A stretch of 64,000 nt of DNA from Tubulanus polymorphus (Eukaryota; Nemertea; Palaeonemertea; Tubulaniformes; Tubulanidae), in assembly GCF_964204645.1 (NCBI RefSeq), contig NC_134036.1, positions 5,715,600 to 5,779,599 on the forward strand, read 5' to 3'. The position numbers and the translations under genes are program-made. Shown here one piece after another: positions 1 to 64,000 of the stretch; within the stretch, counting starts at the first letter, position 1; each line of letters starts with the position of its first letter. The notes under the pieces are model-generated. The model was not told the origin of the DNA, did not search any database, and saw only the letters and a list, made by a program, of their open reading frames with translations.

Positions 1-1
1 C

Positions 2-3000
2 ACAGTGCAAGTGTTACAGTACGTCGTCTTCAACTGGACACGTGATCTCGCCATATCTGGTGACGTCATTGGTATATATAAACAAGAAGGGTTACGCGTT
101 GTAGGAACTGATATTTTACGCGCTTACAACTACCTGGAATCACTGAGTGTCGAATCTGACGGCTTTCAAGTCGTAATGTGCGTCTTATTGACTGGAGCCC
201 GAGCAAATTCCCTATTCGAAATAAACCTCGCAGTGAGATCATTATCGATAAAAGATGTACACGTCACAAATCATCGGGTGAGTATTAAAGTATTGCAATT
301 CCAATTTACAACGCAAAAAACTGAACATACGCCACGCATAGACATTGATTTTATAGATACGAAATGAAGAAAGCTGGTTCATGCAAGCTCGCTGGATCTT
401 TCCGTCATCAAAGAAGAAAACATTAACCTACAAGACAAGTCAATCAATATTCACGTGGAAAGTCGATATTCACGAAGTGAATTTGGAACTGACGGTTTTA
501 TCAGAGAACTGCGAGCGAGCTGGATTTTACATATTCGACGGTGGTAATTTCACGGCTAGACGATACGGTCCGTATTGTCCCGGCAATTACTACGGACGGT
601 CTGTCGTCAGTCTGATTACATCAGGCGGATCGGTCACTGTTGTAGGATACGCTTATAACTGGGATGATCAGTTAACAGTCGGCGAGACATCATATCTCAG
701 ATTTCGTCCTACCGACTGTGACGGGTACGTTTTAAAAGAGGGAGAACGTCAGATCAATATGACGTCACACTGTCTCGTGATTACACCCGAAAACCGGCGC
801 CTTCCTTTGAGAAACGTTTACATATTATCAGAACACGAATATCGAATTGATAGTTGTTTTCGTGACAGGAAACGACCTTGTCCTCGAGCATTAACGATTT
901 CTAGTAAACTTCTCGCTGAAAGCATCGTGTTAAGCACGGTAGTCACGGGCGGTCGAAGATATTTCCTGACAACCCAACTTATGGTCAAACTTCGTCATAA
1001 ATGTCTAGGTTCGAAGAATCATGTTGACAAATTGGTGTTCACGGTAAGCAGAGTTCCGATAACAGCCAAGGACGAATGCGGACTGGTTGAATCACCGAAC
1101 TATCCGGCAAGGGCAGGACGTACATCGATGTCTTTATACTACACTTTTACCAACGCCCGACCACGCAATGCATTCCGATATTACAGATTTATCATTAAAT
1201 CTATAGAATCGATTAGTTGCACCGCAAATATCTTTATGGAAAAAAGCCCGATACTTTTCATTCAGGAGATATCCTGGGCGAAAATTCGAACCTATCGTCG
1301 TGTCACGATATGCGGAAATATGGCGACGATAGCAGTTGTATTTCACAGTTTATACGAAAATCAATTGTATTTTGAAATAAAAAATATTATTGCAAAATTT
1401 CGAATACAATACATTTTACGCCAGTCGTTGGCGATCGAGTATTCCGATAAGGTTCGTTGTGAAAGTGGATTTTCGGATTCGGGAATTTCATGTGTAAAAT
1501 ACATCAGAGATGAACGTCTGAATTGGGAGAATGCTGAATTGTACTGTAGACAGAAGTACGCGGGACATCTACTCAGTATCAACTCAGAACAGGAAATGAT
1601 TTCTGTTAAAAGGTTATTTGCTACAGAACTTCGTAAAGAGGCATATTCAAAGAAAGCCCTCGTAATGATGATTGGATTAAAACTGCTGGTAAGTTCACGG
1701 TGTTCCTAGACCTTTTTTTCCGAACGGGGTTCCACACCACTACTGCCAGTTCAAAGTTCATTGAAAATGAATCAAGTTTCACTACGTATAACTGAGTGTA
1801 TTGTAACGCCATCTGGTTTATGCCGATACACCATTGATTCAGTAGATATTTGTTTCTATTCATCATTTTTAGCCCAAAACCGGTCATTACACGTGGACTG
1901 ACGGGAAACCATTGAGCTACACAGAGTGGTATAAACCTACAAATAACGACACGATACCAGAGGTTATTCAAGGATTGATATCTCCTCTCAGAAAACAACC
2001 GATAAATGACGTCAATATGCCGTGTACAGCGATGATACTGAATAATCCACGCGGATCAGCGAACTGGGTTCGATTCCCCTGCGAAATCGCAGAGGTTCAC
2101 ACGAGTTTCATTTGCGAAACAAAAAGAATCGGAAAATTCGCAAATTGGAAAAATTACATTCGAAACATAACAGTTGAAACATTAAATTCCTCAAAAAACG
2201 ACGCAATTTTGGCCCATGAAAACACATTTCACCACAATGTTCTTGATGATTCGAGCTGTACGATTGGTTGGATAAGTATAGATAAACAATGCTATCAAAT
2301 ACTCACAGACTGGAACGAACATCGGGGTTTAGATATTAAAACTGCGACGGAGATGTGTCATGACATCCGTGCTGAAATAGGTGAAGTGAAAGCCCGTTTT
2401 ACGGAAAAGGATACTATGAGCTTGATAAAAACATTTCACTATCAACATCAATATAGCTCTATACTAACGATGACTTCTAATGACAAACTGCAGGTTATAA
2501 ATCCAATAATTACTAGAGATGAAATTACATATGTTCAATCAGTTAAATGGACGATGAAACAGTTTGATAATGCAACAGATACAGCGCATTCCGTTTTGTG
2601 TTCATACAATGTAACTGATGAAGAGTTAGCTTCTATAAGCGGTTGTAAATCGTGGCAGTTTGAATGTAACGATCAAAAATGTATCAGCGACCATCGCGTA
2701 TGTGACACCAGACACGACTGTCAACACGGTGGAGATGAACTCAATTGTACGGATATAAATCAACACAGTCAGTTTCACTGCTATGATGGTCATGCGATAT
2801 CAATTAGTGGTCTCTGTGACTTCCTACAGGATTGCGTGGATGGTTCTGATGAAGAATATTGTTTTCATCCCCTGTGTTTATCTGAACAATTTCGCTGTAA
2901 AAGTGGTCAATGTATCAGTAGGTCTAATAGATGTGATGGAGTCACTAATTGTAAAGACGGCTCTGATGAAAAGAAATGCACTGTTAAACAGTGTCAGGGA

Positions 3001-5163
3001 TTCCTGTGTAACAGTGGAGACTGTATCAGTTCTCAGTTGTATCAGGATGGTGTCGTGGATTGCAGTGGAAGCGTTGAAGAAGATGAATTAGTAACAACTA
3101 CTAACGTTACAGTGAATCCTCCGATTGAGTGCAATAATAAGAACCTCTGTTCGACTAACTTCACAAATATCTGTGCAAAACCTGATGAACAAAGATGTTC
3201 TTTTAATTCTCCTCATTGTTATTCAAGACGTCACAGATGTATTCTAGATAGAATGACGAATGGTTTTGCAGTTTGTAGAAATCTCGAGCACGTACTGAGA
3301 TGTGAAGAATTTGAATGTCCAGCTGGTACTGTAAAATGTCCAGCATCGTACTGTATACCGATCAGACAGGTATGCGATGGTCAATCAGATTGTCCTAGTT
3401 CAGAAGATGAACAAAACTGCGAGACATTTTCATGTCCAGGAATGTTTAAATGTGGTCAGGAAAATCGATGCATTTTACAATCCGAAGTTTGTGACGGTGT
3501 GGTAAATTGTAAATACACAACTGATGACGAGGCTTTCTGTGAGGTCACGTGTCCTATGGGTTGTAGGTGTCAAGGTCTTCTGGCCGATTGTGGAAATACC
3601 GGTCTTACTGATATTACTGGACTTATATCGGTATCAACTCGAGTTTTAATCATGTCGAATAATCAAATTAATTTCAACAAGTCGACATTTAATTCACTCG
3701 CTTATCTCTACGTTCTCAACATCTCGTCCAATGGATTGTATCGTATTTCACCAAACTCGTTCACAAACCTGCATAATCTACATACGTTAGATCTAACACA
3801 CAATAACTTAACATCGTTATCCGTAAACACCTTCGCCGGTTTGTACAGTTTGAAAGGGTTATTCTTAACCGGAAATCCGCTGCGATATTTAGAAGAAGGC
3901 TGTTTTCAAGATCTGCAGTCCCTTCTAAGTCTTGATCTTCACGGACTTTTTCTTGTCGCCTTAGCTGAACATGTTTTTAAAGGTCTATTCTCATTGAAAT
4001 CTTTAAACATCAGCGGCAACAACATTTTGTATATCTCAATATACGCTTTTTCAGGGTTAAATGAACTCACAATACTTGATATTACGAAAAATTCGAAAGT
4101 TATCTCAGTCAAGCGAAACGTCTTCGACAATCTGACGTCATTAGTCTCCCTCACGTCTGATGCTTACAAATTTTGCTGCATGGCTCCGAATGTTGACCGG
4201 TGCCTTCCCGAAGCTGATCAGTTTTCCTCCTGTTCCGATCTGATGGGTAACAAAGTCCTCAGAGCTGTCATCTGGGTAATTTCCGCGTTCACCTTCGTTT
4301 CGAATAACGTCGTCGTTTTCTTTCGTTTTCGATCTATTCGAATTTCGTCGGGTGAATCGCGTAGCACATCGTCCAACATCCTCATTATCAATATCGCGGC
4401 TTGTGATTTTCTGATGTCGATTTATTTGTTTTTGATCGCGGGAGCGGATTACGTTTATAAAGGAGTTTATTTCCTGAATTCAGAAACCTGGACGAACAGT
4501 TCACTCTGTCGCTTCGCTGGTGTAATTGTGACTATTTCTTGTGAAGGCTCGTTGACGTTTCTTTGTATTCTAACACGGCATAGATTCTCGAATATCGTTA
4601 ATCCATTTTCCTCGAATCCGCTTACATCTCCCAGATACGTGTCGATTATTTGTTCGCTTAATTGGTTAATCATAGCAACATTTTCATTAGTGCCACTGGT
4701 AGGGTCTTCTTATTTCGGAGAGAAATTCTACGGAACTACTGGAGTCTGTTTACCTATGAATTTAATTTCAATCGATGTCAAAGCCTGGCAATATTCGTTC
4801 GCTATTTTTGCCGTGTTTAACTGTGGCATACTCGCTACGATAATGTCGACTTATGCCCAAATGTACAGATACGCATCCGGAAGCAGGGCAGGTTCAGGTA
4901 GAGTCGAACCCACCGAACTGGTCTTAGCGCGCAGGAGTTTGGTGATAAATCTGTGTAATTTATTTTGCTGGCTGCCGTTAATTACCGTTCAGTTTAGCGC
5001 GGTATTACGAGTAGAAATACCGAATCAGGTGGCGGCTTGGCTGGCGGTTCTTTTCTTACCGATCAACTCGTCGCTCAATCCCCTTCTTTACACCATTCTG
5101 ACTATCGATATGGAATCCATTCGAGCAAAAACTAAACGCAGACAACATCGAACAGACAAATGA
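2..5163 (+). CDS. GRL101-like mosaic G-protein-coupled receptor (CUB / C-type lectin / LDLa / LRR / 7TM), 5' end missing
   Basis: Plasma-membrane receptor of the leucine-rich-repeat GPCR class (relaxin-receptor/GRL101 type). Exons read as 2-277, 357-1688 and 1873-5163, all phase 0, with introns gtgagt...tag (79 bp) and gtaagt...tag (184 bp). At least 1632 residues are visible. Domains in order: CUB-like modules (clearest near 1072-1390), a C-type lectin domain split by intron 2 (about 1450-2135, with a YTWTDGKPLSYTEW core), a second diverged lectin-like module (2250-2625), five to six LDLa repeats (2641-3540, DGSDE-type calcium acids), an LRR N-cap (CPMGCRC), LRRs (3640-4150), a Cys-rich hinge, then seven TM helices (4255-5110). 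Rhodopsin-class marks are present: CWLP in TM6 and NPLLY in TM7. The DRY motif is replaced by TRHRF. The stop is at 5161. The ligand is unknown. The family assignment is firm; the missing N-terminus lies before the window. Confidence 0.93.
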
Positions 5164-5482
5164 AATAGCACTGAGTGTTTGGTATATATCGCCAGTTAAA
5201 CTGATGTATTTTCGATTAAATTTTCTGGCGGGGAAATTTTATGATAAATCAACATTCTATACATTGGACATCCCCAATGCCTTTGCGTTGTTTTCACCGT
5301 TTTAATTAACATAGTCTAAAATGCTGTTTTCAGAAAAAGCTCAAAACATAAATTCGAATATCATACCAATTGCTACACATAGCCTGCTATCCTATTCTGC
5401 AGTTTGAATTCTGCTACTGATGATTCTGATGATGTGATGATAGCAATTCCCATATATGAAAATAATATGGCTGTTTTATTGT

Positions 5483-5896
5483 AGCTACTGTCTGTCACAC
5501 CTGCTCTCCGTGCGACGTTTTGGTCCGTAATTTCGTTAATAAACAGTTCATCTACCTTTATAACGCATCAATTTGTTCAGTGAGGACTTTGCATTCAGAA
5601 ATAAACAACAATTTTTACTAAAGTTGTAAGTTGTTTCATTTATGAGCGATAGTTTACAGCAACGCTCGCGTAATGCTGAAAAATCAGCCGTTTTTCAGCA
5701 TTACGCGAGCGTATGCTAGGTAAACTTTTGCTGATAGATTAAAATACAAACAAATCTATGCTGCTTTATGATTTATTTCTGAATGCAAATTCCTTACTTA
5801 ACAAATTGATGCATAATATTTAGAGATAAACCGATTATCAACAAAATTACGGACCAAACGTCGCACGGAGAGCAGGTGAGACAGACAATAGGTAGC
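5483..5896. repeat. Palindromic MITE (about 414 bp)
   Basis: The left arm (from GCTACTGTCTGTCACACC at 5483) returns as its reverse complement ending at 5896. The arms run almost the whole length and meet at a hairpin centred near 5690 (CGCTCGCGTAATGCTGAAAA and its complement). No coding capacity. A half copy lies at 37791-37996, and a degenerate end near 39770-39815. Confidence 0.85.
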
Positions 5897-5965
5897 CTGC
5901 GCAATTAGAGAAATATACCAATTAATATTGATCGGCAAAATATCTTTCGAAACGACTGTTGGCGC

Positions 5966-6100
5966 ATAATTGCGACCTACGCACAAATGTACAGACTCGT
6001 ATCTGGAAGCAGGTCGTTTTCGGGTAGAATTGACCCTACCGAACTAGTTTTGTCAAGCGGCAGTTTGGTGATTAATCTTTGTAATCTATTTTGCTTGTGA
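5966..6100 (+). pseudogene. Broken duplicate of the GPCR TM5-TM6 loop region
   Basis: Forty-four codons and a stop match the parental receptor at about 4838-4972: ATYAQMYR, then GSRS-type loop residues, then PTELVL and SLVINLCNLFC. The stop replaces the Trp of the CWLP motif. Weaker similarity extends back to about 5918. The palindromic MITE at 5483-5896 lies between gene and fragment. It cannot encode a receptor. Confidence 0.85.
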
Positions 6101-7089
6101 CAGATTCAATGATCTACCAACAACAAAAAATACAGCAATCGTCTCTAAATTAAAAAAAAAACCTAGATGGTGATCTGATATATTGAAACGAAAGAACAAA
6201 TGGTTTTCCTATACGATAAAAAAATTATTCACAAATCGGAATTTCAAAAGAATCAGTACGAGTAAAATCGTTTATCGAATTGGTTTGATAAATGAAAGAA
6301 ACTGGCAAAATGAAGAAGCAAATAGGCAAAAGGACAATTTGCCACCGTTCCATAAGGCAGCCGTGCTGAGCTTAATCTGGACGATGATGATAATTATTTC
6401 TTCCGCTTTTTAATTCTGCGCATCGAATTCAATATCCAACTCAGATATACAGTTATAATTTTAACATCAAAATGAAAAATGACAACATTTTTGCACCAAC
6501 CGCATGTAAACACCACCTCCGATGAAAGCGGTTTCACAAACTGTCAAAGCCTTGACTCCTAACTGTGCGACGCCAATGCCGTATAAATCACGTTCATTAA
6601 GTTGTAGTAATATCAACTTGTGTTCCTTTTTGAAATACGTGGTCCTATATGGGCATCATGCCCGGCAGGGATTAGAATCCGATGGCACCGAGACCCACCG
6701 CGATAGGAAACCTTGCCGCACTAGTTTGCTTTTTGAAACCGATATTTTTTTCTTTTGGAGTTTGGATACCTTTTCGAGAATCCACCTTAGATTTTAATGA
6801 AGCCCTTTTTCTGAATTCGGGTTCCCAGGCGATTGTTGAACGGGTGATTCATGATTTGAATAAATACATTCTAAGCTGCGCCGTGAAATAGCCTTCGATC
6901 CGGAAACCATGTCATTTAAATTCGCTCCATTCGTACAGCAGTAGGCTCAGCTAACTGATGGAAACCTTTTCCGATGGGCTAAACTTACCACCGGCCTCGA
7001 TTGAAGTATAAATAAATCGATCAACAAGATCATTTTCAAGGAATTTTAATTGATACTCTCAGTAAACGAACATCGAATATGTTGCATAA
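6101..7089. other. Spacer without a recognised gene
   Basis: Only short open frames are present (for example 6183-6413 and 6682-6891 on +). None has a domain, a signal peptide or supporting splice logic. I see no clear repeat structure. Confidence 0.5.
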
Positions 7090-9331
7090 CTAATAATCGG
7101 AAGTTGCGTATACGGAATTCCTCCAGGGGCTTCCACATATTTCTTTCGGGTTTCCAGCGCACTTCATCCGGCATTGAGATTTCGGCACTGGACCGTACTT
7201 GCCGACACGATTGCCGCAGAAACATTCCGCACTATACTGAAGTCCGGCGAACATAAATTCTGGATGAAAAAAAATCTTCAAAGATAATAGTGCGAGTATG
7301 CTTTTGTTGGGAATCGGGTAACGATATTCACGGGAGTTATCAACACAGGCTGAACGGGAGAGGGGGCTCAAGTTAAGACGATTTGGATGGCACCCACAGA
7401 ATCTGACACAGCTCCCTGGTAGATCATGAAAACTGCGAGCGCGTCCTTACCTTTTTTCTTACAAATACCGATACACTTCCCGATTGTCATAGATTTGTCT
7501 GAGTTTGCAGCATAGGTCGTCAAATCTCTGATTTTGCGGTCTTCAAAACATCCGACGTAAGTCCGACATCCCGATGTCATATTTCCGTTGTCTGGAATTC
7601 GAATGTTTGATCGTTGATTAATGTATTCATAATGAGCTACGTTTTCGAGCGTTTACTGCTACGTGTGACTCATAGGTGTCTGGGGCCATCGGTCACGGTT
7701 ATTAGAACAAAACATATCTAATATATTCTTCTCTTATCCCCTCTTATAGCCCTTTTTTGATATTATTTCATTGACATTTAAATATATGTGTTTATCCATT
7801 CATCGCGTATAAACTTAACATGAAAATGAATCATATCATATCATTACGTAACATGGGTTACATTGCGTGATCGCGCTAAAAACCAAAGTTATCTTTGAAA
7901 AAAGCCATGCGAAATATTGAAATACGCGTGTATTTGCCGGTTAGGACATTTCTTGGTTATTTCATTCGGTTTCGAAATTTTAGACGAATCTAAATAGGCT
8001 AATCGGGGATGAAGATAGAAACTAATGATATCTGTCATGAAAATTATTCATAACAATAAAATGCTAAAATGAAAAAAAAAGAATGGAAAACAGTGATTAG
8101 AAACTGCTTGTGGAACGTATCGAATTAAAACGTTAACTATGCAAAATTAAGGGGTTCGGAAACTATCAATTCTAATATCATTCTTTCGTGTGCGTCAGCA
8201 AGAAGGAACCGTCGAGTTGGAAAAGCACGCACACTGCAACCGGCTCTCCGAAGTAATCAATGAATGTTTTATTCAGTTTGGTGATCAGTGAATGTTTAAG
8301 GTGCTGGAACCAATTGAAGCCATGCAGGCAAATGGTTAAAAAATCGTTGAAAGCCCAATTCAATCCTAACAATTATTTGCCGAATAACAACGGAAACCAC
8401 TTTACCACTCGAAACTGGTGAATACATTTTCTATTAGGTAGCTACAACAAATCACATTTATATTTGCATATCTTCGATTATAATATACATTTAATCCTCT
8501 TTTCTGGCTAGAGACAAAGTACGATGCTGAAATAATTTGCAACGTGTCACTTTAAAGTTTGAGATAATTTTGAAAACGCCTACGATGTTACAGAGAAAGA
8601 AAATGTTTCCTTGAATAGAATCGCGATATTTCGATGATTGGGGCTGAAATAGGAAAAATCGGTGGTCGATTGTCTGAAAATTGAATGTATCTATAATTGC
8701 TATCATTTCCCCAACTCGTTACATGTGTACAATGTATTTCGAGATACCAATCAAGCGATGATTAACTTTTTAAATTTCAAATTCTCTCCATTGCTGTTCA
8801 GGAACAGCGTCATATCGCTACCACATGTAGATCCACATTCAAAATAGATTACATAAAACTGCAGACAAAGAAGCCCAGCCAATCGGAAAAAAAAATTAAT
8901 TTGATTTAGTGTAGCCCCAAGAATCCTGAATACCATAACTGACATAGAATAATGCGATGATTAAAAGTAAAATCATAACTCTGACGCATGATGAGATATT
9001 CGATGGCTAAACCTTATTGAGAATCCCAGTAGATTGCATTTTATTGACATTTTCCAAATGTACTATATCGTATTGAAATTCATCAATTAGAAATTTATAA
9101 AGTAATGAAGTAGAAGATATATTAGTACGATTAAAGTAAACACAACGGTCGTTTATTCAAGCACACTTAAACTCGAACTAAACTAATATCACATTTGAAC
9201 TTACCGTCGTTAGCCGGCGTTGTCGTGGTGCATAACAATTCAGGAACTCGCGTTCGAACCGGTTCTGAACGTGACGTCACGTATGACGCCATCATCAGCA
9301 GCACGGCTCCCAGTGTTAGTAAATAACTCAT
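7090..9331 (-). CDS. Small secreted WSC-domain protein (three coding exons)
   Basis: Minus-strand exons 9331-9205, 7591-7451 and 7259-7090 join in consistent phase 1/phase 1 and give 145 residues. Exon 1 starts with ATG directly after a cag acceptor and encodes a hydrophobic signal ([14 protein letters not shown]...). A likely untranslated exon ends at a gtgagt donor near 9390. Exons 2-3 encode one WSC domain: [50 protein letters not shown], then a SVYAT end. WSC domains bind carbohydrate in fungal sensors and animal secreted proteins. Only this domain is present, with no membrane anchor. Linking exon 1 to the WSC exons across a 1.6-kb intron is my inference from phase; extra exons could lie between (an open minus-strand stretch at 8178-8372 is unexplained). 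Confidence 0.7.
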
Positions 9332-9439
9332 CTGCAATGAAAGACGAGACATGAGAGTATTTTTCTGCTCACGAAAAATCTTACTCACTCTGGACACCGA
9401 ACTGAACGGACGTACGTCAACATGGCTCCTATACGTAAA

Positions 9440-12330
9440 AAGAAAATCTACTGCACGCTATTGCAGTAGAGCTTCCATATTCGACTAGTTCGCCATCTAG
9501 CGGACAAATAGGTCAGTAGGAGAGTCAACTTTGAAGTGAATAATAATACCTCAAGGTTTCCATTGTCACTCCCCACGTGACATTGCCGGTTGACCGGTTT
9601 TAAACCTAGCGTAACTTTAGTCGGTTTTCTGATCGATTTAAACTGGAATTCTAGGCCCCCGAAATGCAATCGAATCTCATCGACTTTCCCATTTTAGGAT
9701 TCTGGGAAGTGAAGCGAAAACCATTCACTTCGAAATTGAGAAAAGATAATTGAATTGAAATTAAAGCGCGTATATGCGATTTGTAGCTAACGAAGTTGGC
9801 GAATTTTCGATGAATCATCCCTAGCCACGGAAAAATAAAACGACCGTCGGACTGGAAATTCATAATAAATAATTTCGGAAGTTCTTATAGTCTCGGCTGC
9901 TGGATATAAATCTATATAATCACCAGGAAGACCAATGAAGGGTCCGAGTCGTTAACCAAATCGTTGATTCAGAATTTGACTCGACTTCAAGAGGCCACGG
10001 TATTCATTTCGAGTCCCGCCCAGGTTTCATGTTTAAACTATTCAGCTATAGCTAGTTGGAATCCGATGCTTCCTGAGTCAAGTTTAGACCTATTAACGTT
10101 CTCACTCAAAAACTTGCGGACGAAATATTGCCCGAATCACAACATGCCTATACACGAAAAACATCGAACTGTATTTGTTCTATCGTGGATTTTGAACTAT
10201 CGAGTGAGAATTTACCTTCCGCAATGAACAAAGTTAGAAATTGATTGAATTGGCTTCGTCTCATTCTTGCAACTTTCTCGTGCGCTGATAACGAAAACGA
10301 AGAATTTCACTATACATAAATACCTTGTTCCTGGTGTTACGGGTTTTCTGCGGTTTGCGCCGTCGGAGTTGCGTCGACCTCGAAATTTAATCGCGCTAAA
10401 AGCAGCTGACAAAATGCGAATAGTTCTCGCTTAATATATAGAACGCTATGGGAACAAGAGGTGTTTCGTTTGACAATGTTAACAGTGCTGAAGAGCAGCG
10501 ATGTATAGTAAGTACGTTTAAAGTGTCTCATCTCTCAGACTGTACGGCTTCAACCTTGACGATCGCCATCTAGAATCGAAGTAGTTTTTTTTTCGAACAT
10601 GGGATCGACTTTACATCTCAAACGCGGTACGATCACGATCTTATTCGATATTCAGACGCAGCAAAAAAAAAAAACGTTGAAATTAGAATTCGTAAATAGC
10701 CATCGTCGATAGAGGAATTATATCTAAAAACGGTTGACAAAAACGAAACGCGAACTAAGTATGATCAGCGCCGAAAACAGGTGTCGGGAACAAGAGGTAT
10801 CGCGCTTGAAGAGAAATGTGAATTGCTTTAAGTTACATCGATAGGTTCTGTTGAGAGTTTTGAAGAGCTAGTTTGAGTATGTCTGAAGTTTACCAATCCA
10901 TTGTACGGCTTCAGCCTTGGCAACTGCTGCCTCGATTGATTCAGTCGTTCCAGACGAACAGCTGTTCTTCGCGTTTATTTCCGAATACGAATAGACTCGA
11001 TTTCTAAAACGATGTATAGTTTTCAATATTCGTACGTCTAATTCGGTATGAAGACACAGCGAAAAACGATGGAACTCGAATTTTGAAATAACCCAACGCG
11101 TATTGAAGAATTATAGCTAAGAGTTGATAGAAACGAAAGTATACGTTTTTACGCTGTCAAATCTTAGCGAAATCTAAGATTCAATTTTCGCCACTGTGTC
11201 GTCTACGTCCGTGCGCGGACTGCTTAACGCACACGGCGTGAGGAAATATAAAAATCCGTCCGTTTACGTCCTTATCGTGCTCGGTCGCGAGATCGCGGTG
11301 GAACAATGCTCAGTTGCGCGGCGAAGAAGTTTTTCCTTTAGAAACCATCCGTCAAAATTCACTGCCGGAAGGGGCGTAGATTTGACTAAAATCCCGTTTA
11401 CTGAGAAATAGAAATCGATCACTGCGCTAAATCGATTACCGCGATTCCGATAGAATAAAAAAGATTAAAACGCGCTACCACCGGTAAACAGTTAAAGGTT
11501 CAAAACCACTAGAAATATTTCTTATATTATGCGTTCGCGCTATCTTATCCCAATTTTCATAGTCAAGACTTAATATAATGTGAAATCATTACGAAAGCGA
11601 TCGATCGTTCAATTTCGAATCGATCACGATTTGAATCTGAAATTGACGTCAGGAAAAAATGCGCAAAACATTTTCGAGAACATCGAATAAAATTGACATT
11701 TCAATAACTCACCTCTACGTCTTTGTATCGCTTCGTTTCGGTCGTAACCCATAAACAACCCATCGGTCGCTGGACTACTCACGCTTTATGACGAAGATAT
11801 CCACATTCTCAAGAAACATATCCACTTCACAATCCTCGTAATATATGCGAATCCTCCAAAAATCCGATTTTATCATATAAGTGCGCTTCGATTAAAAAAG
11901 GAACGCGACGACGCATTCGATACGTCGTTTAATCGTTTTCGAAAGTTCCCTTTTTTGTATGTATATCTCAAGTGGTGTCCGGCACTCGGTAAAACGGCTA
12001 CTTGTGGCCGTACGGTTTATATGGCCGGTGTACAACTAGATTCGATTCACGCACACCAATGCGGATTTAGGGCAGCGACCTCGATAATTCTCAAATTTCT
12101 ATTGTATGTCGTGGAATATCAACGGAAACGTATGAATTGCCGCTCAACGATCAAGAAGTGTAGCCCATAAAAGGCTTCGTGTTAAATGAAAGAAAATGTT
12201 ATATTGATGTCATGATAATCATTATTGAGAAAATTGTAGCTATTGGAATGATTGAAAATTGTTGATTTGAAGGAATTCTCGCGTCGCGTAGTTCATCTGA
12301 CACCCGCATAGATGGCGCTGATGATAACAT
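9440..12330. other. Spacer with a degenerate tandem duplication
   Basis: No gene recognised. Two diverged copies of a roughly 390-bp block are visible at about 10430-10790 and 10790-11150. They share 'ggaacaagaggt', 'gtacggcttca(a/g)cctt' and an 'acgcagc...gaattatagct' tail. Short open frames here (for example 11955-12170) look accidental. Confidence 0.5.
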
Positions 12331-12332
12331 TA

Positions 12333-12536
12333 GCGGCCTCGGTAGCTCAGTGAGATAAGGCGTGATGCTGTGGGCTGAGTGTGTTCGACTCCCGCTGGCT
12401 GCTTACAATGTGCCGGCAACACTTCAAAGGCCGTCCCGTCGTGAGGTTAAATGCATAATCCAATAGGGTTAGTTTTTGGGGCGGGGGCTCTGTGTGAGTC
12501 GATGAGCACTGCGTCATCGATATTGGTGTTTCAAAA
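12333..12536 (+). repeat. tRNA-derived SINE
   Basis: Starts with a tRNA-like head: box A GGTAGCTCAGTGAGATAAGG near 12351 and box B GTGTTCGACTCCCGC near 12389. A non-tRNA body follows (TGCCGGCAACACTTCAAAGG...) to about 12536. It is not a functional tRNA because the arms do not pair. Confidence 0.6.
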
Positions 12537-13433
12537 CAGCGATTGCATTTATTTTGTAACTCAATTTATTTCATAACTCTTATTTTATTTTTGATAAATT
12601 TTTATGATTATTTTTGTGCTACGTCATTAAACTATCGGGGTTAGACTGGTTACCGGCCAATTCAATTATTGATATATTCAAATCTGAAATGATTTTGATA
12701 CTTGATCTTTTTTCAAGCAATTAAGTGTGTTGTTTTTCAAGGCGTCGATAAACTTTAAAGTTAGTTTTCTTGTTACTGTCGATTTGGATCTTGTTTCAAA
12801 GCCACTTCATACCGCTAACGATGCTTTAACATAATCAGACGTGTTTTAAATGCAAAGTTTTGTCGTCTATGAACTTCTGTGGATTTTTAAGTATTTGACC
12901 TCCCTGCCGAGCATCTATACATTATCAGAACACAACACGAATATCAATTTTACCGATTTTATAGACGAATATTATATTTTCATCAGATCATGTACATATG
13001 AGCTGTACGATATTGACTAGTCACTTCCACGGTCATTGCCAAATTCTGGTCTTGGCAAACGAGGTGAACGGTTTATTTCTACATCTGAGGCTCTGAAATT
13101 CAAAATGCAGTCACAGAAATAGATGATAGAAATTATTGAAATCTTTCGCTATTACGCAACGAAGTACCGCCGCACACCGCTAGATGCCGATACATTTTGA
13201 ATGACAAACTCCACTAGGTGACCCAACCAGAAGTTGTAGGTCGGTTCTGCCACCTCAGAAGTTGTAGAGATATGCTGTCAAAAAAACGGTCTATCGGGGT
13301 GGGCACCTCGGTACCAATTTCCTTTGTCAGTTATTTGAATATACCGCGCGGACGGGATCATGAAAACTTGTGTCAATCCGGTAAAACTTTCGACCATTTC
13401 GCCAATTTTAGAATTAGATTTAAATTAGATTAC

Positions 13434-16417
13434 CTAGTTTGATGTTATCGATTGCGATAAGCGCTGTCGCATTTAAGTTCGTTCGCAAGGCGACTATCGT
13501 GATCTGAAAAAAAAAATGAATCGAGGCACCTTAGATTCAAAACAGGCGAGTAAAGCACTGTATCTATGCACTTGAAACGGTATGTCCGCGGTACGCGTAG
13601 TCTTATAGACCACTCGAAAATGAATGCGATATCGTGCGTAAAACATGTATAGTAATTGGCAGGCGCGGACGCAGAAAGGATTTGAGGGATCGTGACAGCC
13701 CCCCCCCCCCACACCTGCCTGCTCAGCTACCATAACAAAAAATTCTTATCGTTTTCTCGGAGGAATGTATTCAAGACAAAGTGGGCGGACAGTATTACCT
13801 CATAATCGGTACCATTTCGTCTTATGTTAGGCAAAACAATATGTTGTGTTGGCCCCCTGTTATTAGAGATTTTAGTCGTTGGTTTATCATAAACATTATT
13901 TCGTCAACCCCCTCCAGGAATAAATCCTGGATCCGGGCCTGAATCAGTCTGGTAAATTAGGAATTATCAGTAATGCCTAAAAGGCCGGATAATGGCTTAT
14001 TTTCGTGCGAGTCGTCGATATAACCCGTGATCTCGACTGGGTTCTTACCGCTATATCGTTGTCCGCAGCTATGTTTATGTGTAGAGAATCCCACTGAGAA
14101 CTAATGCTGGTTTGCTGCCAATTCCATGCGGCGAGATGGGTGGTGGCAGAGAAGGCTTCAACGCCGAGATATACATTCTCGTCGAAGACGACATAGTAGT
14201 TAAAACTGAGCGTCATGTTACTGGTAAAGTTCAGCTCTTTTCGATATAACGCGGCGGCTATGCACGTCGTGCTATTATCCATCAACACGTACGCGTATGA
14301 ACCTGCAATAGATGACGTATCGAAGATATTTTCACGAACGCGGCGGTATCAACGAAATCCTCGGATAAAGTTATATCTTCAGAGAACAATTCTAAATTGT
14401 ATCTCAAAAATGAAACAGTCACAGCCAATGACACGAAATTTCCATTATTGTTTTACGCGCCTTCCTTAAAGTGACGTGTCTTTATCAAACTGTAACTGTG
14501 TTTGATTGTTGCAGCCTAGATAAATTAAGTTAACACCATAAAAACAGAAATTTTCACCATTCTAACTATTCATTCGTTTAAATTTTGTGCCAAAAGAGGG
14601 GTGGACGATATTTAACGGCACTAGAGGTTTTAGTTTTAAAAACGTTTAAATCCGTCCAAAAAGGGGACGTCCAAAAGACAGCCTCAAAATGGCGCCTGGT
14701 AATTGGAAACTTCCCTATTGCGCTGGCTTCAATAACCGATTCTCTATTTTTCTATGTTCTTTCCGATTTCTTTTTTCTTTTTTTATCGTTTTGTAACATT
14801 CAATAATGATGATAATGATGATAATAATGATAAAATCGATATAAAAGTCATGGTCTTTATCCGGTCGAAACGGGGCACTCTTTCTGCAGAATGCAGAGGG
14901 AGGGCAGTTTTAAATTATAAGGTTCCGCCTCGCGTTACCAGATGATAATGATAGTGACAGTCTCAGATTTGACACTACCGGTGCCACTCAAGTCAAGGAG
15001 TGCTCCTACTGATCTCGGCTGGTTGCGGTCTGCGCCACGCGTGCTGTTAACGCGCGTAATTATACCATTCTATGGTAACCGATTTATAACGGTTGGCTGC
15101 GCGATGACGTCACGCACATAAGGTCTACGAGAATCTTTCTATTAGAGTGATGAATGGGTTTTTCCGTCATTTGTTATACTTGCATTTTAGTTAGTCAATC
15201 CTCGCGACTCGCTACCAGGCGAGTGTGTGATACCGTTTCACTTACCTTCTCCATCGAGAGGACCATTTGGTCCTACATTCGAGTTCGGTACAGCGCCCGA
15301 GCTGAACATCCATTTACAGTACGGATAGTCAAGAACGGTTAACCACGTCCCAATCGTTTTGTCGTTGAAATCCACCAAATCTAAAAACAAGGAAGTAAAT
15401 ATCTGGGCCACTTATCGAAATGCATCTATCGTGACTAATAAAGATGATCGCATCTTGAATAACTCGTCGTGTTACGCGTACTCGACAAGCTGAATAACCA
15501 CTGACCAAGCGGACTATATTGGCTCACTGCTAAGCGCGCTTACTTGCTACGTGCGAGACCCGGGTTCGATCCCCGGTAAGTGCGCGTAATTTCGCTGTCA
15601 CTTCTCTTAGACGTTACATTGGCGGCGAACACATTACTTACCGGTAACCGTGTCTTCTAAATACAAAGAAGTAGAAAAGTCGTAACACAAATAAAAGGAA
15701 CGATTTAAACAAGGTCATACGGGCGCGTGTTGCAAGTATTCCCTTTCCGCATGTCGCGGGATTTCTTAATGACGTCACTAAGCGACCGTGCGAAGTTACA
15801 AAAGACGTTTCGGCGAATTTGACCGCGTCACATAATCGATCGTATTGAAATATTGAATTGAATTGAAGATGTCAAAATGAATCAAATATTGAATAAATGT
15901 GAATTGAATTTAGAATGAATCTAGACCTGCGCCGTGGGGGCTAAAGGGCCCGTTGCTCAAGGAGGCTCAATTTAAGTATCATCTATATGAAGAATTACAA
16001 TGTATGATTTAGCTACGTCTAAAGCCTCATTGTTGCCGTAACGCATTGGATGTTCTTGAACAAATGGAGTGTATGGCAGAACCCCAGTACATAAAATCTT
16101 ACCAGGCTCGGTTCTAGAGGGAGGGTTCAGGGCTCAGTTACGAACACAATTTCTAAATCGTTTCCTTGAGGGATGTACTTAAGCCAAAGCGGACGGACAG
16201 TACCACATAATCGAAACCATATCATCTTATGTTTGGCCAAATATGCCATGTATAGGCCCCCTACCATATTAAACATTTTAGTCGGCAGTATAACTTTGAA
16301 ATTTTTCATGAATCTCTCCTGGAAGAAATTCTGGATCGGCGACTGCTTACCGCTGTTATCAGCTGCGCATGGCGTCATCAACAGCAACATGGCTCCCAGT
16401 GTTAGGAAATAGTACAT
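13434..16417 (-). CDS. Secreted MAM-domain protein, 3' end not found
   Basis: Four minus-strand exons join in phase: 16417-16351 (signal peptide, MYYFLTLGAMLLLMTPCAA), 15380-15246, 14302-14049 and 13503-13434. Together they give 175 residues and remain open at a gtaatc donor. The mature part is a MAM domain: DYPYCKW near its start, then GPNGPLDGEGSYAYVLMDN, then the beta-rich LSFNYYVV...LGVEAFSA stretch, WDSLHINI, and the diagnostic end VALRTNLNATALIAIDNIKL. MAM domains are extracellular adhesion modules. Several Asn-x-Ser/Thr glycosylation sites occur. Exon 1 begins with ATG right after its acceptor, as in the WSC gene, so a 5' UTR exon lies upstream. The downstream exon or exons were not identified. 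Confidence 0.8.
13745..13942. repeat. Dispersed repeat, copy 1 ('ctggatccgcgcctg' family)
   Basis: About 190 bp aligns with 16150-16345 and, less completely, with 41085-41236. Shared landmarks are 'ggcggacagta...cataatcg', 'ccccct', 'ttttagtcg' and an end near ctggatccgggcctg. It lies in the intron between MAM exons 3 and 4. The element class is unknown. Confidence 0.5.
15508..15590 (+). repeat. tRNA-like sequence (SINE head or decayed tRNA)
   Basis: Contains a perfect T-arm (CCGGG-TTCGATC-CCCGG, about 15562-15578) and a possible acceptor pairing GCGGACT/AGTGCGC. The acceptor is offset by two bases and the D and anticodon arms pair poorly. It is not called as a working tRNA. Confidence 0.35.
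16150..16345. repeat. Dispersed repeat, copy 2, abutting the MAM signal-peptide exon
   Basis: Aligns with 13745-13942. It lies immediately downstream (minus strand) of the signal exon's gtaagc donor. The open frame that continues from the signal peptide into this stretch is therefore intronic read-through. Confidence 0.5.
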
Positions 16418-16734
16418 CTGAAATAATAGACACAATACAGATTCTTATAGACAGATTCATACAGATTCTTATATCTTAACAAGCATTCAACATTGCGTTT
16501 GCTAGCAATTACTAGTCAAATTCGGCAGCATTCGTTTGTCATAATAAACAATCGTACCCGGTACCTATACAAGCAAAGGGGCAGAAAATCCGAATTATTA
16601 GCTGATTACCTTTATCTGATAGCTGCGGAACTTTTCAGATTATTTGCGTTGTCGTCTAAGTTGTATCCAGCAACTGCAATCACAGGTGGTAACGAGATGC
16701 GAATATATAGCTGAGTTTGAATTATACTTGAAAA

Positions 16735-17345
16735 CAGCTGGTGGAATCCTGCTATTGTGTCAGTAAAAAAATGCTGATAGGACCATAGAGTTGTAGATTT
16801 AAGAGATTACTATTTCACGTTGCGTAACAAAACAAACGCATTCGCGTTAAAAGTAGCCAGAGAAAACGCGAAGAATTGATGAATGCAAATAATGATACAA
16901 TGATGCACAGATGGTGGGATCCAGTCATTGTGTTTGTGGAGAATGCTGATAGGACCTGTACGCCCGAGAATTTTACTGACAATTGACACCTTTATCTGTA
17001 TGTGTCAGCACGACCTGCAACGCCATTAAAAGTAGCCAGACGAGACCTGAAGAATTAATGAATAGAAACAATGCAAAGCTATTGTTTGGAACTAGACATT
17101 GTGTTAACGAAGAATGTCGATAGAACCTGCATTGCTTATTTGCTGATTTTACGGATTATTCGCACTATTGTCAGTCTGTGTCTCTGAACCGAACGCACCA
17201 ACGTTGAAAGAAGTCATACAAAACGCGAAAAATTGACGAATACGAACATTGATAAACAGACGGTGACAACTAGTCATTGTGTTTGCGAACAATGCCAATA
17301 GAACTGCACGTCTGAGAATTGCAAAAATTTGGACAGTTGATGAAT
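16735..17345. repeat. Degenerate tandem repeat, about 175-185 bp period, four units
   Basis: Recurring 'cattgtgtttgyg..gaatgctgataggacctg' and 'aaaagtagccag...gaagaattgatgaat' blocks start near 16740, 16920, 17090 and 17270. No coding signal. Confidence 0.6.
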
Positions 17346-17539
17346 AAAAAGTAAAGAATACTGACAGGACTTGCATTTCTTGGAGTTGCAAAGAGTGCAA
17401 TTGGTGGTGGGCATAGGCTTTGAGAAGCGATTTGATCAATGATTTGAGAACCATTCATTTTTATGAGATCATGTACATAACACGTGTATGAATTCAAGTA
17501 GTCGTTTACTTTTCAAAACTTATATGTAAGAAATAGAAA

Positions 17540-18130
17540 GAAATCATCTTCTTTCTGTTTCTAAAGTTTCTTCTGTATGCCCCTGGCACTAATTCGTAAG
17601 CTTTGATTATGATTGGTTTTACAGTATCGTAATCAGCACTTGGCTCCGTTGACAGAACTGAGCAACAGTGCTTTTGCCAATTCTAAGTAGCAGCCACTTT
17701 CTCGAAATGAAGAAAATACTTATCCGCATCTTTTTCGATGATCTTCGGAACCATTCGTATCCGTCTGGGGACATCAAATACCGGTTGAAGAACGACGTGT
17801 TGATAATAATCGAATTCCATCTCTTGTTGTAGCTCAATCTCACGAATTCTTAGTTGAAATTGTCGTGCTTGTCTGAAATTGTTGTTCTAGACGTCTAACT
17901 TCTAGAGATGTGCCTTCAGCTCGTTCCGAACATTTCACAGAGGAAATAATTTCGTTAGCGGCAATATATTCAGACACCGCAATCGGGATTTCTTGCTCTT
18001 TAAAGTTTGACTCAATATTCGGACGTTCGAATCGGTTTTTTTTCGATTTGATAATTGTAATAGATCAGTTTTGAGCGTACGCTCAAACAAATCCAACGAC
18101 GGGCGGACGAAAGAGGGATGTACTATATCA
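17540..18130 (-). pseudogene. Ty3/Gypsy-type retrotransposon gag remnant
   Basis: On the minus strand, one frame of about 17885-17540 reads like an LTR-retrotransposon Gag: IREIELQQEMEFDYY, VPKIIEKDADKYFLHFEKVA, a stop in frame, then SADYDTVKPIIIKAYELVPG and AYRRNFRN. A Gag N-terminal-like stretch (SLDLFERTLKTDLLQLS) lies upstream near 18090-18040 in a shifted frame. Stops and frameshifts break it. No pol or LTRs were found. Confidence 0.75.
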
Positions 18131-18439
18131 GCCGACAAATCAGCTATGGTTGTAATACAAAAAGTCTGACGGGGACCAAGGTAATAGATAGCGCAGTACC
18201 TTTGGCTCGGGAGTTCATTCGAACCAGTACAAAACTGATTCAGTTTCCCGGGCGAACACTCAATTTCTGTTACGGTCAGAAAGAACCACGACGAAACCAG
18301 CTACAAGACAACTCGTGGCATTTCACGATACAATCACGTAGTATATTTTCAAGTACTAACTTTAATGAACTCCCGACAGAACAAGACGTCCTGGTAATAT
18401 TGCAGATCGATGACATGCGCAGATATCCATGAAACAGGA

Positions 18440-18723
18440 ACGGCCAATACTGCCCAGAACAATTCATGCAATACAATATTGAATGTGCGAATAACAAATA
18501 TTTATTTACACTTTTTATCTATAACAAGTACGTTACAAAGGGTCGGTCTAATGTTTAGTATTCCAAAGACAGGCTATACGAATCTAGGACAAAAACAGGT
18601 GGGAGTGTAACCTAAAGGTCACCTATAGGTCATGATCTCACATTTTGGAGGCCGGAAGGGCAACAGCCACGCAAATTTATTGTTATCAACTATTTATTTC
18701 TTATAAATTTCACTGGACACTTT
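18440..18723. other. Short spacer downstream of the truncated sugar-enzyme gene
   Basis: AT-rich, with no gene seen. It marks the edge of the tandem array. Confidence 0.4.
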
Positions 18724-20344
18724 TTAAGGAACATAGGTTGAATGGTTTAATCGAATATTTGGAGTAGTTAGGGACGGCTGAGAACTATCATATAGTTGGT
18801 CCCCATCCACCGCCACCAGATGAAGCCACGATTTACGGTTGGTTTCCCCGTCGGTTGTCTCCGGCAGAACTCGACGCCTATCGTCGACGTCACCGTCACC
18901 CTTTGCTCGTGGAAATCCCGGGTTTTCTTCGACTTCGACGACGATTGCTGCCGGCACGAGCCCCCCGCTATCGTCCACGACGAATCTTCGACCGGTGCGA
19001 GGACAGACGAGGTCGGTGGATAGTTTATCGCATTTTTCGTTGACCCAGCCACGCTGTACGGCTGGGTTACCGTACACGAGCGCGTACGCTTTCACGTCCT
19101 TGGTGACGACGGCGCCGGCTCCGATCATCGCGTACCGGCCGATGCGCACGCCGCACACGACCGTTGCGTTGGCGCCGATCGTCGCGCCGCGCTCTACGAC
19201 TGTCGATTCGGGTTTCCAGTCTCTTTTTTCGGCACGGGGATGGCGATTATTGGTGAATGTGCACGACGGGCCGCAGAATACTCCGTCCGCTAGCGTCACG
19301 TAGCGGCAGACGCTGACGTTATTCTGCAGTTTGCAACCGCGCCCGATTGTGACGCCCGCATCGATGTACACGTTCTGACCTAGTTGACAGTCGGGACCAA
19401 TAACAGCGCCGGACCTTACTTGCGAATACAGCCAGATTTTTGTGCCCGATCCGATTTTACAGCCTGGTTCCAATACGGACGTCTCGTGCACGAAGTAATC
19501 GTGTTTGCTTTCCATTCGTAAATCCTGGACTCGAACCCGATGACGGAAAACATCTCGTCTTTCATAACAAGTGACGTTATCGAAGTTACCTTCGTCGAAT
19601 TGGGCCCGATTCAAATATTCGTCGATTAGGCGCCAAGAACCGTCCGATTCGAGAGACTCGTGCGCCAGTTCCAAGAGGCACAATACATCGATGCCGAGAT
19701 CGTCCGGCGCACACGACTCCGTGCTTCCGTCGCCATAAGACACGATCGCCTTCGCGAAAGCGGAGTGCTCCGATTTCAAAGGCTCCTCTACGCAGCAGGG
19801 GACGAAAAAACCACCATCGCTAGCGTCTGGAGTACCGGTCAACGAAAATCTCACAGCGTCTACGTCGGAGTCGGTCGGGTAGAATTTTAGTTTTTTGCTC
19901 CAAGGCTGCCCGTCGTCAAACACAAACGCGCCTGCCTTACCGTTGACCACGATTTTGTGTCCCTTGACTGGATAATCCCAAATCATCGTCGACGTGGTTT
20001 TCAGGCCGGTGCCGTCGCCGAACTCCATACGAATATCGACCTCTTGCGAGAGGCCCCTTGTCGTTTGACCGACCGCTCTGAGTCGCAGGGGCATGCGACC
20101 GCCGGCTACGGCCAGTATGACGTCGATATCGTGCGGTTCCATACGCCAGTCAACACGATCGGTCGTGTCCGAGCGGTACCAGTAGGTTCGCACGGTCGTC
20201 ACGTCACCGATCGCGCCGCTCGAGATCGACCGCAACATCGCCTGTACGGCGTTGTGGTGTAGCATCTGATGCCCAGTCGTTACCAGCAGACGGCGTGAGT
20301 CGGCTCGACGCACCAGTCTCCTCGCTTGCGCGTACGACAGAGTC

Positions 20345-20376
<32 letters not shown>

Positions 20377-20622
20377 TCGTAACGCCTGTTCGGCCAGGTC
20401 GTAATGGCTGCGGTCAGGCGTGGCGATGACCACAGCGTCGACGGAATCATCGGCGAGCATCTCGTCCAGGCTGTAAACGGCGACGCCCGGGTGTGTTCGG
20501 CGAAATGACGCGACGGTCGCAACGTCCCCGTCGCATACGCCGGCCAGCGAGCCGCGCTCGATCAAAACCCGCACGTGGTTCTTACCACAGTAGCCGCAAC
20601 CTATCACTCCTATTCTCAACAT
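18724..20622 (-). CDS. Truncated copy: dehydrogenase + N-acetyltransferase fusion lacking the aminotransferase
   Basis: Single intact minus-strand frame of 632 residues from MLRIGVIGCGYCGKN to the stop at 18724-18726. The ATG was chosen because it matches the start in both full copies and follows a ttattatttcag-like acceptor 14 bases upstream (a probable 5' UTR intron). Residues 1 to about 340 are a Gfo/Idh/MocA dehydrogenase: GCGYCG dinucleotide fold, VEKPMT, and EPHDID in place of GPHDIA. About 380-530 is a hexapeptide-repeat acetyltransferase (LADGVFCGPSCTFTN, GAGAVVTKDV, YGNPAVQRGW). It ends with a short unrelated tail (LTTPNIRLNHSTYVP) where the long copies continue through a linker into the aminotransferase. 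It is visibly more diverged than the other two copies. It could be a working bifunctional enzyme or a relic. Confidence 0.85.
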
Positions 20623-21724
20623 TTCGCTTCTTTGCCTGAAATAGTACGATGATGAAATATACAATATCCGCATGTCATGGATTTTCCTCGTAGAATTAAA
20701 ACGGGCTCATTATCTAGTGAGTGGGATACGGCGCCGACGACGTTCTTTTCGCGCGCAGTGCTGAGCGACGAACAAAGTTCGCACGAATCGAGTTGGCCGC
20801 TAACGCTGCGCGGGTAACACTCCAAATCCCGTCTTGAGATTGAGCGAACTCGCAGTTAGGCTGGGTATCGACGATGCGAAAGACATAAAGCGAAATGAAA
20901 CGGGATGTTACAAATTAGCCTGAAATGTACCCCTGTTTTTACTATTTCGACGTTTACTTACATATCCTCGAACTAGACGATCAATGCCTGTGTACGATGC
21001 GCGTATTGTGGCTGCGCTTATATTCACTATGAAAATGAATATATGCACAGCCGCATTATGCGATTCGAGTTAAAAACGAATAAATCATGAGGTTTTACTA
21101 TCGCTCTCGGCTGCGTCTAAATCATCGTTTTAGGTCAATCGAGCAATTCGGATACGAAATTACTAGCAATTCTATAGCATGATTTTATTTCCCGACGACG
21201 AAACGAAGGCCTTGTGATGACGGTAATTGATAGATATGATATGGTATGATATGATTCGTTTCCGAGTAAAATTTTACAGAATCAATGAATAAGCAAATAC
21301 GTTGAAAATGTTATAATATCAAAAGAAGGTCTGCTTTGAGCAACAGTTAGCTTATACAAGAAAACAGCCCTAGAAAAGAGTGAGAAAAATATATAATTAC
21401 GGATCATTATATAACGTATCGACATACATCCGAGGAATTTCGGTAGGTAGCCGCGCATGCGCAATGGTTTCAACCGCATCGATACGGTCAGACGAGAAGG
21501 CGTTTCATCCAATGCTATTTTCATAGCGTAAGGCGTCGCGACCGCCTGATACTGATCTTTAACCACCGATCATTTATCGAACATTATAGCGGATAAATAA
21601 AAAAATATCCACACGAGGTCAGCGGTATTTACGCGACATTTTGAATTCAGTTCATATATAGCGCCATTCTCGCGCGAGATTATCAACCACCGGGAAATGA
21701 AATCCAAGCCAGTTTACAAGCCCC

Positions 21725-22198
21725 TTGCGATATAAGAAACCACCCAAACCACCAATTAGACTTTGTCTGGCGGAACTCGATTATCCGGCTCCGTTCAGGC
21801 CTGAAAGTAAGTCACAAGTAAATCATAATTTTGTCACCAAGAAGATAGATTTGTATAAAAAGGCTCAAATTCTGCATGTTCTGCGGAGTAAGAACAAGCT
21901 CTCTGTCGAAAAAATACTGTTAGCTGCCGCGAAACGAAATAAATATAAAGATGCTGAAATTGTAAACGAAATTGATATATTCCAAATACTACTCGTCCAA
22001 CGACGTACTTTAACGGTTGAAACTGTAAGTACTTCTAAGGGAGTGATGTTATATCGTATTGGTGATCATGATCGACGCATCGATAGAATGGATGATCACG
22101 AGTGTACTAGATGTGGTTCTGGGTTCAGCTTGAGTGTATGGACTATACAACGCGCCGGGAAGCTAGATACACCGGTTTTTGTCTTTAGTTCCAACTAG
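21725..22198 (+). CDS. Hypothetical frame repeated in both duplication units (unit A version)
   Basis: Open frame of 157 residues beginning MRYKKPPKPPIRLCLAELDY, with a basic middle (KKIDLYKKAQILHVL, KILLAAAKRNKYKD). It is convergent with the sugar-enzyme gene. I recognise no family. The unit B copy has a one-base indel after the EIDI stretch and stops at 98 residues, which argues against selection on the C-terminal part. A gtaagt follows 'ttgaaact' near 22025, so it may instead be an exon. Confidence 0.25.
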   Translation: MRYKKPPKPPIRLCLAELDYPAPFRPESKSQVNHNFVTKKIDLYKKAQILHVLRSKNKLSVEKILLAAAKRNKYKDAEIVNEIDIFQILLVQRRTLTVETVSTSKGVMLYRIGDHDRRIDRMDDHECTRCGSGFSLSVWTIQRAGKLDTPVFVFSSN

Positions 22199-22375
22199 TC
22201 GCGGATTTTACTTCAGTCCAGAAATGTTTCAATCAGAACCGTAACTAACGCCTAATCTGGGAGTCGATATAAATTCAGTAAAAATATGCCACAATATGTG
22301 AATATTGTGTATTTAAAGATATACTTCGGTGTGTAAATAAAGCTAAAAAATCGCTTCGCTTTTAATGATTTTGAT

Positions 22376-25300
22376 TTACTTTCGTAGGGATTCAACGAGG
22401 GCTCCGGCGACGCGTTCGACCTCGTCGCGGCGCAGGTAACCATGAACGGGCAGGCTGAGTATACGCGGTTGAATTGCGTCGCTGACCGTCAACTCCGGTC
22501 GCAAGTAGTCGGCGAAGGCGGGCAGTTCGTGCAGCGGTCCCGGCTCGTAGTAGACGTTCGTTTGTATCCGGTGCCGCCGATGAAGATCGTCAACGACGCG
22601 GCCGCGGTCGCAGTCGGCCGGTAAGACGACCGTGTACGCCGTCCACGAGGACGACACGCCGGCAGGTAGCGTCGGGGTCGCAACGCCGTGCGGCGATAGC
22701 AGCCCGCAATATCGCTCGGCGACGCGACGCCGCGATTCGATTTCGTCGGGGAATATTTTCAGTTTTTCTAGCAGTACGGCCGCTTGTACGGTATCTAAAC
22801 GACTGTTCATGCCGACTCGTTCGATGTGGTATTTGTGGCGCGGACTGCGGCCGTGAGCGCGCAGACTCCTGACCGCGGCCGCTAACTCGTCGCTGTTGGT
22901 GAATACGGCTCCGCCATCTCCGTAACATCCTAAATAGGAACAGAAATATCGGAATACGTTATTATCGAATGGGTTATACTGCAGTAATATAGAATCCCAC
23001 TTGTGGCAAGCGAGGATCCGCCAGGTTCGCTAGTAGTTATTCGGTCCTCCACGCTCATTTTGTTCTATATTTCAATAGGCCAAGACGAAAATAAAGAACC
23101 TTTCTCCAAGAAAATTAAGTTAACAACAAAAGAATCTTCCACTAATATCAATGAATTATATACGCCAAACCGACGAATAAGTAGAAAATAATTGTAATTA
23201 TATATTAGGCGGGTCCTTTGAAAATGCATGGATTCGGGAGAATGTTTGATGCAACTAATTTCTATAACGATTGTTGAAATTGAATGCTCGTAACGCCATC
23301 TGGCGGGATAGCTTGTGTGGCCGTCCCCCAAATCGGCTGAAATTAACACACGTCATACCTAGAGCTTTCGCCGGGTAGAAACTGGTCGTCGTTATTTCGC
23401 ACAGGTTTCCCACTTTCACGCCGTTGCGCTCGGCGCCGAAACTTTGCGCGGCGTCGGCCACGACCCACAGGTCGTTGACTCGAGCGACGGCGTCGATCGC
23501 GTCGTAGTCGGCCGGCTGGCCGTACAGGTCGACCGCCACGACGCCGGTAGGTCGCAGCCCGTTGCGTGTGGCCAACTCGATTGCTGAAACAAAAGAAAAG
23601 ATTTTAGATCTAGATGGAAATGTTGTATCAAATATGCCATATGAAATAAATGCGATGAATCAAAATAGCAGCCAATTATCTGTTAGTTTGAACAGGATTT
23701 TATTGCGAGTATCAAAACAGTTTTAAAAAGTGCTCAATTAGATAATAATTCGTTTTTTAAGGGACCTTTAAGTGCTGATAGTGTTTTTTTAGCGTTCATC
23801 TCCAAAGGTTCTTCACCGCTCTTTATTCCGAATACATGATTCATTTTCTAGCTGTTCGCTTGCATTTTATCCTCCTAAAAATAACGTCATTTACCTTTTA
23901 AGAGACTCTTCTCGTCCATGTTGAACGTGTCTCGATGAACGTCGACGAACACGGGCGTCGCGCCGGTCGTTACGACCGCTTCGACCGTGGCGCAGAACGT
24001 GTTCGCCGGCACGAACACCGCCTGGTGCGGTCGCGTGGCGCCCTTCGCCGTCAGAGCCAGGCGCAGCGCGTCGGTGCCGCTGGCGCAGGTCACCGCGTGT
24101 TTACAACCGCAGAATCGAGACAACTCGCCTTCCAGCAGAGCGACGTCCGGACCGAATACGAACTGACAGCTATCGATTACGGATATGACGCGTGATTTAA
24201 GGGATTTTTCGATCGCTTTCAGTTGCCGTTCCAAACCGGCGAACGTGATTGGAGCCGGTGAAATATCGCCATCGGCAGAAGCAGTCGGAGTTTCGAGCCG
24301 AGGGTTATGGCTGATTCGATTCGTATCTTCTTGGTTGAGCAGTGATTCGCAGTTGGTTTCCTTGTTACTTGAATCCTCGGAGAATCGAAACCCATCGCAT
24401 ATATCTATGACCCTAACAGTCTTGTTGGGTTCGGGGTGAATGGCGTTTTCCTTGTCGGTTGCTGCCGAAGACGGCTGAAAACTATCATCGAGTTGGTCCC
24501 CATCCGACGCCGCCAGATAGAGCCACGATTTGCGGTTGGTTTCCCCGTCGGTTGTCTCCGGCAAAAGTCGAAGCCTCTCGTCGACGTCACCGTCATCCTT
24601 TGCTCGTGGAAATCCCGGAGTTACTTCGACTCCGGCGACGCTTGCTGCCGGTACGAGCCGTCCGCTACCGTCCACGACGAATCGTTTACCGGTGCGAGGA
24701 CAGACGAGGTCAGCGGTTAGTTTATCGCGTTTGTCGTTGACCCAGCCGCGCTGTACGGCCGGGTTACCGTACACGAGCGCGAACGCTTTCACGTCCTTGG
24801 TGACGACGGCGCCGGCTCCGATCATCGCGTACCGGCCGATGCGCACGCCGCAGACGACCGTCGCGTTGGCACCGATCGTCGCACCGCACTCGACGACTGC
24901 CGATGCGGGTTTCCAGTTTTTCAGTTCGGCACGCGGGTGGCGGTCGTTGGTGAACGTACACGACGGGCCGCAGAATACGCCGTCCGCTAGCGTCACGTAG
25001 CGGCAGACGCTGATGTTATTCTGCAATTTGCAACCGCGCCCGATTGTGACGCCCGCATCGACGAACACGTTCAGACCTAGTTGGCAGTCGGGACCTATAA
25101 CGGCGTCGGGCATTACGTGCGAATAAAGCCAGATTTTTGTACCCGACCCGATTTTACAGCCCGGTTCCAACACGGACGTGTCGTGAACGAAGTAATCGTA
25201 TTTGCTTTTGATTCGTAAATCCGGGACTCGAACCCGGTGTCTGCCATTATTTCGTCTTTCGATTCCATTTACGCCATCGTCATTACCTTCATCCAATTGG

Positions 25301-26047
25301 TTGAAATCTAAATATTCGTCGACCAAGCGCCAGGAACCGTCCGATTCGAGAGACTCGTGCGCCAGTTCCAAGAGGCAAACGACATCGGCGCCGAGGTCGT
25401 CCGGCGCACACGACTCCGTGCTACCGTCGCCATAAGACGCGATCGCCTTCGCGAAAGCGGAGTGCTCCGATTTTAACGGCTCCTCTTCGCAGCACGGGAC
25501 GAAGAAGCCGCCGTCGCTAGCGTCTGGAGTCCCGGTCATGGAAAATCTGGCGGCACCCACGTCCGAGTCGGTCGGGTAGAATTTTAGTTTCTTGCTCCAA
25601 GGCTGACCGTCGTCAAAGACAAACGCGCCTGCCGTACCGTTGACGACGATTTTGTGTTCCTTGACCGGATAATCCCAAATCATCGTCGACGTGGTTTTCA
25701 GGCCGGTGCCGTCGCCGAACTCCATACGAATATCGACCTCTTGTGAGAGGCCCTTCGTCGCCTGGCCGATCGCTCTGAGTCGCCAGGGCATGCGACCACC
25801 GGCTACGGCCAGTATGACCGCGATGTCGTGCGGTCCTAGATCCCAGTGAACGTGACAGGTCGCGTACGAGCGGCCGCGATGCCGTCGAGTTCGTACGGTC
25901 GTCACGTCACCGATCGCGCCGCACGAGATCGACCGCAACATCGCCCGTACGGCGTTGTGGTGTTGCATCTGATGCCCGGTCGTTATCAGCAGACGGCATG
26001 CGTCGGCTAGACGCACCAATCTCCTCGCTTGCGCGTACGACTGGGTC

Positions 26048-26079
<32 letters not shown>

Positions 26080-26325
26080 TCGTAACGCCTGTTCGGCCAG
26101 GTCGTAATGGCTGGGTTCGGGCGTGGAGATGACCACAGCGTCGACGGATTCGTGGGCGAGCATCTCGTCCAGGCTGTAGACGGCGACGCCCGGGTGTGTC
26201 CGGCGAACTGACGCGACGGCCGCGGGATCCGCGTCGCATACGCCGGCCAGCGAGCCGCGCTCGATTAAAACCCGCACGTGGTTCTTACCCCAGTAGCCGC
26301 AACCTATCACTCCTATTCTCAACAT
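22376..26325 (-). CDS. Trifunctional sugar-nucleotide enzyme: WlbA-like dehydrogenase + WlbB-like acetyltransferase + WlbC-like aminotransferase (copy A)
   Basis: Predicted to make UDP-2,3-diacetamido-2,3-dideoxy-glucuronate from UDP-GlcNAc-uronate: 3-oxidation, transamination, N-acetylation. Minus exons 26325-23895, 23583-23359 and 22929-22376 join in phase 1 and give 1069 residues. Residues 1-340: Gfo/Idh/MocA fold (GVIGCGYWGKN, VEKPMT at 89-94, GPHDIA near 164). 379-530: left-handed beta-helix acetyltransferase of WbpD type (FCGPSCTFTND, GAGAVVTKD, YGNPA). About 555-690: a polar linker rich in Asp/Ser/Thr. 693-1069: DegT/DnrJ/EryC1 aminotransferase with ASGTDALRL, ADAAQ (Asp near 854) and the PLP lysine in SFYPAKALG (near 883), then CYGDGGA across the last junction. 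Domain lengths are normal for each family. The start is shared by all copies and follows a cag acceptor. GC content is visibly higher than in neighbours. Cofactors and order are inferred from bacterial homologues. Confidence 0.93.
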
Positions 26326-27315
26326 TTCGCTTCTTTGCCTGAAATAATACGACGAAGAAATATCGGTTAATAACGTCCGCGTATTATATTATTTATCTCC
26401 CTCGTAGTATTAAAACGGGCTCATTATCTGGTGAGTGGGATACAGCGTCGATGATGTTCTATTCGCAAGCAGTGCTGAGTTCCAACGAATATAGTCGGCC
26501 ACTGATAATGTTCGGGCCACGTTTCGAATCCTTCATCTAAAGACGGAACCCAAAAATGGCGCCTGGAAACTGTTAAAAGGCTTATTACCATGAATTCTAT
26601 CGCTGGTTTTACTATTTCGACATTTACTTACTTACCCCGGAACTATAGACGAAAGGAATCTCCGTGTACGATGCGCGTATTAGTGATTATTCATTCGATC
26701 CACACATGTGGCAGGGTATACATTCGTTATGATTCTTTTAAACCCCTGCGTCGTTTATCATAATTATTAGGTCGAGCAGATCGGATACGTAATTATCAGC
26801 GTTTTTTTTTTGGTATAAACATTTTCCCGGTGACATACCGAAGTCCGTTCGATCTACGAGCAATTATCTCAATTGGTTCGACTAGGTTAATCGTTCGGAT
26901 AATAGATGAATACGATCGTTTTATTTAATGATGTCGAAATTCAAAATTTCGGGATCAAAAGTTCATACGATTTATATGTTTATATTTATCAGATACGCGT
27001 GACTGATCTGCGGCTGAAGTCTGACCTGAGAAAGTTCATTCAGTTTAGTGCCAGAAAACTAGAACAGAACCGAAGGAAAATGAAAAAATGGTCGTTGATG
27101 ATATCCGATATTGGCGTTCAGCCTTTCAATACGCGTGCATTTACAGAAACGCGCGCGCTCCGTCTTATGCACATCTGGGTACGATTAAAATTTAAAAAAT
27201 ACGTTCGGCGTCGCTGTTAAAAAGTGATTTAACCGAAAATCCCCGATCGGACCGGTGATAAAAACTGGAGTGATTAAGCGAATTGAATAGATTGTTGTGA
27301 GACAATCGATATTCG

Positions 27316-27332
27316 TATATATATATATATAT
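27316..27332. repeat. Short (TA)n tract, unit A
   Basis: Seventeen bases of alternating TA at the position where unit B has 167. Confidence 0.95.
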
Positions 27333-28043
27333 CTTCGATGAAATATAATCGACGCATTGTGGGTGCTCGAAGAGCGGTGGTTGGTATGAGTCTATCGCTG
27401 AGTATGAGACTATCGCTCTCGGCTGCGTCTAAATCATCGTTTTAGGTCAATCGAGCAATTCGGATACGAAATTACTAGCAATTCTATGTTATGATTTTAT
27501 TTCCCGACGACGAAACGAAGGCCTTATGATGACGGTAATTGTTAGATAGATATGTTATGGTATGATATGATTCGTTACCGAGTAAAATTTTACAGAATTA
27601 ATGAATAAGCAAATACGTTGAAAATGTTATAATATCAAATGAAGGTCTGCTTTGAGCAACAGTTAGCTTATACAAGAAAACAGCCCTATAAAAAAAGAGT
27701 GAGAAAAATATATAATTACGGATCATTATATAACGTATCGACATACATCCGAGGAATTTCGGTAGGTAGCCGCGCATGCGCAATGGTTTCAACCGCATCG
27801 ATACGGTCAGACGAGAAGGCGTTTCATCCAATGCTATTTTCATAGCGTAAGGCGTCGCGACCGCCTGATACTGATCTTTAACCACCGATCGTTTATCGAA
27901 CATTATAGCGGATAAATAAAAAAATATCCACACGAGGTCAGCGGTATTTACGCGACATTTTGAATTCAGTTCATATATAGCGCCATTCTCGCGCGAGATT
28001 ATCAACCACCGGGAAATGAAATCCAAGCCAGTTTACAAGCCCC

Positions 28044-28340
28044 TTGCGATATAAGAAACCACCCAAACCACCAATTAGACTTTGTCTGGCGGAACTCGAT
28101 TATCCGGCTCCGTTCAGGCCTGAAAGTAAGTCACAAGTAAATCATAATTTTGTCACCAAGAAGATAGATTTGTATAAAAAGGCTCAAATTCTGCATGTTC
28201 TGCGGAGTAAGAACAAGCTCTCTGTCGAAAAAATACTGTTAGCTGCCGCGAAACGAAATAAATATAAAGATGCTGAAATTGTAAACGAAATTGATATAAT
28301 TCCAAATACTACTCGTCCAACGACGAACTTTAACGGTTGA
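28044..28340 (+). CDS. Hypothetical frame, unit B version (frameshifted)
   Basis: Counterpart of 21725-22198 and identical through the EIDI stretch. It then reads out of frame because of one added A (gatataattcc against gatatattcc) and ends at 98 residues. No family recognised. Probably not a protein gene. Confidence 0.2.
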   Translation: MRYKKPPKPPIRLCLAELDYPAPFRPESKSQVNHNFVTKKIDLYKKAQILHVLRSKNKLSVEKILLAAAKRNKYKDAEIVNEIDIIPNTTRPTTNFNG

Positions 28341-28707
28341 TACTGTAAGTGCTTCTAAGGGAGTGATGTTATATCGTATTGGTGATCATGATCGACGCAT
28401 CGATAGAATGGATGATCACGAGTGTACTAGATGTGGTTCTGGGTTCAGCTTGAGTGTATGGACTAAACAACGCGCCGGGAAGCTAGACACACCGGTTATT
28501 GTCTCGTTTTTGTCTTTTAGTTCCAACTAGTCGCGGATTTTAATTCAGTCCAGAAATGTTTCAATCAGAACCGTAACTAACGCCTAATCTGGGAGTCGAT
28601 ATAAATTCAGTAAAGATATGCCACAATATGTGAATATTGTGTATTTAAAGATATACTTCGGTGTGTAAATAAAGCTAAAAAATCGCTTCGCTTTTAATGT
28701 TTTTGAT

Positions 28708-31700
28708 TTACTTTCGTAGGGATTCGACAAGGGCTCCGGCGACCCGTTTGACCTCGTCGCGGCGCAGGTAACCATGAACGGGCAGGCTGAGTATACGCGG
28801 TTGAATCGCGTCGCTGACCGTCAACTCCGGTCGCAAGTAGTCGGCGAAGGCGGGCAGTTCGTGCAGCGGTCCCGGCTTGTAGTAGACGTTCGTTTGTATC
28901 CGGTGCCGCCGATGAAGATCGTCGACGACGCGGCCGCGGTCGCAGTCGGCCGGTAAGACGACCGTGTACGCCGTCCACGAGGACGACACGCCGGCAGGTA
29001 GCGTCGGGGTCGCAACGCCGTGCGGCGATAGCAGCTCGCAATATCGCTCGGCGACGCGACGCCGCGATTCGATTTCGCCGGGGAATATTTTCAGTTTTTC
29101 TAGCAGTACGGCCGCTTGTACGGTATCTAAACGACTGTTCATGCCGACTCGTTCGATGTGGTATTTGTGGCGAGGACTGCGGCCGTGAGCGCGGAGACTC
29201 CTGACCGCGGCCGCTAACTCGTCGCTGTTGGTGAATACGGCTCCGCCATCTCCGTAACATCCTAAATAGGAACAGAAATATCGGAATACGTTATTATCGA
29301 ATGGGTTATACTGCAGTAATATAGAATCCCACTTGTGGCAAGCGAGGATCCGCCAGGTTCGCTAGTAGTTATTCGGTCCTCCACGCTCAGCTCATTTTGT
29401 TCTATATTTCAATAGGCCAAGACGAAAATAAAGAACCTTTCTCCAAGAAAATTAAGTTAACAACAAAACAATCTTCCACTAATATCAATGAATTATATAC
29501 GCCAAACCGACGAATAAGTAGAAAATAATTGTAATTATATATTAGGCGGGTCCTTTGAAAATGCCTGGATTCGGGAGAATGTTTGATGCAACTAATTTCT
29601 ATAACGATTGTTGAAATTGAATGCTCGTAACGCCATCTGGCGGGATAGCTTGTGTGGCCGTCCCCCAAACCGGCTGAAATTAACACACGTCATACCTAGA
29701 GCTTTCGCCGGGTAGAAACTGGTCGTCGTTATTTCGCACAGGTTTCCCACTTTCACGCCGTTGCGCTCGGCGCCGAAACTTTGCGCGGCGTCGGCCACGA
29801 CCCACAGGTCGTTGACTCGAGCGAAGGCGTCGATCGCGTCGTAGTCGGCCGGCTGGCCGTACAGGTCGACCGCCACGACGCCGGTAGGTCGCAGCCCGTT
29901 GCGTGTGGCCAACTCGATTGCTGAAATAAAAGAAAAGATTTTAGATCTAGATGGAAATGTTGTATCAAATATGCCATATGAAATAAATGCGATGAATCAA
30001 AATAGCAGCCAATTATCTGTTAGTTTGAACAGGATTTTATTGCGAGTATCAAAACAGTTTTAAAAAGTGCTCAATTAGATAATAATTCGTTTTTTAAGGG
30101 ACCTTTAAGTGCTGATAGTGTTTTTTTAGCGTTCATCTCCAAAGGTTCTTCACCGCTCTTTATTCCGAATACATGATTCATTTTCTAGCTGTTCGCTTGC
30201 ATTTTATCCTCCTAAAAATAACGTCATTTACCTTTTAGGAGACTCGTCTCGTCCATGTTGAACGTGTCTCGATGCACGTCGACGAACACGGGCGTCGCGC
30301 CGGTCGTTACGACCGCTTCGACAGTGGCGCAGAACGTGTTCGCCGGCACGAACACCGCCTGGTGAGGTCGCGTGGCGCCCTTCGCCGTCAGAGCCAGGCG
30401 CAGCGCGTCGGTGCCGCTGGCGCAGGTCACCGCGTGTTTACAACCGCAGAATCGAGACAACTCGCCTTCCAGCAGAGCGACGTCCGGACCGAATATGAAC
30501 TGACAGTTATCGATTACTGACATGACGCGGGACTTAAGGGATTTTTCGATTGCTTTCAGTTGCCGGTCCAAACCGGCGAACGTGATTGGAGCCGGTGAAA
30601 TATCGCCATCGGCAGAAGCAGTCGGAGTTTCGAGCCGAGGGTTATGGCTGATTCGATTCGTATCTTCTTGGTTGAGCAGTGATTCGCAGTTGGTTTCCTT
30701 GTTACTTGAATCCTCGGAGAATCGAAACCCATCGCATATATCTATGACACTCACAGTCTTGTTGGGATCGGGGTTAATGGCGTTTTCCTTGTCGGTTGCA
30801 GCCGAAGACGGCTGAAAACTATCATCGAGTTGGTCCCCATCCGACGCCGCCAGATAGAGCCACGATTTGCGGTTGGTTTCCCCGTCGGTTGTCTCCGGCA
30901 AAAGTCGAAGCCTCTCGTCGACGTCACCGTCATCCTTTGCTCGTGGAAATCCCGGAGTTACTTCGACTCCGGCGACGCTTGCTGCCGGTACGAGCCGTCC
31001 GCTACCGTCCACGACGAATCGTTTACCGGTGCGAGGACAGACGAGGTCGGCGGTTAGTTTATCGCGTTTGTCGTTGACCCAGCCGCGCTGTACGGCCGGG
31101 TTACCGTACACGAGCGCGAACGCTTTCACGTCCTTGGTGACGACGGCGCCGGCTCCGATCATCGCGTACCGGCCGATGCGCACGCCGCAGACGACCGTCG
31201 CGTTGGCACCGATCGTCGCACCGAGCTCGACGACTGTCGATTCGGGTTTCCAGTTTTTCAGTTCGGCACGCGGGCGGCGGTCGTTGGTGAACGTACACGA
31301 CGGGCCGCAGAATACGCCGTCCGCTAGCGTCACGTAGCGGCAGATGCTGACGTTATTCTGCAATTTGCAACCGCGTCCGATTGTGACGCCCGCATCGACG
31401 AACACGTTCTGACCTAGTTGGCAGTCCGGACCTATAACGGCGTCGGGCATTACGTGCGAATAAAGCCAGATTTTTGTACCCGACCCGATTTTACAGCCCG
31501 GTTCCAACACGGACGTCTCGTGAACGAAGTAATCGTTTTCGCTTTTGATTCGTAAATCCGGGACTCGAACCCGGTGTCTGCCACTATCTCGTCTTTCGAT
31601 TCCATTTACGCCATCGTCATTACCTTCATCCAATTGGTTGAAATCTAAATATTCGTCGACCAAGCGCCAGGAACCGTCTGATTCGAGAGACTCGTGCACC

Positions 31701-32384
31701 AGTTCCAAGAGGCAAACGACATCGGCGCCGAGGTCGTCCGGCGCACACGACTCCACGCTACCGTCGCCATAAGACGCGATCGACTTCGCGAAAGCGGAGT
31801 GCTCCGATTTTAACGGTTCCTCTTCGCAGCACGGGATGAAGAAGCCGCCGTCGCTAGCGTCTGGAGTCCCGGTCAAGGAAAATCTGGCGGCGCCCACGTC
31901 CGAGTCGGTCGGGTAGAATTTTAGTTTCTTGCTCCAAGGCTGCCCGTCGTCAAAGACAAACGTGCCTGTCGTGCCGTTGACGACGATTTTGTGTTCCTTG
32001 ACTGGATAATCCCAAATCATCGTCGACGTTGTTTTCAGGCCGGCGCCGTCGCCGAACTCCATACGAATATCGACCTCTTGCGAGAGACCCTTCGTCGCTT
32101 GGCCGATCGCTCTGAGTCGCCGGGGCATACGACCACCGGCTACGGCCAGTATGACCGCGATGTCGTGTGGTCCTAGACACCAGTGAACGTGACTGGTCGC
32201 GTACGATCGGCCGCGATGCCGTCGAGTTCGTACGGTCGTCACGTCGCCGATCGCGCCGCTCGAGATCGACCGCAACATCGTCCGTACGGCGTTGTGGTGT
32301 ACCATCTGATGCCCGGTCGTTAAGAGCAGACGGCATGCGTCGGCTAGACGCACCAGTCTCCTCGCTTGCGCGTACGACTGGGTC

Positions 32385-32416
<32 letters not shown>

Positions 32417-32662
32417 TCGTAACGCCTGTTCGGCCAGGTCGTAATGGCTGGGCTCGGGCGTGGAGATGACCACAGCGTCGACGGATTCGTGGTCGAGCAT
32501 CTCGTCCAAGCTGTAAACGGCGACGCCCGGGTATGTCCGGCGAAATGAAGCGACGGCCGCGGGATCCGCGTCGCATACGCCGGCCAGCGAGCCGCGCTCG
32601 ATCAAAACCCGCACGTGGTTCTTACCCCAGTAGCCGCAACCTATCACTCCTATTCTCAACAT
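28708..32662 (-). CDS. Trifunctional sugar-nucleotide enzyme, copy B
   Basis: Same three-exon structure as copy A: 32662-30232, 29920-29696 and 29261-28708. Exon lengths are identical (2431, 225, 554 bp), as are the phases, and the protein is 1069 residues. All diagnostic motifs are intact: GCGYWGKN, VEKPMT, GPHDIA, FCGPSCTFTND, ASGTDALRL, ADAAQ, SFYPAKALG and the CYGDGGA continuation. Amino-acid differences from copy A are few and conservative, for example STVVEL against SAVVEC in the beta-helix, KPGPLHEL against EPGPLHEL in the aminotransferase, and ICRYVTL against VCRYVTL. The frame is open ten codons upstream of the chosen start, but that stretch crosses the probable 5' UTR splice acceptor (ttattatttcag). 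Both full copies look functional. Confidence 0.93.
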
Positions 32663-33611
32663 TTCGCTTCTTTGCCTGAAATAATACGACAAAGAAATAT
32701 CGGTTTACAACGTCCGCGTATTATATTATTTATCTCCCTCGTAGAATTAAAACGGGCTCATTATCTGGTGGGTGGGATACGGCGTCGATGATGTTCTATT
32801 CGCAAGCAGTGCTGAGCGACGATCAAGAGTTCCAACGAATATAGTTGGCCACTGACTGTGTTCGGGCCACGCTTCGAACCGTGAATTCTTTCGCTGGTTT
32901 TACTATTTCGACATTTACTTACTTACCCCAGAACTATAGACGAAAGGAATCTCCGTGTACGATGCGCGTATTAGTGATTATTCATTCGATCCACACATGT
33001 GGCAGGGTATACATTCGTTATAATTTTTTTAAACCCCTACGTCGTTTATCATTATTATTAGGTCGAGCAGATCGGATACGAATTTATCAGCGTTTTTAAT
33101 GGTATAAACATTTTCCCGGCGACATACCGAAGTCCGTTCGATCTACGAGCAATTATCTCAATTGGTTCGACTAGGTTAATCGTTCGGATAATAGATGAAT
33201 ATGATCGTTTTATTTAAAGATGTCGAAATTCAAAATTTCGGGATCAAAAGTTCAAAAGTTCATACGATTTAATTGTTTATATTTAACAGATACGCGTGAC
33301 TGATCTGCGGCTGAAGTCTGACCTCAGAAAGTTCATTCAGTTTAGTGCCAGAAAACTAGAACAGAACCGAACGAAAATGAAAAAATGGTCGTTGATGATA
33401 TCCGATAGTCGCGTTCAGCCTTTCAATACGCGTGCATTTACAGAAACGCGCGCGCTCCGTCTTATGCACATCTGGGTACGATTAAAATTTAAAAAATACG
33501 TTCGGCGTCGCTGTTAAAAGGTGATTTAACCGAAAATCCCCGATCGGACCGGTGATAAAAAGTGGAGTGATTAAGCGAATTGAATAGATTGTTGTGAGAC
33601 AATCGATATTC

Positions 33612-33781
<170 letters not shown>

Positions 33782-33944
33782 TCGATGAAATATAATCGAC
33801 GCATTGTGGGTGCTCGAAGAGCGGTGGTTGGTATGAGTCACGCCGGGTTGTTTAGTAGTAATTCGTCGACACCGTCGTTCAAACCTTAACTTCAGAACAA
33901 ATAAACGTGCCACAGAAATAGCTCGAATGAACCCGGTCTGAAGT

Positions 33945-34015
33945 GGCAGGGTTTCGCGCCGTGGCTGAGTAAAGCGATGCCATCAGGTTCGAATCCCTGC
34001 CGAGGGAGCATGTAA
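33945..34015 (+). repeat. Single box-B monomer related to the arrays at 48.4, 50.2 and 58.8 kb
   Basis: GATGCCATCAGGTTCGAATC followed by cctgccgagggagc matches the monomer of the tandem arrays. The box A-like GTGGCTGAGTAAAGCG precedes it, so this may be closer to the tRNA-like ancestor. Confidence 0.5.
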
Positions 34016-34446
34016 AATCGAAGCATCTTTCAAAATAGACTGGCCGTTCGCGCATGCGCGGGGTTGGTTGTAATTTACACGATGACATGATTGAAGATGG
34101 ATTATAGATTATCACGTGGGTTCAAGCGAACGCTTTAAAGCCCTTAGCTACGATTGGAACTATCCCAGCCGGACCATTTCGATCCAATTCAGTATCTATT
34201 TTTGAATTGCTTACTATCAGTTTCGTCGACTAACGATAATTTCAATGTAGGAAATGTATCCACACGTCGCAACATGCCATTTGGCATCAATTCATGCATT
34301 TAACTCTATGGTAGAAAAAAAAACGATAAAGCCGAAAACCCGTTATTTCAGTGTTGAGAATATTCTAAAGTGGATATATGTCAAACGTGTAACTGGAATC
34401 ATTGAAGCGGAGGTTTTGATCTTTTGCTTGTGAATAGTCCTAGTCA

Positions 34447-34640
34447 AGAGGCGCAGTGGCCAAGTGGTTTAAGCCCCCAGTCACTGTTGTCGTCGACCCA
34501 GGGTTTACGGGTTCAAACCCTAGTAGCGACAGAGCTTCTTGGTCGAAGATTCTTCTCTGGTCTCTCCCCCATTGGGAAAAAAGAAACATCGAACCTACTG
34601 ATAATGGTGCGCGGCGTTCAGTGGGTGGAGGGAATCTAAA
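34447..34640 (+). repeat. tRNA-derived SINE
   Basis: tRNA(Leu/Ser)-like head: AGTGGCCAAGTGGTTTAAG (box A) and ACGGGTTCAAACCCTAG (box B), followed by a non-tRNA body. Confidence 0.6.
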
Positions 34641-34772
34641 ATTAAAGTCGAAGTCAAGAGTCGCTGCTCGTCGCCGTGAATGGAACGGGGCATTCTATTG
34701 ATCAGTTCGAAAATCGTCGCCGAAGAATCATCAACATTTAACAACCCGATCGCTGATTTATTTACTCGCAGT

Positions 34773-34778
34773 TTTATT
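34773..34778 (-). terminator. Polyadenylation signal of the upstream-lying cystine-knot gene
   Basis: AATAAA on the minus strand, about 145 bp past the stop. The same AATAAAACTGCGAG context occurs at the paralogue (57689-57694). Confidence 0.6.
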
Positions 34779-34921
34779 GAATCGACGACTGAGTAACAAT
34801 TATAAATTCAATTCGAGCTTTTTCATAATATGTCAGTAACCTGACAGTGATTCAGTTTCATAATCGGATATTTCCCAAACCACCACAAGTATATCCCATT
34901 ATGAACATATATGACCAACGA

Positions 34922-35743
34922 TTAGGAACAGAAATGCTTATGACAGTTTTTGCTGCAACAATGACTATCAGAGCCACAAAAAATGCCCTTGGGATAGCAA
35001 AGTCCTATATGAAGAAAAAGAACATGAAATTAAAAACTTGATCAGTAAATTTTGTTCTTTAATCTAATTGTGAATATAATGGGACCCCTGCGCCAAGTTG
35101 TGAGACCGGCGATGCTCCAGACGATGAGGATGATCGATACCCCCCATTCACGTCGGTCATTCCGATAGAAATATACGCCGGAAACACGGATGTATAAGAA
35201 CAATAATTAGCACGCAATATTTTTGGTCAGAATAGAAGTATCTAAAATCATCTTTGAAATGCTATTAATTAAATGCTATTCATTAATTCCATCACTCGAA
35301 TAACTAGATAATTTATTACTATTGTTATGATCTTTATTGCTCGGTTTTAAATTGGGAGTTAACTACTTGGAGTTGATAAAGCTCATTTAGTTTCATCAGA
35401 AAAGTAGACAAATTACGCAGCTAGGACATGCCTTTTGAACTAACTAGCTGCGAGAGTTTTAAAGATTTGGGTCTTCATAAACATATTTAGCATCTACCAC
35501 AGAACCGCAACAGGCATTTTCATGAACTATCAGATCTAATCTATCGATTGATGTATGTTGCCAAACATTAACAAAAAATGCCGTTATATTTTTTTCTATA
35601 GGTCATTTACACGATTGGCAGGCCGACTATACAGTTAGACAGGTTTATCGTTGTCATTACCGTTACTTACCTTCTGCAAATGACGCGGCACTAGCCACAA
35701 TCACAACAACAGCACAAACGCGAGTCACTAAATAAGGCAGCAT
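34922..35743 (-). CDS. Secreted inhibitor-cystine-knot (toxin-like) peptide 1
   Basis: Two minus-strand exons: 35743-35671 (signal peptide, 24 codons plus one base, donor gtaagt) and 35004-34922 (mature peptide and stop, acceptor tatag), phase 1, 51 residues in total. The first 24 or so residues form a clear hydrophobic secretion signal. The mature part has six cysteines spaced C-x6-C-x5-CC-x3-C-x4-C. This is the inhibitor cystine knot layout found in many venom and antimicrobial peptides, and no propeptide is visible. It is too short for most gene finders. The paralogue at 57.8 kb has the same intron position and cysteine spacing. The knot fold is predicted only from spacing. The target is unknown, and a defence or endogenous signalling role is equally possible. 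Confidence 0.85.
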
Positions 35744-37397
35744 TTTCACTATCTTAAATTGGAATTGAATATATCAGCATGAATGTTACGAATATTAGCA
35801 ATTTGGTAAATTCCAAATTATGATTATTCGACAGTTTCAATAGGCTCTCAATGAATAAACCATTTTTCAGATAATGTACCAGGTTCGAAAATATACCACC
35901 TTCAGAAAAAAAAAAACAACCGCCGATAGACGTAGTTTCAAGCGACGAAAGCGACGTTTCTGCTGGTTAATTGAAATTAGTTACGCAAATAAATTTTGGT
36001 TATCAATTGTATGCAGCTTAAATAAAAATCTCCAACGGTTAAAATTTAGAAATATATAGAAAATATTGCCATGCTAGACGGTACCAACGATCAGTGACAC
36101 GTCGTCGAACGCCTGGCCATTACATGAATTCCAGCAGAAAAAATATCTAGTCACGTTTTGCAGCTTGGATTTCGGTGACTGAAATAACTGCTGTATGTGT
36201 TGAACATACCATACGGTGTAAATTTGAAATTAACAAAAACAATCCGATAACTTAAACGTGGCTGGAACCTCCGTTGCTCGATTTGAAAAAGAGATTTTTC
36301 ACGTTTTTCTTGTAATATGTTTGCATACAATACTTATAGGGATCATAGTCAAAAACTCAAAAAAATAATAGTGCAACACGTAGAATGAGGCGAATATTTT
36401 CAAATAAGTCATAGAATCAATTGGAAGGGAAATTCCCACTTGTTTACACCCTACTTTAACCTAAGCCTAAACACTAGCGAAATTGTAATGGCAAATTAGG
36501 ATTCCCTCTGTTTAAAACAAGCGTTCACTGAAATATCACTTGATATGATGAAATCCATTACATGATATTTTTTAATTCTATGGACTACGTATACTAACGT
36601 GTATTTTTGTTTTCGTGCGACACTCATCTTAATGGACATTTCGCCTAATTGTTTGAACAAATAACTCAAACTAGTCTCAATACGACCAGTGAAACTATGC
36701 AGTTTAGATAAATCATTTTTGCATTCATTTTACACCATACTGAAGCATTGCCTTAAAGTCTTCAGTTTTTGTGTTAAAATGGGAAAAGATAAGCAATTTT
36801 TTGGTGAAATTATAACACTGTGTGTCCCGTGTTTCTCGTGCCTACCAAGCACGACTTTTATGATTTGTAAATAATTTCAAATAATATGCGTGGAAATACC
36901 TTCTTGAAATTGATTTAGTTCATGAGACGGAGTCTTTTTTCCCTAATTAAAATGAGTTAGCAAACCTTTATATCAGTATGGAATGGATATAAAAACGACG
37001 ATTTTACGATGGATTTCACGCAATAATGGATGTTTCAACAATCGACGTTCGAAATAAATGATTTGGATCTGAATGAAATCGTCACTGAGCTTACCTCGAT
37101 TGCTTTTGGCGACGTTTTTTTTCGACTTTCGAAACGAAAATATCTCGTCTTCTCGAACCGGTAACTGTCGACGAATGGATAAGACACGTTTTATTTCATA
37201 CGTTTCATAAATAGATTGGAATGATTGCACAGCTTGATATTGATCGCAGTTTATGTCGATGTTTTGTTAAACAGAATCGATACGCGACCATCCTATACTC
37301 ATCACGGGGCGCGATTTTTAACTGATTTTGCCGCTTAGGCCAACACCAGCAGATATTAGTTGTCGAATAAACACTATACTCCGTGTAAACTGTAGAT
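35744..37397. other. AT-rich spacer
   Basis: No gene, array or clear element seen. Open frames here are short and lack domains. Confidence 0.5.
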
Positions 37398-37601
37398 AAA
37401 TGAAGAAATCCCACACTTCGAATTTAAAATTATACGATTAAATCTATTCTTACGAAACCACAACGTTTCGGCTGTTGACTAACAGCCATCATCAGGTGGA
37501 ATCATGATGATGGCTGTTAGTCAACAGCCGAAACGTTGTGGTTTCGTAAGAATAAATTTAATCGTATAATTTTAAATTCGAAGTGTGGGATTTCTTCATT
37601 T
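37398..37601. repeat. Perfect-arm palindrome of about 204 bp
   Basis: The left arm (aaatgaagaaatcccacacttcg...) is repeated as its complement, ending at 37601, around a short centre at about 37500. Each arm carries a hammerhead-like core. It resembles inverted long-terminal pieces of Penelope-like elements or a foldback MITE. Confidence 0.85.
37451..37495 (-). ncRNA. Hammerhead-ribozyme-like motif
   Basis: Minus strand: CTGATGA, one extra T, a 7-bp stem (GGCTGTT/AACAGCC), GAAA, then ACG...CGT closing a short stem III, and GTA at the cleavage position. Stem I is not evident and the extra T is non-canonical, so activity is doubtful. Confidence 0.35.
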
Positions 37602-37790
37602 ACCGGCATATATACTGATCTAAGTCTGAAATCGCTCGACCCAGTGGGAATATTTCTTTTTGACTTTTGAACAAGTCCCCCAATTCGGTTTTGATTCGAC
37701 TGGTGCATCCGTACAATTTAAGTAGGACTATCGTTTTATATCCATTTTGCAATGAATTGAAGGGTTGCTAAAAACGACTTCGTTAACTCA

Positions 37791-37996
37791 TTACTGTCTG
37801 TCACACATGCTCTTCGTGCGACGTTTTGGTCCGTAATTTCGTTAACAATCGGTTGATCTGTAAATACTATGCATCAATTTGTTCAGTAAGGAATTTGCAT
37901 TCAGAAATAAATCATGAACTGGCATAAATTTGTTTGTGTTTTCATCTATCAGCGATAGTTTACCTAGCATACGCTCGCGTAATGCTGAAAAACGGC
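37791..37996. repeat. Half copy of the 5483-5896 MITE
   Basis: Matches the left arm, from CTGTCTGTCACACATGCTC to CTCGCGTAATGCTGAAAAAC, and lacks the right arm. Confidence 0.75.
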
Positions 37997-38385
37997 TTTT
38001 ATGGCCCGTCACGTGGCGCCACCTACTGTATTTTGATATGCTAATGAGTAGGTGATGACGTCACTGTAACGTTTCCGGGCTCGAAACGAACGAAATTCGT
38101 GACGTCATTCGAATTGCCCAACAGCGGGGTTGCTAAGAACACTTTAGAGAACTTATACTATTTTCTTGCGAAATAAACGACGTTTTCTTTTTTACTGCGT
38201 AAAACGGACAGCGACATGGACAAAAAGAAGAACCTTCGGTTACATCGGGGGATTGTTATGAACTTGCCCGCATGTCGGAGGCCGACTGGAAACACGGTCG
38301 CTGATGCGACCGCGGAACGAAAGGCGCCTGGTGGTAAGCGTAGCCGACAAGTTTACACCAAACCAGGGTCCGCTTCCACATTTCT

Positions 38386-38516
38386 GGGGCCAGTTGCTCA
38401 AAGGTTGGTTTGAATTAACCAGTGGATAGTGTTGATATAGTGACAACTAAAAGTTCATTGTTACTATGGTATCTATCCACTGGTTATATTCAACCAACTT
38501 TTGAGCAACTGACCCC
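38386..38516. repeat. Palindromic MITE (about 131 bp)
   Basis: GGGGCCAGTTGCTCAAAGGT at the left is mirrored by a complement ending GAGCAACTGACCCC at the right; the inner arms continue (CCAGTGGATA/TATCCACTGG). Confidence 0.85.
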
Positions 38517-38519
38517 TGA

Positions 38520-41500
38520 GTTAAGATTTTGATTTGAGTTAACTCATTGGAAATGTAGTAACTTAAACTCGGAGTTAACTCTAACTCACAACAGCGTTGA
38601 ACTGGATATACAACAGTTTCGATGTCTCCTAGTTTGTGTTCACCTTTGCCCGTATCGTCGGGATACCGTTTTTCGACACACATTTTACCCTAATCCCATT
38701 ACCCACATATCTATTATCAGCTATTTCCGAGCAGGGCCTAAATATACATATACACCATAATACTCGGGCACTGGAATATGCTCCCATATCATTTAAATGC
38801 AGGAGAAGTGACAAACACTGAATCTATCATCGACCAGGCGCGTTCAGAATATTGTTTCGTGTTGTTTTTCCAACCATAACCTATCATTACAATCATTACC
38901 TATCGAACCGAACGTTTCGCATTAAACCATCTGTTGCAATTAGGATTCGAGTTACTGAAATTTGCGCACGAAAAAATCATCATCATGAATGGGAAAGCGA
39001 ATATTAAGCATTTCGTCTCATCGTATTAGTTAGTTGAAGGGGCAGCTGACTTAACGACCAGCGATGACGATAGATCGAAACGGAAGCTCCGTATTGAACC
39101 ATCTGCTGCGGTTACGATTCGTATTACGAAAATTCGCGCCGGAAAAATCATTATCGTGGATAGAAAAGCAAATACCGTAAATTCTGAAATACTGTTCTAT
39201 GCGCTTCTACTATTCAAACCCACGCGCTACAAGCTGCAGCACTGCGGGATCGGATGCAAGGGGTTCGGGTTCCTCGTGTTAGTACCGACCCCTTTTGGTG
39301 CCCTTTTCCAAAATTGCCGCGGTAAGCAATAGCGAGCGGAAACTATAGGGGTAGCAATCCACTCGCTACCTGATTAAGCCTTTTCTGTATCCGCCCGTTG
39401 TTTTGTTTTGCCACTGAGTTTGAGTTTTTTAATCACTTTATTAAAGGGTCTTAGTCAATCAGTAACTAATCATAGTTGATTATCATGTCAAATAAAATAG
39501 TTACCCTACAAAAAAAAATTGTCTCGCGGAGTTAGATAATGAATCCAATATAATGTTCGGTGGGGTGTGGGATAATGTATTGAGACAGGGACTGGAAATT
39601 ACAAATCAAAAGTTCAAGGTGAATAACTTGACAACCGACGTAAGAATGTGTGCTCGTCACGCCATCTGGCGGAAATTCTATTTTCCATTTAGTTACAAAG
39701 GAGTTCAAAGCCCCCCCGTTGAAATTAATAGGCCTATAGATAAAGCGATTATCAACGAATTTAACATCGCAACAAAAAGTCGCACGGAGAGCATGTGTAA
39801 CAGAGATTGACGAGAAAAAAACTGCCAGCCTACCTTAGACCATATTTCTAATTTCTATAACCGGACATCGTTCCGAGGAGGTCGCTAATTACTGCTTAGC
39901 TAACGTTCGGGTGCACCTCAGATCTCCATCTGCGCCTACATAGTTGCGCCTATAATATCTCACCAGAACAAAAAAATTGATAATCCAGCAAACGCATCGT
40001 ACGGACTACGGCTGAAGCCGCGCCAGTTCAATAAGATGCGATTTGATTGTTCGTTCCGCGAAGAGTATTCACTTGTTCGTCGAACGACCTGCACGCATAT
40101 ATACTGAACCGATACCGTACAGGTATATGTACAGGTACACTGCAAGTGGCATCATGGTTATAATGTTTAATGGTAGCCCTTTAGTTTAGGCCCACATTGC
40201 AAAACTCAGCCCTAAAGTTATCGCAGTGGTTGGGAAACACGCTCTGGCGATTTCGCATCCGCGTTCCTTTAAGGAGTTATATTGATTTGAAGAATGTTTG
40301 TTGTTTGCTTTTCACAGCGCCCCTTTAAGGGCAGTTTCGAATCCCGATGTTTCAGCACGCGCGCCGAATTCCGGCGTGAATTCTAACTAACTTTCAGTCA
40401 ATCGTTCATTGATACGACATTTTTTTCGAGTGCCGACACGAGTTTATTCGATTAGAAAAAAAACTGAATTACGATGATTTATTATGTACGGTAACGTGAG
40501 GTCCTATCCACAGTGCGCGATAGTGTCTCCACATTTCCTCGAAACAGCTCAGCTGAGCGCGCATGTTTTGTCGTCCTTTACGCATTTAGCGCCACGAGAG
40601 GCCGAGTTAACAATTCTTCAACCAGATATTCGGATATGTATATATGGACAGCAGGATTACAATTTCTTAAGAACGGGAAACTGCTGAACTCTGACGCTGG
40701 CCTATATAATAGACCGTACCGTGAGTATAGAATATCGAGCCAGCTAAAAGTAAAAATCAATATTTGTACTACGCTATCGCGAAGAAATTGACCGCAATGT
40801 ATTAAGATACTCGCATTTTCGACAGCAACAAGACAGCAACTTTCAAAGCGACGAACACTTAAACTGAGGCACTACGGAACCTGAGGGGGTGTCTGCTGGG
40901 TGATATATACATTTTCTATCGGTATGCAGCTAGTTGACAACCGGGTCCAACGCATCGGTACCAGCCCTTCGATGAAGAGTGTGTGTCACTGTGTGTAGGC
41001 CTACGGCTGTTGACACTCTTTACACATAAGGGCTACCTTTCGGGCTACTTTGTCATGTAGGCCTATGGCAGGTGAGGGGTTCATAAAAAATGTAATGTTA
41101 AACTGCCGACTAAAATCTCTAATGATAGGAGCCTATACGGCATATCGTTTCTGGCCAACCACGATAATTTGTTTGGTAGTTGAGCATGGGGAGGGGGTCA
41201 TGACCCCTGACACCCCCTTCTGGATCCGCGCCTGGTCTAGGCCTACTAGGTTCACTCAAGGCAGTCCACATTTTCGTGAGCTAATTCCCTATATCCGGCC
41301 AATCCTGATAGGGTACGCGCAATTATTTCACACATGGTCATAATCATTTGTAGGCCGAATAGTTTTGCTTCCTGATGTCATGCGATAGCGTATAGTGGAC
41401 ACTGGATTTATCGTGTTAAGTCTTCGAAACGACAATCAAGTCAAGAAAATGAGAAAAAACGGAACCTGAGGCATCGAGAAAAAACGTCGTCAAAAGGAGA

Positions 41501-41650
41501 AAATGAGGTAGATTTTTATATTCGTGAGGATTCATGTACGACATTTCGAGGTCACTTATTTGTTGATTTAGACAGTAGGGCCGGGCGCTAAACATAAAAA
41601 ACGATGCGTCTCAACTCTTCTATGAAATTTGCAAAATAACTTTCTAAAAC
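38520..41650. other. Gene-poor spacer with diverged repeats
   Basis: Two diverged copies of a roughly 180-bp block are visible at about 38900-39020 and 39080-39190 (accatctg(t/c)tgc..., ...aaaaatcat(c/t)atc...). A degenerate MITE end lies near 39770-39815, and a third dispersed-repeat copy at 41085-41236. No gene recognised. Confidence 0.45.
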
Positions 41651-41656
41651 GAATAT

Positions 41657-41930
41657 GTGGAGCGGTCAGCCGAGTGGTTAGAGCGTCCGACTCGGGGAAG
41701 CCAGGTCGTGGGTTCGAAACCCCGTACTTTAACGTAGTGCCTGCGGGCAAGACACTTATCCTCATCGCCTCTCTCCACCCCGTAGAAAACGGGTACCTGG
41801 CCTGATAGTTGACACCTGAGGCCGCTAGCCGCTCTATGTTACTTCTCCCTAGGGAGGGACGACTGATACATGTTGGAGTATTAAATGGCTGGGTTTATAA
41901 TACGGAAAAATGTTAAGCGCTCTGAGCAAC
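41657..41930 (+). repeat. tRNA-derived SINE
   Basis: Box A (GCCGAGTGGTTAGAGCG) and box B (GTGGGTTCGAAACCCCG) in a tRNA-like head. Then 'gggcaagacacttatcc' and a tail ending 'taagcgctctgagcaac', both typical of animal tRNA-SINE bodies. Confidence 0.7.
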
Positions 41931-41959
41931 TTCGCTGGACTTTATGACTATATGGCGGC

Positions 41960-44900
41960 TAGCTTTTTAATTCAAGATGGACAGCTGACTGCTGTGTTAA
42001 TAGTTGAGGAGTTTTTGCCTTATGAAATAAATCGAAATATTGCGTTTTCGTGGAAATAAAACTATGCATTATAGTTAGTCCTCGGTCTCGAAATAAATCT
42101 TGCAATACCTGAATTTATGTCCTATCTATGCGTCAGTGCTGTAATCGTTGATTCGGGCCAAAGTCGCTCTGTACAGTTACAGAACTCGCGAGAAATATCA
42201 TTTTAAGTAGGGCATTTTCGGATTGATTTTCGACGCAAACATTTGAGAGAAGTTCGCTCCCTCCTCTCGGGCCCACTATGTTAAGAACCTTGTTTTTCGG
42301 TATGTCTCTCTTGTTTGTCCTGTCCACTTAATTGAAAACTGTCAATCCAATGGTGTACATGTTGAACATTAAGGATCAATAAAGTTATTTTGAATTTGGT
42401 ATGACGTAAAGGACGTACGTAAATGACTTAGAATTTGAAGAGACCGAAATTGACTAACGCTCATACAAACGGCACTCTATATTCTTGTGTCGGTATTTTG
42501 GAAAATAGAATTCTAAACGGCAAAAGTATAACCGATGATGAAAACGAAGGCCCCTGTCGAATATATAGCCCGACCTATCTCCAACCCGAACCTATCATCG
42601 CAGCCGAGTATTTTTCAGGGGCTTCGATAATGAAATTAGCAAAATCAGACGGACTCGTAATTCTATTTTCAGATGACGAGACACGAATTTCGAAGGATAG
42701 CTGGTGACCCGAAATCTATAAACGAGCGTTCGTTCGACTCTCCCGTGTCGTCTCGGGGTAAGTACATCTCATTAACAGATTTATTGTCGAGCGGGGACTT
42801 GGTTTTTGTCGGATTTCATACGCGCTCGATCGTATGGACAAAACTCTCGGGGTTCGATTAACCCTTTCTAAGGCGGGATCATTGTTTTTAGAAGTCGCTA
42901 AAACCACCAAAAGCCCTACCTGCATGTCGAAATATAAATTACGTAAAGGTTTTACGCAAACTGTCGTGGGTTGGGCGTTATTTTTGTTCACTCTTGTAAA
43001 GTGAGCTGATAAAAAATATATATATAATGTCTTGTGTTCGTAGTTCGTTTTCGATCAAACATGACGTGAAGGTGAAGCACTAAACACGAATGAAGTGTGG
43101 ATCAGTTTTCGAAAGCGTTCTGATAACATGTCTTAGGTCTGGTTTTCGTGCGTTAAAGCTCCGCGCATGGCTGCGCGCCCGGCCTAGTTAGGCGGGGGCT
43201 CGTGCTCGTACTGTAGCGATGCCATCATGTTCGAGGCCCTGATGGATGATCATTAAACCGCTGATTTTTTGACAAAGCGTGCGCACTAACCGTTATGATT
43301 TTTTTTTGCTCGTTTCTTCACTTGTTTTCTCGCGCGCAATCGTTCGCCGTTAGGGCGTTAATTACGAATGCTGCCCCGTGGTTTCAGAATCGAAACCCGA
43401 TTTCGATCTCGCGTTCGTCGACGCCAATCTATGAATTTTGCGTCGTAACAATGCATAAAATCGCTTTTTAAAGCATTAACCTTTTCAGGCCTTCTACACC
43501 GCAGTGCGGCGTAAGATCGGTCGTAGACCTTGCTGTCAATGTAATTAGTATTTTTTTTCTGATATCTGGTGAATGATGGCAGCACCTGTTAAACACCGTT
43601 AAGTATTTGCAGGTAACAATACACAGCACCGCCGTGTAGATGCAATATAACGGTATGACCGTTACTCAACGCACTGGGGTAGAATTTTCAGCAAAAAATT
43701 GTTTAAATCATCTCCAGCACTTAAGGATATTTATAAGTCATCGTTGAAAGGGTCATTAAGCAGTTTCCATTCGAATCGTGTGTTTTTTTTCAAACGGGGA
43801 CAATCATTGCGTTTCTTTGAGAACCGGATTCGTCTAGACGTCAAACAGAAACCGGTATTCATTCGGTACAAATCGAAGATCACGAGTGCTCTTTTCTATT
43901 TCTAAACCGACGGTCGAAGCAAAACAAACCTGAACATACTAATATTATCATAACGCAAAACGAGAATATAGTTGATTTGTGCACGTTTATTAGAGTCAAA
44001 CACCATTATAAGAAAATAACTTTTTATAAATAATTTTTTTAAATAATTTTTTATGTCTTAGGCCACGTTCCCCGTGACTTCGACGTCAATGACGAAAACT
44101 AACCGAAATATATCGTTTAAATCTCTTGTACTGCATTGGCCACTGTATTTGAAACTTTATACGTATATCATGTTCCACGCAAAACTATATAGTGAGAAAA
44201 AAGCGGATGCTTGAAATAGTGCAACAACAATAAAGATACTGCTTATTTTCAAATATTATTTCAAAGCGATTCTAAAGAATTATGTACCGCCAGACGACCT
44301 ATATACCCATGAAGGTTTTATCTTTAGAAAAACTATCACGGAATCCCGTTGAATTGGTAACAATGTCCTAAAATTACTTCTCGTTTTCTGATATCATGGC
44401 CGTTGACTTGCGTCATTTAACTTAAAATCGTTGCCGGGTCAACAATGTTATCGGAGGTGTTGATGATAACTTAAGGGCTTGCCGATAGAATTCGTGCGGA
44501 AATTCGTTTCGAAATAAAATCGTTACTGGTGACTTCTAACGATACACAGACAAAAAAAAACATTGTAGAATAAGAATACGACTCTAGAGTAAAGATTGAT
44601 TCGTGACGCGCGCTCGAGTATGCAATAAAACATAATATCGTGGTTTTACACTACATCATAAATCGGGTGTCGTTTTATTAAAAGTTTAAGTGAACCTCGG
44701 TACTTGGGCGTTTTTTTCTCAACGATAAATCTTCCATTAATTCGACGGGTTTTTCATAAGCGTGATACGAAACAACGACGGGTTATGAAACATCGTCGAG
44801 TATCGCATTGTACAAAATATCGAAAGCCGGGCAAATATCATCGCAACGCAACGGCCAAAACGCCTCCTAGCGGTTCTTCAACGTCGCCTCATAACCCTAG

Positions 44901-44970
44901 CGATCGATGTCGATAACGCTGCTGTCGCGCGACAGCCGGAGACTAATGCGGGTGTCCAGGTTCCGATCTA
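41960..44970. other. Gene-poor spacer
   Basis: A possible exon at 42672-42756 on + (ttttcag acceptor, open frame, gtaagt donor) is unassigned. A remnant related to the piggyBac-like MITE lies near 43484-43720 (ctacaccgcagtgcggcg ... ccagcacttaagg). A copy of the 'acacgaatgaagtgtgg' repeat lies near 43030-43120. No gene recognised. Confidence 0.4.
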
Positions 44971-45112
44971 GGGGCCAGTGGGTCAATCATATGGCTTAGA
45001 TTTCAGACTAGTCTAAGGGCAACTCAGTTTTACAGCCAATCCTACATTCTAAAACCGGTCTTAATTTTTTTTTTAATGTGACCGTTTTCGGATGGCTGTG
45101 CAACTGGGCCCT
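44971..45112. repeat. Probable MITE, weak inverted ends
   Basis: Ends GGGGCCAGTGGGTC and CAACTGGGCCCTGG resemble the ends of the elements at 38386 and 46447. Confidence 0.35.
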
Positions 45113-45591
45113 GGGCTTGTTTTAGATAGCTGTGTGCGCATCCCGAAAGCAAACTTGAAATTCCCAGAGCATTCCCTACAGAAATACATCAATTTTGATT
45201 AATTGTCGGCAATACGAAAATGGGTACTCGACTAATTCGATGGACCTAGACAAGCCCCTCTACCCCCACCCCCTGTGTCTATTGGCCTGGTGTAGTCGGT
45301 TTTGGTTGCTGGACTTCAGCGCACTGTATTACTTTTGGACTGTCATATTCTCGCATTTGGTCACATTGCCCGGCTTTCATATCGCATGTTTGGCATGCCA
45401 CGAAGAGCTACGGATTCGTAGGCTTAATCAATACATTTTTCGCTATATATTGGTTAGATTTTGTGAATATCATTCTTTTTTCGTTGAGAAAAAATGCTCG
45501 AGTACAAAAAGCAAACGTGCTTCATTATAACATCTAAATCCTACTATATTTGAAAACGTTCAGTGCTATTTCCTTTGTCTTTGCCTTTTCC

Positions 45592-48500
45592 TTAGCCTCT
45601 GCCTCTGCCTCTACGTTTTCCTTTTCCATCACCCTTGCCATTACCCTTGCCTTTGCCATTTCCCTGACCTTCGTCGTCAGAATTGCCGGCGTTCGTTCCG
45701 CGGTTGCGGTTTCGTCGGTTAGCGAGCCGCGCCTCCCGCACTTTCTTGTAGTGTGCCTTCAAGCTGTTGCGCATTTCGTCACCTGCGTCGAACGATAAAA
45801 TTGAAAAGAGAAAAAGATGATAAATGCGCAAATGATTTTAACGAAATAAAACAAGCAAACAAATATTCGCGAACAAATATTCGCGATGCTGCGCCTCTGC
45901 ATTTGTGGAATAAGTTAAACTGAAATATCTAAAATGAAGTAACTCAAAAGTTCACTTTTAAAACGATATAACCCTGCGACGTAGGGGAACACACGGACGA
46001 TAGTTGTAGAGTATTGTGAATATTTTCCGCCTTCAGTGCCATGAGCGGCGGGCATTAACGCACGATACAGACGAAAATCAAGTTCCTAACGCATAACGGT
46101 TGGAATACCTGTCTCGAGGGTTCATTTGAAATTGTACGCAGCATTTGTTTACGAGCGTTTGTTTGCGCACATTTCAGGAAAAAATGTATTTCCAAAATCA
46201 TATATCGTCGTTTCCCCGCATCGTTAGCGTTTGACTGACTCGTAAATATATTTTAGGACTGGTTTATTGGTTTATGCACCAGGGTTAATCTCCGGTGAAA
46301 GATGGCAAATCCTATGAAAACTCTGTTAGATATAGTAACTAGCGATACACCGCACCTCCGTGTATTTACACCTGTCACTCGATACGCCGAGGTGGAATTT
46401 TCAAACCATCTCCAGCGACTAAGGGCATTTTATTGATAAGATAGCGCTGGACCCAGTTGCATAATCGCGGCTTAAACTTAAGACCAGTTAAGACCAAATT
46501 GGTTGTATTATATAGCCAATCTAACAACTCGAGACCAGTGTTAAGATTTGAGACCACTTTTATGGACTAGAGTCGCCACTGCGTGCAACTGGGCCCAGTG
46601 GATGAATGCAGCAGTGAACCGCGCACTCAGTTCGTGTATACTCACACGATCCTACGGTGACGTCATCGTCGCCTTCTTCGATGTCGCTTTCGGGGTCGTC
46701 GTTCAATTCGAGGTGGCAAGCTTCGACCTTGGCCGGCAACCTTCGAATTATCGATATAAACATGCCTCAATGATTAACTAGTTCCTTAGAGGAATACGTC
46801 CCGAGCGCTATAGATAAGGAAAGTACTTACTCGATGCAGAAAGATTGGCACGATTCCAAACTCGGGAAAATGTTGTCGTTTCGTTTCGGCCGTCCGCACC
46901 CTTTGTACTCGAACGATGAGCATGCGCCTGAGTCGGAGAAATATCTAGTGGCCGGTTTCGGCCTCTTGCACGAGTCGGTGCCTTCGAATCTATCTGCCTC
47001 ACATTTCCTAAAGATAGAATCAAGGCGAATAATTTCAACACTAAACATTGAGGTAAGCTGGATAAAACTGGGAACCGATCGTGCATGTTCTACTCGCTGG
47101 TCAGCATTGAGGATAGGGGTTCACCGAGATATAATTGCGTTTGTTCTCCTCGCTGCTGTTCTCCTGCTGTAGCTGTGTGGAGAGGGGTTCACCGAGAACC
47201 TACTGCGTCTGTTCTACTCGCCGCTCCCGCTACAGCTGTGAGGAGAGGGGGTTCACCGAGAACCTACTGCGTCTGTTCTACTCGCCGCTCCCGCTACAGC
47301 TGTGTGGAGAGGGGTTCACCGAGAACTTATTTCGACTGTTCTAGGAGTAGTCAAATGATTACTCCAAGGTCTGTTCTACTCGCTGCTCTCCCGATACAGC
47401 TGTGAGAAGAGGGGGTTCACCGAGAACCTATTGCGTCTGTTCCAATCACCGCTACAGCTGTGTGGAGTGGGGGTTCAACGAGAACCTATTGCGTCTGTTC
47501 CAATCACCGCTACAGCTGTGAGGAGTGGGGGTTCAACGAGAACCTATTGCGAGTGTTCAACTCACCGCTCTACGCCGAGAGATATAGGACACGGGGAATG
47601 TATATTTTTTTCAAAACTAACACATACGTTTTGATGAATCCGCGCAAGCCGTTGACGCGGTTCTTGCGACGCATTTCGGCGACCTTCTTGTAGTGCTCTT
47701 TCAAGCTTTGCTTCAGCTGTTCACCTGAAAACAGCATTAGACACTGAAGATGACACTTTCATCCCAGTGCCAGATCAAAGCCGAATGGAACAGATCGTCG
47801 AAAGATGGCGCTTTAATAACGACACAAAACTGAGATCCTTTTTTTCCAATTCCGTGAATTTCAATTGAAATTCGATGAATATCAACATCTTTTCGATAAG
47901 GAACGTTCAGATGGGATTAAGAACGCGCGCGTGTGTGCACTACGTCATAAAAAATGGGGCTATACCGGTTACCGGTCGGGTCGATTGATAGTTCTATACA
48001 TGATATTCGAATTCAAAAGTGCGGCTTATTTCATCCTCACTATACCATAGCGTTCGTGGTTATTCATTTTCGACAATATTAAGCAAGTATAAACATCATT
48101 TTTCAGCGCATCCCGAAACCTACCAAATCAATGCCATCACACGCCCAAAATATAAAGTAAAATAATAATAATAATAGTAACAATAATAATAAAACGAAAA
48201 TAGAAATGATAATAATGTTAAAGATGATAATCGTAATAGTTTTAACAAGCGCCGTTTTGATACTCACACGACCCGACTGTGACGTCATCGTTGTCCGCAT
48301 CTACGTCATCTTCGGTGTCGTCTGACAACTCAAGTTGGCAAGCTGCGATCTTAGCCGGCAATCTGCATTAAATCGAGATTTTAAATCAAAACAGGGGTTC
48401 ATATCATCGGGAAAGATGCATGCCCCACCCCCAAAGCAGAAACTTCGTTGAACCTCGCGGCATTGTGAGACTCTGCCATGTTCAAAACCTCGGCAGTGAT

Positions 48501-51500
48501 TCGAACCTGATGGCATCGCGAGACTCTGCCACGTTCCTCCCTTGCAGGGATTCGAACCCGATGGCATCTAGCGAGCGACTCCACTGCGTTCCTCACGAAA
48601 GATAAAAAATACTCTACTTACTCGATACAGAAAGACTGGCACAGTGCCAAACTTTGGAAAATATTGTCGCGCCGTTTCGGTTTACCGCATCCTTTGTATT
48701 CGAACGATGAGCATTCTCCGGATTGCTCCGAGTCGAAGTAGAATCTGGTGTCGGGTTTTGGATTTGGGCACGAGTCCAGACCTTCGAATTTGGCCGCCTT
48801 GCATCTCCTGAAATTTATCGACCATCAAAAAATCGTTATTGAAGATTTCTCATGGACCTATATCTGCCCGAACTATACGAGCGAATTGCTCATCGGCCTG
48901 ATGGAAATCTTTGCTTTCTTCTCACGAAAGACTTGAAGGAAAGGAAGGACCTCTTTGACCCAGCCGGTGGCAATGTCACGTTTGGCGTGACGAGGAAAAT
49001 CTTGAGGTAGCGGCAATGTCTCGAAATCCGTGACTGACCTACTAACTTATTGACCGCTAGATGGCGAAGGTGGCTGCTCTAACTGCACTATGGCATGCTC
49101 TAAAGCAGTCTTATTCGTTGAAAAGCCAAAACACTGATAGGTGGCGTTGCTTTTTTGGAAATACTTTTTCCAGAAAAATTGCAAAAAAAACCGTAAAATG
49201 TGAAGAAAATTATCTTTTTAATTCGCCACTAAAAGGGTTGAAGCAACAGTTAGTTTATGCACGAAATCAAAACTTGAAAATAGCGAAAAAGTAATATAGG
49301 AAACCCCTGACGTCTAGAATAGAAATCCCTGACGCCCGATACGTACTCTGAAATGAATCCGTGCATGCGCCCGAGACGTTCGAGTCGAACCTTTTCGCGA
49401 TGCGCCTTCAAACTGGCCTTCATCTCGTCACCTGTCGAAATAAACAAAAGGAACCCATTTACGGCGTTCATATCTGTATTCAAGTAATGAGTTTAATTCT
49501 TGAGAGCGTTTGCCCGGTTCTACAGTTAACCCCGACGTACTCGGCAAAACATTTGTTTCGCCGAGACAGAAAACACGTACTATTACAGAAAACGATTTTT
49601 CTCCTGAAAAACATTTTCAGTTCGGCTTTTTTGTTTTGCCTCCGCCGCACACGACGCATAACCAAAAAACATCGAAAAAGTTTTTTTCACGAGGATCAAA
49701 CGTTTTTCTTTCGGTGCCGTGTGCGTTGGGCTTAAGCTTTTACAAAACTATTTCAGCTGAGCTCACCGCCGGTGAGTGCAAGTATTTCGCGGTATCTTCC
49801 GTACTATAACAAATACTCACACGATCCGACTGTGACGTCATCTGTGCCTGTTTCTACGTCATCTTCGGTGTCGTCGGACATTTCGATTTTGCAAGCTTCG
49901 ATCTTTGCCGGCAATCTGTATGAATTGAAAGGAACATTTCGAACAGTACGTCAAGTGCGTTGAAAAACACATATGCTCGTTGGTTTCCATAGACAAGTGG
50001 CTGTCCAATATCAATAGTTGACAAAATCCCGCAATAAAAAGAAAAACTACCTGGTAGTTTGACGTTTCAACTCAAATCTATGAGCCATTTCCAAAAACAG
50101 TTTTTGAAAATGGCTCATAGATTTGAGTTGAAACTTCAAGCTACCAGATAGTTTTTCTTTTTATTGTGGGTTTTTGTCAAACTACATATGCTCGTATTCC
50201 GCAAAGAGTATAACTTATCAAGCTGCACCTGTTGGCGTCGCGGGGCTCTACACCACACTCCCCTCCCTCTCGTAGATATCTGAACCTTAATGCTTCGCGA
50301 GACCCTATACCACGTTCCTCCCTCGCATGGATCTGGACCTGATAACATCGTGAGAATCTGCCACGTTCATCCCTGACGGGGATTCGAACCTGATGGCATT
50401 GTGAGACCTAGCCACGTTCATCCCTCACAGGGATTCGAACCTGATGGCATTCTGATGGCATCTGCCACGTTCCCCCTCCATAGATATTTGAACATGATAG
50501 CATCACGAGATTCTGCCAAGTTCCTCCCTCGCAGGGATCTGGACCCGATAACATCGTGAGACTTAGCCACGTTCTTCCCTCACTGGGATTCGAACCTGAT
50601 GGCATTCTGATGGCATCTGCCACGTTCCCCCTCCATAGATATTTGAACATGATAGCATCACGAGATTCTGCCAAGTTCCTCCCTCGCAGGGATCTGGACC
50701 CGATAACATCGTGAGACTTAGCCACGTTCTTCCCTCACTGGGATTCGAACCTGATGGCATCGCGAGACTCTGCCACGTTCTTCCCTCTCGCAGGGTTTCA
50801 TCTCCACCAATTCCCGCCCCAGCTCGGGCCCTGTCCACACCCCGGATTAAGAATCTGATCTGACTCTACTCACTCGATACAGAGGGACTGGCACAATTCC
50901 AGACTGTGGAAAATGTTGTCGTTTCGTTTCGGTCGGCCACATCCTTTGTACTCGAACGGCAAGCACTCTTCGTTGTCAGAGTCGTAGTAATATTTGTCTG
51001 CCGGTCTCGGGTTCTTGCACGAGTCGGTACCTTCGAATTTAGCCGCCTCGCATTTCCTGAAATCATGCGATGCGTAATTGAGTAATTATAGAGAACAACT
51101 AAGGACTTGACCAAAAAAAACATGATATAAACGCCGTCGTATAGGGAAATATTTACGAATCGTAACTTTACCGGATGAAGTATCTAGATCGGCGCTATAA
51201 GCTTAGCGTGGCTAATCGAAATATTAAACCCGAATTTTTTTTTGTTTTCAAGATTTTGAAATTAAATGGCTGATAATAGAATCGAGTTGAAACGTCGGAC
51301 TATCTTTCAGTTTTTTTTTTGTTCCTCTTACTCTGGGTTTATCTTATGCATCGATTACTTTGGTAAGTGGTTTGCATCGGGACTGACGCTTTTCCTTATT
51401 GACCGGTGACGTGAACAACGTCTGCTTCGTCGCCTATGCTCATTGGTCGATTTCGTGCAAAGGCCGAATACAACATCGCCAGCCTACCAGTATTTCTTAG

Positions 51501-51735
51501 CGACAACCGACACCAACGCGGTTGTGTAAAGCCGGCAGCGAACGTTTCAAAAAGACGTCGATAATTCAACGATCGACAATGATAATACGTATGGAGAAAT
51601 TTCGCCATTTCACGATTTTGCGAAAGGCGTTAGAAAAACTAACCGTTTGATGAAGCCGTGAAGGCGCTTGACTTTACCGCCGCCCTTGTTATCCGATCCT
51701 CTCCTCGCCGCTGCGATGACCGCAAACAGCGCCAC
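45592..51735 (-). CDS. Secreted protein with three Kunitz/BPTI modules separated by acidic and basic linker exons; first exon not found
   Basis: Ten minus-strand exons join in phase: 51735-51644 (end of signal, VALFAVIAAA, and a basic stretch), 51056-50874 (Kunitz 1), 49915-49821 (acidic), 49431-49347 (basic linker), 48807-48622 (Kunitz 2), 48362-48268 (acidic), 47724-47628 (linker), 47007-46831 (Kunitz 3), 46740-46646 (acidic), 45782-45592 (linker plus Gly/Lys/Arg-rich tail and stop), 431 residues in total. Kunitz marks: R/KYxxD, FEYKGCG, NIF, CQSxC. Spacing is C-x10-C-x15/17/18-C-x7-C-x15-C-x3-C, longer than the usual 8/15/7/12/3. The residue after Cys2 (P1) is Lys, Pro, Lys in modules 1-3. 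Kunitz proteins inhibit serine proteases or, in venoms, block channels; which applies is unknown. The initiating exon lies upstream of 51735. Confidence 0.85.
46447..46599. repeat. MITE, about 150 bp
   Basis: Inverted ends CTGGACCCAGTTGCATAATC and TGCGTGCAACTGGGCCCAG, with AGACCA-type subterminal repeats. It sits in the Kunitz gene's last intron. A diverged piggyBac-like MITE fragment lies just before it (46340-46430). Confidence 0.6.
47100..47575. repeat. Intronic tandem repeat, about 60-70 bp period, seven or so units
   Basis: Repeats of 'gttcaccgagaacctactgcgtctgttctactcgccgctcccgctacagctgtgaggagaggg' variants, inside the Kunitz gene intron between linker 2 and Kunitz 3. Confidence 0.85.
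48155..48225. repeat. (AAT)n-rich low-complexity tract
   Basis: Imperfect aataataata stretch in a Kunitz gene intron. Confidence 0.6.
48430..48600 (-). repeat. Box-B satellite, about three monomers
   Basis: Minus-strand copies of the monomer GGTTCGAATCCCTGCGAGGG + aggaacgtggcagagtctcgc + gatgccatc, in the Kunitz gene intron before Kunitz 2's acidic exon. Confidence 0.75.
50018..50180. repeat. Palindromic MITE (about 163 bp)
   Basis: Left arm from TTGACAAAATCCCGCAATAA, mirrored on the right to about 50180. The centre holds cattttc/gaaaatg around 'caaaaacagttttt'. Similar 'acatatgctcgt' words flank both sides (near 49970 and 50183). Confidence 0.85.
50215..50800 (-). repeat. Box-B satellite array with a higher-order duplication
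   Basis: About ten monomers of the same 59-60-bp unit as at 58.8 kb, on the minus strand, inside the intron after Kunitz 1. A multi-monomer block of about 170 bp is itself duplicated (near 50410-50580 and 50580-50760). Confidence 0.85.
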
Positions 51736-52639
51736 CTGTGTGCAAACAAAAAGAACACGTACCGGGTGATTGCCTGTCGTGATGGTAATTGTATACGGCG
51801 CAGGTATATTTCATTATCGTGACGATTATGCAGTTATAAAGGTATTCTTAACAAACCTACATCCATGAACAGGCTTAAATCATTAAAAAAAATGATTAGA
51901 TATACCCGATATGCTCGCAGGATTCCCGTCTTCGACGGGTTGGTTGATGGAGAGACATTTTAAATAACCAGTCCGCTTAAGCCAATTCTTAAAGGAGTTT
52001 TGTCACTACGGCTGCACTCAGTTATACTGTACTCTTTTCTGTGTGTTGAACCATGCTTACAGAAGTGCCTTAACATTCCCTCGTATCTAAGGCATCTACG
52101 AAATTTTTACGCCGCTCTCGTTTGAGGCACATATTGTTATCATCAATGCCGTTACGGTTAACATTGGCATTGTGGATTCCGCTCTTAATCTAATTAAGTA
52201 AACTACGACTCATTTGGAGCGAATTCGAATGACAAAAAAAATTTGTAAAAGAAACTGGTCCCGTCGAATTTGCGTATACCCATTTGTTTAGTTTTTTTCT
52301 TTATTCGTCTCGCTAACTTTGCTCGATAATTATTTCTATTTCGTCGCGCCGTGAATGAACGATTGCTTTCGAGCGAGCCGCCGAAAACGCCCCCTTTGTT
52401 TGTTTTTTCTTACCGACGCCACACTGCGTGACCCTCTCGACGCTAGAATAAGAATCGAATGTTTCGACTGTATAATTCGGTGTCTAACCGTGAGAAAATA
52501 AAAAACCGTACGCGTACGTGTCAATCACACGAGACCGATCATTATGTATTGTATCGTTCGAAAGATATGTGCGTTGATAGAATGTCTAGTGTTTGTAGGA
52601 CATTTCAACGACGAATGCCTCGATTCCTGACGCACGTGA

Positions 52640-53235
52640 AGTGCGAATGATCAGTTATTTCGATTGCTCTCAGGTCCGGTGTTTGTAGTTCGTTTTCGGT
52701 TGAAAATGTGTCTCAGGCGAAGCACCGAACACACCTGAATTGCGGACGATCAGTTCGTTTTTTAATTTCTAAAGTGTATTGGTCGAATTTTAGATGTCTA
52801 GCGTTCGTAGTTCGCTTTCAATGACAAATGCCTCAGTTCCGAACACACGTGAAGTGCGGACGATCAGTTTTTTTAAACTTAAAGTTTGATGATTAAGTGC
52901 CTAATATCCGGAGTTGAGTTTTTAATTAATTTGCAATGAAAATTGTCTAAGTTCCAAACACGCGTGAATTGCGCACGATCAGTTTTTTTTAACTAGTAAA
53001 AGTGTGTTGATAAAGTGTCCAATGTCCTAAGTTTTTGATTAATTTACTTTTAAAAATGTCTAAGTTCCAAACACGCGTGAACTGCGCACGATCAGTTTTT
53101 TAAACTAAAAATTTGATGATTAAGTGTCCAATGTTCAGAGGTTTTAAATCAATTTACTATTAGAAATTGTTAAGTTCCAAACACGCGTGAAGTGCGCACG
53201 ATCAGTTCTTTTTAAACTAAACTGCGATGATAAAA
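52640..53235. repeat. Tandem satellite, about 110-130 bp period, five to six units
   Basis: Units carry 'tgtctaagttccaaacacgcgtgaa(g/t)tgcgcacgatcagttttttt' and a 'ccggtgtttgtagtt' segment. Single copies also occur near 43030, 62420-62660 and 63890. Confidence 0.85.
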
Positions 53236-53429
53236 TGCCTAATATCCGGTGTTTGTAGTTTACTTAGATTTACAGATAGTTTTAAGTAAACAAAAAAAAA
53301 ACAAAACTTCAAAAACAACTTCATACCAGCAGAATATATTCATAGCTTGGCGCGGTATTTCGACGATCGCGGTCAAGGGCTGTCCCGAGCGAGCCCTGCA
53401 ACAAATACTCACACAAATGTTTATAAGCC

Positions 53430-53995
53430 TATCGAATGTGACATGTTTGCAATACGCGAAAAATGGTACTTACCCTCTTAATATAGAATTAGGAAGGTAT
53501 AGAAGTTTGCCCCCAGCATTGCGTGTCTGTAGTATGTGTAATGAAAATGAAACAGAATCCGAACTACATTTTCTTTGTGAATGTAACGCATATCATGATT
53601 TAAGAAATGACCTATACCAAAAAATTGAAGTTGTACTAACTCTTGATATAACTTCCCTTTCGAGTACCGAGGTATTAATTCAAATTCTATCGAATTGCAA
53701 AATAATTAAAAAAGATTTTTACATGACTGAAAACTAGAGATTTATGCGGTTTGAATGTTGCTGAAACTGTCAAAATCCATCCATGGACAGATGAAATATG
53801 ATACAACACGCATCACGGATAGTTTTTAAAAAAGAGAAAAAAATGACCCAACAATACGGGACAAAAGTACCCTAACAAAATGGCGGCAAGCAACTGTAAA
53901 ATGGTTTATTGTATGAAAATTTGTGTCTTGTAAGCCTTTTATAGGTTGGCTTTACTTGTAAAGATGACACTTTAATTAATAAACTATATATGTAT
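53430..53995 (+). pseudogene. 3' end of a non-LTR retrotransposon
   Basis: Codons up to the stop at 53737 encode the C-terminal tail of a LINE reverse-transcriptase protein: PLNIELGRYRSLPPALRVCS, with a Cys/His zinc-knuckle-like CSMCNENETESELHFLCEC. An untranslated 3' region ending in 'ttaattaataaa' follows near 53985. The 5' part is missing. Confidence 0.75.
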
Positions 53996-54639
53996 ACCCG
54001 CGCCCGACCCTTGATCGGCGTCCCGCGCGCGTCTTTTCAACCACGTACGTTCACTTCATGGGACTCTCTTAGAAAAATATTTAGCTGCCCTCATAATAAT
54101 CAGAATCTTGAGTTGAGGCGCTGTTTTCAATGTCAAATTATATTCGTATTTGGTGCAAACTTCAGCAATAATTAACGATATCAGGCGAGCGGACCCGTTA
54201 CTTCATCGACGCGTATATATGCTGTTGATAAGATCCTATCCCACAATGTTCAATTATGTAAAAGGCTTTGATCTCATATGTTTTACCACGCGCTGTATGC
54301 GAATTGAAAAATAACGAAGATTAAACTCTCTGTATTGTGTTTAGCTTCCGCACAGGCGTTGAGGGTTTTGTCGGGGAAACCAAATCGAAATAAATACGAA
54401 CTTCCTTATAGTCAACTCGCGCAAGACCCAACAAAAATACCGACTATTCTTTAAACCCCGATGTCGGTGTAGTCTCCGTTACTGATTCATTCGTTTATTG
54501 GAAAAAAATAGTTCAATCGAAGTTCAAACCCAGGTTTGATTAGAACGGGAAAGAAATCGCACGCGGGAGACCGACTGTCTACTAGCGACACCTGTCGGAT
54601 CCTCGCTTGCCGTACGTGGAATCCTCGATTGCCACAGTA

Positions 54640-54780
54640 CCGTTATTATCGTTCGCATCGTCTTGCAGTGTTGTTTTGTAAATATTTGTATATTACATTT
54701 GTGATAGTTTTCCTCCATATACCATGGAAATGGTTGGAGTGTAAATAAAATCGTAATAGTAATCGTAATCGTAGTCATAG
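54640..54780 (+). repeat. LINE 3' tail (probable)
   Basis: A 3'UTR-like stretch ends in 'aaataaaatcgtaatagtaatcgtaatcgtag', a short-repeat tail typical of CR1/L2-type elements. The rest of 53995-55770 shows no gene; the long minus-strand open frame at 55019-55585 looks accidental. Confidence 0.4.
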
Positions 54781-55770
54781 ATTTTCAAAGGGAATCGTCT
54801 ACAATACAGTGCGCACCAGAAAAATTGTTCCTCCGAAATGATTGAATACTTATAGTTCAATGTGTATTGATAAATAAATTTTTTTGTAGTTGATTAGTAA
54901 TCAGGATTTCTTGTCTCGGTTCATTTAGACCACGCCAGGCTGATTTTTAAAGATTTATTACGTAGCGACCTATTTTACTTCAAAACGAAACCCTAATTTG
55001 AAAAAAAACACGCCCTATCTAATGTACAAATCTACTTCGCACGAAAAACTTATGGATTTTGAATACATTTTTGTCAGTATGAACGCATTCGCGCATATTG
55101 TTCGACGGTTGCCGCCAGAAAAACGAGCGATTTCTTGTTTTCTGTTGCGCGCGAAACCGGCGAAATGAATGATAATCGTATAACATTATAATCGAATCGT
55201 ACTTACCGCGACGAATATGTGCGTGAATTTCATTTTCGGTCGTTTGCTGCGTGCTCGTTATAGACACTTTGAGGCGTCGGCCGATTTTCGACCGCTTATA
55301 AACAGCGAGGGGAAACAAAAACGTCACGCGCCGCGGCCGCGACTTGGCGCGCGGATCGAGACTACCCCGAGGGCGCGTTACAGAAATCGACCCGCCGCTC
55401 GCGTTACAGAAATCGACCCTAGCGATCACGGGACTCGAATTCGAAAAAAGCGAATACAATGAGACCGTGATTTTTTTTCTAATTGAGCGTCGTGATCGTA
55501 AAGCCCCCGAATCGCATGAAATAATCCGCTTTTCTTCAATGGGTTTCTCGATTTTCGTGTAGCGGTCATGGGACTGGTTATTCATAGTTCCAATTCCTAG
55601 TAATTCGAGCGCATATCTATTATGGTCACAACGCGCGCCGATTCACCAATAGTTTCTATTATGAGTAATTATCCCGTCGTCGTCGCGAACTTGTTTTTGC
55701 AAAGAAGTTTTCCGATATTTCAATCTTGTTGATTTCTAAATGAGGAACTTTTGTCGAGAGAAATCCAACA

Positions 55771-55972
55771 GTGAATCAGTTAAGGATGAAAAATTCTTGA
55801 ATAGAAGTGATTTATTTTGAACAAAGTTTCGGCTAAACACTATTAGCCGTCACCAGGCTGTACATCATCATTATCATCATGTACGCCTGATGATGGCTAA
55901 TAGTTTTTAGCCAAAACTTTGCTCGAAATAAATCACTTCTATTCAATAATCTTTCATCTTTGACTGAATCAT
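55771..55972. repeat. Palindrome (about 200 bp) with degenerate hammerhead-like cores
   Basis: Arms 'tgaatcagt...gaatagaagtgatttatt' and their complement. The inner part contains cctgatgatggctaatag...tagccaaaac, a decayed version of the motif at 37.4 kb. Confidence 0.7.
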
Positions 55973-56147
55973 TGTTACTCTCGTCATAATATTACACCTG
56001 ACACGGATAGTGCGTATCACCTCGACTCGAGGCCTCTGTCCTTCGTACTCAAATAAACCGTTTTACAGTTGCTAGCCGCCATTTTGTTAGGGTAGTTTCG
56101 GGTACTCAACTTTAAAAGAGAAGATGATTGGATTCGTTATATTAAAA

Positions 56148-56297
56148 TTAAGTTCCGGAAATCGAAAAAATTCCAGGACATTGAATTCTAGTGAGATGTT
56201 GCGTGTACGTATATCAAGGATGCCTTTTGATATAGGGGCCGGGCCATATCTGACTAAAATACAATGTCCTGGAATTTTCCCGATGTCCGGAACTTAG
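56148..56297. repeat. MITE, about 150 bp
   Basis: Inverted ends TAAGTTCCGGAAATCG and GATGTCCGGAACTTA, continuing as TTCCAGGACATTG/CAATGTCCTGGAA. Confidence 0.7.
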
Positions 56298-56382
56298 TTT
56301 GGGATTGAAAGGGACGTAGTCGCCAATAGTAGTAGCTTTCCCTACTGAAATAACTCGAATAACGTCGAATTTTAAACCGAGT

Positions 56383-56633
56383 TCAAGCGCACTGACAGTT
56401 GAATACTACGGCGATCGGGCTGCCAGGCTGCATTTCGTTGGTTTCACCGTCGACTGCCACGCCCTCGCTCAACTGCGTCATCGGACCCTTCTTGTCACCA
56501 GACCGCATTTCCACGCGCCCCAGTCGGCCTCGACGTCGCCGGTGCCCATCACGTTCTTTCTGAACGCCTGCTCGCAGTCGCCGTTCGCCGCGGTCGGGTT
56601 GGCGTCAACATACAAGAGAACGACTTTCACTTT
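56383..56633 (-). pseudogene. Frameshifted duplicate of the exon at 59758-60039
   Basis: Starts after a ctatag acceptor and reads KVKVVLLYVDANPTAANGDC, then FRKNVMGTGDVEADWG. After AWKC an 8-bp insertion (gtctggtg) shifts the frame. Downstream bases still match, ending in the same FNCQCA-stop codons out of phase. Total length is 251 bp, not a multiple of three. Confidence 0.75.
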
Positions 56634-57267
56634 CTATACTTAAAGATATGCAAATCATGATCGATACATTCGTGCTTACACACACTTATCTATCGGGGGT
56701 TTTATCACTATTAGGGGTGTTCACCGTAGCGAGGGTTATAGGTTACGATGCAACGTGGAGCGACATCTAGTATTTGAATTATGACTGAAATACACTTTCA
56801 ATTTTCGACAAGTTATCTCAGATTAAAGGGTATTTACTCCCGTGTTGGTTGTCGATTGTGATTGGACGTGTGTTTCATGATCGATCGCTACCTCGAGAAG
56901 AGAAAAATGATGACGATGATAACAATGCTCTTGCGAATAACAAAAGGTTTACTTCCAAAAGTGCTAGAACCCTAGCTTTTACAATAAATGGATTTATCAT
57001 TATTATTATTTGCTTTATTTCCTGTAAATCATAACAATATATGAATTTAAAGAGTTACAAAATGGAAATGACAAATCACATAATTTAAATATGTATTCAT
57101 AAGTTGTTATGATATAACAGGAAGCAACGCTTGTATCATATATCACCCTTGAATGTTACAAAACGAAAAGAAAAAAAAAGAAACCGGCAAGGGAATAGAA
57201 AACTAAACAAAAATCAAAATTATAATGAATTAAGTCGTCATAAACAGAACACGCATATTTCAGATGG

Positions 57268-57480
<213 letters not shown>

Positions 57481-57688
57481 TATACAAATACATATTAATC
57501 AAGGCGTGCAACTGAAGTAATTGAATCGGAGTTTTTGTTAATACTTTTGCTGAGGAGTAGTCGATGTCAAGAGTCATACGCGGAACTGCGATCAACGAAT
57601 GACGTTCATATTGAACATCTTGAAAATATGCACAGACGAATCGGAAACAGTTAATAAACCCGATTGTTGATTTTTTCATACTCGCAGT

Positions 57689-57694
57689 TTTATT
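57689..57694 (-). terminator. Polyadenylation signal of cystine-knot gene 2
   Basis: Minus-strand AATAAA about 115 bp past the stop. Context is conserved with 34773-34778. Confidence 0.6.
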
Positions 57695-57807
57695 GAATCT
57701 AAATATACATCGAGATTCGACGTGTGAGTTACGAATATAAATTCAATTCGAGCTTTTTTTCTTGACGTACACACGACCTAGACGTACGGTCAGCAATCTG
57801 ACAACGA

Positions 57808-58360
57808 TTAGGAACAAACGCCGCCTTTGCACGTGCCGCTGCAACAGCCGCTAGTCCTGGCACAAAATCCATGCTTTCGCATGCAACCTACATTTCGAAA
57901 AAAAAATCATTCAATTGAAAATGGAGGAAAAAGGCAATCTGAAGTGAAACGTTTTTTTCTACGTAAATCGAACGAATAATTGAACCCTCGGCCCCGGGTG
58001 TAGGACAGGCGACTATCCCGACGATGATGCATGCCCCCTCTCTGATTCGCGATACGAACTTATCTAGAGGAGTGTAGGATGTTCGTGCAGATAAGAATAA
58101 TATAATTAATCACGTCAGTTAAGTTATTTTTTGTGAGGAGATAGGCAGGAAATATCATCTCTCAAACGCAATTCATCGAATCGATTGGTCAAATCGATGA
58201 ACACAAAATTTAACGATAATTTCGATTTCAATTATATTATTCATGAAATCCCATGATTATTGCTTATTATTTCCATTCGTTACTCACCTTCTACACATGA
58301 CGCGGCACTGACCACAATCACAACAATCGCACATGCGCGAGGTATCAAATATGCAAGCAT
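57808..58360 (-). CDS. Secreted inhibitor-cystine-knot (toxin-like) peptide 2
   Basis: Paralogue of the gene at 34922-35743. Exons are 58360-58288 (signal, donor gtgagt) and 57887-57808 (mature peptide and stop, acceptor tgtag), with the same phase-1 intron placed right at the end of the signal; 50 residues. The signal peptide is closely similar between the two. The mature parts differ at most positions, but the six cysteines keep C-x6-C-x5-CC-x3-C-x4-C, and both end in Cys-Ser-stop. The 3' UTR and polyadenylation signal are also related. This pattern (constant signal, variable loops, fixed cysteines) is typical of toxin or defence peptide families. Activity is unknown. Confidence 0.85.
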
Positions 58361-58754
58361 TTTTTGCGCCTAGAATTTGAATTAAATACATGAGGAATTT
58401 TCTATTTTCGGAAGTCCCGAATTGAGAGTATTTAATTGTCATCAAAAGGCTCTCAGGCAAAAAAACGCCTGTCAGACAATGGTACCAGGTTCAGAATCAT
58501 GCTGCTTCCGGGAAAAAGAATACGTAAAGTTCGAAGCACCGATAACGGGCTTTCTGCGTTAACTTTCTCCGACGGAATGGGGGCTGGTGGCGCAAAGTGT
58601 GGGGCGGCCACGTCGCCCGCATTTGTCATCATAGAAACTCGGAAACAAGTTACCGTCACTCGTTCCCGTTTTTGCTCATTAAATGTCTGTATAGACATTT
58701 ACTCACTGTTATTTTTTACTTGTTCACGTGAGTCAAACCATAACATACATATAT

Positions 58755-59130
58755 AACGGGTTCGAATCCAAGCCGGGGAGGAGTGCGCGCTGTCATCAGG
58801 TTCGAATCCCTGCAACGGAGGAACGTGGCAGGGACTCACGATGCAATCAGGTTCGAATCCCTGCGAGGGAGGAACGTGGCAGAGTCTCACAATGCCATCC
58901 GGGTTCGAATCCCTGCAACGGAGGAACGTGGCAGGGTCGAACGATGTCATCAGGTTCGAATCCCTGCGAGGGAGGAACGTGGCTGAGTCTCGCAATTCCA
59001 TCGGGTTCGAATCCCTGCGACGGAGGAACGTGGCAGAGTCTCACAATGCCATCCGGGTTCGAATCCCTGCAACGGAGGAACGTGGCAGGGTCGAACGATG
59101 TCATCAGGTTCGAATCCCTGCGAGGGAGCG
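58755..59130 (+). repeat. Box-B satellite array, about six monomers of 59-60 bp
   Basis: Each monomer carries GGTTCGAATCCCTGCGAGGG (or caacgg) + aggaacgtggcagagtctcac + gatgccatc. GGTTCGAATCC is a perfect Pol III box B / T-arm sequence. A three-monomer block repeats (58860-58980, 59040-59125). Confidence 0.9.
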
Positions 59131-59508
59131 CGCGCCAGTCTTTCCGACGCCTTCGATTCGAATTACGATTAAAGTTAGTCGATTAAACGGCATTGATTCG
59201 ATGAAACAAAAACGATAATCGTATTGCGAGGCTCAAAGATGAAAATGGTATTCTAGTATATTTCAATGAAAATTGTATTTCCGTTACACATCAAACTTGA
59301 GAAAATCAGGAATCAACCATTTAGTTGAATAGGTTGCCGGATGAGCGCAATATTGCAGATACTATATGAGTCGATGGCAACACTATAAGTCGATAAATGA
59401 GATAACGACCGAAATTGTGAAACTGGTATCAATTGAGCGTATTATCAGATATTTGAAATATATCTCATTTGTAAGCAAGATCATAACTGCGGTATTTATA
59501 AATGGGCA

Positions 59509-59655
59509 TCCTCGCTTGCCAGGGTTATGTTTGCCGCCCGCTGAAGCTCACGCCAACAAGAACCCTAACCGCAGATCGTCGTAGGTTTGCGGTCAGGGTT
59601 TGCGTTTGAGCTTGAGAGCTTCAACGGGCGGCAATCAAAACCTGACAAGCGAGGA
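59509..59655. repeat. Palindromic MITE (about 147 bp)
   Basis: CCTCGCTTGCCAGGGTTATG ... GCCGCCCGCTGAAGCTC is mirrored by its complement, ending GACAAGCGAGG. Confidence 0.8.
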
Positions 59656-59757
59656 CGATAAACGGGCTATATACATATAAAGTCCATATTATCGTTTCCC
59701 CCGATATCGAAACAGATCGAACGATGGTCGAATCGGGCCCGCCGTATTACACCGCGT

Positions 59758-60039
59758 TCAAGCGCACTGACAGTTGAAGGACATCGCGAAAATGTTGGTG
59801 GTTGCGGCGGCAGCGGCGGCGGTCGCTTTGAATTGCAGCTGCATCTCGTTGCTCTCGCCTTCGACCACCTCGCCGTTAGTGAGCCACGGAATGAACGGTC
59901 CCTTCTTGTCGCATTCCCACTCGCCCCAGTCGGCCTCGACGTCGCCGGTGCCCTTCACGTTCTTTCTTAATCCCGAGTCGCACTCGCCGTTCGCCGCCAG
60001 TGGGCTGGGCTCGATCGTTTCGAAAATTAATTTAACTTT
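59758..60039 (-). CDS. Terminal exon of an unrecognised Cys-containing protein
   Basis: Ninety-three codons plus stop on the minus strand, after a cctattgtag acceptor and in phase 0. It reads KVKLIFETIEPSPLAANGEC, then GLRKNVKGTGDVEADWGEWEC, an acidic middle, an Ala/Thr run (ATAAAAAATT), and ends FNCQCA. Codons are GC-rich and well behaved. A decayed copy at 56383-56633 shares the beginning and end, so the exon belongs to a duplicated family. No domain recognised. The alternating charged beta-like segments and terminal Cys pair suggest a secreted protein, but no signal exon was found in the 0.9 kb upstream. Confidence 0.6.
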   Translation of the reverse strand, partial: KVKLIFETIEPSPLAANGECDSGLRKNVKGTGDVEADWGEWECDKKGPFIPWLTNGEVVEGESNEMQLQFKATAAAAAATTNIFAMSFNCQCA

Positions 60040-60270
60040 CTACAATAGGAAAATGTGTAAATGCAATAATTGATATATCTTTTACGAGAGAAATTGCGTG
60101 AACATAATCGTTTATCCCCATGTGAAACATTATCATCGATAACCACACTCAAACGTGGTGAACGGATAATAAGATAAAAACCCACTATCTACAAATTAAA
60201 AGAAATTTAAAATCGAGAATTTATCTATTCAAAAAATCTAACATATAAAACACACGACGTTTTCACAAAC

Positions 60271-60313
60271 CTGACGATGATCTATCTCTAGGGTGAGATC
60301 GAAACGTCGCGTA
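60271..60313 (+). ncRNA. Hammerhead-ribozyme-like motif
   Basis: CTGACGA, an extra T, stem II GATCT/AGATC, GAAA, then ACG-TCG-CGT and GTA at the cleavage position. The architecture, including the extra T, is the same as at 37451-37495. Stem I is unclear. Confidence 0.4.
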
Positions 60314-60439
60314 TCTTATATCTCAGATATTTTGAATGAATAAATTCTCTTAAAATTTGAACATTTTTGAGCAGTTTTATACCTTGTTATCGTCATTGTT
60401 CTATGTTCCTTGCTGACTCAGTTCTTTTTTTTTAGGAAA

Positions 60440-60780
60440 GTTTAAGAAGTCGCTACATACCGCAACGGCTAGTAAATTTCCCTAACTTAAGAAAATCTAT
60501 CAGTCTTTTAACATCACAAGATCCAAACATCTTGAGGAAGCTAGCAGTATTTATAAAAAAGGCACATAACCTCATTTAGCCATCGCTGTGCACACACGTT
60601 TTAATTGCGTGTATAGTATTACTTTTAGAAGAAGAAACTGTCACCGTATATTATAAATGTAACTGGAGTAACCGTAATTGTATAACTGTAAATTGTTTAT
60701 TTTTTTGTATCCTGTGCTCGAAAAAATTTTTATAATTTCTGGAGCAATAAATTAAATCTGAATCTGAATCTGAATCTAAT
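60440..60780 (+). repeat. LINE 3' end with (AATCTG)n tail
   Basis: A non-coding 3' region ends in 'aataaattaaatctgaatctgaatctgaatct', a microsatellite tail typical of non-LTR retrotransposon insertion. Confidence 0.6.
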
Positions 60781-60910
60781 TAGTGTCAGTCTGCCTATAG
60801 ATATTGTTGTTTTTCCATTGGCTATACTCATTTTCCCGATGAAGCTTCTATACAATAGTAGCGACATCTCGTGCGTGAAATAAATAGCTAACTTATATAG
60901 TACTACCCCT

Positions 60911-63326
60911 CTAGTTATTTATGATCGTCATGTTGTATCTCTTGAAGAGCACCTCCGCCAACCCTCTGATTAGTGAACACCCGTCAAAGGTGAACATCTC
61001 GAACACCCGTAAGTCATTCGACGGTTCACTGCGAATCAGTCGGCGTTCGGCACCGAGCTGTCGTATACGTACCTTGTCCTCCGGGCAGAACAACTCGAAT
61101 GTCGTCGTTTTCAGCTTGGCTTCGGACCACATCAAAATCGTTTTGCTCTCGTCGTCGTTGGTCGAACAGTCTTCGGTTCGACCCGGCACGTGGCGCGCTA
61201 GAAACGACGAAATGTGATTAGAAAAAGTCAGGCGTATTCGATTAATCTTCGCCAACCTAAAGATTAACGACTTCTTATCGGCTTATATAATTTTTAATTA
61301 TTCCGTAACCCACGGAAGCGTCCTGGGGACGTATCTATTAGCAGACGAAAATTCGAGGTTTATTCCATTTTCTCAGTTAAATGTGATTTTGGAGGTTTAC
61401 TCCCAGTTGCAAACTCGGAATACTCCGAATTTCGTACTCGGAATAAACCGCCGAATATCGATTTTAACCGAGAAAACTCGTATATTCCAAGGTACAAACT
61501 CGGGATTAACCTCGAAATTTTTTTTAAATAGATACGTCCCCGGGACGCTTCCGTACGTATCATTCTAACGGTTTTTACTGCGTCTATTAAATACACTTAC
61601 GGCAGTTAGCGTTGGTCGCTGATGCGCAGCCCTGTGCGCTCGGGTATTGCATGCAGTACCAAGGCGCTGGCTTCTGATTCGGAGCTTGATAATGGTACAT
61701 CTGCTGCGGTCGGTACATGCCGTAGTTCGGATGCGGCGGTCGTTGCTGCGAAGGCGGTATTAGTTAAACTTATTGATTGTAATCTCATGGTTACGTTATT
61801 TCAATTTGTGGTAATAATTTTATAATGATGATTTATTGTTTTATGAAAAGCGCTATACTATGAGATAATCATAGCACTTTATGTGTATATAAAGGTGTAT
61901 TTAGCGGACTTACCGGGTACCATGTAGCGTAGTAATTAGCAGCTGAAATGATACAAGAATTAGTTCATGGGGTGTTTGGCGTCCTGATAAAAAGTCCAAT
62001 ATTTCGTGTGCGTAGTTCATTTTCAATTGAAATGTACGGAAGCGATAAGGGGCCTCGAGATGTCGCGTTCCAACGCGACAAGTCGTCATATTTATGTCGA
62101 TATATCGCGATATATCGCGTCAAGTCGACCTGAATATGTCGACATATCGCGACGTTTTGACGACATATTTCGTTTTCGCGACCATTTCCCTCGCAACCCA
62201 GTCGTCATATTAGTGGCGTCCTCATCTTACATTTAGACGTGTCTTCAAATGACGGCTTGTCCCGTGGAAAATGGGCGAAAAAGCGAAATTCGTCGTGAAA
62301 ACGTCACGATATGTCGACATATTCATGTCGAGTTGACGCGATATATCGCGATATGTTGACATAAATATGACGACTTGTCGAGTTGGAACGCGACATCTCG
62401 AGGCCCCTTATCGCTTCCGTAGAAATGTCCTGAACACACGTGAAGTGTGGCCTGTCCGTTTTTCTTTAAGTTTGCTGATCAAAATGTGCGAGGTTTGTTG
62501 TTCAATTTAAGTATATCCTGCGAAGCACTGAACACACGTGAAATTTGGACGGTCGGTTTCTGAAAGGGCGCCGATTATGAAATGTCTAACGTCTAGTATA
62601 TTTGCAGTTCATTTTCAATCACGAATATTTCGGGTGAACTACCGAACATAAGCGAAGTATAAAACGATCGCAATCGAAAAGCGTGCCGATAAAATGTCTA
62701 ACTTCTTGAGCTAGAGATCGAGGCAGCAAACATGATTTAGGTATAACTTACGCTTTCGATGCATCGGCTGATAAGGCGCGTACCCCCACGCCGCTGCAAA
62801 AAAAAACCGAAATGATATTAAAATAGGTGATAACGAACTCCGTCATAGGAATTTATACCGAACCCTTTCAGTGCTGACTAATTAATACCCTATAGTGCTG
62901 GAGAAAATTTGAAAATTCTCAAAAATTCCACCCTAGTGTGTTGAACAATGGGAATACCACTATAGTGCGTCTACACCGCAGTGCGGTGTATCGTTAGTTA
63001 CTATTATTTCACTATGTTTGACACTTGCTGCCATTTTTCAATAGAGATAATTACAAATTACTAATTACATCAATACACCGCAGTGCGGTGTACTGGCAAA
63101 ATCCATCACTGATTTATACACCGCACTGCGGTGTAGACGCACTGAAAGGGTTGACCTAATGAAGCTTCTATTCATGAGTAGCGAAAGCTCGCGCGTCAAA
63201 TAAATAGTCAACCAATACTATCGTCTCGTTAGGAATATATACGGAGATCATTTTTTTCGAGCGCTCATACTTACAAACGCCGCTGACTGCGGATAATAAA
63301 ACTATCGTCGCGTGTACAGCGTTCAT
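60911..63326 (-). CDS. Secreted Tyr/Pro-rich protein of 184 residues (five exons)
   Basis: Minus-strand exons 63326-63275, 62793-62752, 61942-61914, 61745-61601 and 61197-60911 join with matching phases and canonical gtaagt/ag signals. The product starts with a signal peptide (MNAVHATIVLLSAVSGVSA). Next comes a Tyr/Pro/Gln/His-rich segment (WGYAPYQPMHRKP, then NYGMYRPQQMYHYQ). A Cys-bearing domain follows (WYCMQYPSAQGC, NANC, EDCSTNDD) and then a C-terminal part with FELFCPEDK and FTFDGCSLIRGLAE. No known domain. The composition recalls matrix, adhesive or cuticle proteins. The two very short exons (42 and 29 bp) make it easy to miss automatically. The stop after KRYNMTIINN is at 60911-60913. 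Confidence 0.75.
62035..62421. repeat. 387-bp palindromic MITE with 6-bp target duplication
   Basis: Ends TACGGAAGCGATAAGGGGCC and its complement. Arms of about 150 bp are rich in TATCGCGATA/TCGACATA words. GAAATG flanks both sides (62029-62034 and 62422-62427). It interrupts a copy of the 'acacgtgaagtg' repeat, in an intron of the Tyr/Pro-rich gene. Confidence 0.9.
62863..63150. repeat. piggyBac-like MITE (288 bp)
   Basis: Terminal inverted repeats CCCTTTCAGTGC / GCACTGAAAGGG. Inside are three copies of the perfect palindrome ACACCGCAGTGCGGTGT (near 62981, 63074 and 63118). Related remnants lie at 43484-43720 and 46340-46430. It sits in intron 1 of the Tyr/Pro-rich gene. Confidence 0.8.
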
Positions 63327-64000
63327 ATCGATATCTTGATCGCCGAATCGAATTATCGCTATTATTTGATCTTCGAAATTCTGTAAACAAACAACAACAA
63401 AAAACTAAAATCTATTGACGCATTAGAAAGCAGCGCGCGTGTTAGTAAATCCTATTCGTAATCGATTCGCGCCCGTTTTGAAACAAAATAATCCGTAACC
63501 GGAATGATATGAGTAAAAACGCCTCACCTCGAATTGCGGTCTTGTCTTCTCGGGCGTCTTTCGTCGAAATACGTGTCCGCCTTTGTGTCTCGCGATGTTT
63601 ACATATCGTGTTACAATAACGCGTCAACGTCCACAAGAAGGCGTTTTGTAAATGCGTTCTGTCGTGAACAGGTGGCCGTTTTACCGGCTACGGTTTAGAA
63701 TCTTTCGGCGTCATCGCGTTAATTGCGACAATTCGTCATCGGTAAAGATGTCGATAATGTTCGATGGGAATGATATTCGCTCGGTTTTTCACACGTCAGC
63801 TCGACTTTATTGGTTTCCCGTCGGTAACCGATTCGTTTCGCTGTTTTTTTTTAAAGTTATCGTCTGGGATGTGTAATGCGTGATGTATAGTGAATTGTTT
63901 GTGTAGTTATTTTCGAATTGAAAATGTATCGGGTATATAAAGTATGGACGATCCTCCGCATTGGAAGCGCGCTGATGTGTTTTCATTGTAACTATACATG
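63327..64000. other. Upstream region of the Tyr/Pro-rich gene
   Basis: Presumed promoter and 5' UTR side. No further gene seen. A weak copy of the 52.6-kb satellite unit (gaaaatgtat...ggacgatc) lies near 63910-63960. Confidence 0.4.

Follow-up and report, generated by a model that had tools for sequence, protein, structure and literature searches.

Tri-domain genes at the locus

The window, a stretch of 64,000 nucleotides of the genome of the nemertean Tubulanus polymorphus, contains two intact copies of a gene that joins three bacterial-type enzymes in one polypeptide, as the initial annotation had claimed; coordinates, open reading frames (ORFs) and Pfam domains all agree on this point. Both lie on the minus strand. 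Copy A (22376..26325; exons 26325-23895, 23583-23359, and 22929-22376) codes for 1,069 amino acids plus a stop codon, with no internal stop, and copy B (28708..32662; exons 32662-30232, 29920-29696, and 29261-28708) for a product of the same length, 96% identical to that of copy A. The introns measure 311 and 429 bp in copy A and 311 and 434 bp in copy B, all of the GT...AG type, with near-identical acceptors in the two copies. Both exon junctions recur in the NCBI model P0002 (665 amino acids), named "UDP-2-acetamido-2-deoxy-3-oxo-D-glucuronate aminotransferase-like [Tubulanus polymorphus]," whose sequence matches residues 405 to 1069 of copy B without a difference. An AG/G acceptor lies 13 nucleotides 5' of the ATG in copies A and B, in a third copy (C) and in a paralogue on another contig (C3), which makes an extra 5' exon likely; the first exon of the C3 paralogue had no counterpart near copies A, B, and C by blastn.

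Copies A and B sit in a tandem segmental duplication, of which the first unit (21097..27332) is 96 to 97% identical to the second (27409..33629), at an offset of about 6.3 kb. Beside them is copy C (18724..20622, minus strand), a 632-amino-acid ORF with about 84% amino acid identity to copy A that has kept the first two domains and lost the aminotransferase, no exon of which was found beside it by tblastn. The C3 paralogue, on a contig of 27.8 Mb, has lost the acetyltransferase instead and codes only for the dehydrogenase, in which the EKP lysine is gone, and the aminotransferase. Scans of the window for Rfam families and tRNAs gave no match.

As GC content in 2-kb bins rises to 0.43 to 0.58 over the genes (18 to 34 kb), against 0.36 to 0.47 elsewhere in the window, as bacterial DNA might do, contamination or misassembly had to be considered. 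We reject it as extremely improbable, since the locus lies 5.7 Mb into an 11.5-Mb contig, shares the window with an LGR-type receptor gene and ORFs with WSC domains, is interrupted by introns, comprises three tandem copies of graded divergence, and has a paralogue on a second contig. Together with the species name on the protein records P0002 and P0003, this confirms that the gene is an animal nuclear gene.

Domain architecture

Both copies code, in this order, for a 3-dehydrogenase of the Gfo/Idh/MocA family (DH), a WlbB-like N-acetyltransferase (ACT), and a WbpE-like pyridoxal phosphate-dependent aminotransferase (AT). The Pfam families GFO_IDH_MocA, Hexapep, and DegT_DnrJ_EryC1 were all found well over their cut-offs in copy B exon 1 and P0002, by margins that speak against chance matches, and the key motifs named in the initial annotation are present in both copies.

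(i) Dehydrogenase. In copy B, the DH (31628..32662, minus strand; residues 1 to 345) has the Gfo/Idh/MocA fold and keeps GCGYWG, E90-K91-P92, and H166-D167, the last two of which we take to be catalytic. K91, H166, and D167, as well as the glycines G8, G10, and G13, are retained in both copies, and 28 of the first 34 ten-residue blocks of the AF2 model have a pLDDT of at least 85. R154 and E157, conserved elsewhere, are replaced in both copies. The label "WlbA type" given earlier fits the fold and the key residues but is loose, as GnnA, a UDP-GlcNAc 3-dehydrogenase, is about as near as WlbA, or slightly nearer, by both sequence and fold. Against the NCBIfam model of GnnA (NF040723), copy B exon 1 scores 97.6 bits, well short of the curated cut-off of 450 bits. 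This likeness to GnnA is also found in a bacterial relative and so does not by itself point to a non-uronate substrate.

(ii) Acetyltransferase and linker. The ACT of copy B (30983..31534, minus strand; about residues 377 to 560) is modeled by AF2 as a left-handed beta helix with the FCGP..FTN and GATIGANAT motifs and matches WlbB (3mqg) with an E value of 1.7e-48. Of 54 alignment columns, 41 are kept in copy A and 44 in copy B; H400 of the WHFSH motif, conserved elsewhere, is Leu in both. It is followed by a linker (30590..30982, minus strand; about residues 561 to 691), which is probably disordered, given a pLDDT below 50 at residues 570 to 684.

(iii) Aminotransferase. Both introns interrupt the AT (28708..30589, minus strand; about residues 692 to 1069). 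It scores 309.5 bits for PF01041 (in P0002), has the DegT fold with a TM score of 0.96 to 3nu8, and carries K883 (copy B numbering) in alignment with the Schiff-base lysine K185 of WbpE. The earlier assignment of a WlbB-like ACT and a WbpE-like AT is therefore upheld, the closest named solved enzymes being WlbB for the ACT and WbpE and Pcryo_0616 for the AT, all from the uronate pathway.

Selection

The tri-domain gene is under purifying selection, with an overall dN/dS of about 0.37; between copies A and B, the ACT shows nine replacement and three silent changes (dN/dS of 1.0). The worm stem branch in the quick trees reached 3.89 changes per site for the DH, in a tree that also included the very long row P0211, compared with 0.99 for the AT and 1.17 for the ACT. 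This long stem and the changes at R154, E157, and H400 suggest that activity may be partly altered or lost. One could thus suppose that the DH no longer oxidizes a UDP-sugar and that only the ACT and AT, or an unrelated reaction, are in use, the rest being structural or regulatory. P0002, which begins inside the ACT and lacks the DH, would fit such a loss, as would the long DH stem, the missing AT of copy C, and the absence of the ACT and of the EKP lysine from the C3 paralogue. However, the DH has a dN/dS of 0.31 to 0.34 in four comparisons, is well folded in its model and retains its lysine, histidine, aspartate, and glycines in both intact copies, so we judge an inactive DH to be quite unlikely.

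Fused relatives and origin

The initial annotation held that in bacteria these enzymes are separate proteins, which is not borne out in that form. All three domains were found in one chain in 84 of 211 fetched proteins, none of the 84 from the worm, including records from Clonostachys, Alternaria, Actinomycetota, Acidimicrobiales, and Desulfomonilaceae. Among 80 GTDB loci, DH and ACT share one ORF in 21, and in 17 of these the locus also contains an ORF for the AT. The three-domain fusion as such is thus not new, and a fusion unique to the animal is ruled out. Tubulanus was the only animal named among the first 120 matches listed in each of three protein searches, most of them without a name, which hints weakly at absence from other animals. 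A viral route was also rejected, as an IMG/VR scan gave five relatives whose listed matches span query residues 5 to 492 of 907, none reaching the AT; the portion of a review of giant-virus glycans considered here holds nothing on such a pathway (PMC9614988).

The gene set was likely taken from bacteria long ago. The recurrent bacterial DH-ACT fusions indicate that these two domains were most likely joined before the transfer. The best 14 listed pairwise matches of the worm DH are all DH-ACT proteins (39% identity to P0032) and those of its AT all single ATs (50 to 53% to P0212 and P0214), the latter having been fetched deliberately. These scores and one AT tree make the donor lean towards a Pseudomonadota-type pair of a DH-ACT gene and an AT gene; if so, the third domain may have been fused on only after the transfer, within the animal.

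Six trees were built from hand-picked subsets of the 211 proteins (330 by the second AT tree) and the 80 loci: quick trees of the AT (95 rows), DH (113), and ACT (94), a concatenated tree (43), a second AT tree (61), and a DH-ACT tree (50). They fix no donor, owing to the long worm branch. With single-domain Pseudomonadota ATs added, the worm AT joins one of them, P0231 (95/86), and the DH-ACT tree rejects neither a grouping of the worm with fungi nor one with Actinomycetota (p-AU of 0.51 and 0.27).

It is therefore conceivable, if not very likely, that the worm gene came from a fungus, or that both descend from one fused bacterial donor, and that it arrived as DH-ACT-AT with no fusion in the animal. 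Fungi have fusions with an identical domain order (P0004 and P0039), the quick AT tree joins the worm to fungi (SH-aLRT of 85), and, like the DH-ACT tree, the concatenated tree does not reject this grouping (p-AU of 0.24). It comes to the edge of rejection in the AT tree once the Pseudomonadota ATs are present (p-AU of 0.047), and the split between DH-ACT and single-AT matches also argues against it. For the AT, the p-AU was 0.10 for the worm with Actinomycetota and 0.042 for the worm with fungi and Actinomycetota.

Proposed pathway and substrate

We consider it probable that these tandem, intron-split genes, of likely bacterial origin, encode a pathway for the 3-acetamidation of a UDP-sugar in one polypeptide, predicted to be cytosolic. 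The DH, with K91 and H166 kept, would oxidize C3 of the UDP-sugar with NAD+; the AT would then transfer an amino group from glutamate to C3 through the Schiff-base lysine K883, releasing 2-oxoglutarate; and the ACT would N-acetylate this group with acetyl-CoA. The linker, of about 115 residues and probably flexible, would tether the AT to the ACT, and the cytosol is the predicted site of action.

We tentatively regard UDP-GlcNAc as the single most likely substrate, which would give UDP-2,3-diacetamido-2,3-dideoxyglucose. The diacetamido-uronate product that had been assumed is doubtful. A PF03721 search of the worm genome gave four matches at one place, the first exon of which matches an ordinary UDP-glucose 6-dehydrogenase (UGDH); a WbpA-type UDP-GlcNAc 6-dehydrogenase was not found, in a search made exon by exon that could miss a diverged gene. 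The 2-epimerase (WbpI, PF02350) gave no match in the worm genome, in a search run without an animal positive control. In addition, the DH is the most diverged domain, with a very long stem, and lacks two residues that its relatives conserve, one Arg and one Glu.

UDP-GlcNAcA, which the same enzyme would convert to UDP-2,3-diacetamido-2,3-dideoxy-glucuronic acid as in the Wbp and Wlb routes, ranks after UDP-GlcNAc and seems to us somewhat unlikely; the supply of this uronate would depend on a promiscuous UGDH, an unrecognized dehydrogenase, or a symbiont. In its favor, and as an argument against plain UDP-GlcNAc, both the AT and the ACT have their closest named solved counterparts in the uronate pathway. 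Nucleotide-sugar 6-dehydrogenases occur in 9 of the 21 bacterial DH-ACT loci (two of them weak, at 29 to 35% identity), and the two examined match the UDP-HexNAc equivalog model better than that of UDP-glucose, below the cut-offs. UDP-GlcA made by UGDH also ranks after UDP-GlcNAc and is an unlikely substrate.

With UDP-GlcNAc as the favored substrate, or with UDP-GlcA, it is possible, though on the doubtful side, that the DH was retuned from a uronate and that this one gene makes a UDP-3-acetamido sugar that is built into mucus or skin glycans.

Significance and comparison with known systems

Animals assemble their glycans from few kinds of monosaccharide, and to our knowledge, no animal is known to make a 3-acetamido sugar. 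If the protein is active, Tubulanus would be able to do so, and the repertoire would gain a 3-amino-3-deoxy sugar, made by way of one gene that is resident in the genome and under selection. It would also be an example of a bacterial pathway of several enzymes that passed into an animal and came to be inherited as one unit. Judged by titles and the openings of abstracts, none of the papers listed in the literature searches deals with this gene or with an animal pathway of the Wbp type. The worm gene also draws attention to comparable fusions in fungi, which the records examined name only generically or after one domain.

The closest known system is the synthesis of UDP-GlcNAc3NAcA by WbpB-WbpE-WbpD in Pseudomonas and by Wlb in Bordetella, in which 3-oxidation, 3-transamination, and 3-N-acetylation follow one another on a UDP-sugar (PMC10622841). 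The same three reactions are predicted for the worm, whose ACT is nearest to WlbB and AT to WbpE, but it codes for them in one intron-split gene and one polypeptide, its DH resembles GnnA at least as closely as it does WlbA, and the dedicated 6-dehydrogenase and 2-epimerase were not found in its genome. GnnA itself differs in that its solved chain (321 amino acids) fits the dehydrogenase only, and the worm DH lies far under its curated cut-off. Bacterial loci with a DH-ACT gene and an AT in the next ORF (L004, L013, and L015) have an order identical to that of the worm, but their AT is separate, its match beginning 12 to 50 bp past the DH-ACT stop. The full fusions of Actinomycetota (P0028), Clonostachys (P0004), and Alternaria (P0039) have the same domains, order, and motifs. 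The DH-ACT-AT fusions are shorter, at 891 to 982 amino acids compared with 1,069; the best local alignments to the worm protein reach 35 to 37% identity over about half of it for the two fungal proteins and 46% over one third for P0028. The worm gene is set apart from these fusions by the introns in its AT part and falls in no well-supported clade among them.

Gene structure and selective constraint

Copies A (22376-26325) and B (28708-32662), on the minus strand, are each intact, with three exons and 1069 codons plus a stop. Exon 1 holds the Gfo/Idh/MocA 3-dehydrogenase (DH), the WlbB-like N-acetyltransferase (ACT), and the linker, and both introns interrupt the part coding for the WbpE-like aminotransferase (AT). 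P0002, the 665-aa NCBI model for copy B, is identical to it from residue 405 on and shares both exon junctions. The initial annotation was right in describing intact, intron-containing genes with all three domains in one polypeptide. The 268-Mb assembly (77 contigs) holds the window on C12 (11,548,486 bases), at positions 5715600-5779599, where P0001 and P0002 lie, and the paralogue P0003 is on C3 (27,807,848 bases); NCBI names the source of P0002 and P0003 as Tubulanus polymorphus, a palaeonemertean ribbon worm. An AG|G acceptor 13 nt upstream of the ATG is common to A, B, the third tandem copy C, and the C3 paralogue, and P0003 has a 5' exon, which suggests one additional intron in these genes.

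The tandem units of A (21097-27332) and B (27409-33629) are 96-97% identical, and copy C (18724-20622) retains DH and ACT. P0003 has DH and AT, with Thr replacing the EKP lysine, and its ACT is a stub inside the same exon, so this domain was lost in the DNA and not through splicing. Pairwise dN/dS (NG86) was 0.37 for A-B, A-C, and A-P0003 exon alike, at dS values of 0.054, 0.26, and 0.65, respectively. By domain, it was 0.33 (DH) and 0.26 (ACT) for A-C, and 0.34 (DH) and 0.26 (AT, over 137 codons) for A-P0003. Counter to this trend, the ACT of A-B gave 1.0, on 12 changes, and the short stretch preceding it has 4 replacements and 0 silent changes. From these comparisons, the three-domain family looks old within the worm, with constraint persisting.

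Other features of the window and genome

An apparently uninterrupted 1095-aa ORF (1873-5157, plus strand) is LGR/relaxin-receptor-like, with LDL-receptor class A repeats, leucine-rich repeats, and a rhodopsin-type 7TM domain, and two overlapping ORFs at 7096-7652 (minus strand) each contain part of a WSC domain. Tandem repeats of ~51 bp on opposite strands (50310-50787 and 58791-59128) contain GGTTCGAATCC-like, tRNA B-box-like words, and ARAGORN calls no tRNA. Long TA-rich dinucleotide-type arrays occupy 33613-33779 and 57268-57495. Another DegT/PF01041 match in the genome (C1:15338704-15339186, minus strand; 361-aa open frame) is apparently outside the three-domain family.

Domain fusions and origin of the gene

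We compared 211 proteins from two similarity searches, 3 of them the worm's own; in this similarity-drawn sample, which favors fusions through the length window of one search, 84 carry DH-ACT-AT in this order, 85 DH-ACT, 29 DH-AT, 10 ACT-AT, and 3 the remaining arrangements. Named triple fusions include Clonostachys rosea, Alternaria tenuissima, Actinomycetota, Acidimicrobiales, and Desulfomonilaceae. Among the matches listed, none of 80 GTDB loci has all three domains in a single ORF, and 21 have DH-ACT in one ORF, 17 of these also with an AT ORF. Contrary to the initial annotation, the enzymes are thus not always separate proteins in bacteria, and the DH-ACT fusion is most likely older than the animal gene. 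DH-AT proteins without ACT occur in fungi (P0192, P0199, P0202, P0204, P0205, and P0206), in unlabelled sources, and as P0003 (L084). P0003 clusters with the other copies from the worm, so the DH-AT form likely had more than one independent origin.

In pairwise comparisons, worm DH best matches DH-ACT proteins and worm AT single ATs, and fungal-type fusions also match worm ACT well. In the careful AT tree (61 rows), the worm and the Pseudomonadota AT P0231 pair at 95/86 (p-AU of 0.047 for worm+fungi and 0.10 for worm+Actinomycetota). The earlier quick AT tree differs in grouping the worm with fungi, at 85. In the DH-ACT tree (50 rows), the worm has no partner and sits on a branch of 3.2, with p-AU of 0.51 for worm+fungi; an earlier concatenated set gave 0.24. 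Of the proposed bacterial acquisition followed by fusion, the bacterial origin is likely, but the DH-ACT fusion most likely came before the animal gene.

Possible ancestral and present substrates

Among the matches listed, 9 of the 21 bacterial DH-ACT loci contain a nucleotide-sugar 6-dehydrogenase and 5 a 2-epimerase, 2 of the latter being the references themselves. Seven of the nine 6-dehydrogenases are identical with, or >50% identical to, the two 6-dehydrogenase references, which came from loci L014 and L015, and two show 29-35% identity. For two that we examined, the best equivalog models are UDP-HexNAc dehydrogenases, with scores under the cut-offs. With these neighboring genes and scores, the ancestral setting fits UDP-GlcNAc3NAcA synthesis, the steps of which are described in PMC10622841.

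In the worm genome, PF03721 gave four matching stretches in one place on C5, and all 14 solved sequences among the matches listed for the first are UDP-glucose 6-dehydrogenases; PF02350 (2-epimerase) gave no match. The worm stem in quick trees is 3.89 changes per site for DH versus 0.99 for AT and 1.17 for ACT, and R154 and E157 (DH) and H400 (ACT) are altered. We take K91, H166, and D167 to be catalytic residues. Together, the UDP-glucose-type matches, the lack of a PF02350 match, the long DH stem, and the three changed residues suggest that the first step (DH) may have shifted onto a sugar available in the worm. This substrate would most likely be UDP-GlcNAc, with UDP-GlcNAcA and UDP-GlcA closely behind.

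Comparison with known systems

No animal is known to make such a 3-acetamido sugar. Titles and abstract openings in the literature searched contained no description of an animal-resident bacterial-type tri-domain UDP-sugar 3-acetamidation protein, and NCBI annotation already names the AT part of the worm gene. The constituent kinds of enzyme are already known, and what is new, on the literature searched, is their union in one animal protein of three domains, predicted to carry out UDP-sugar 3-acetamidation.
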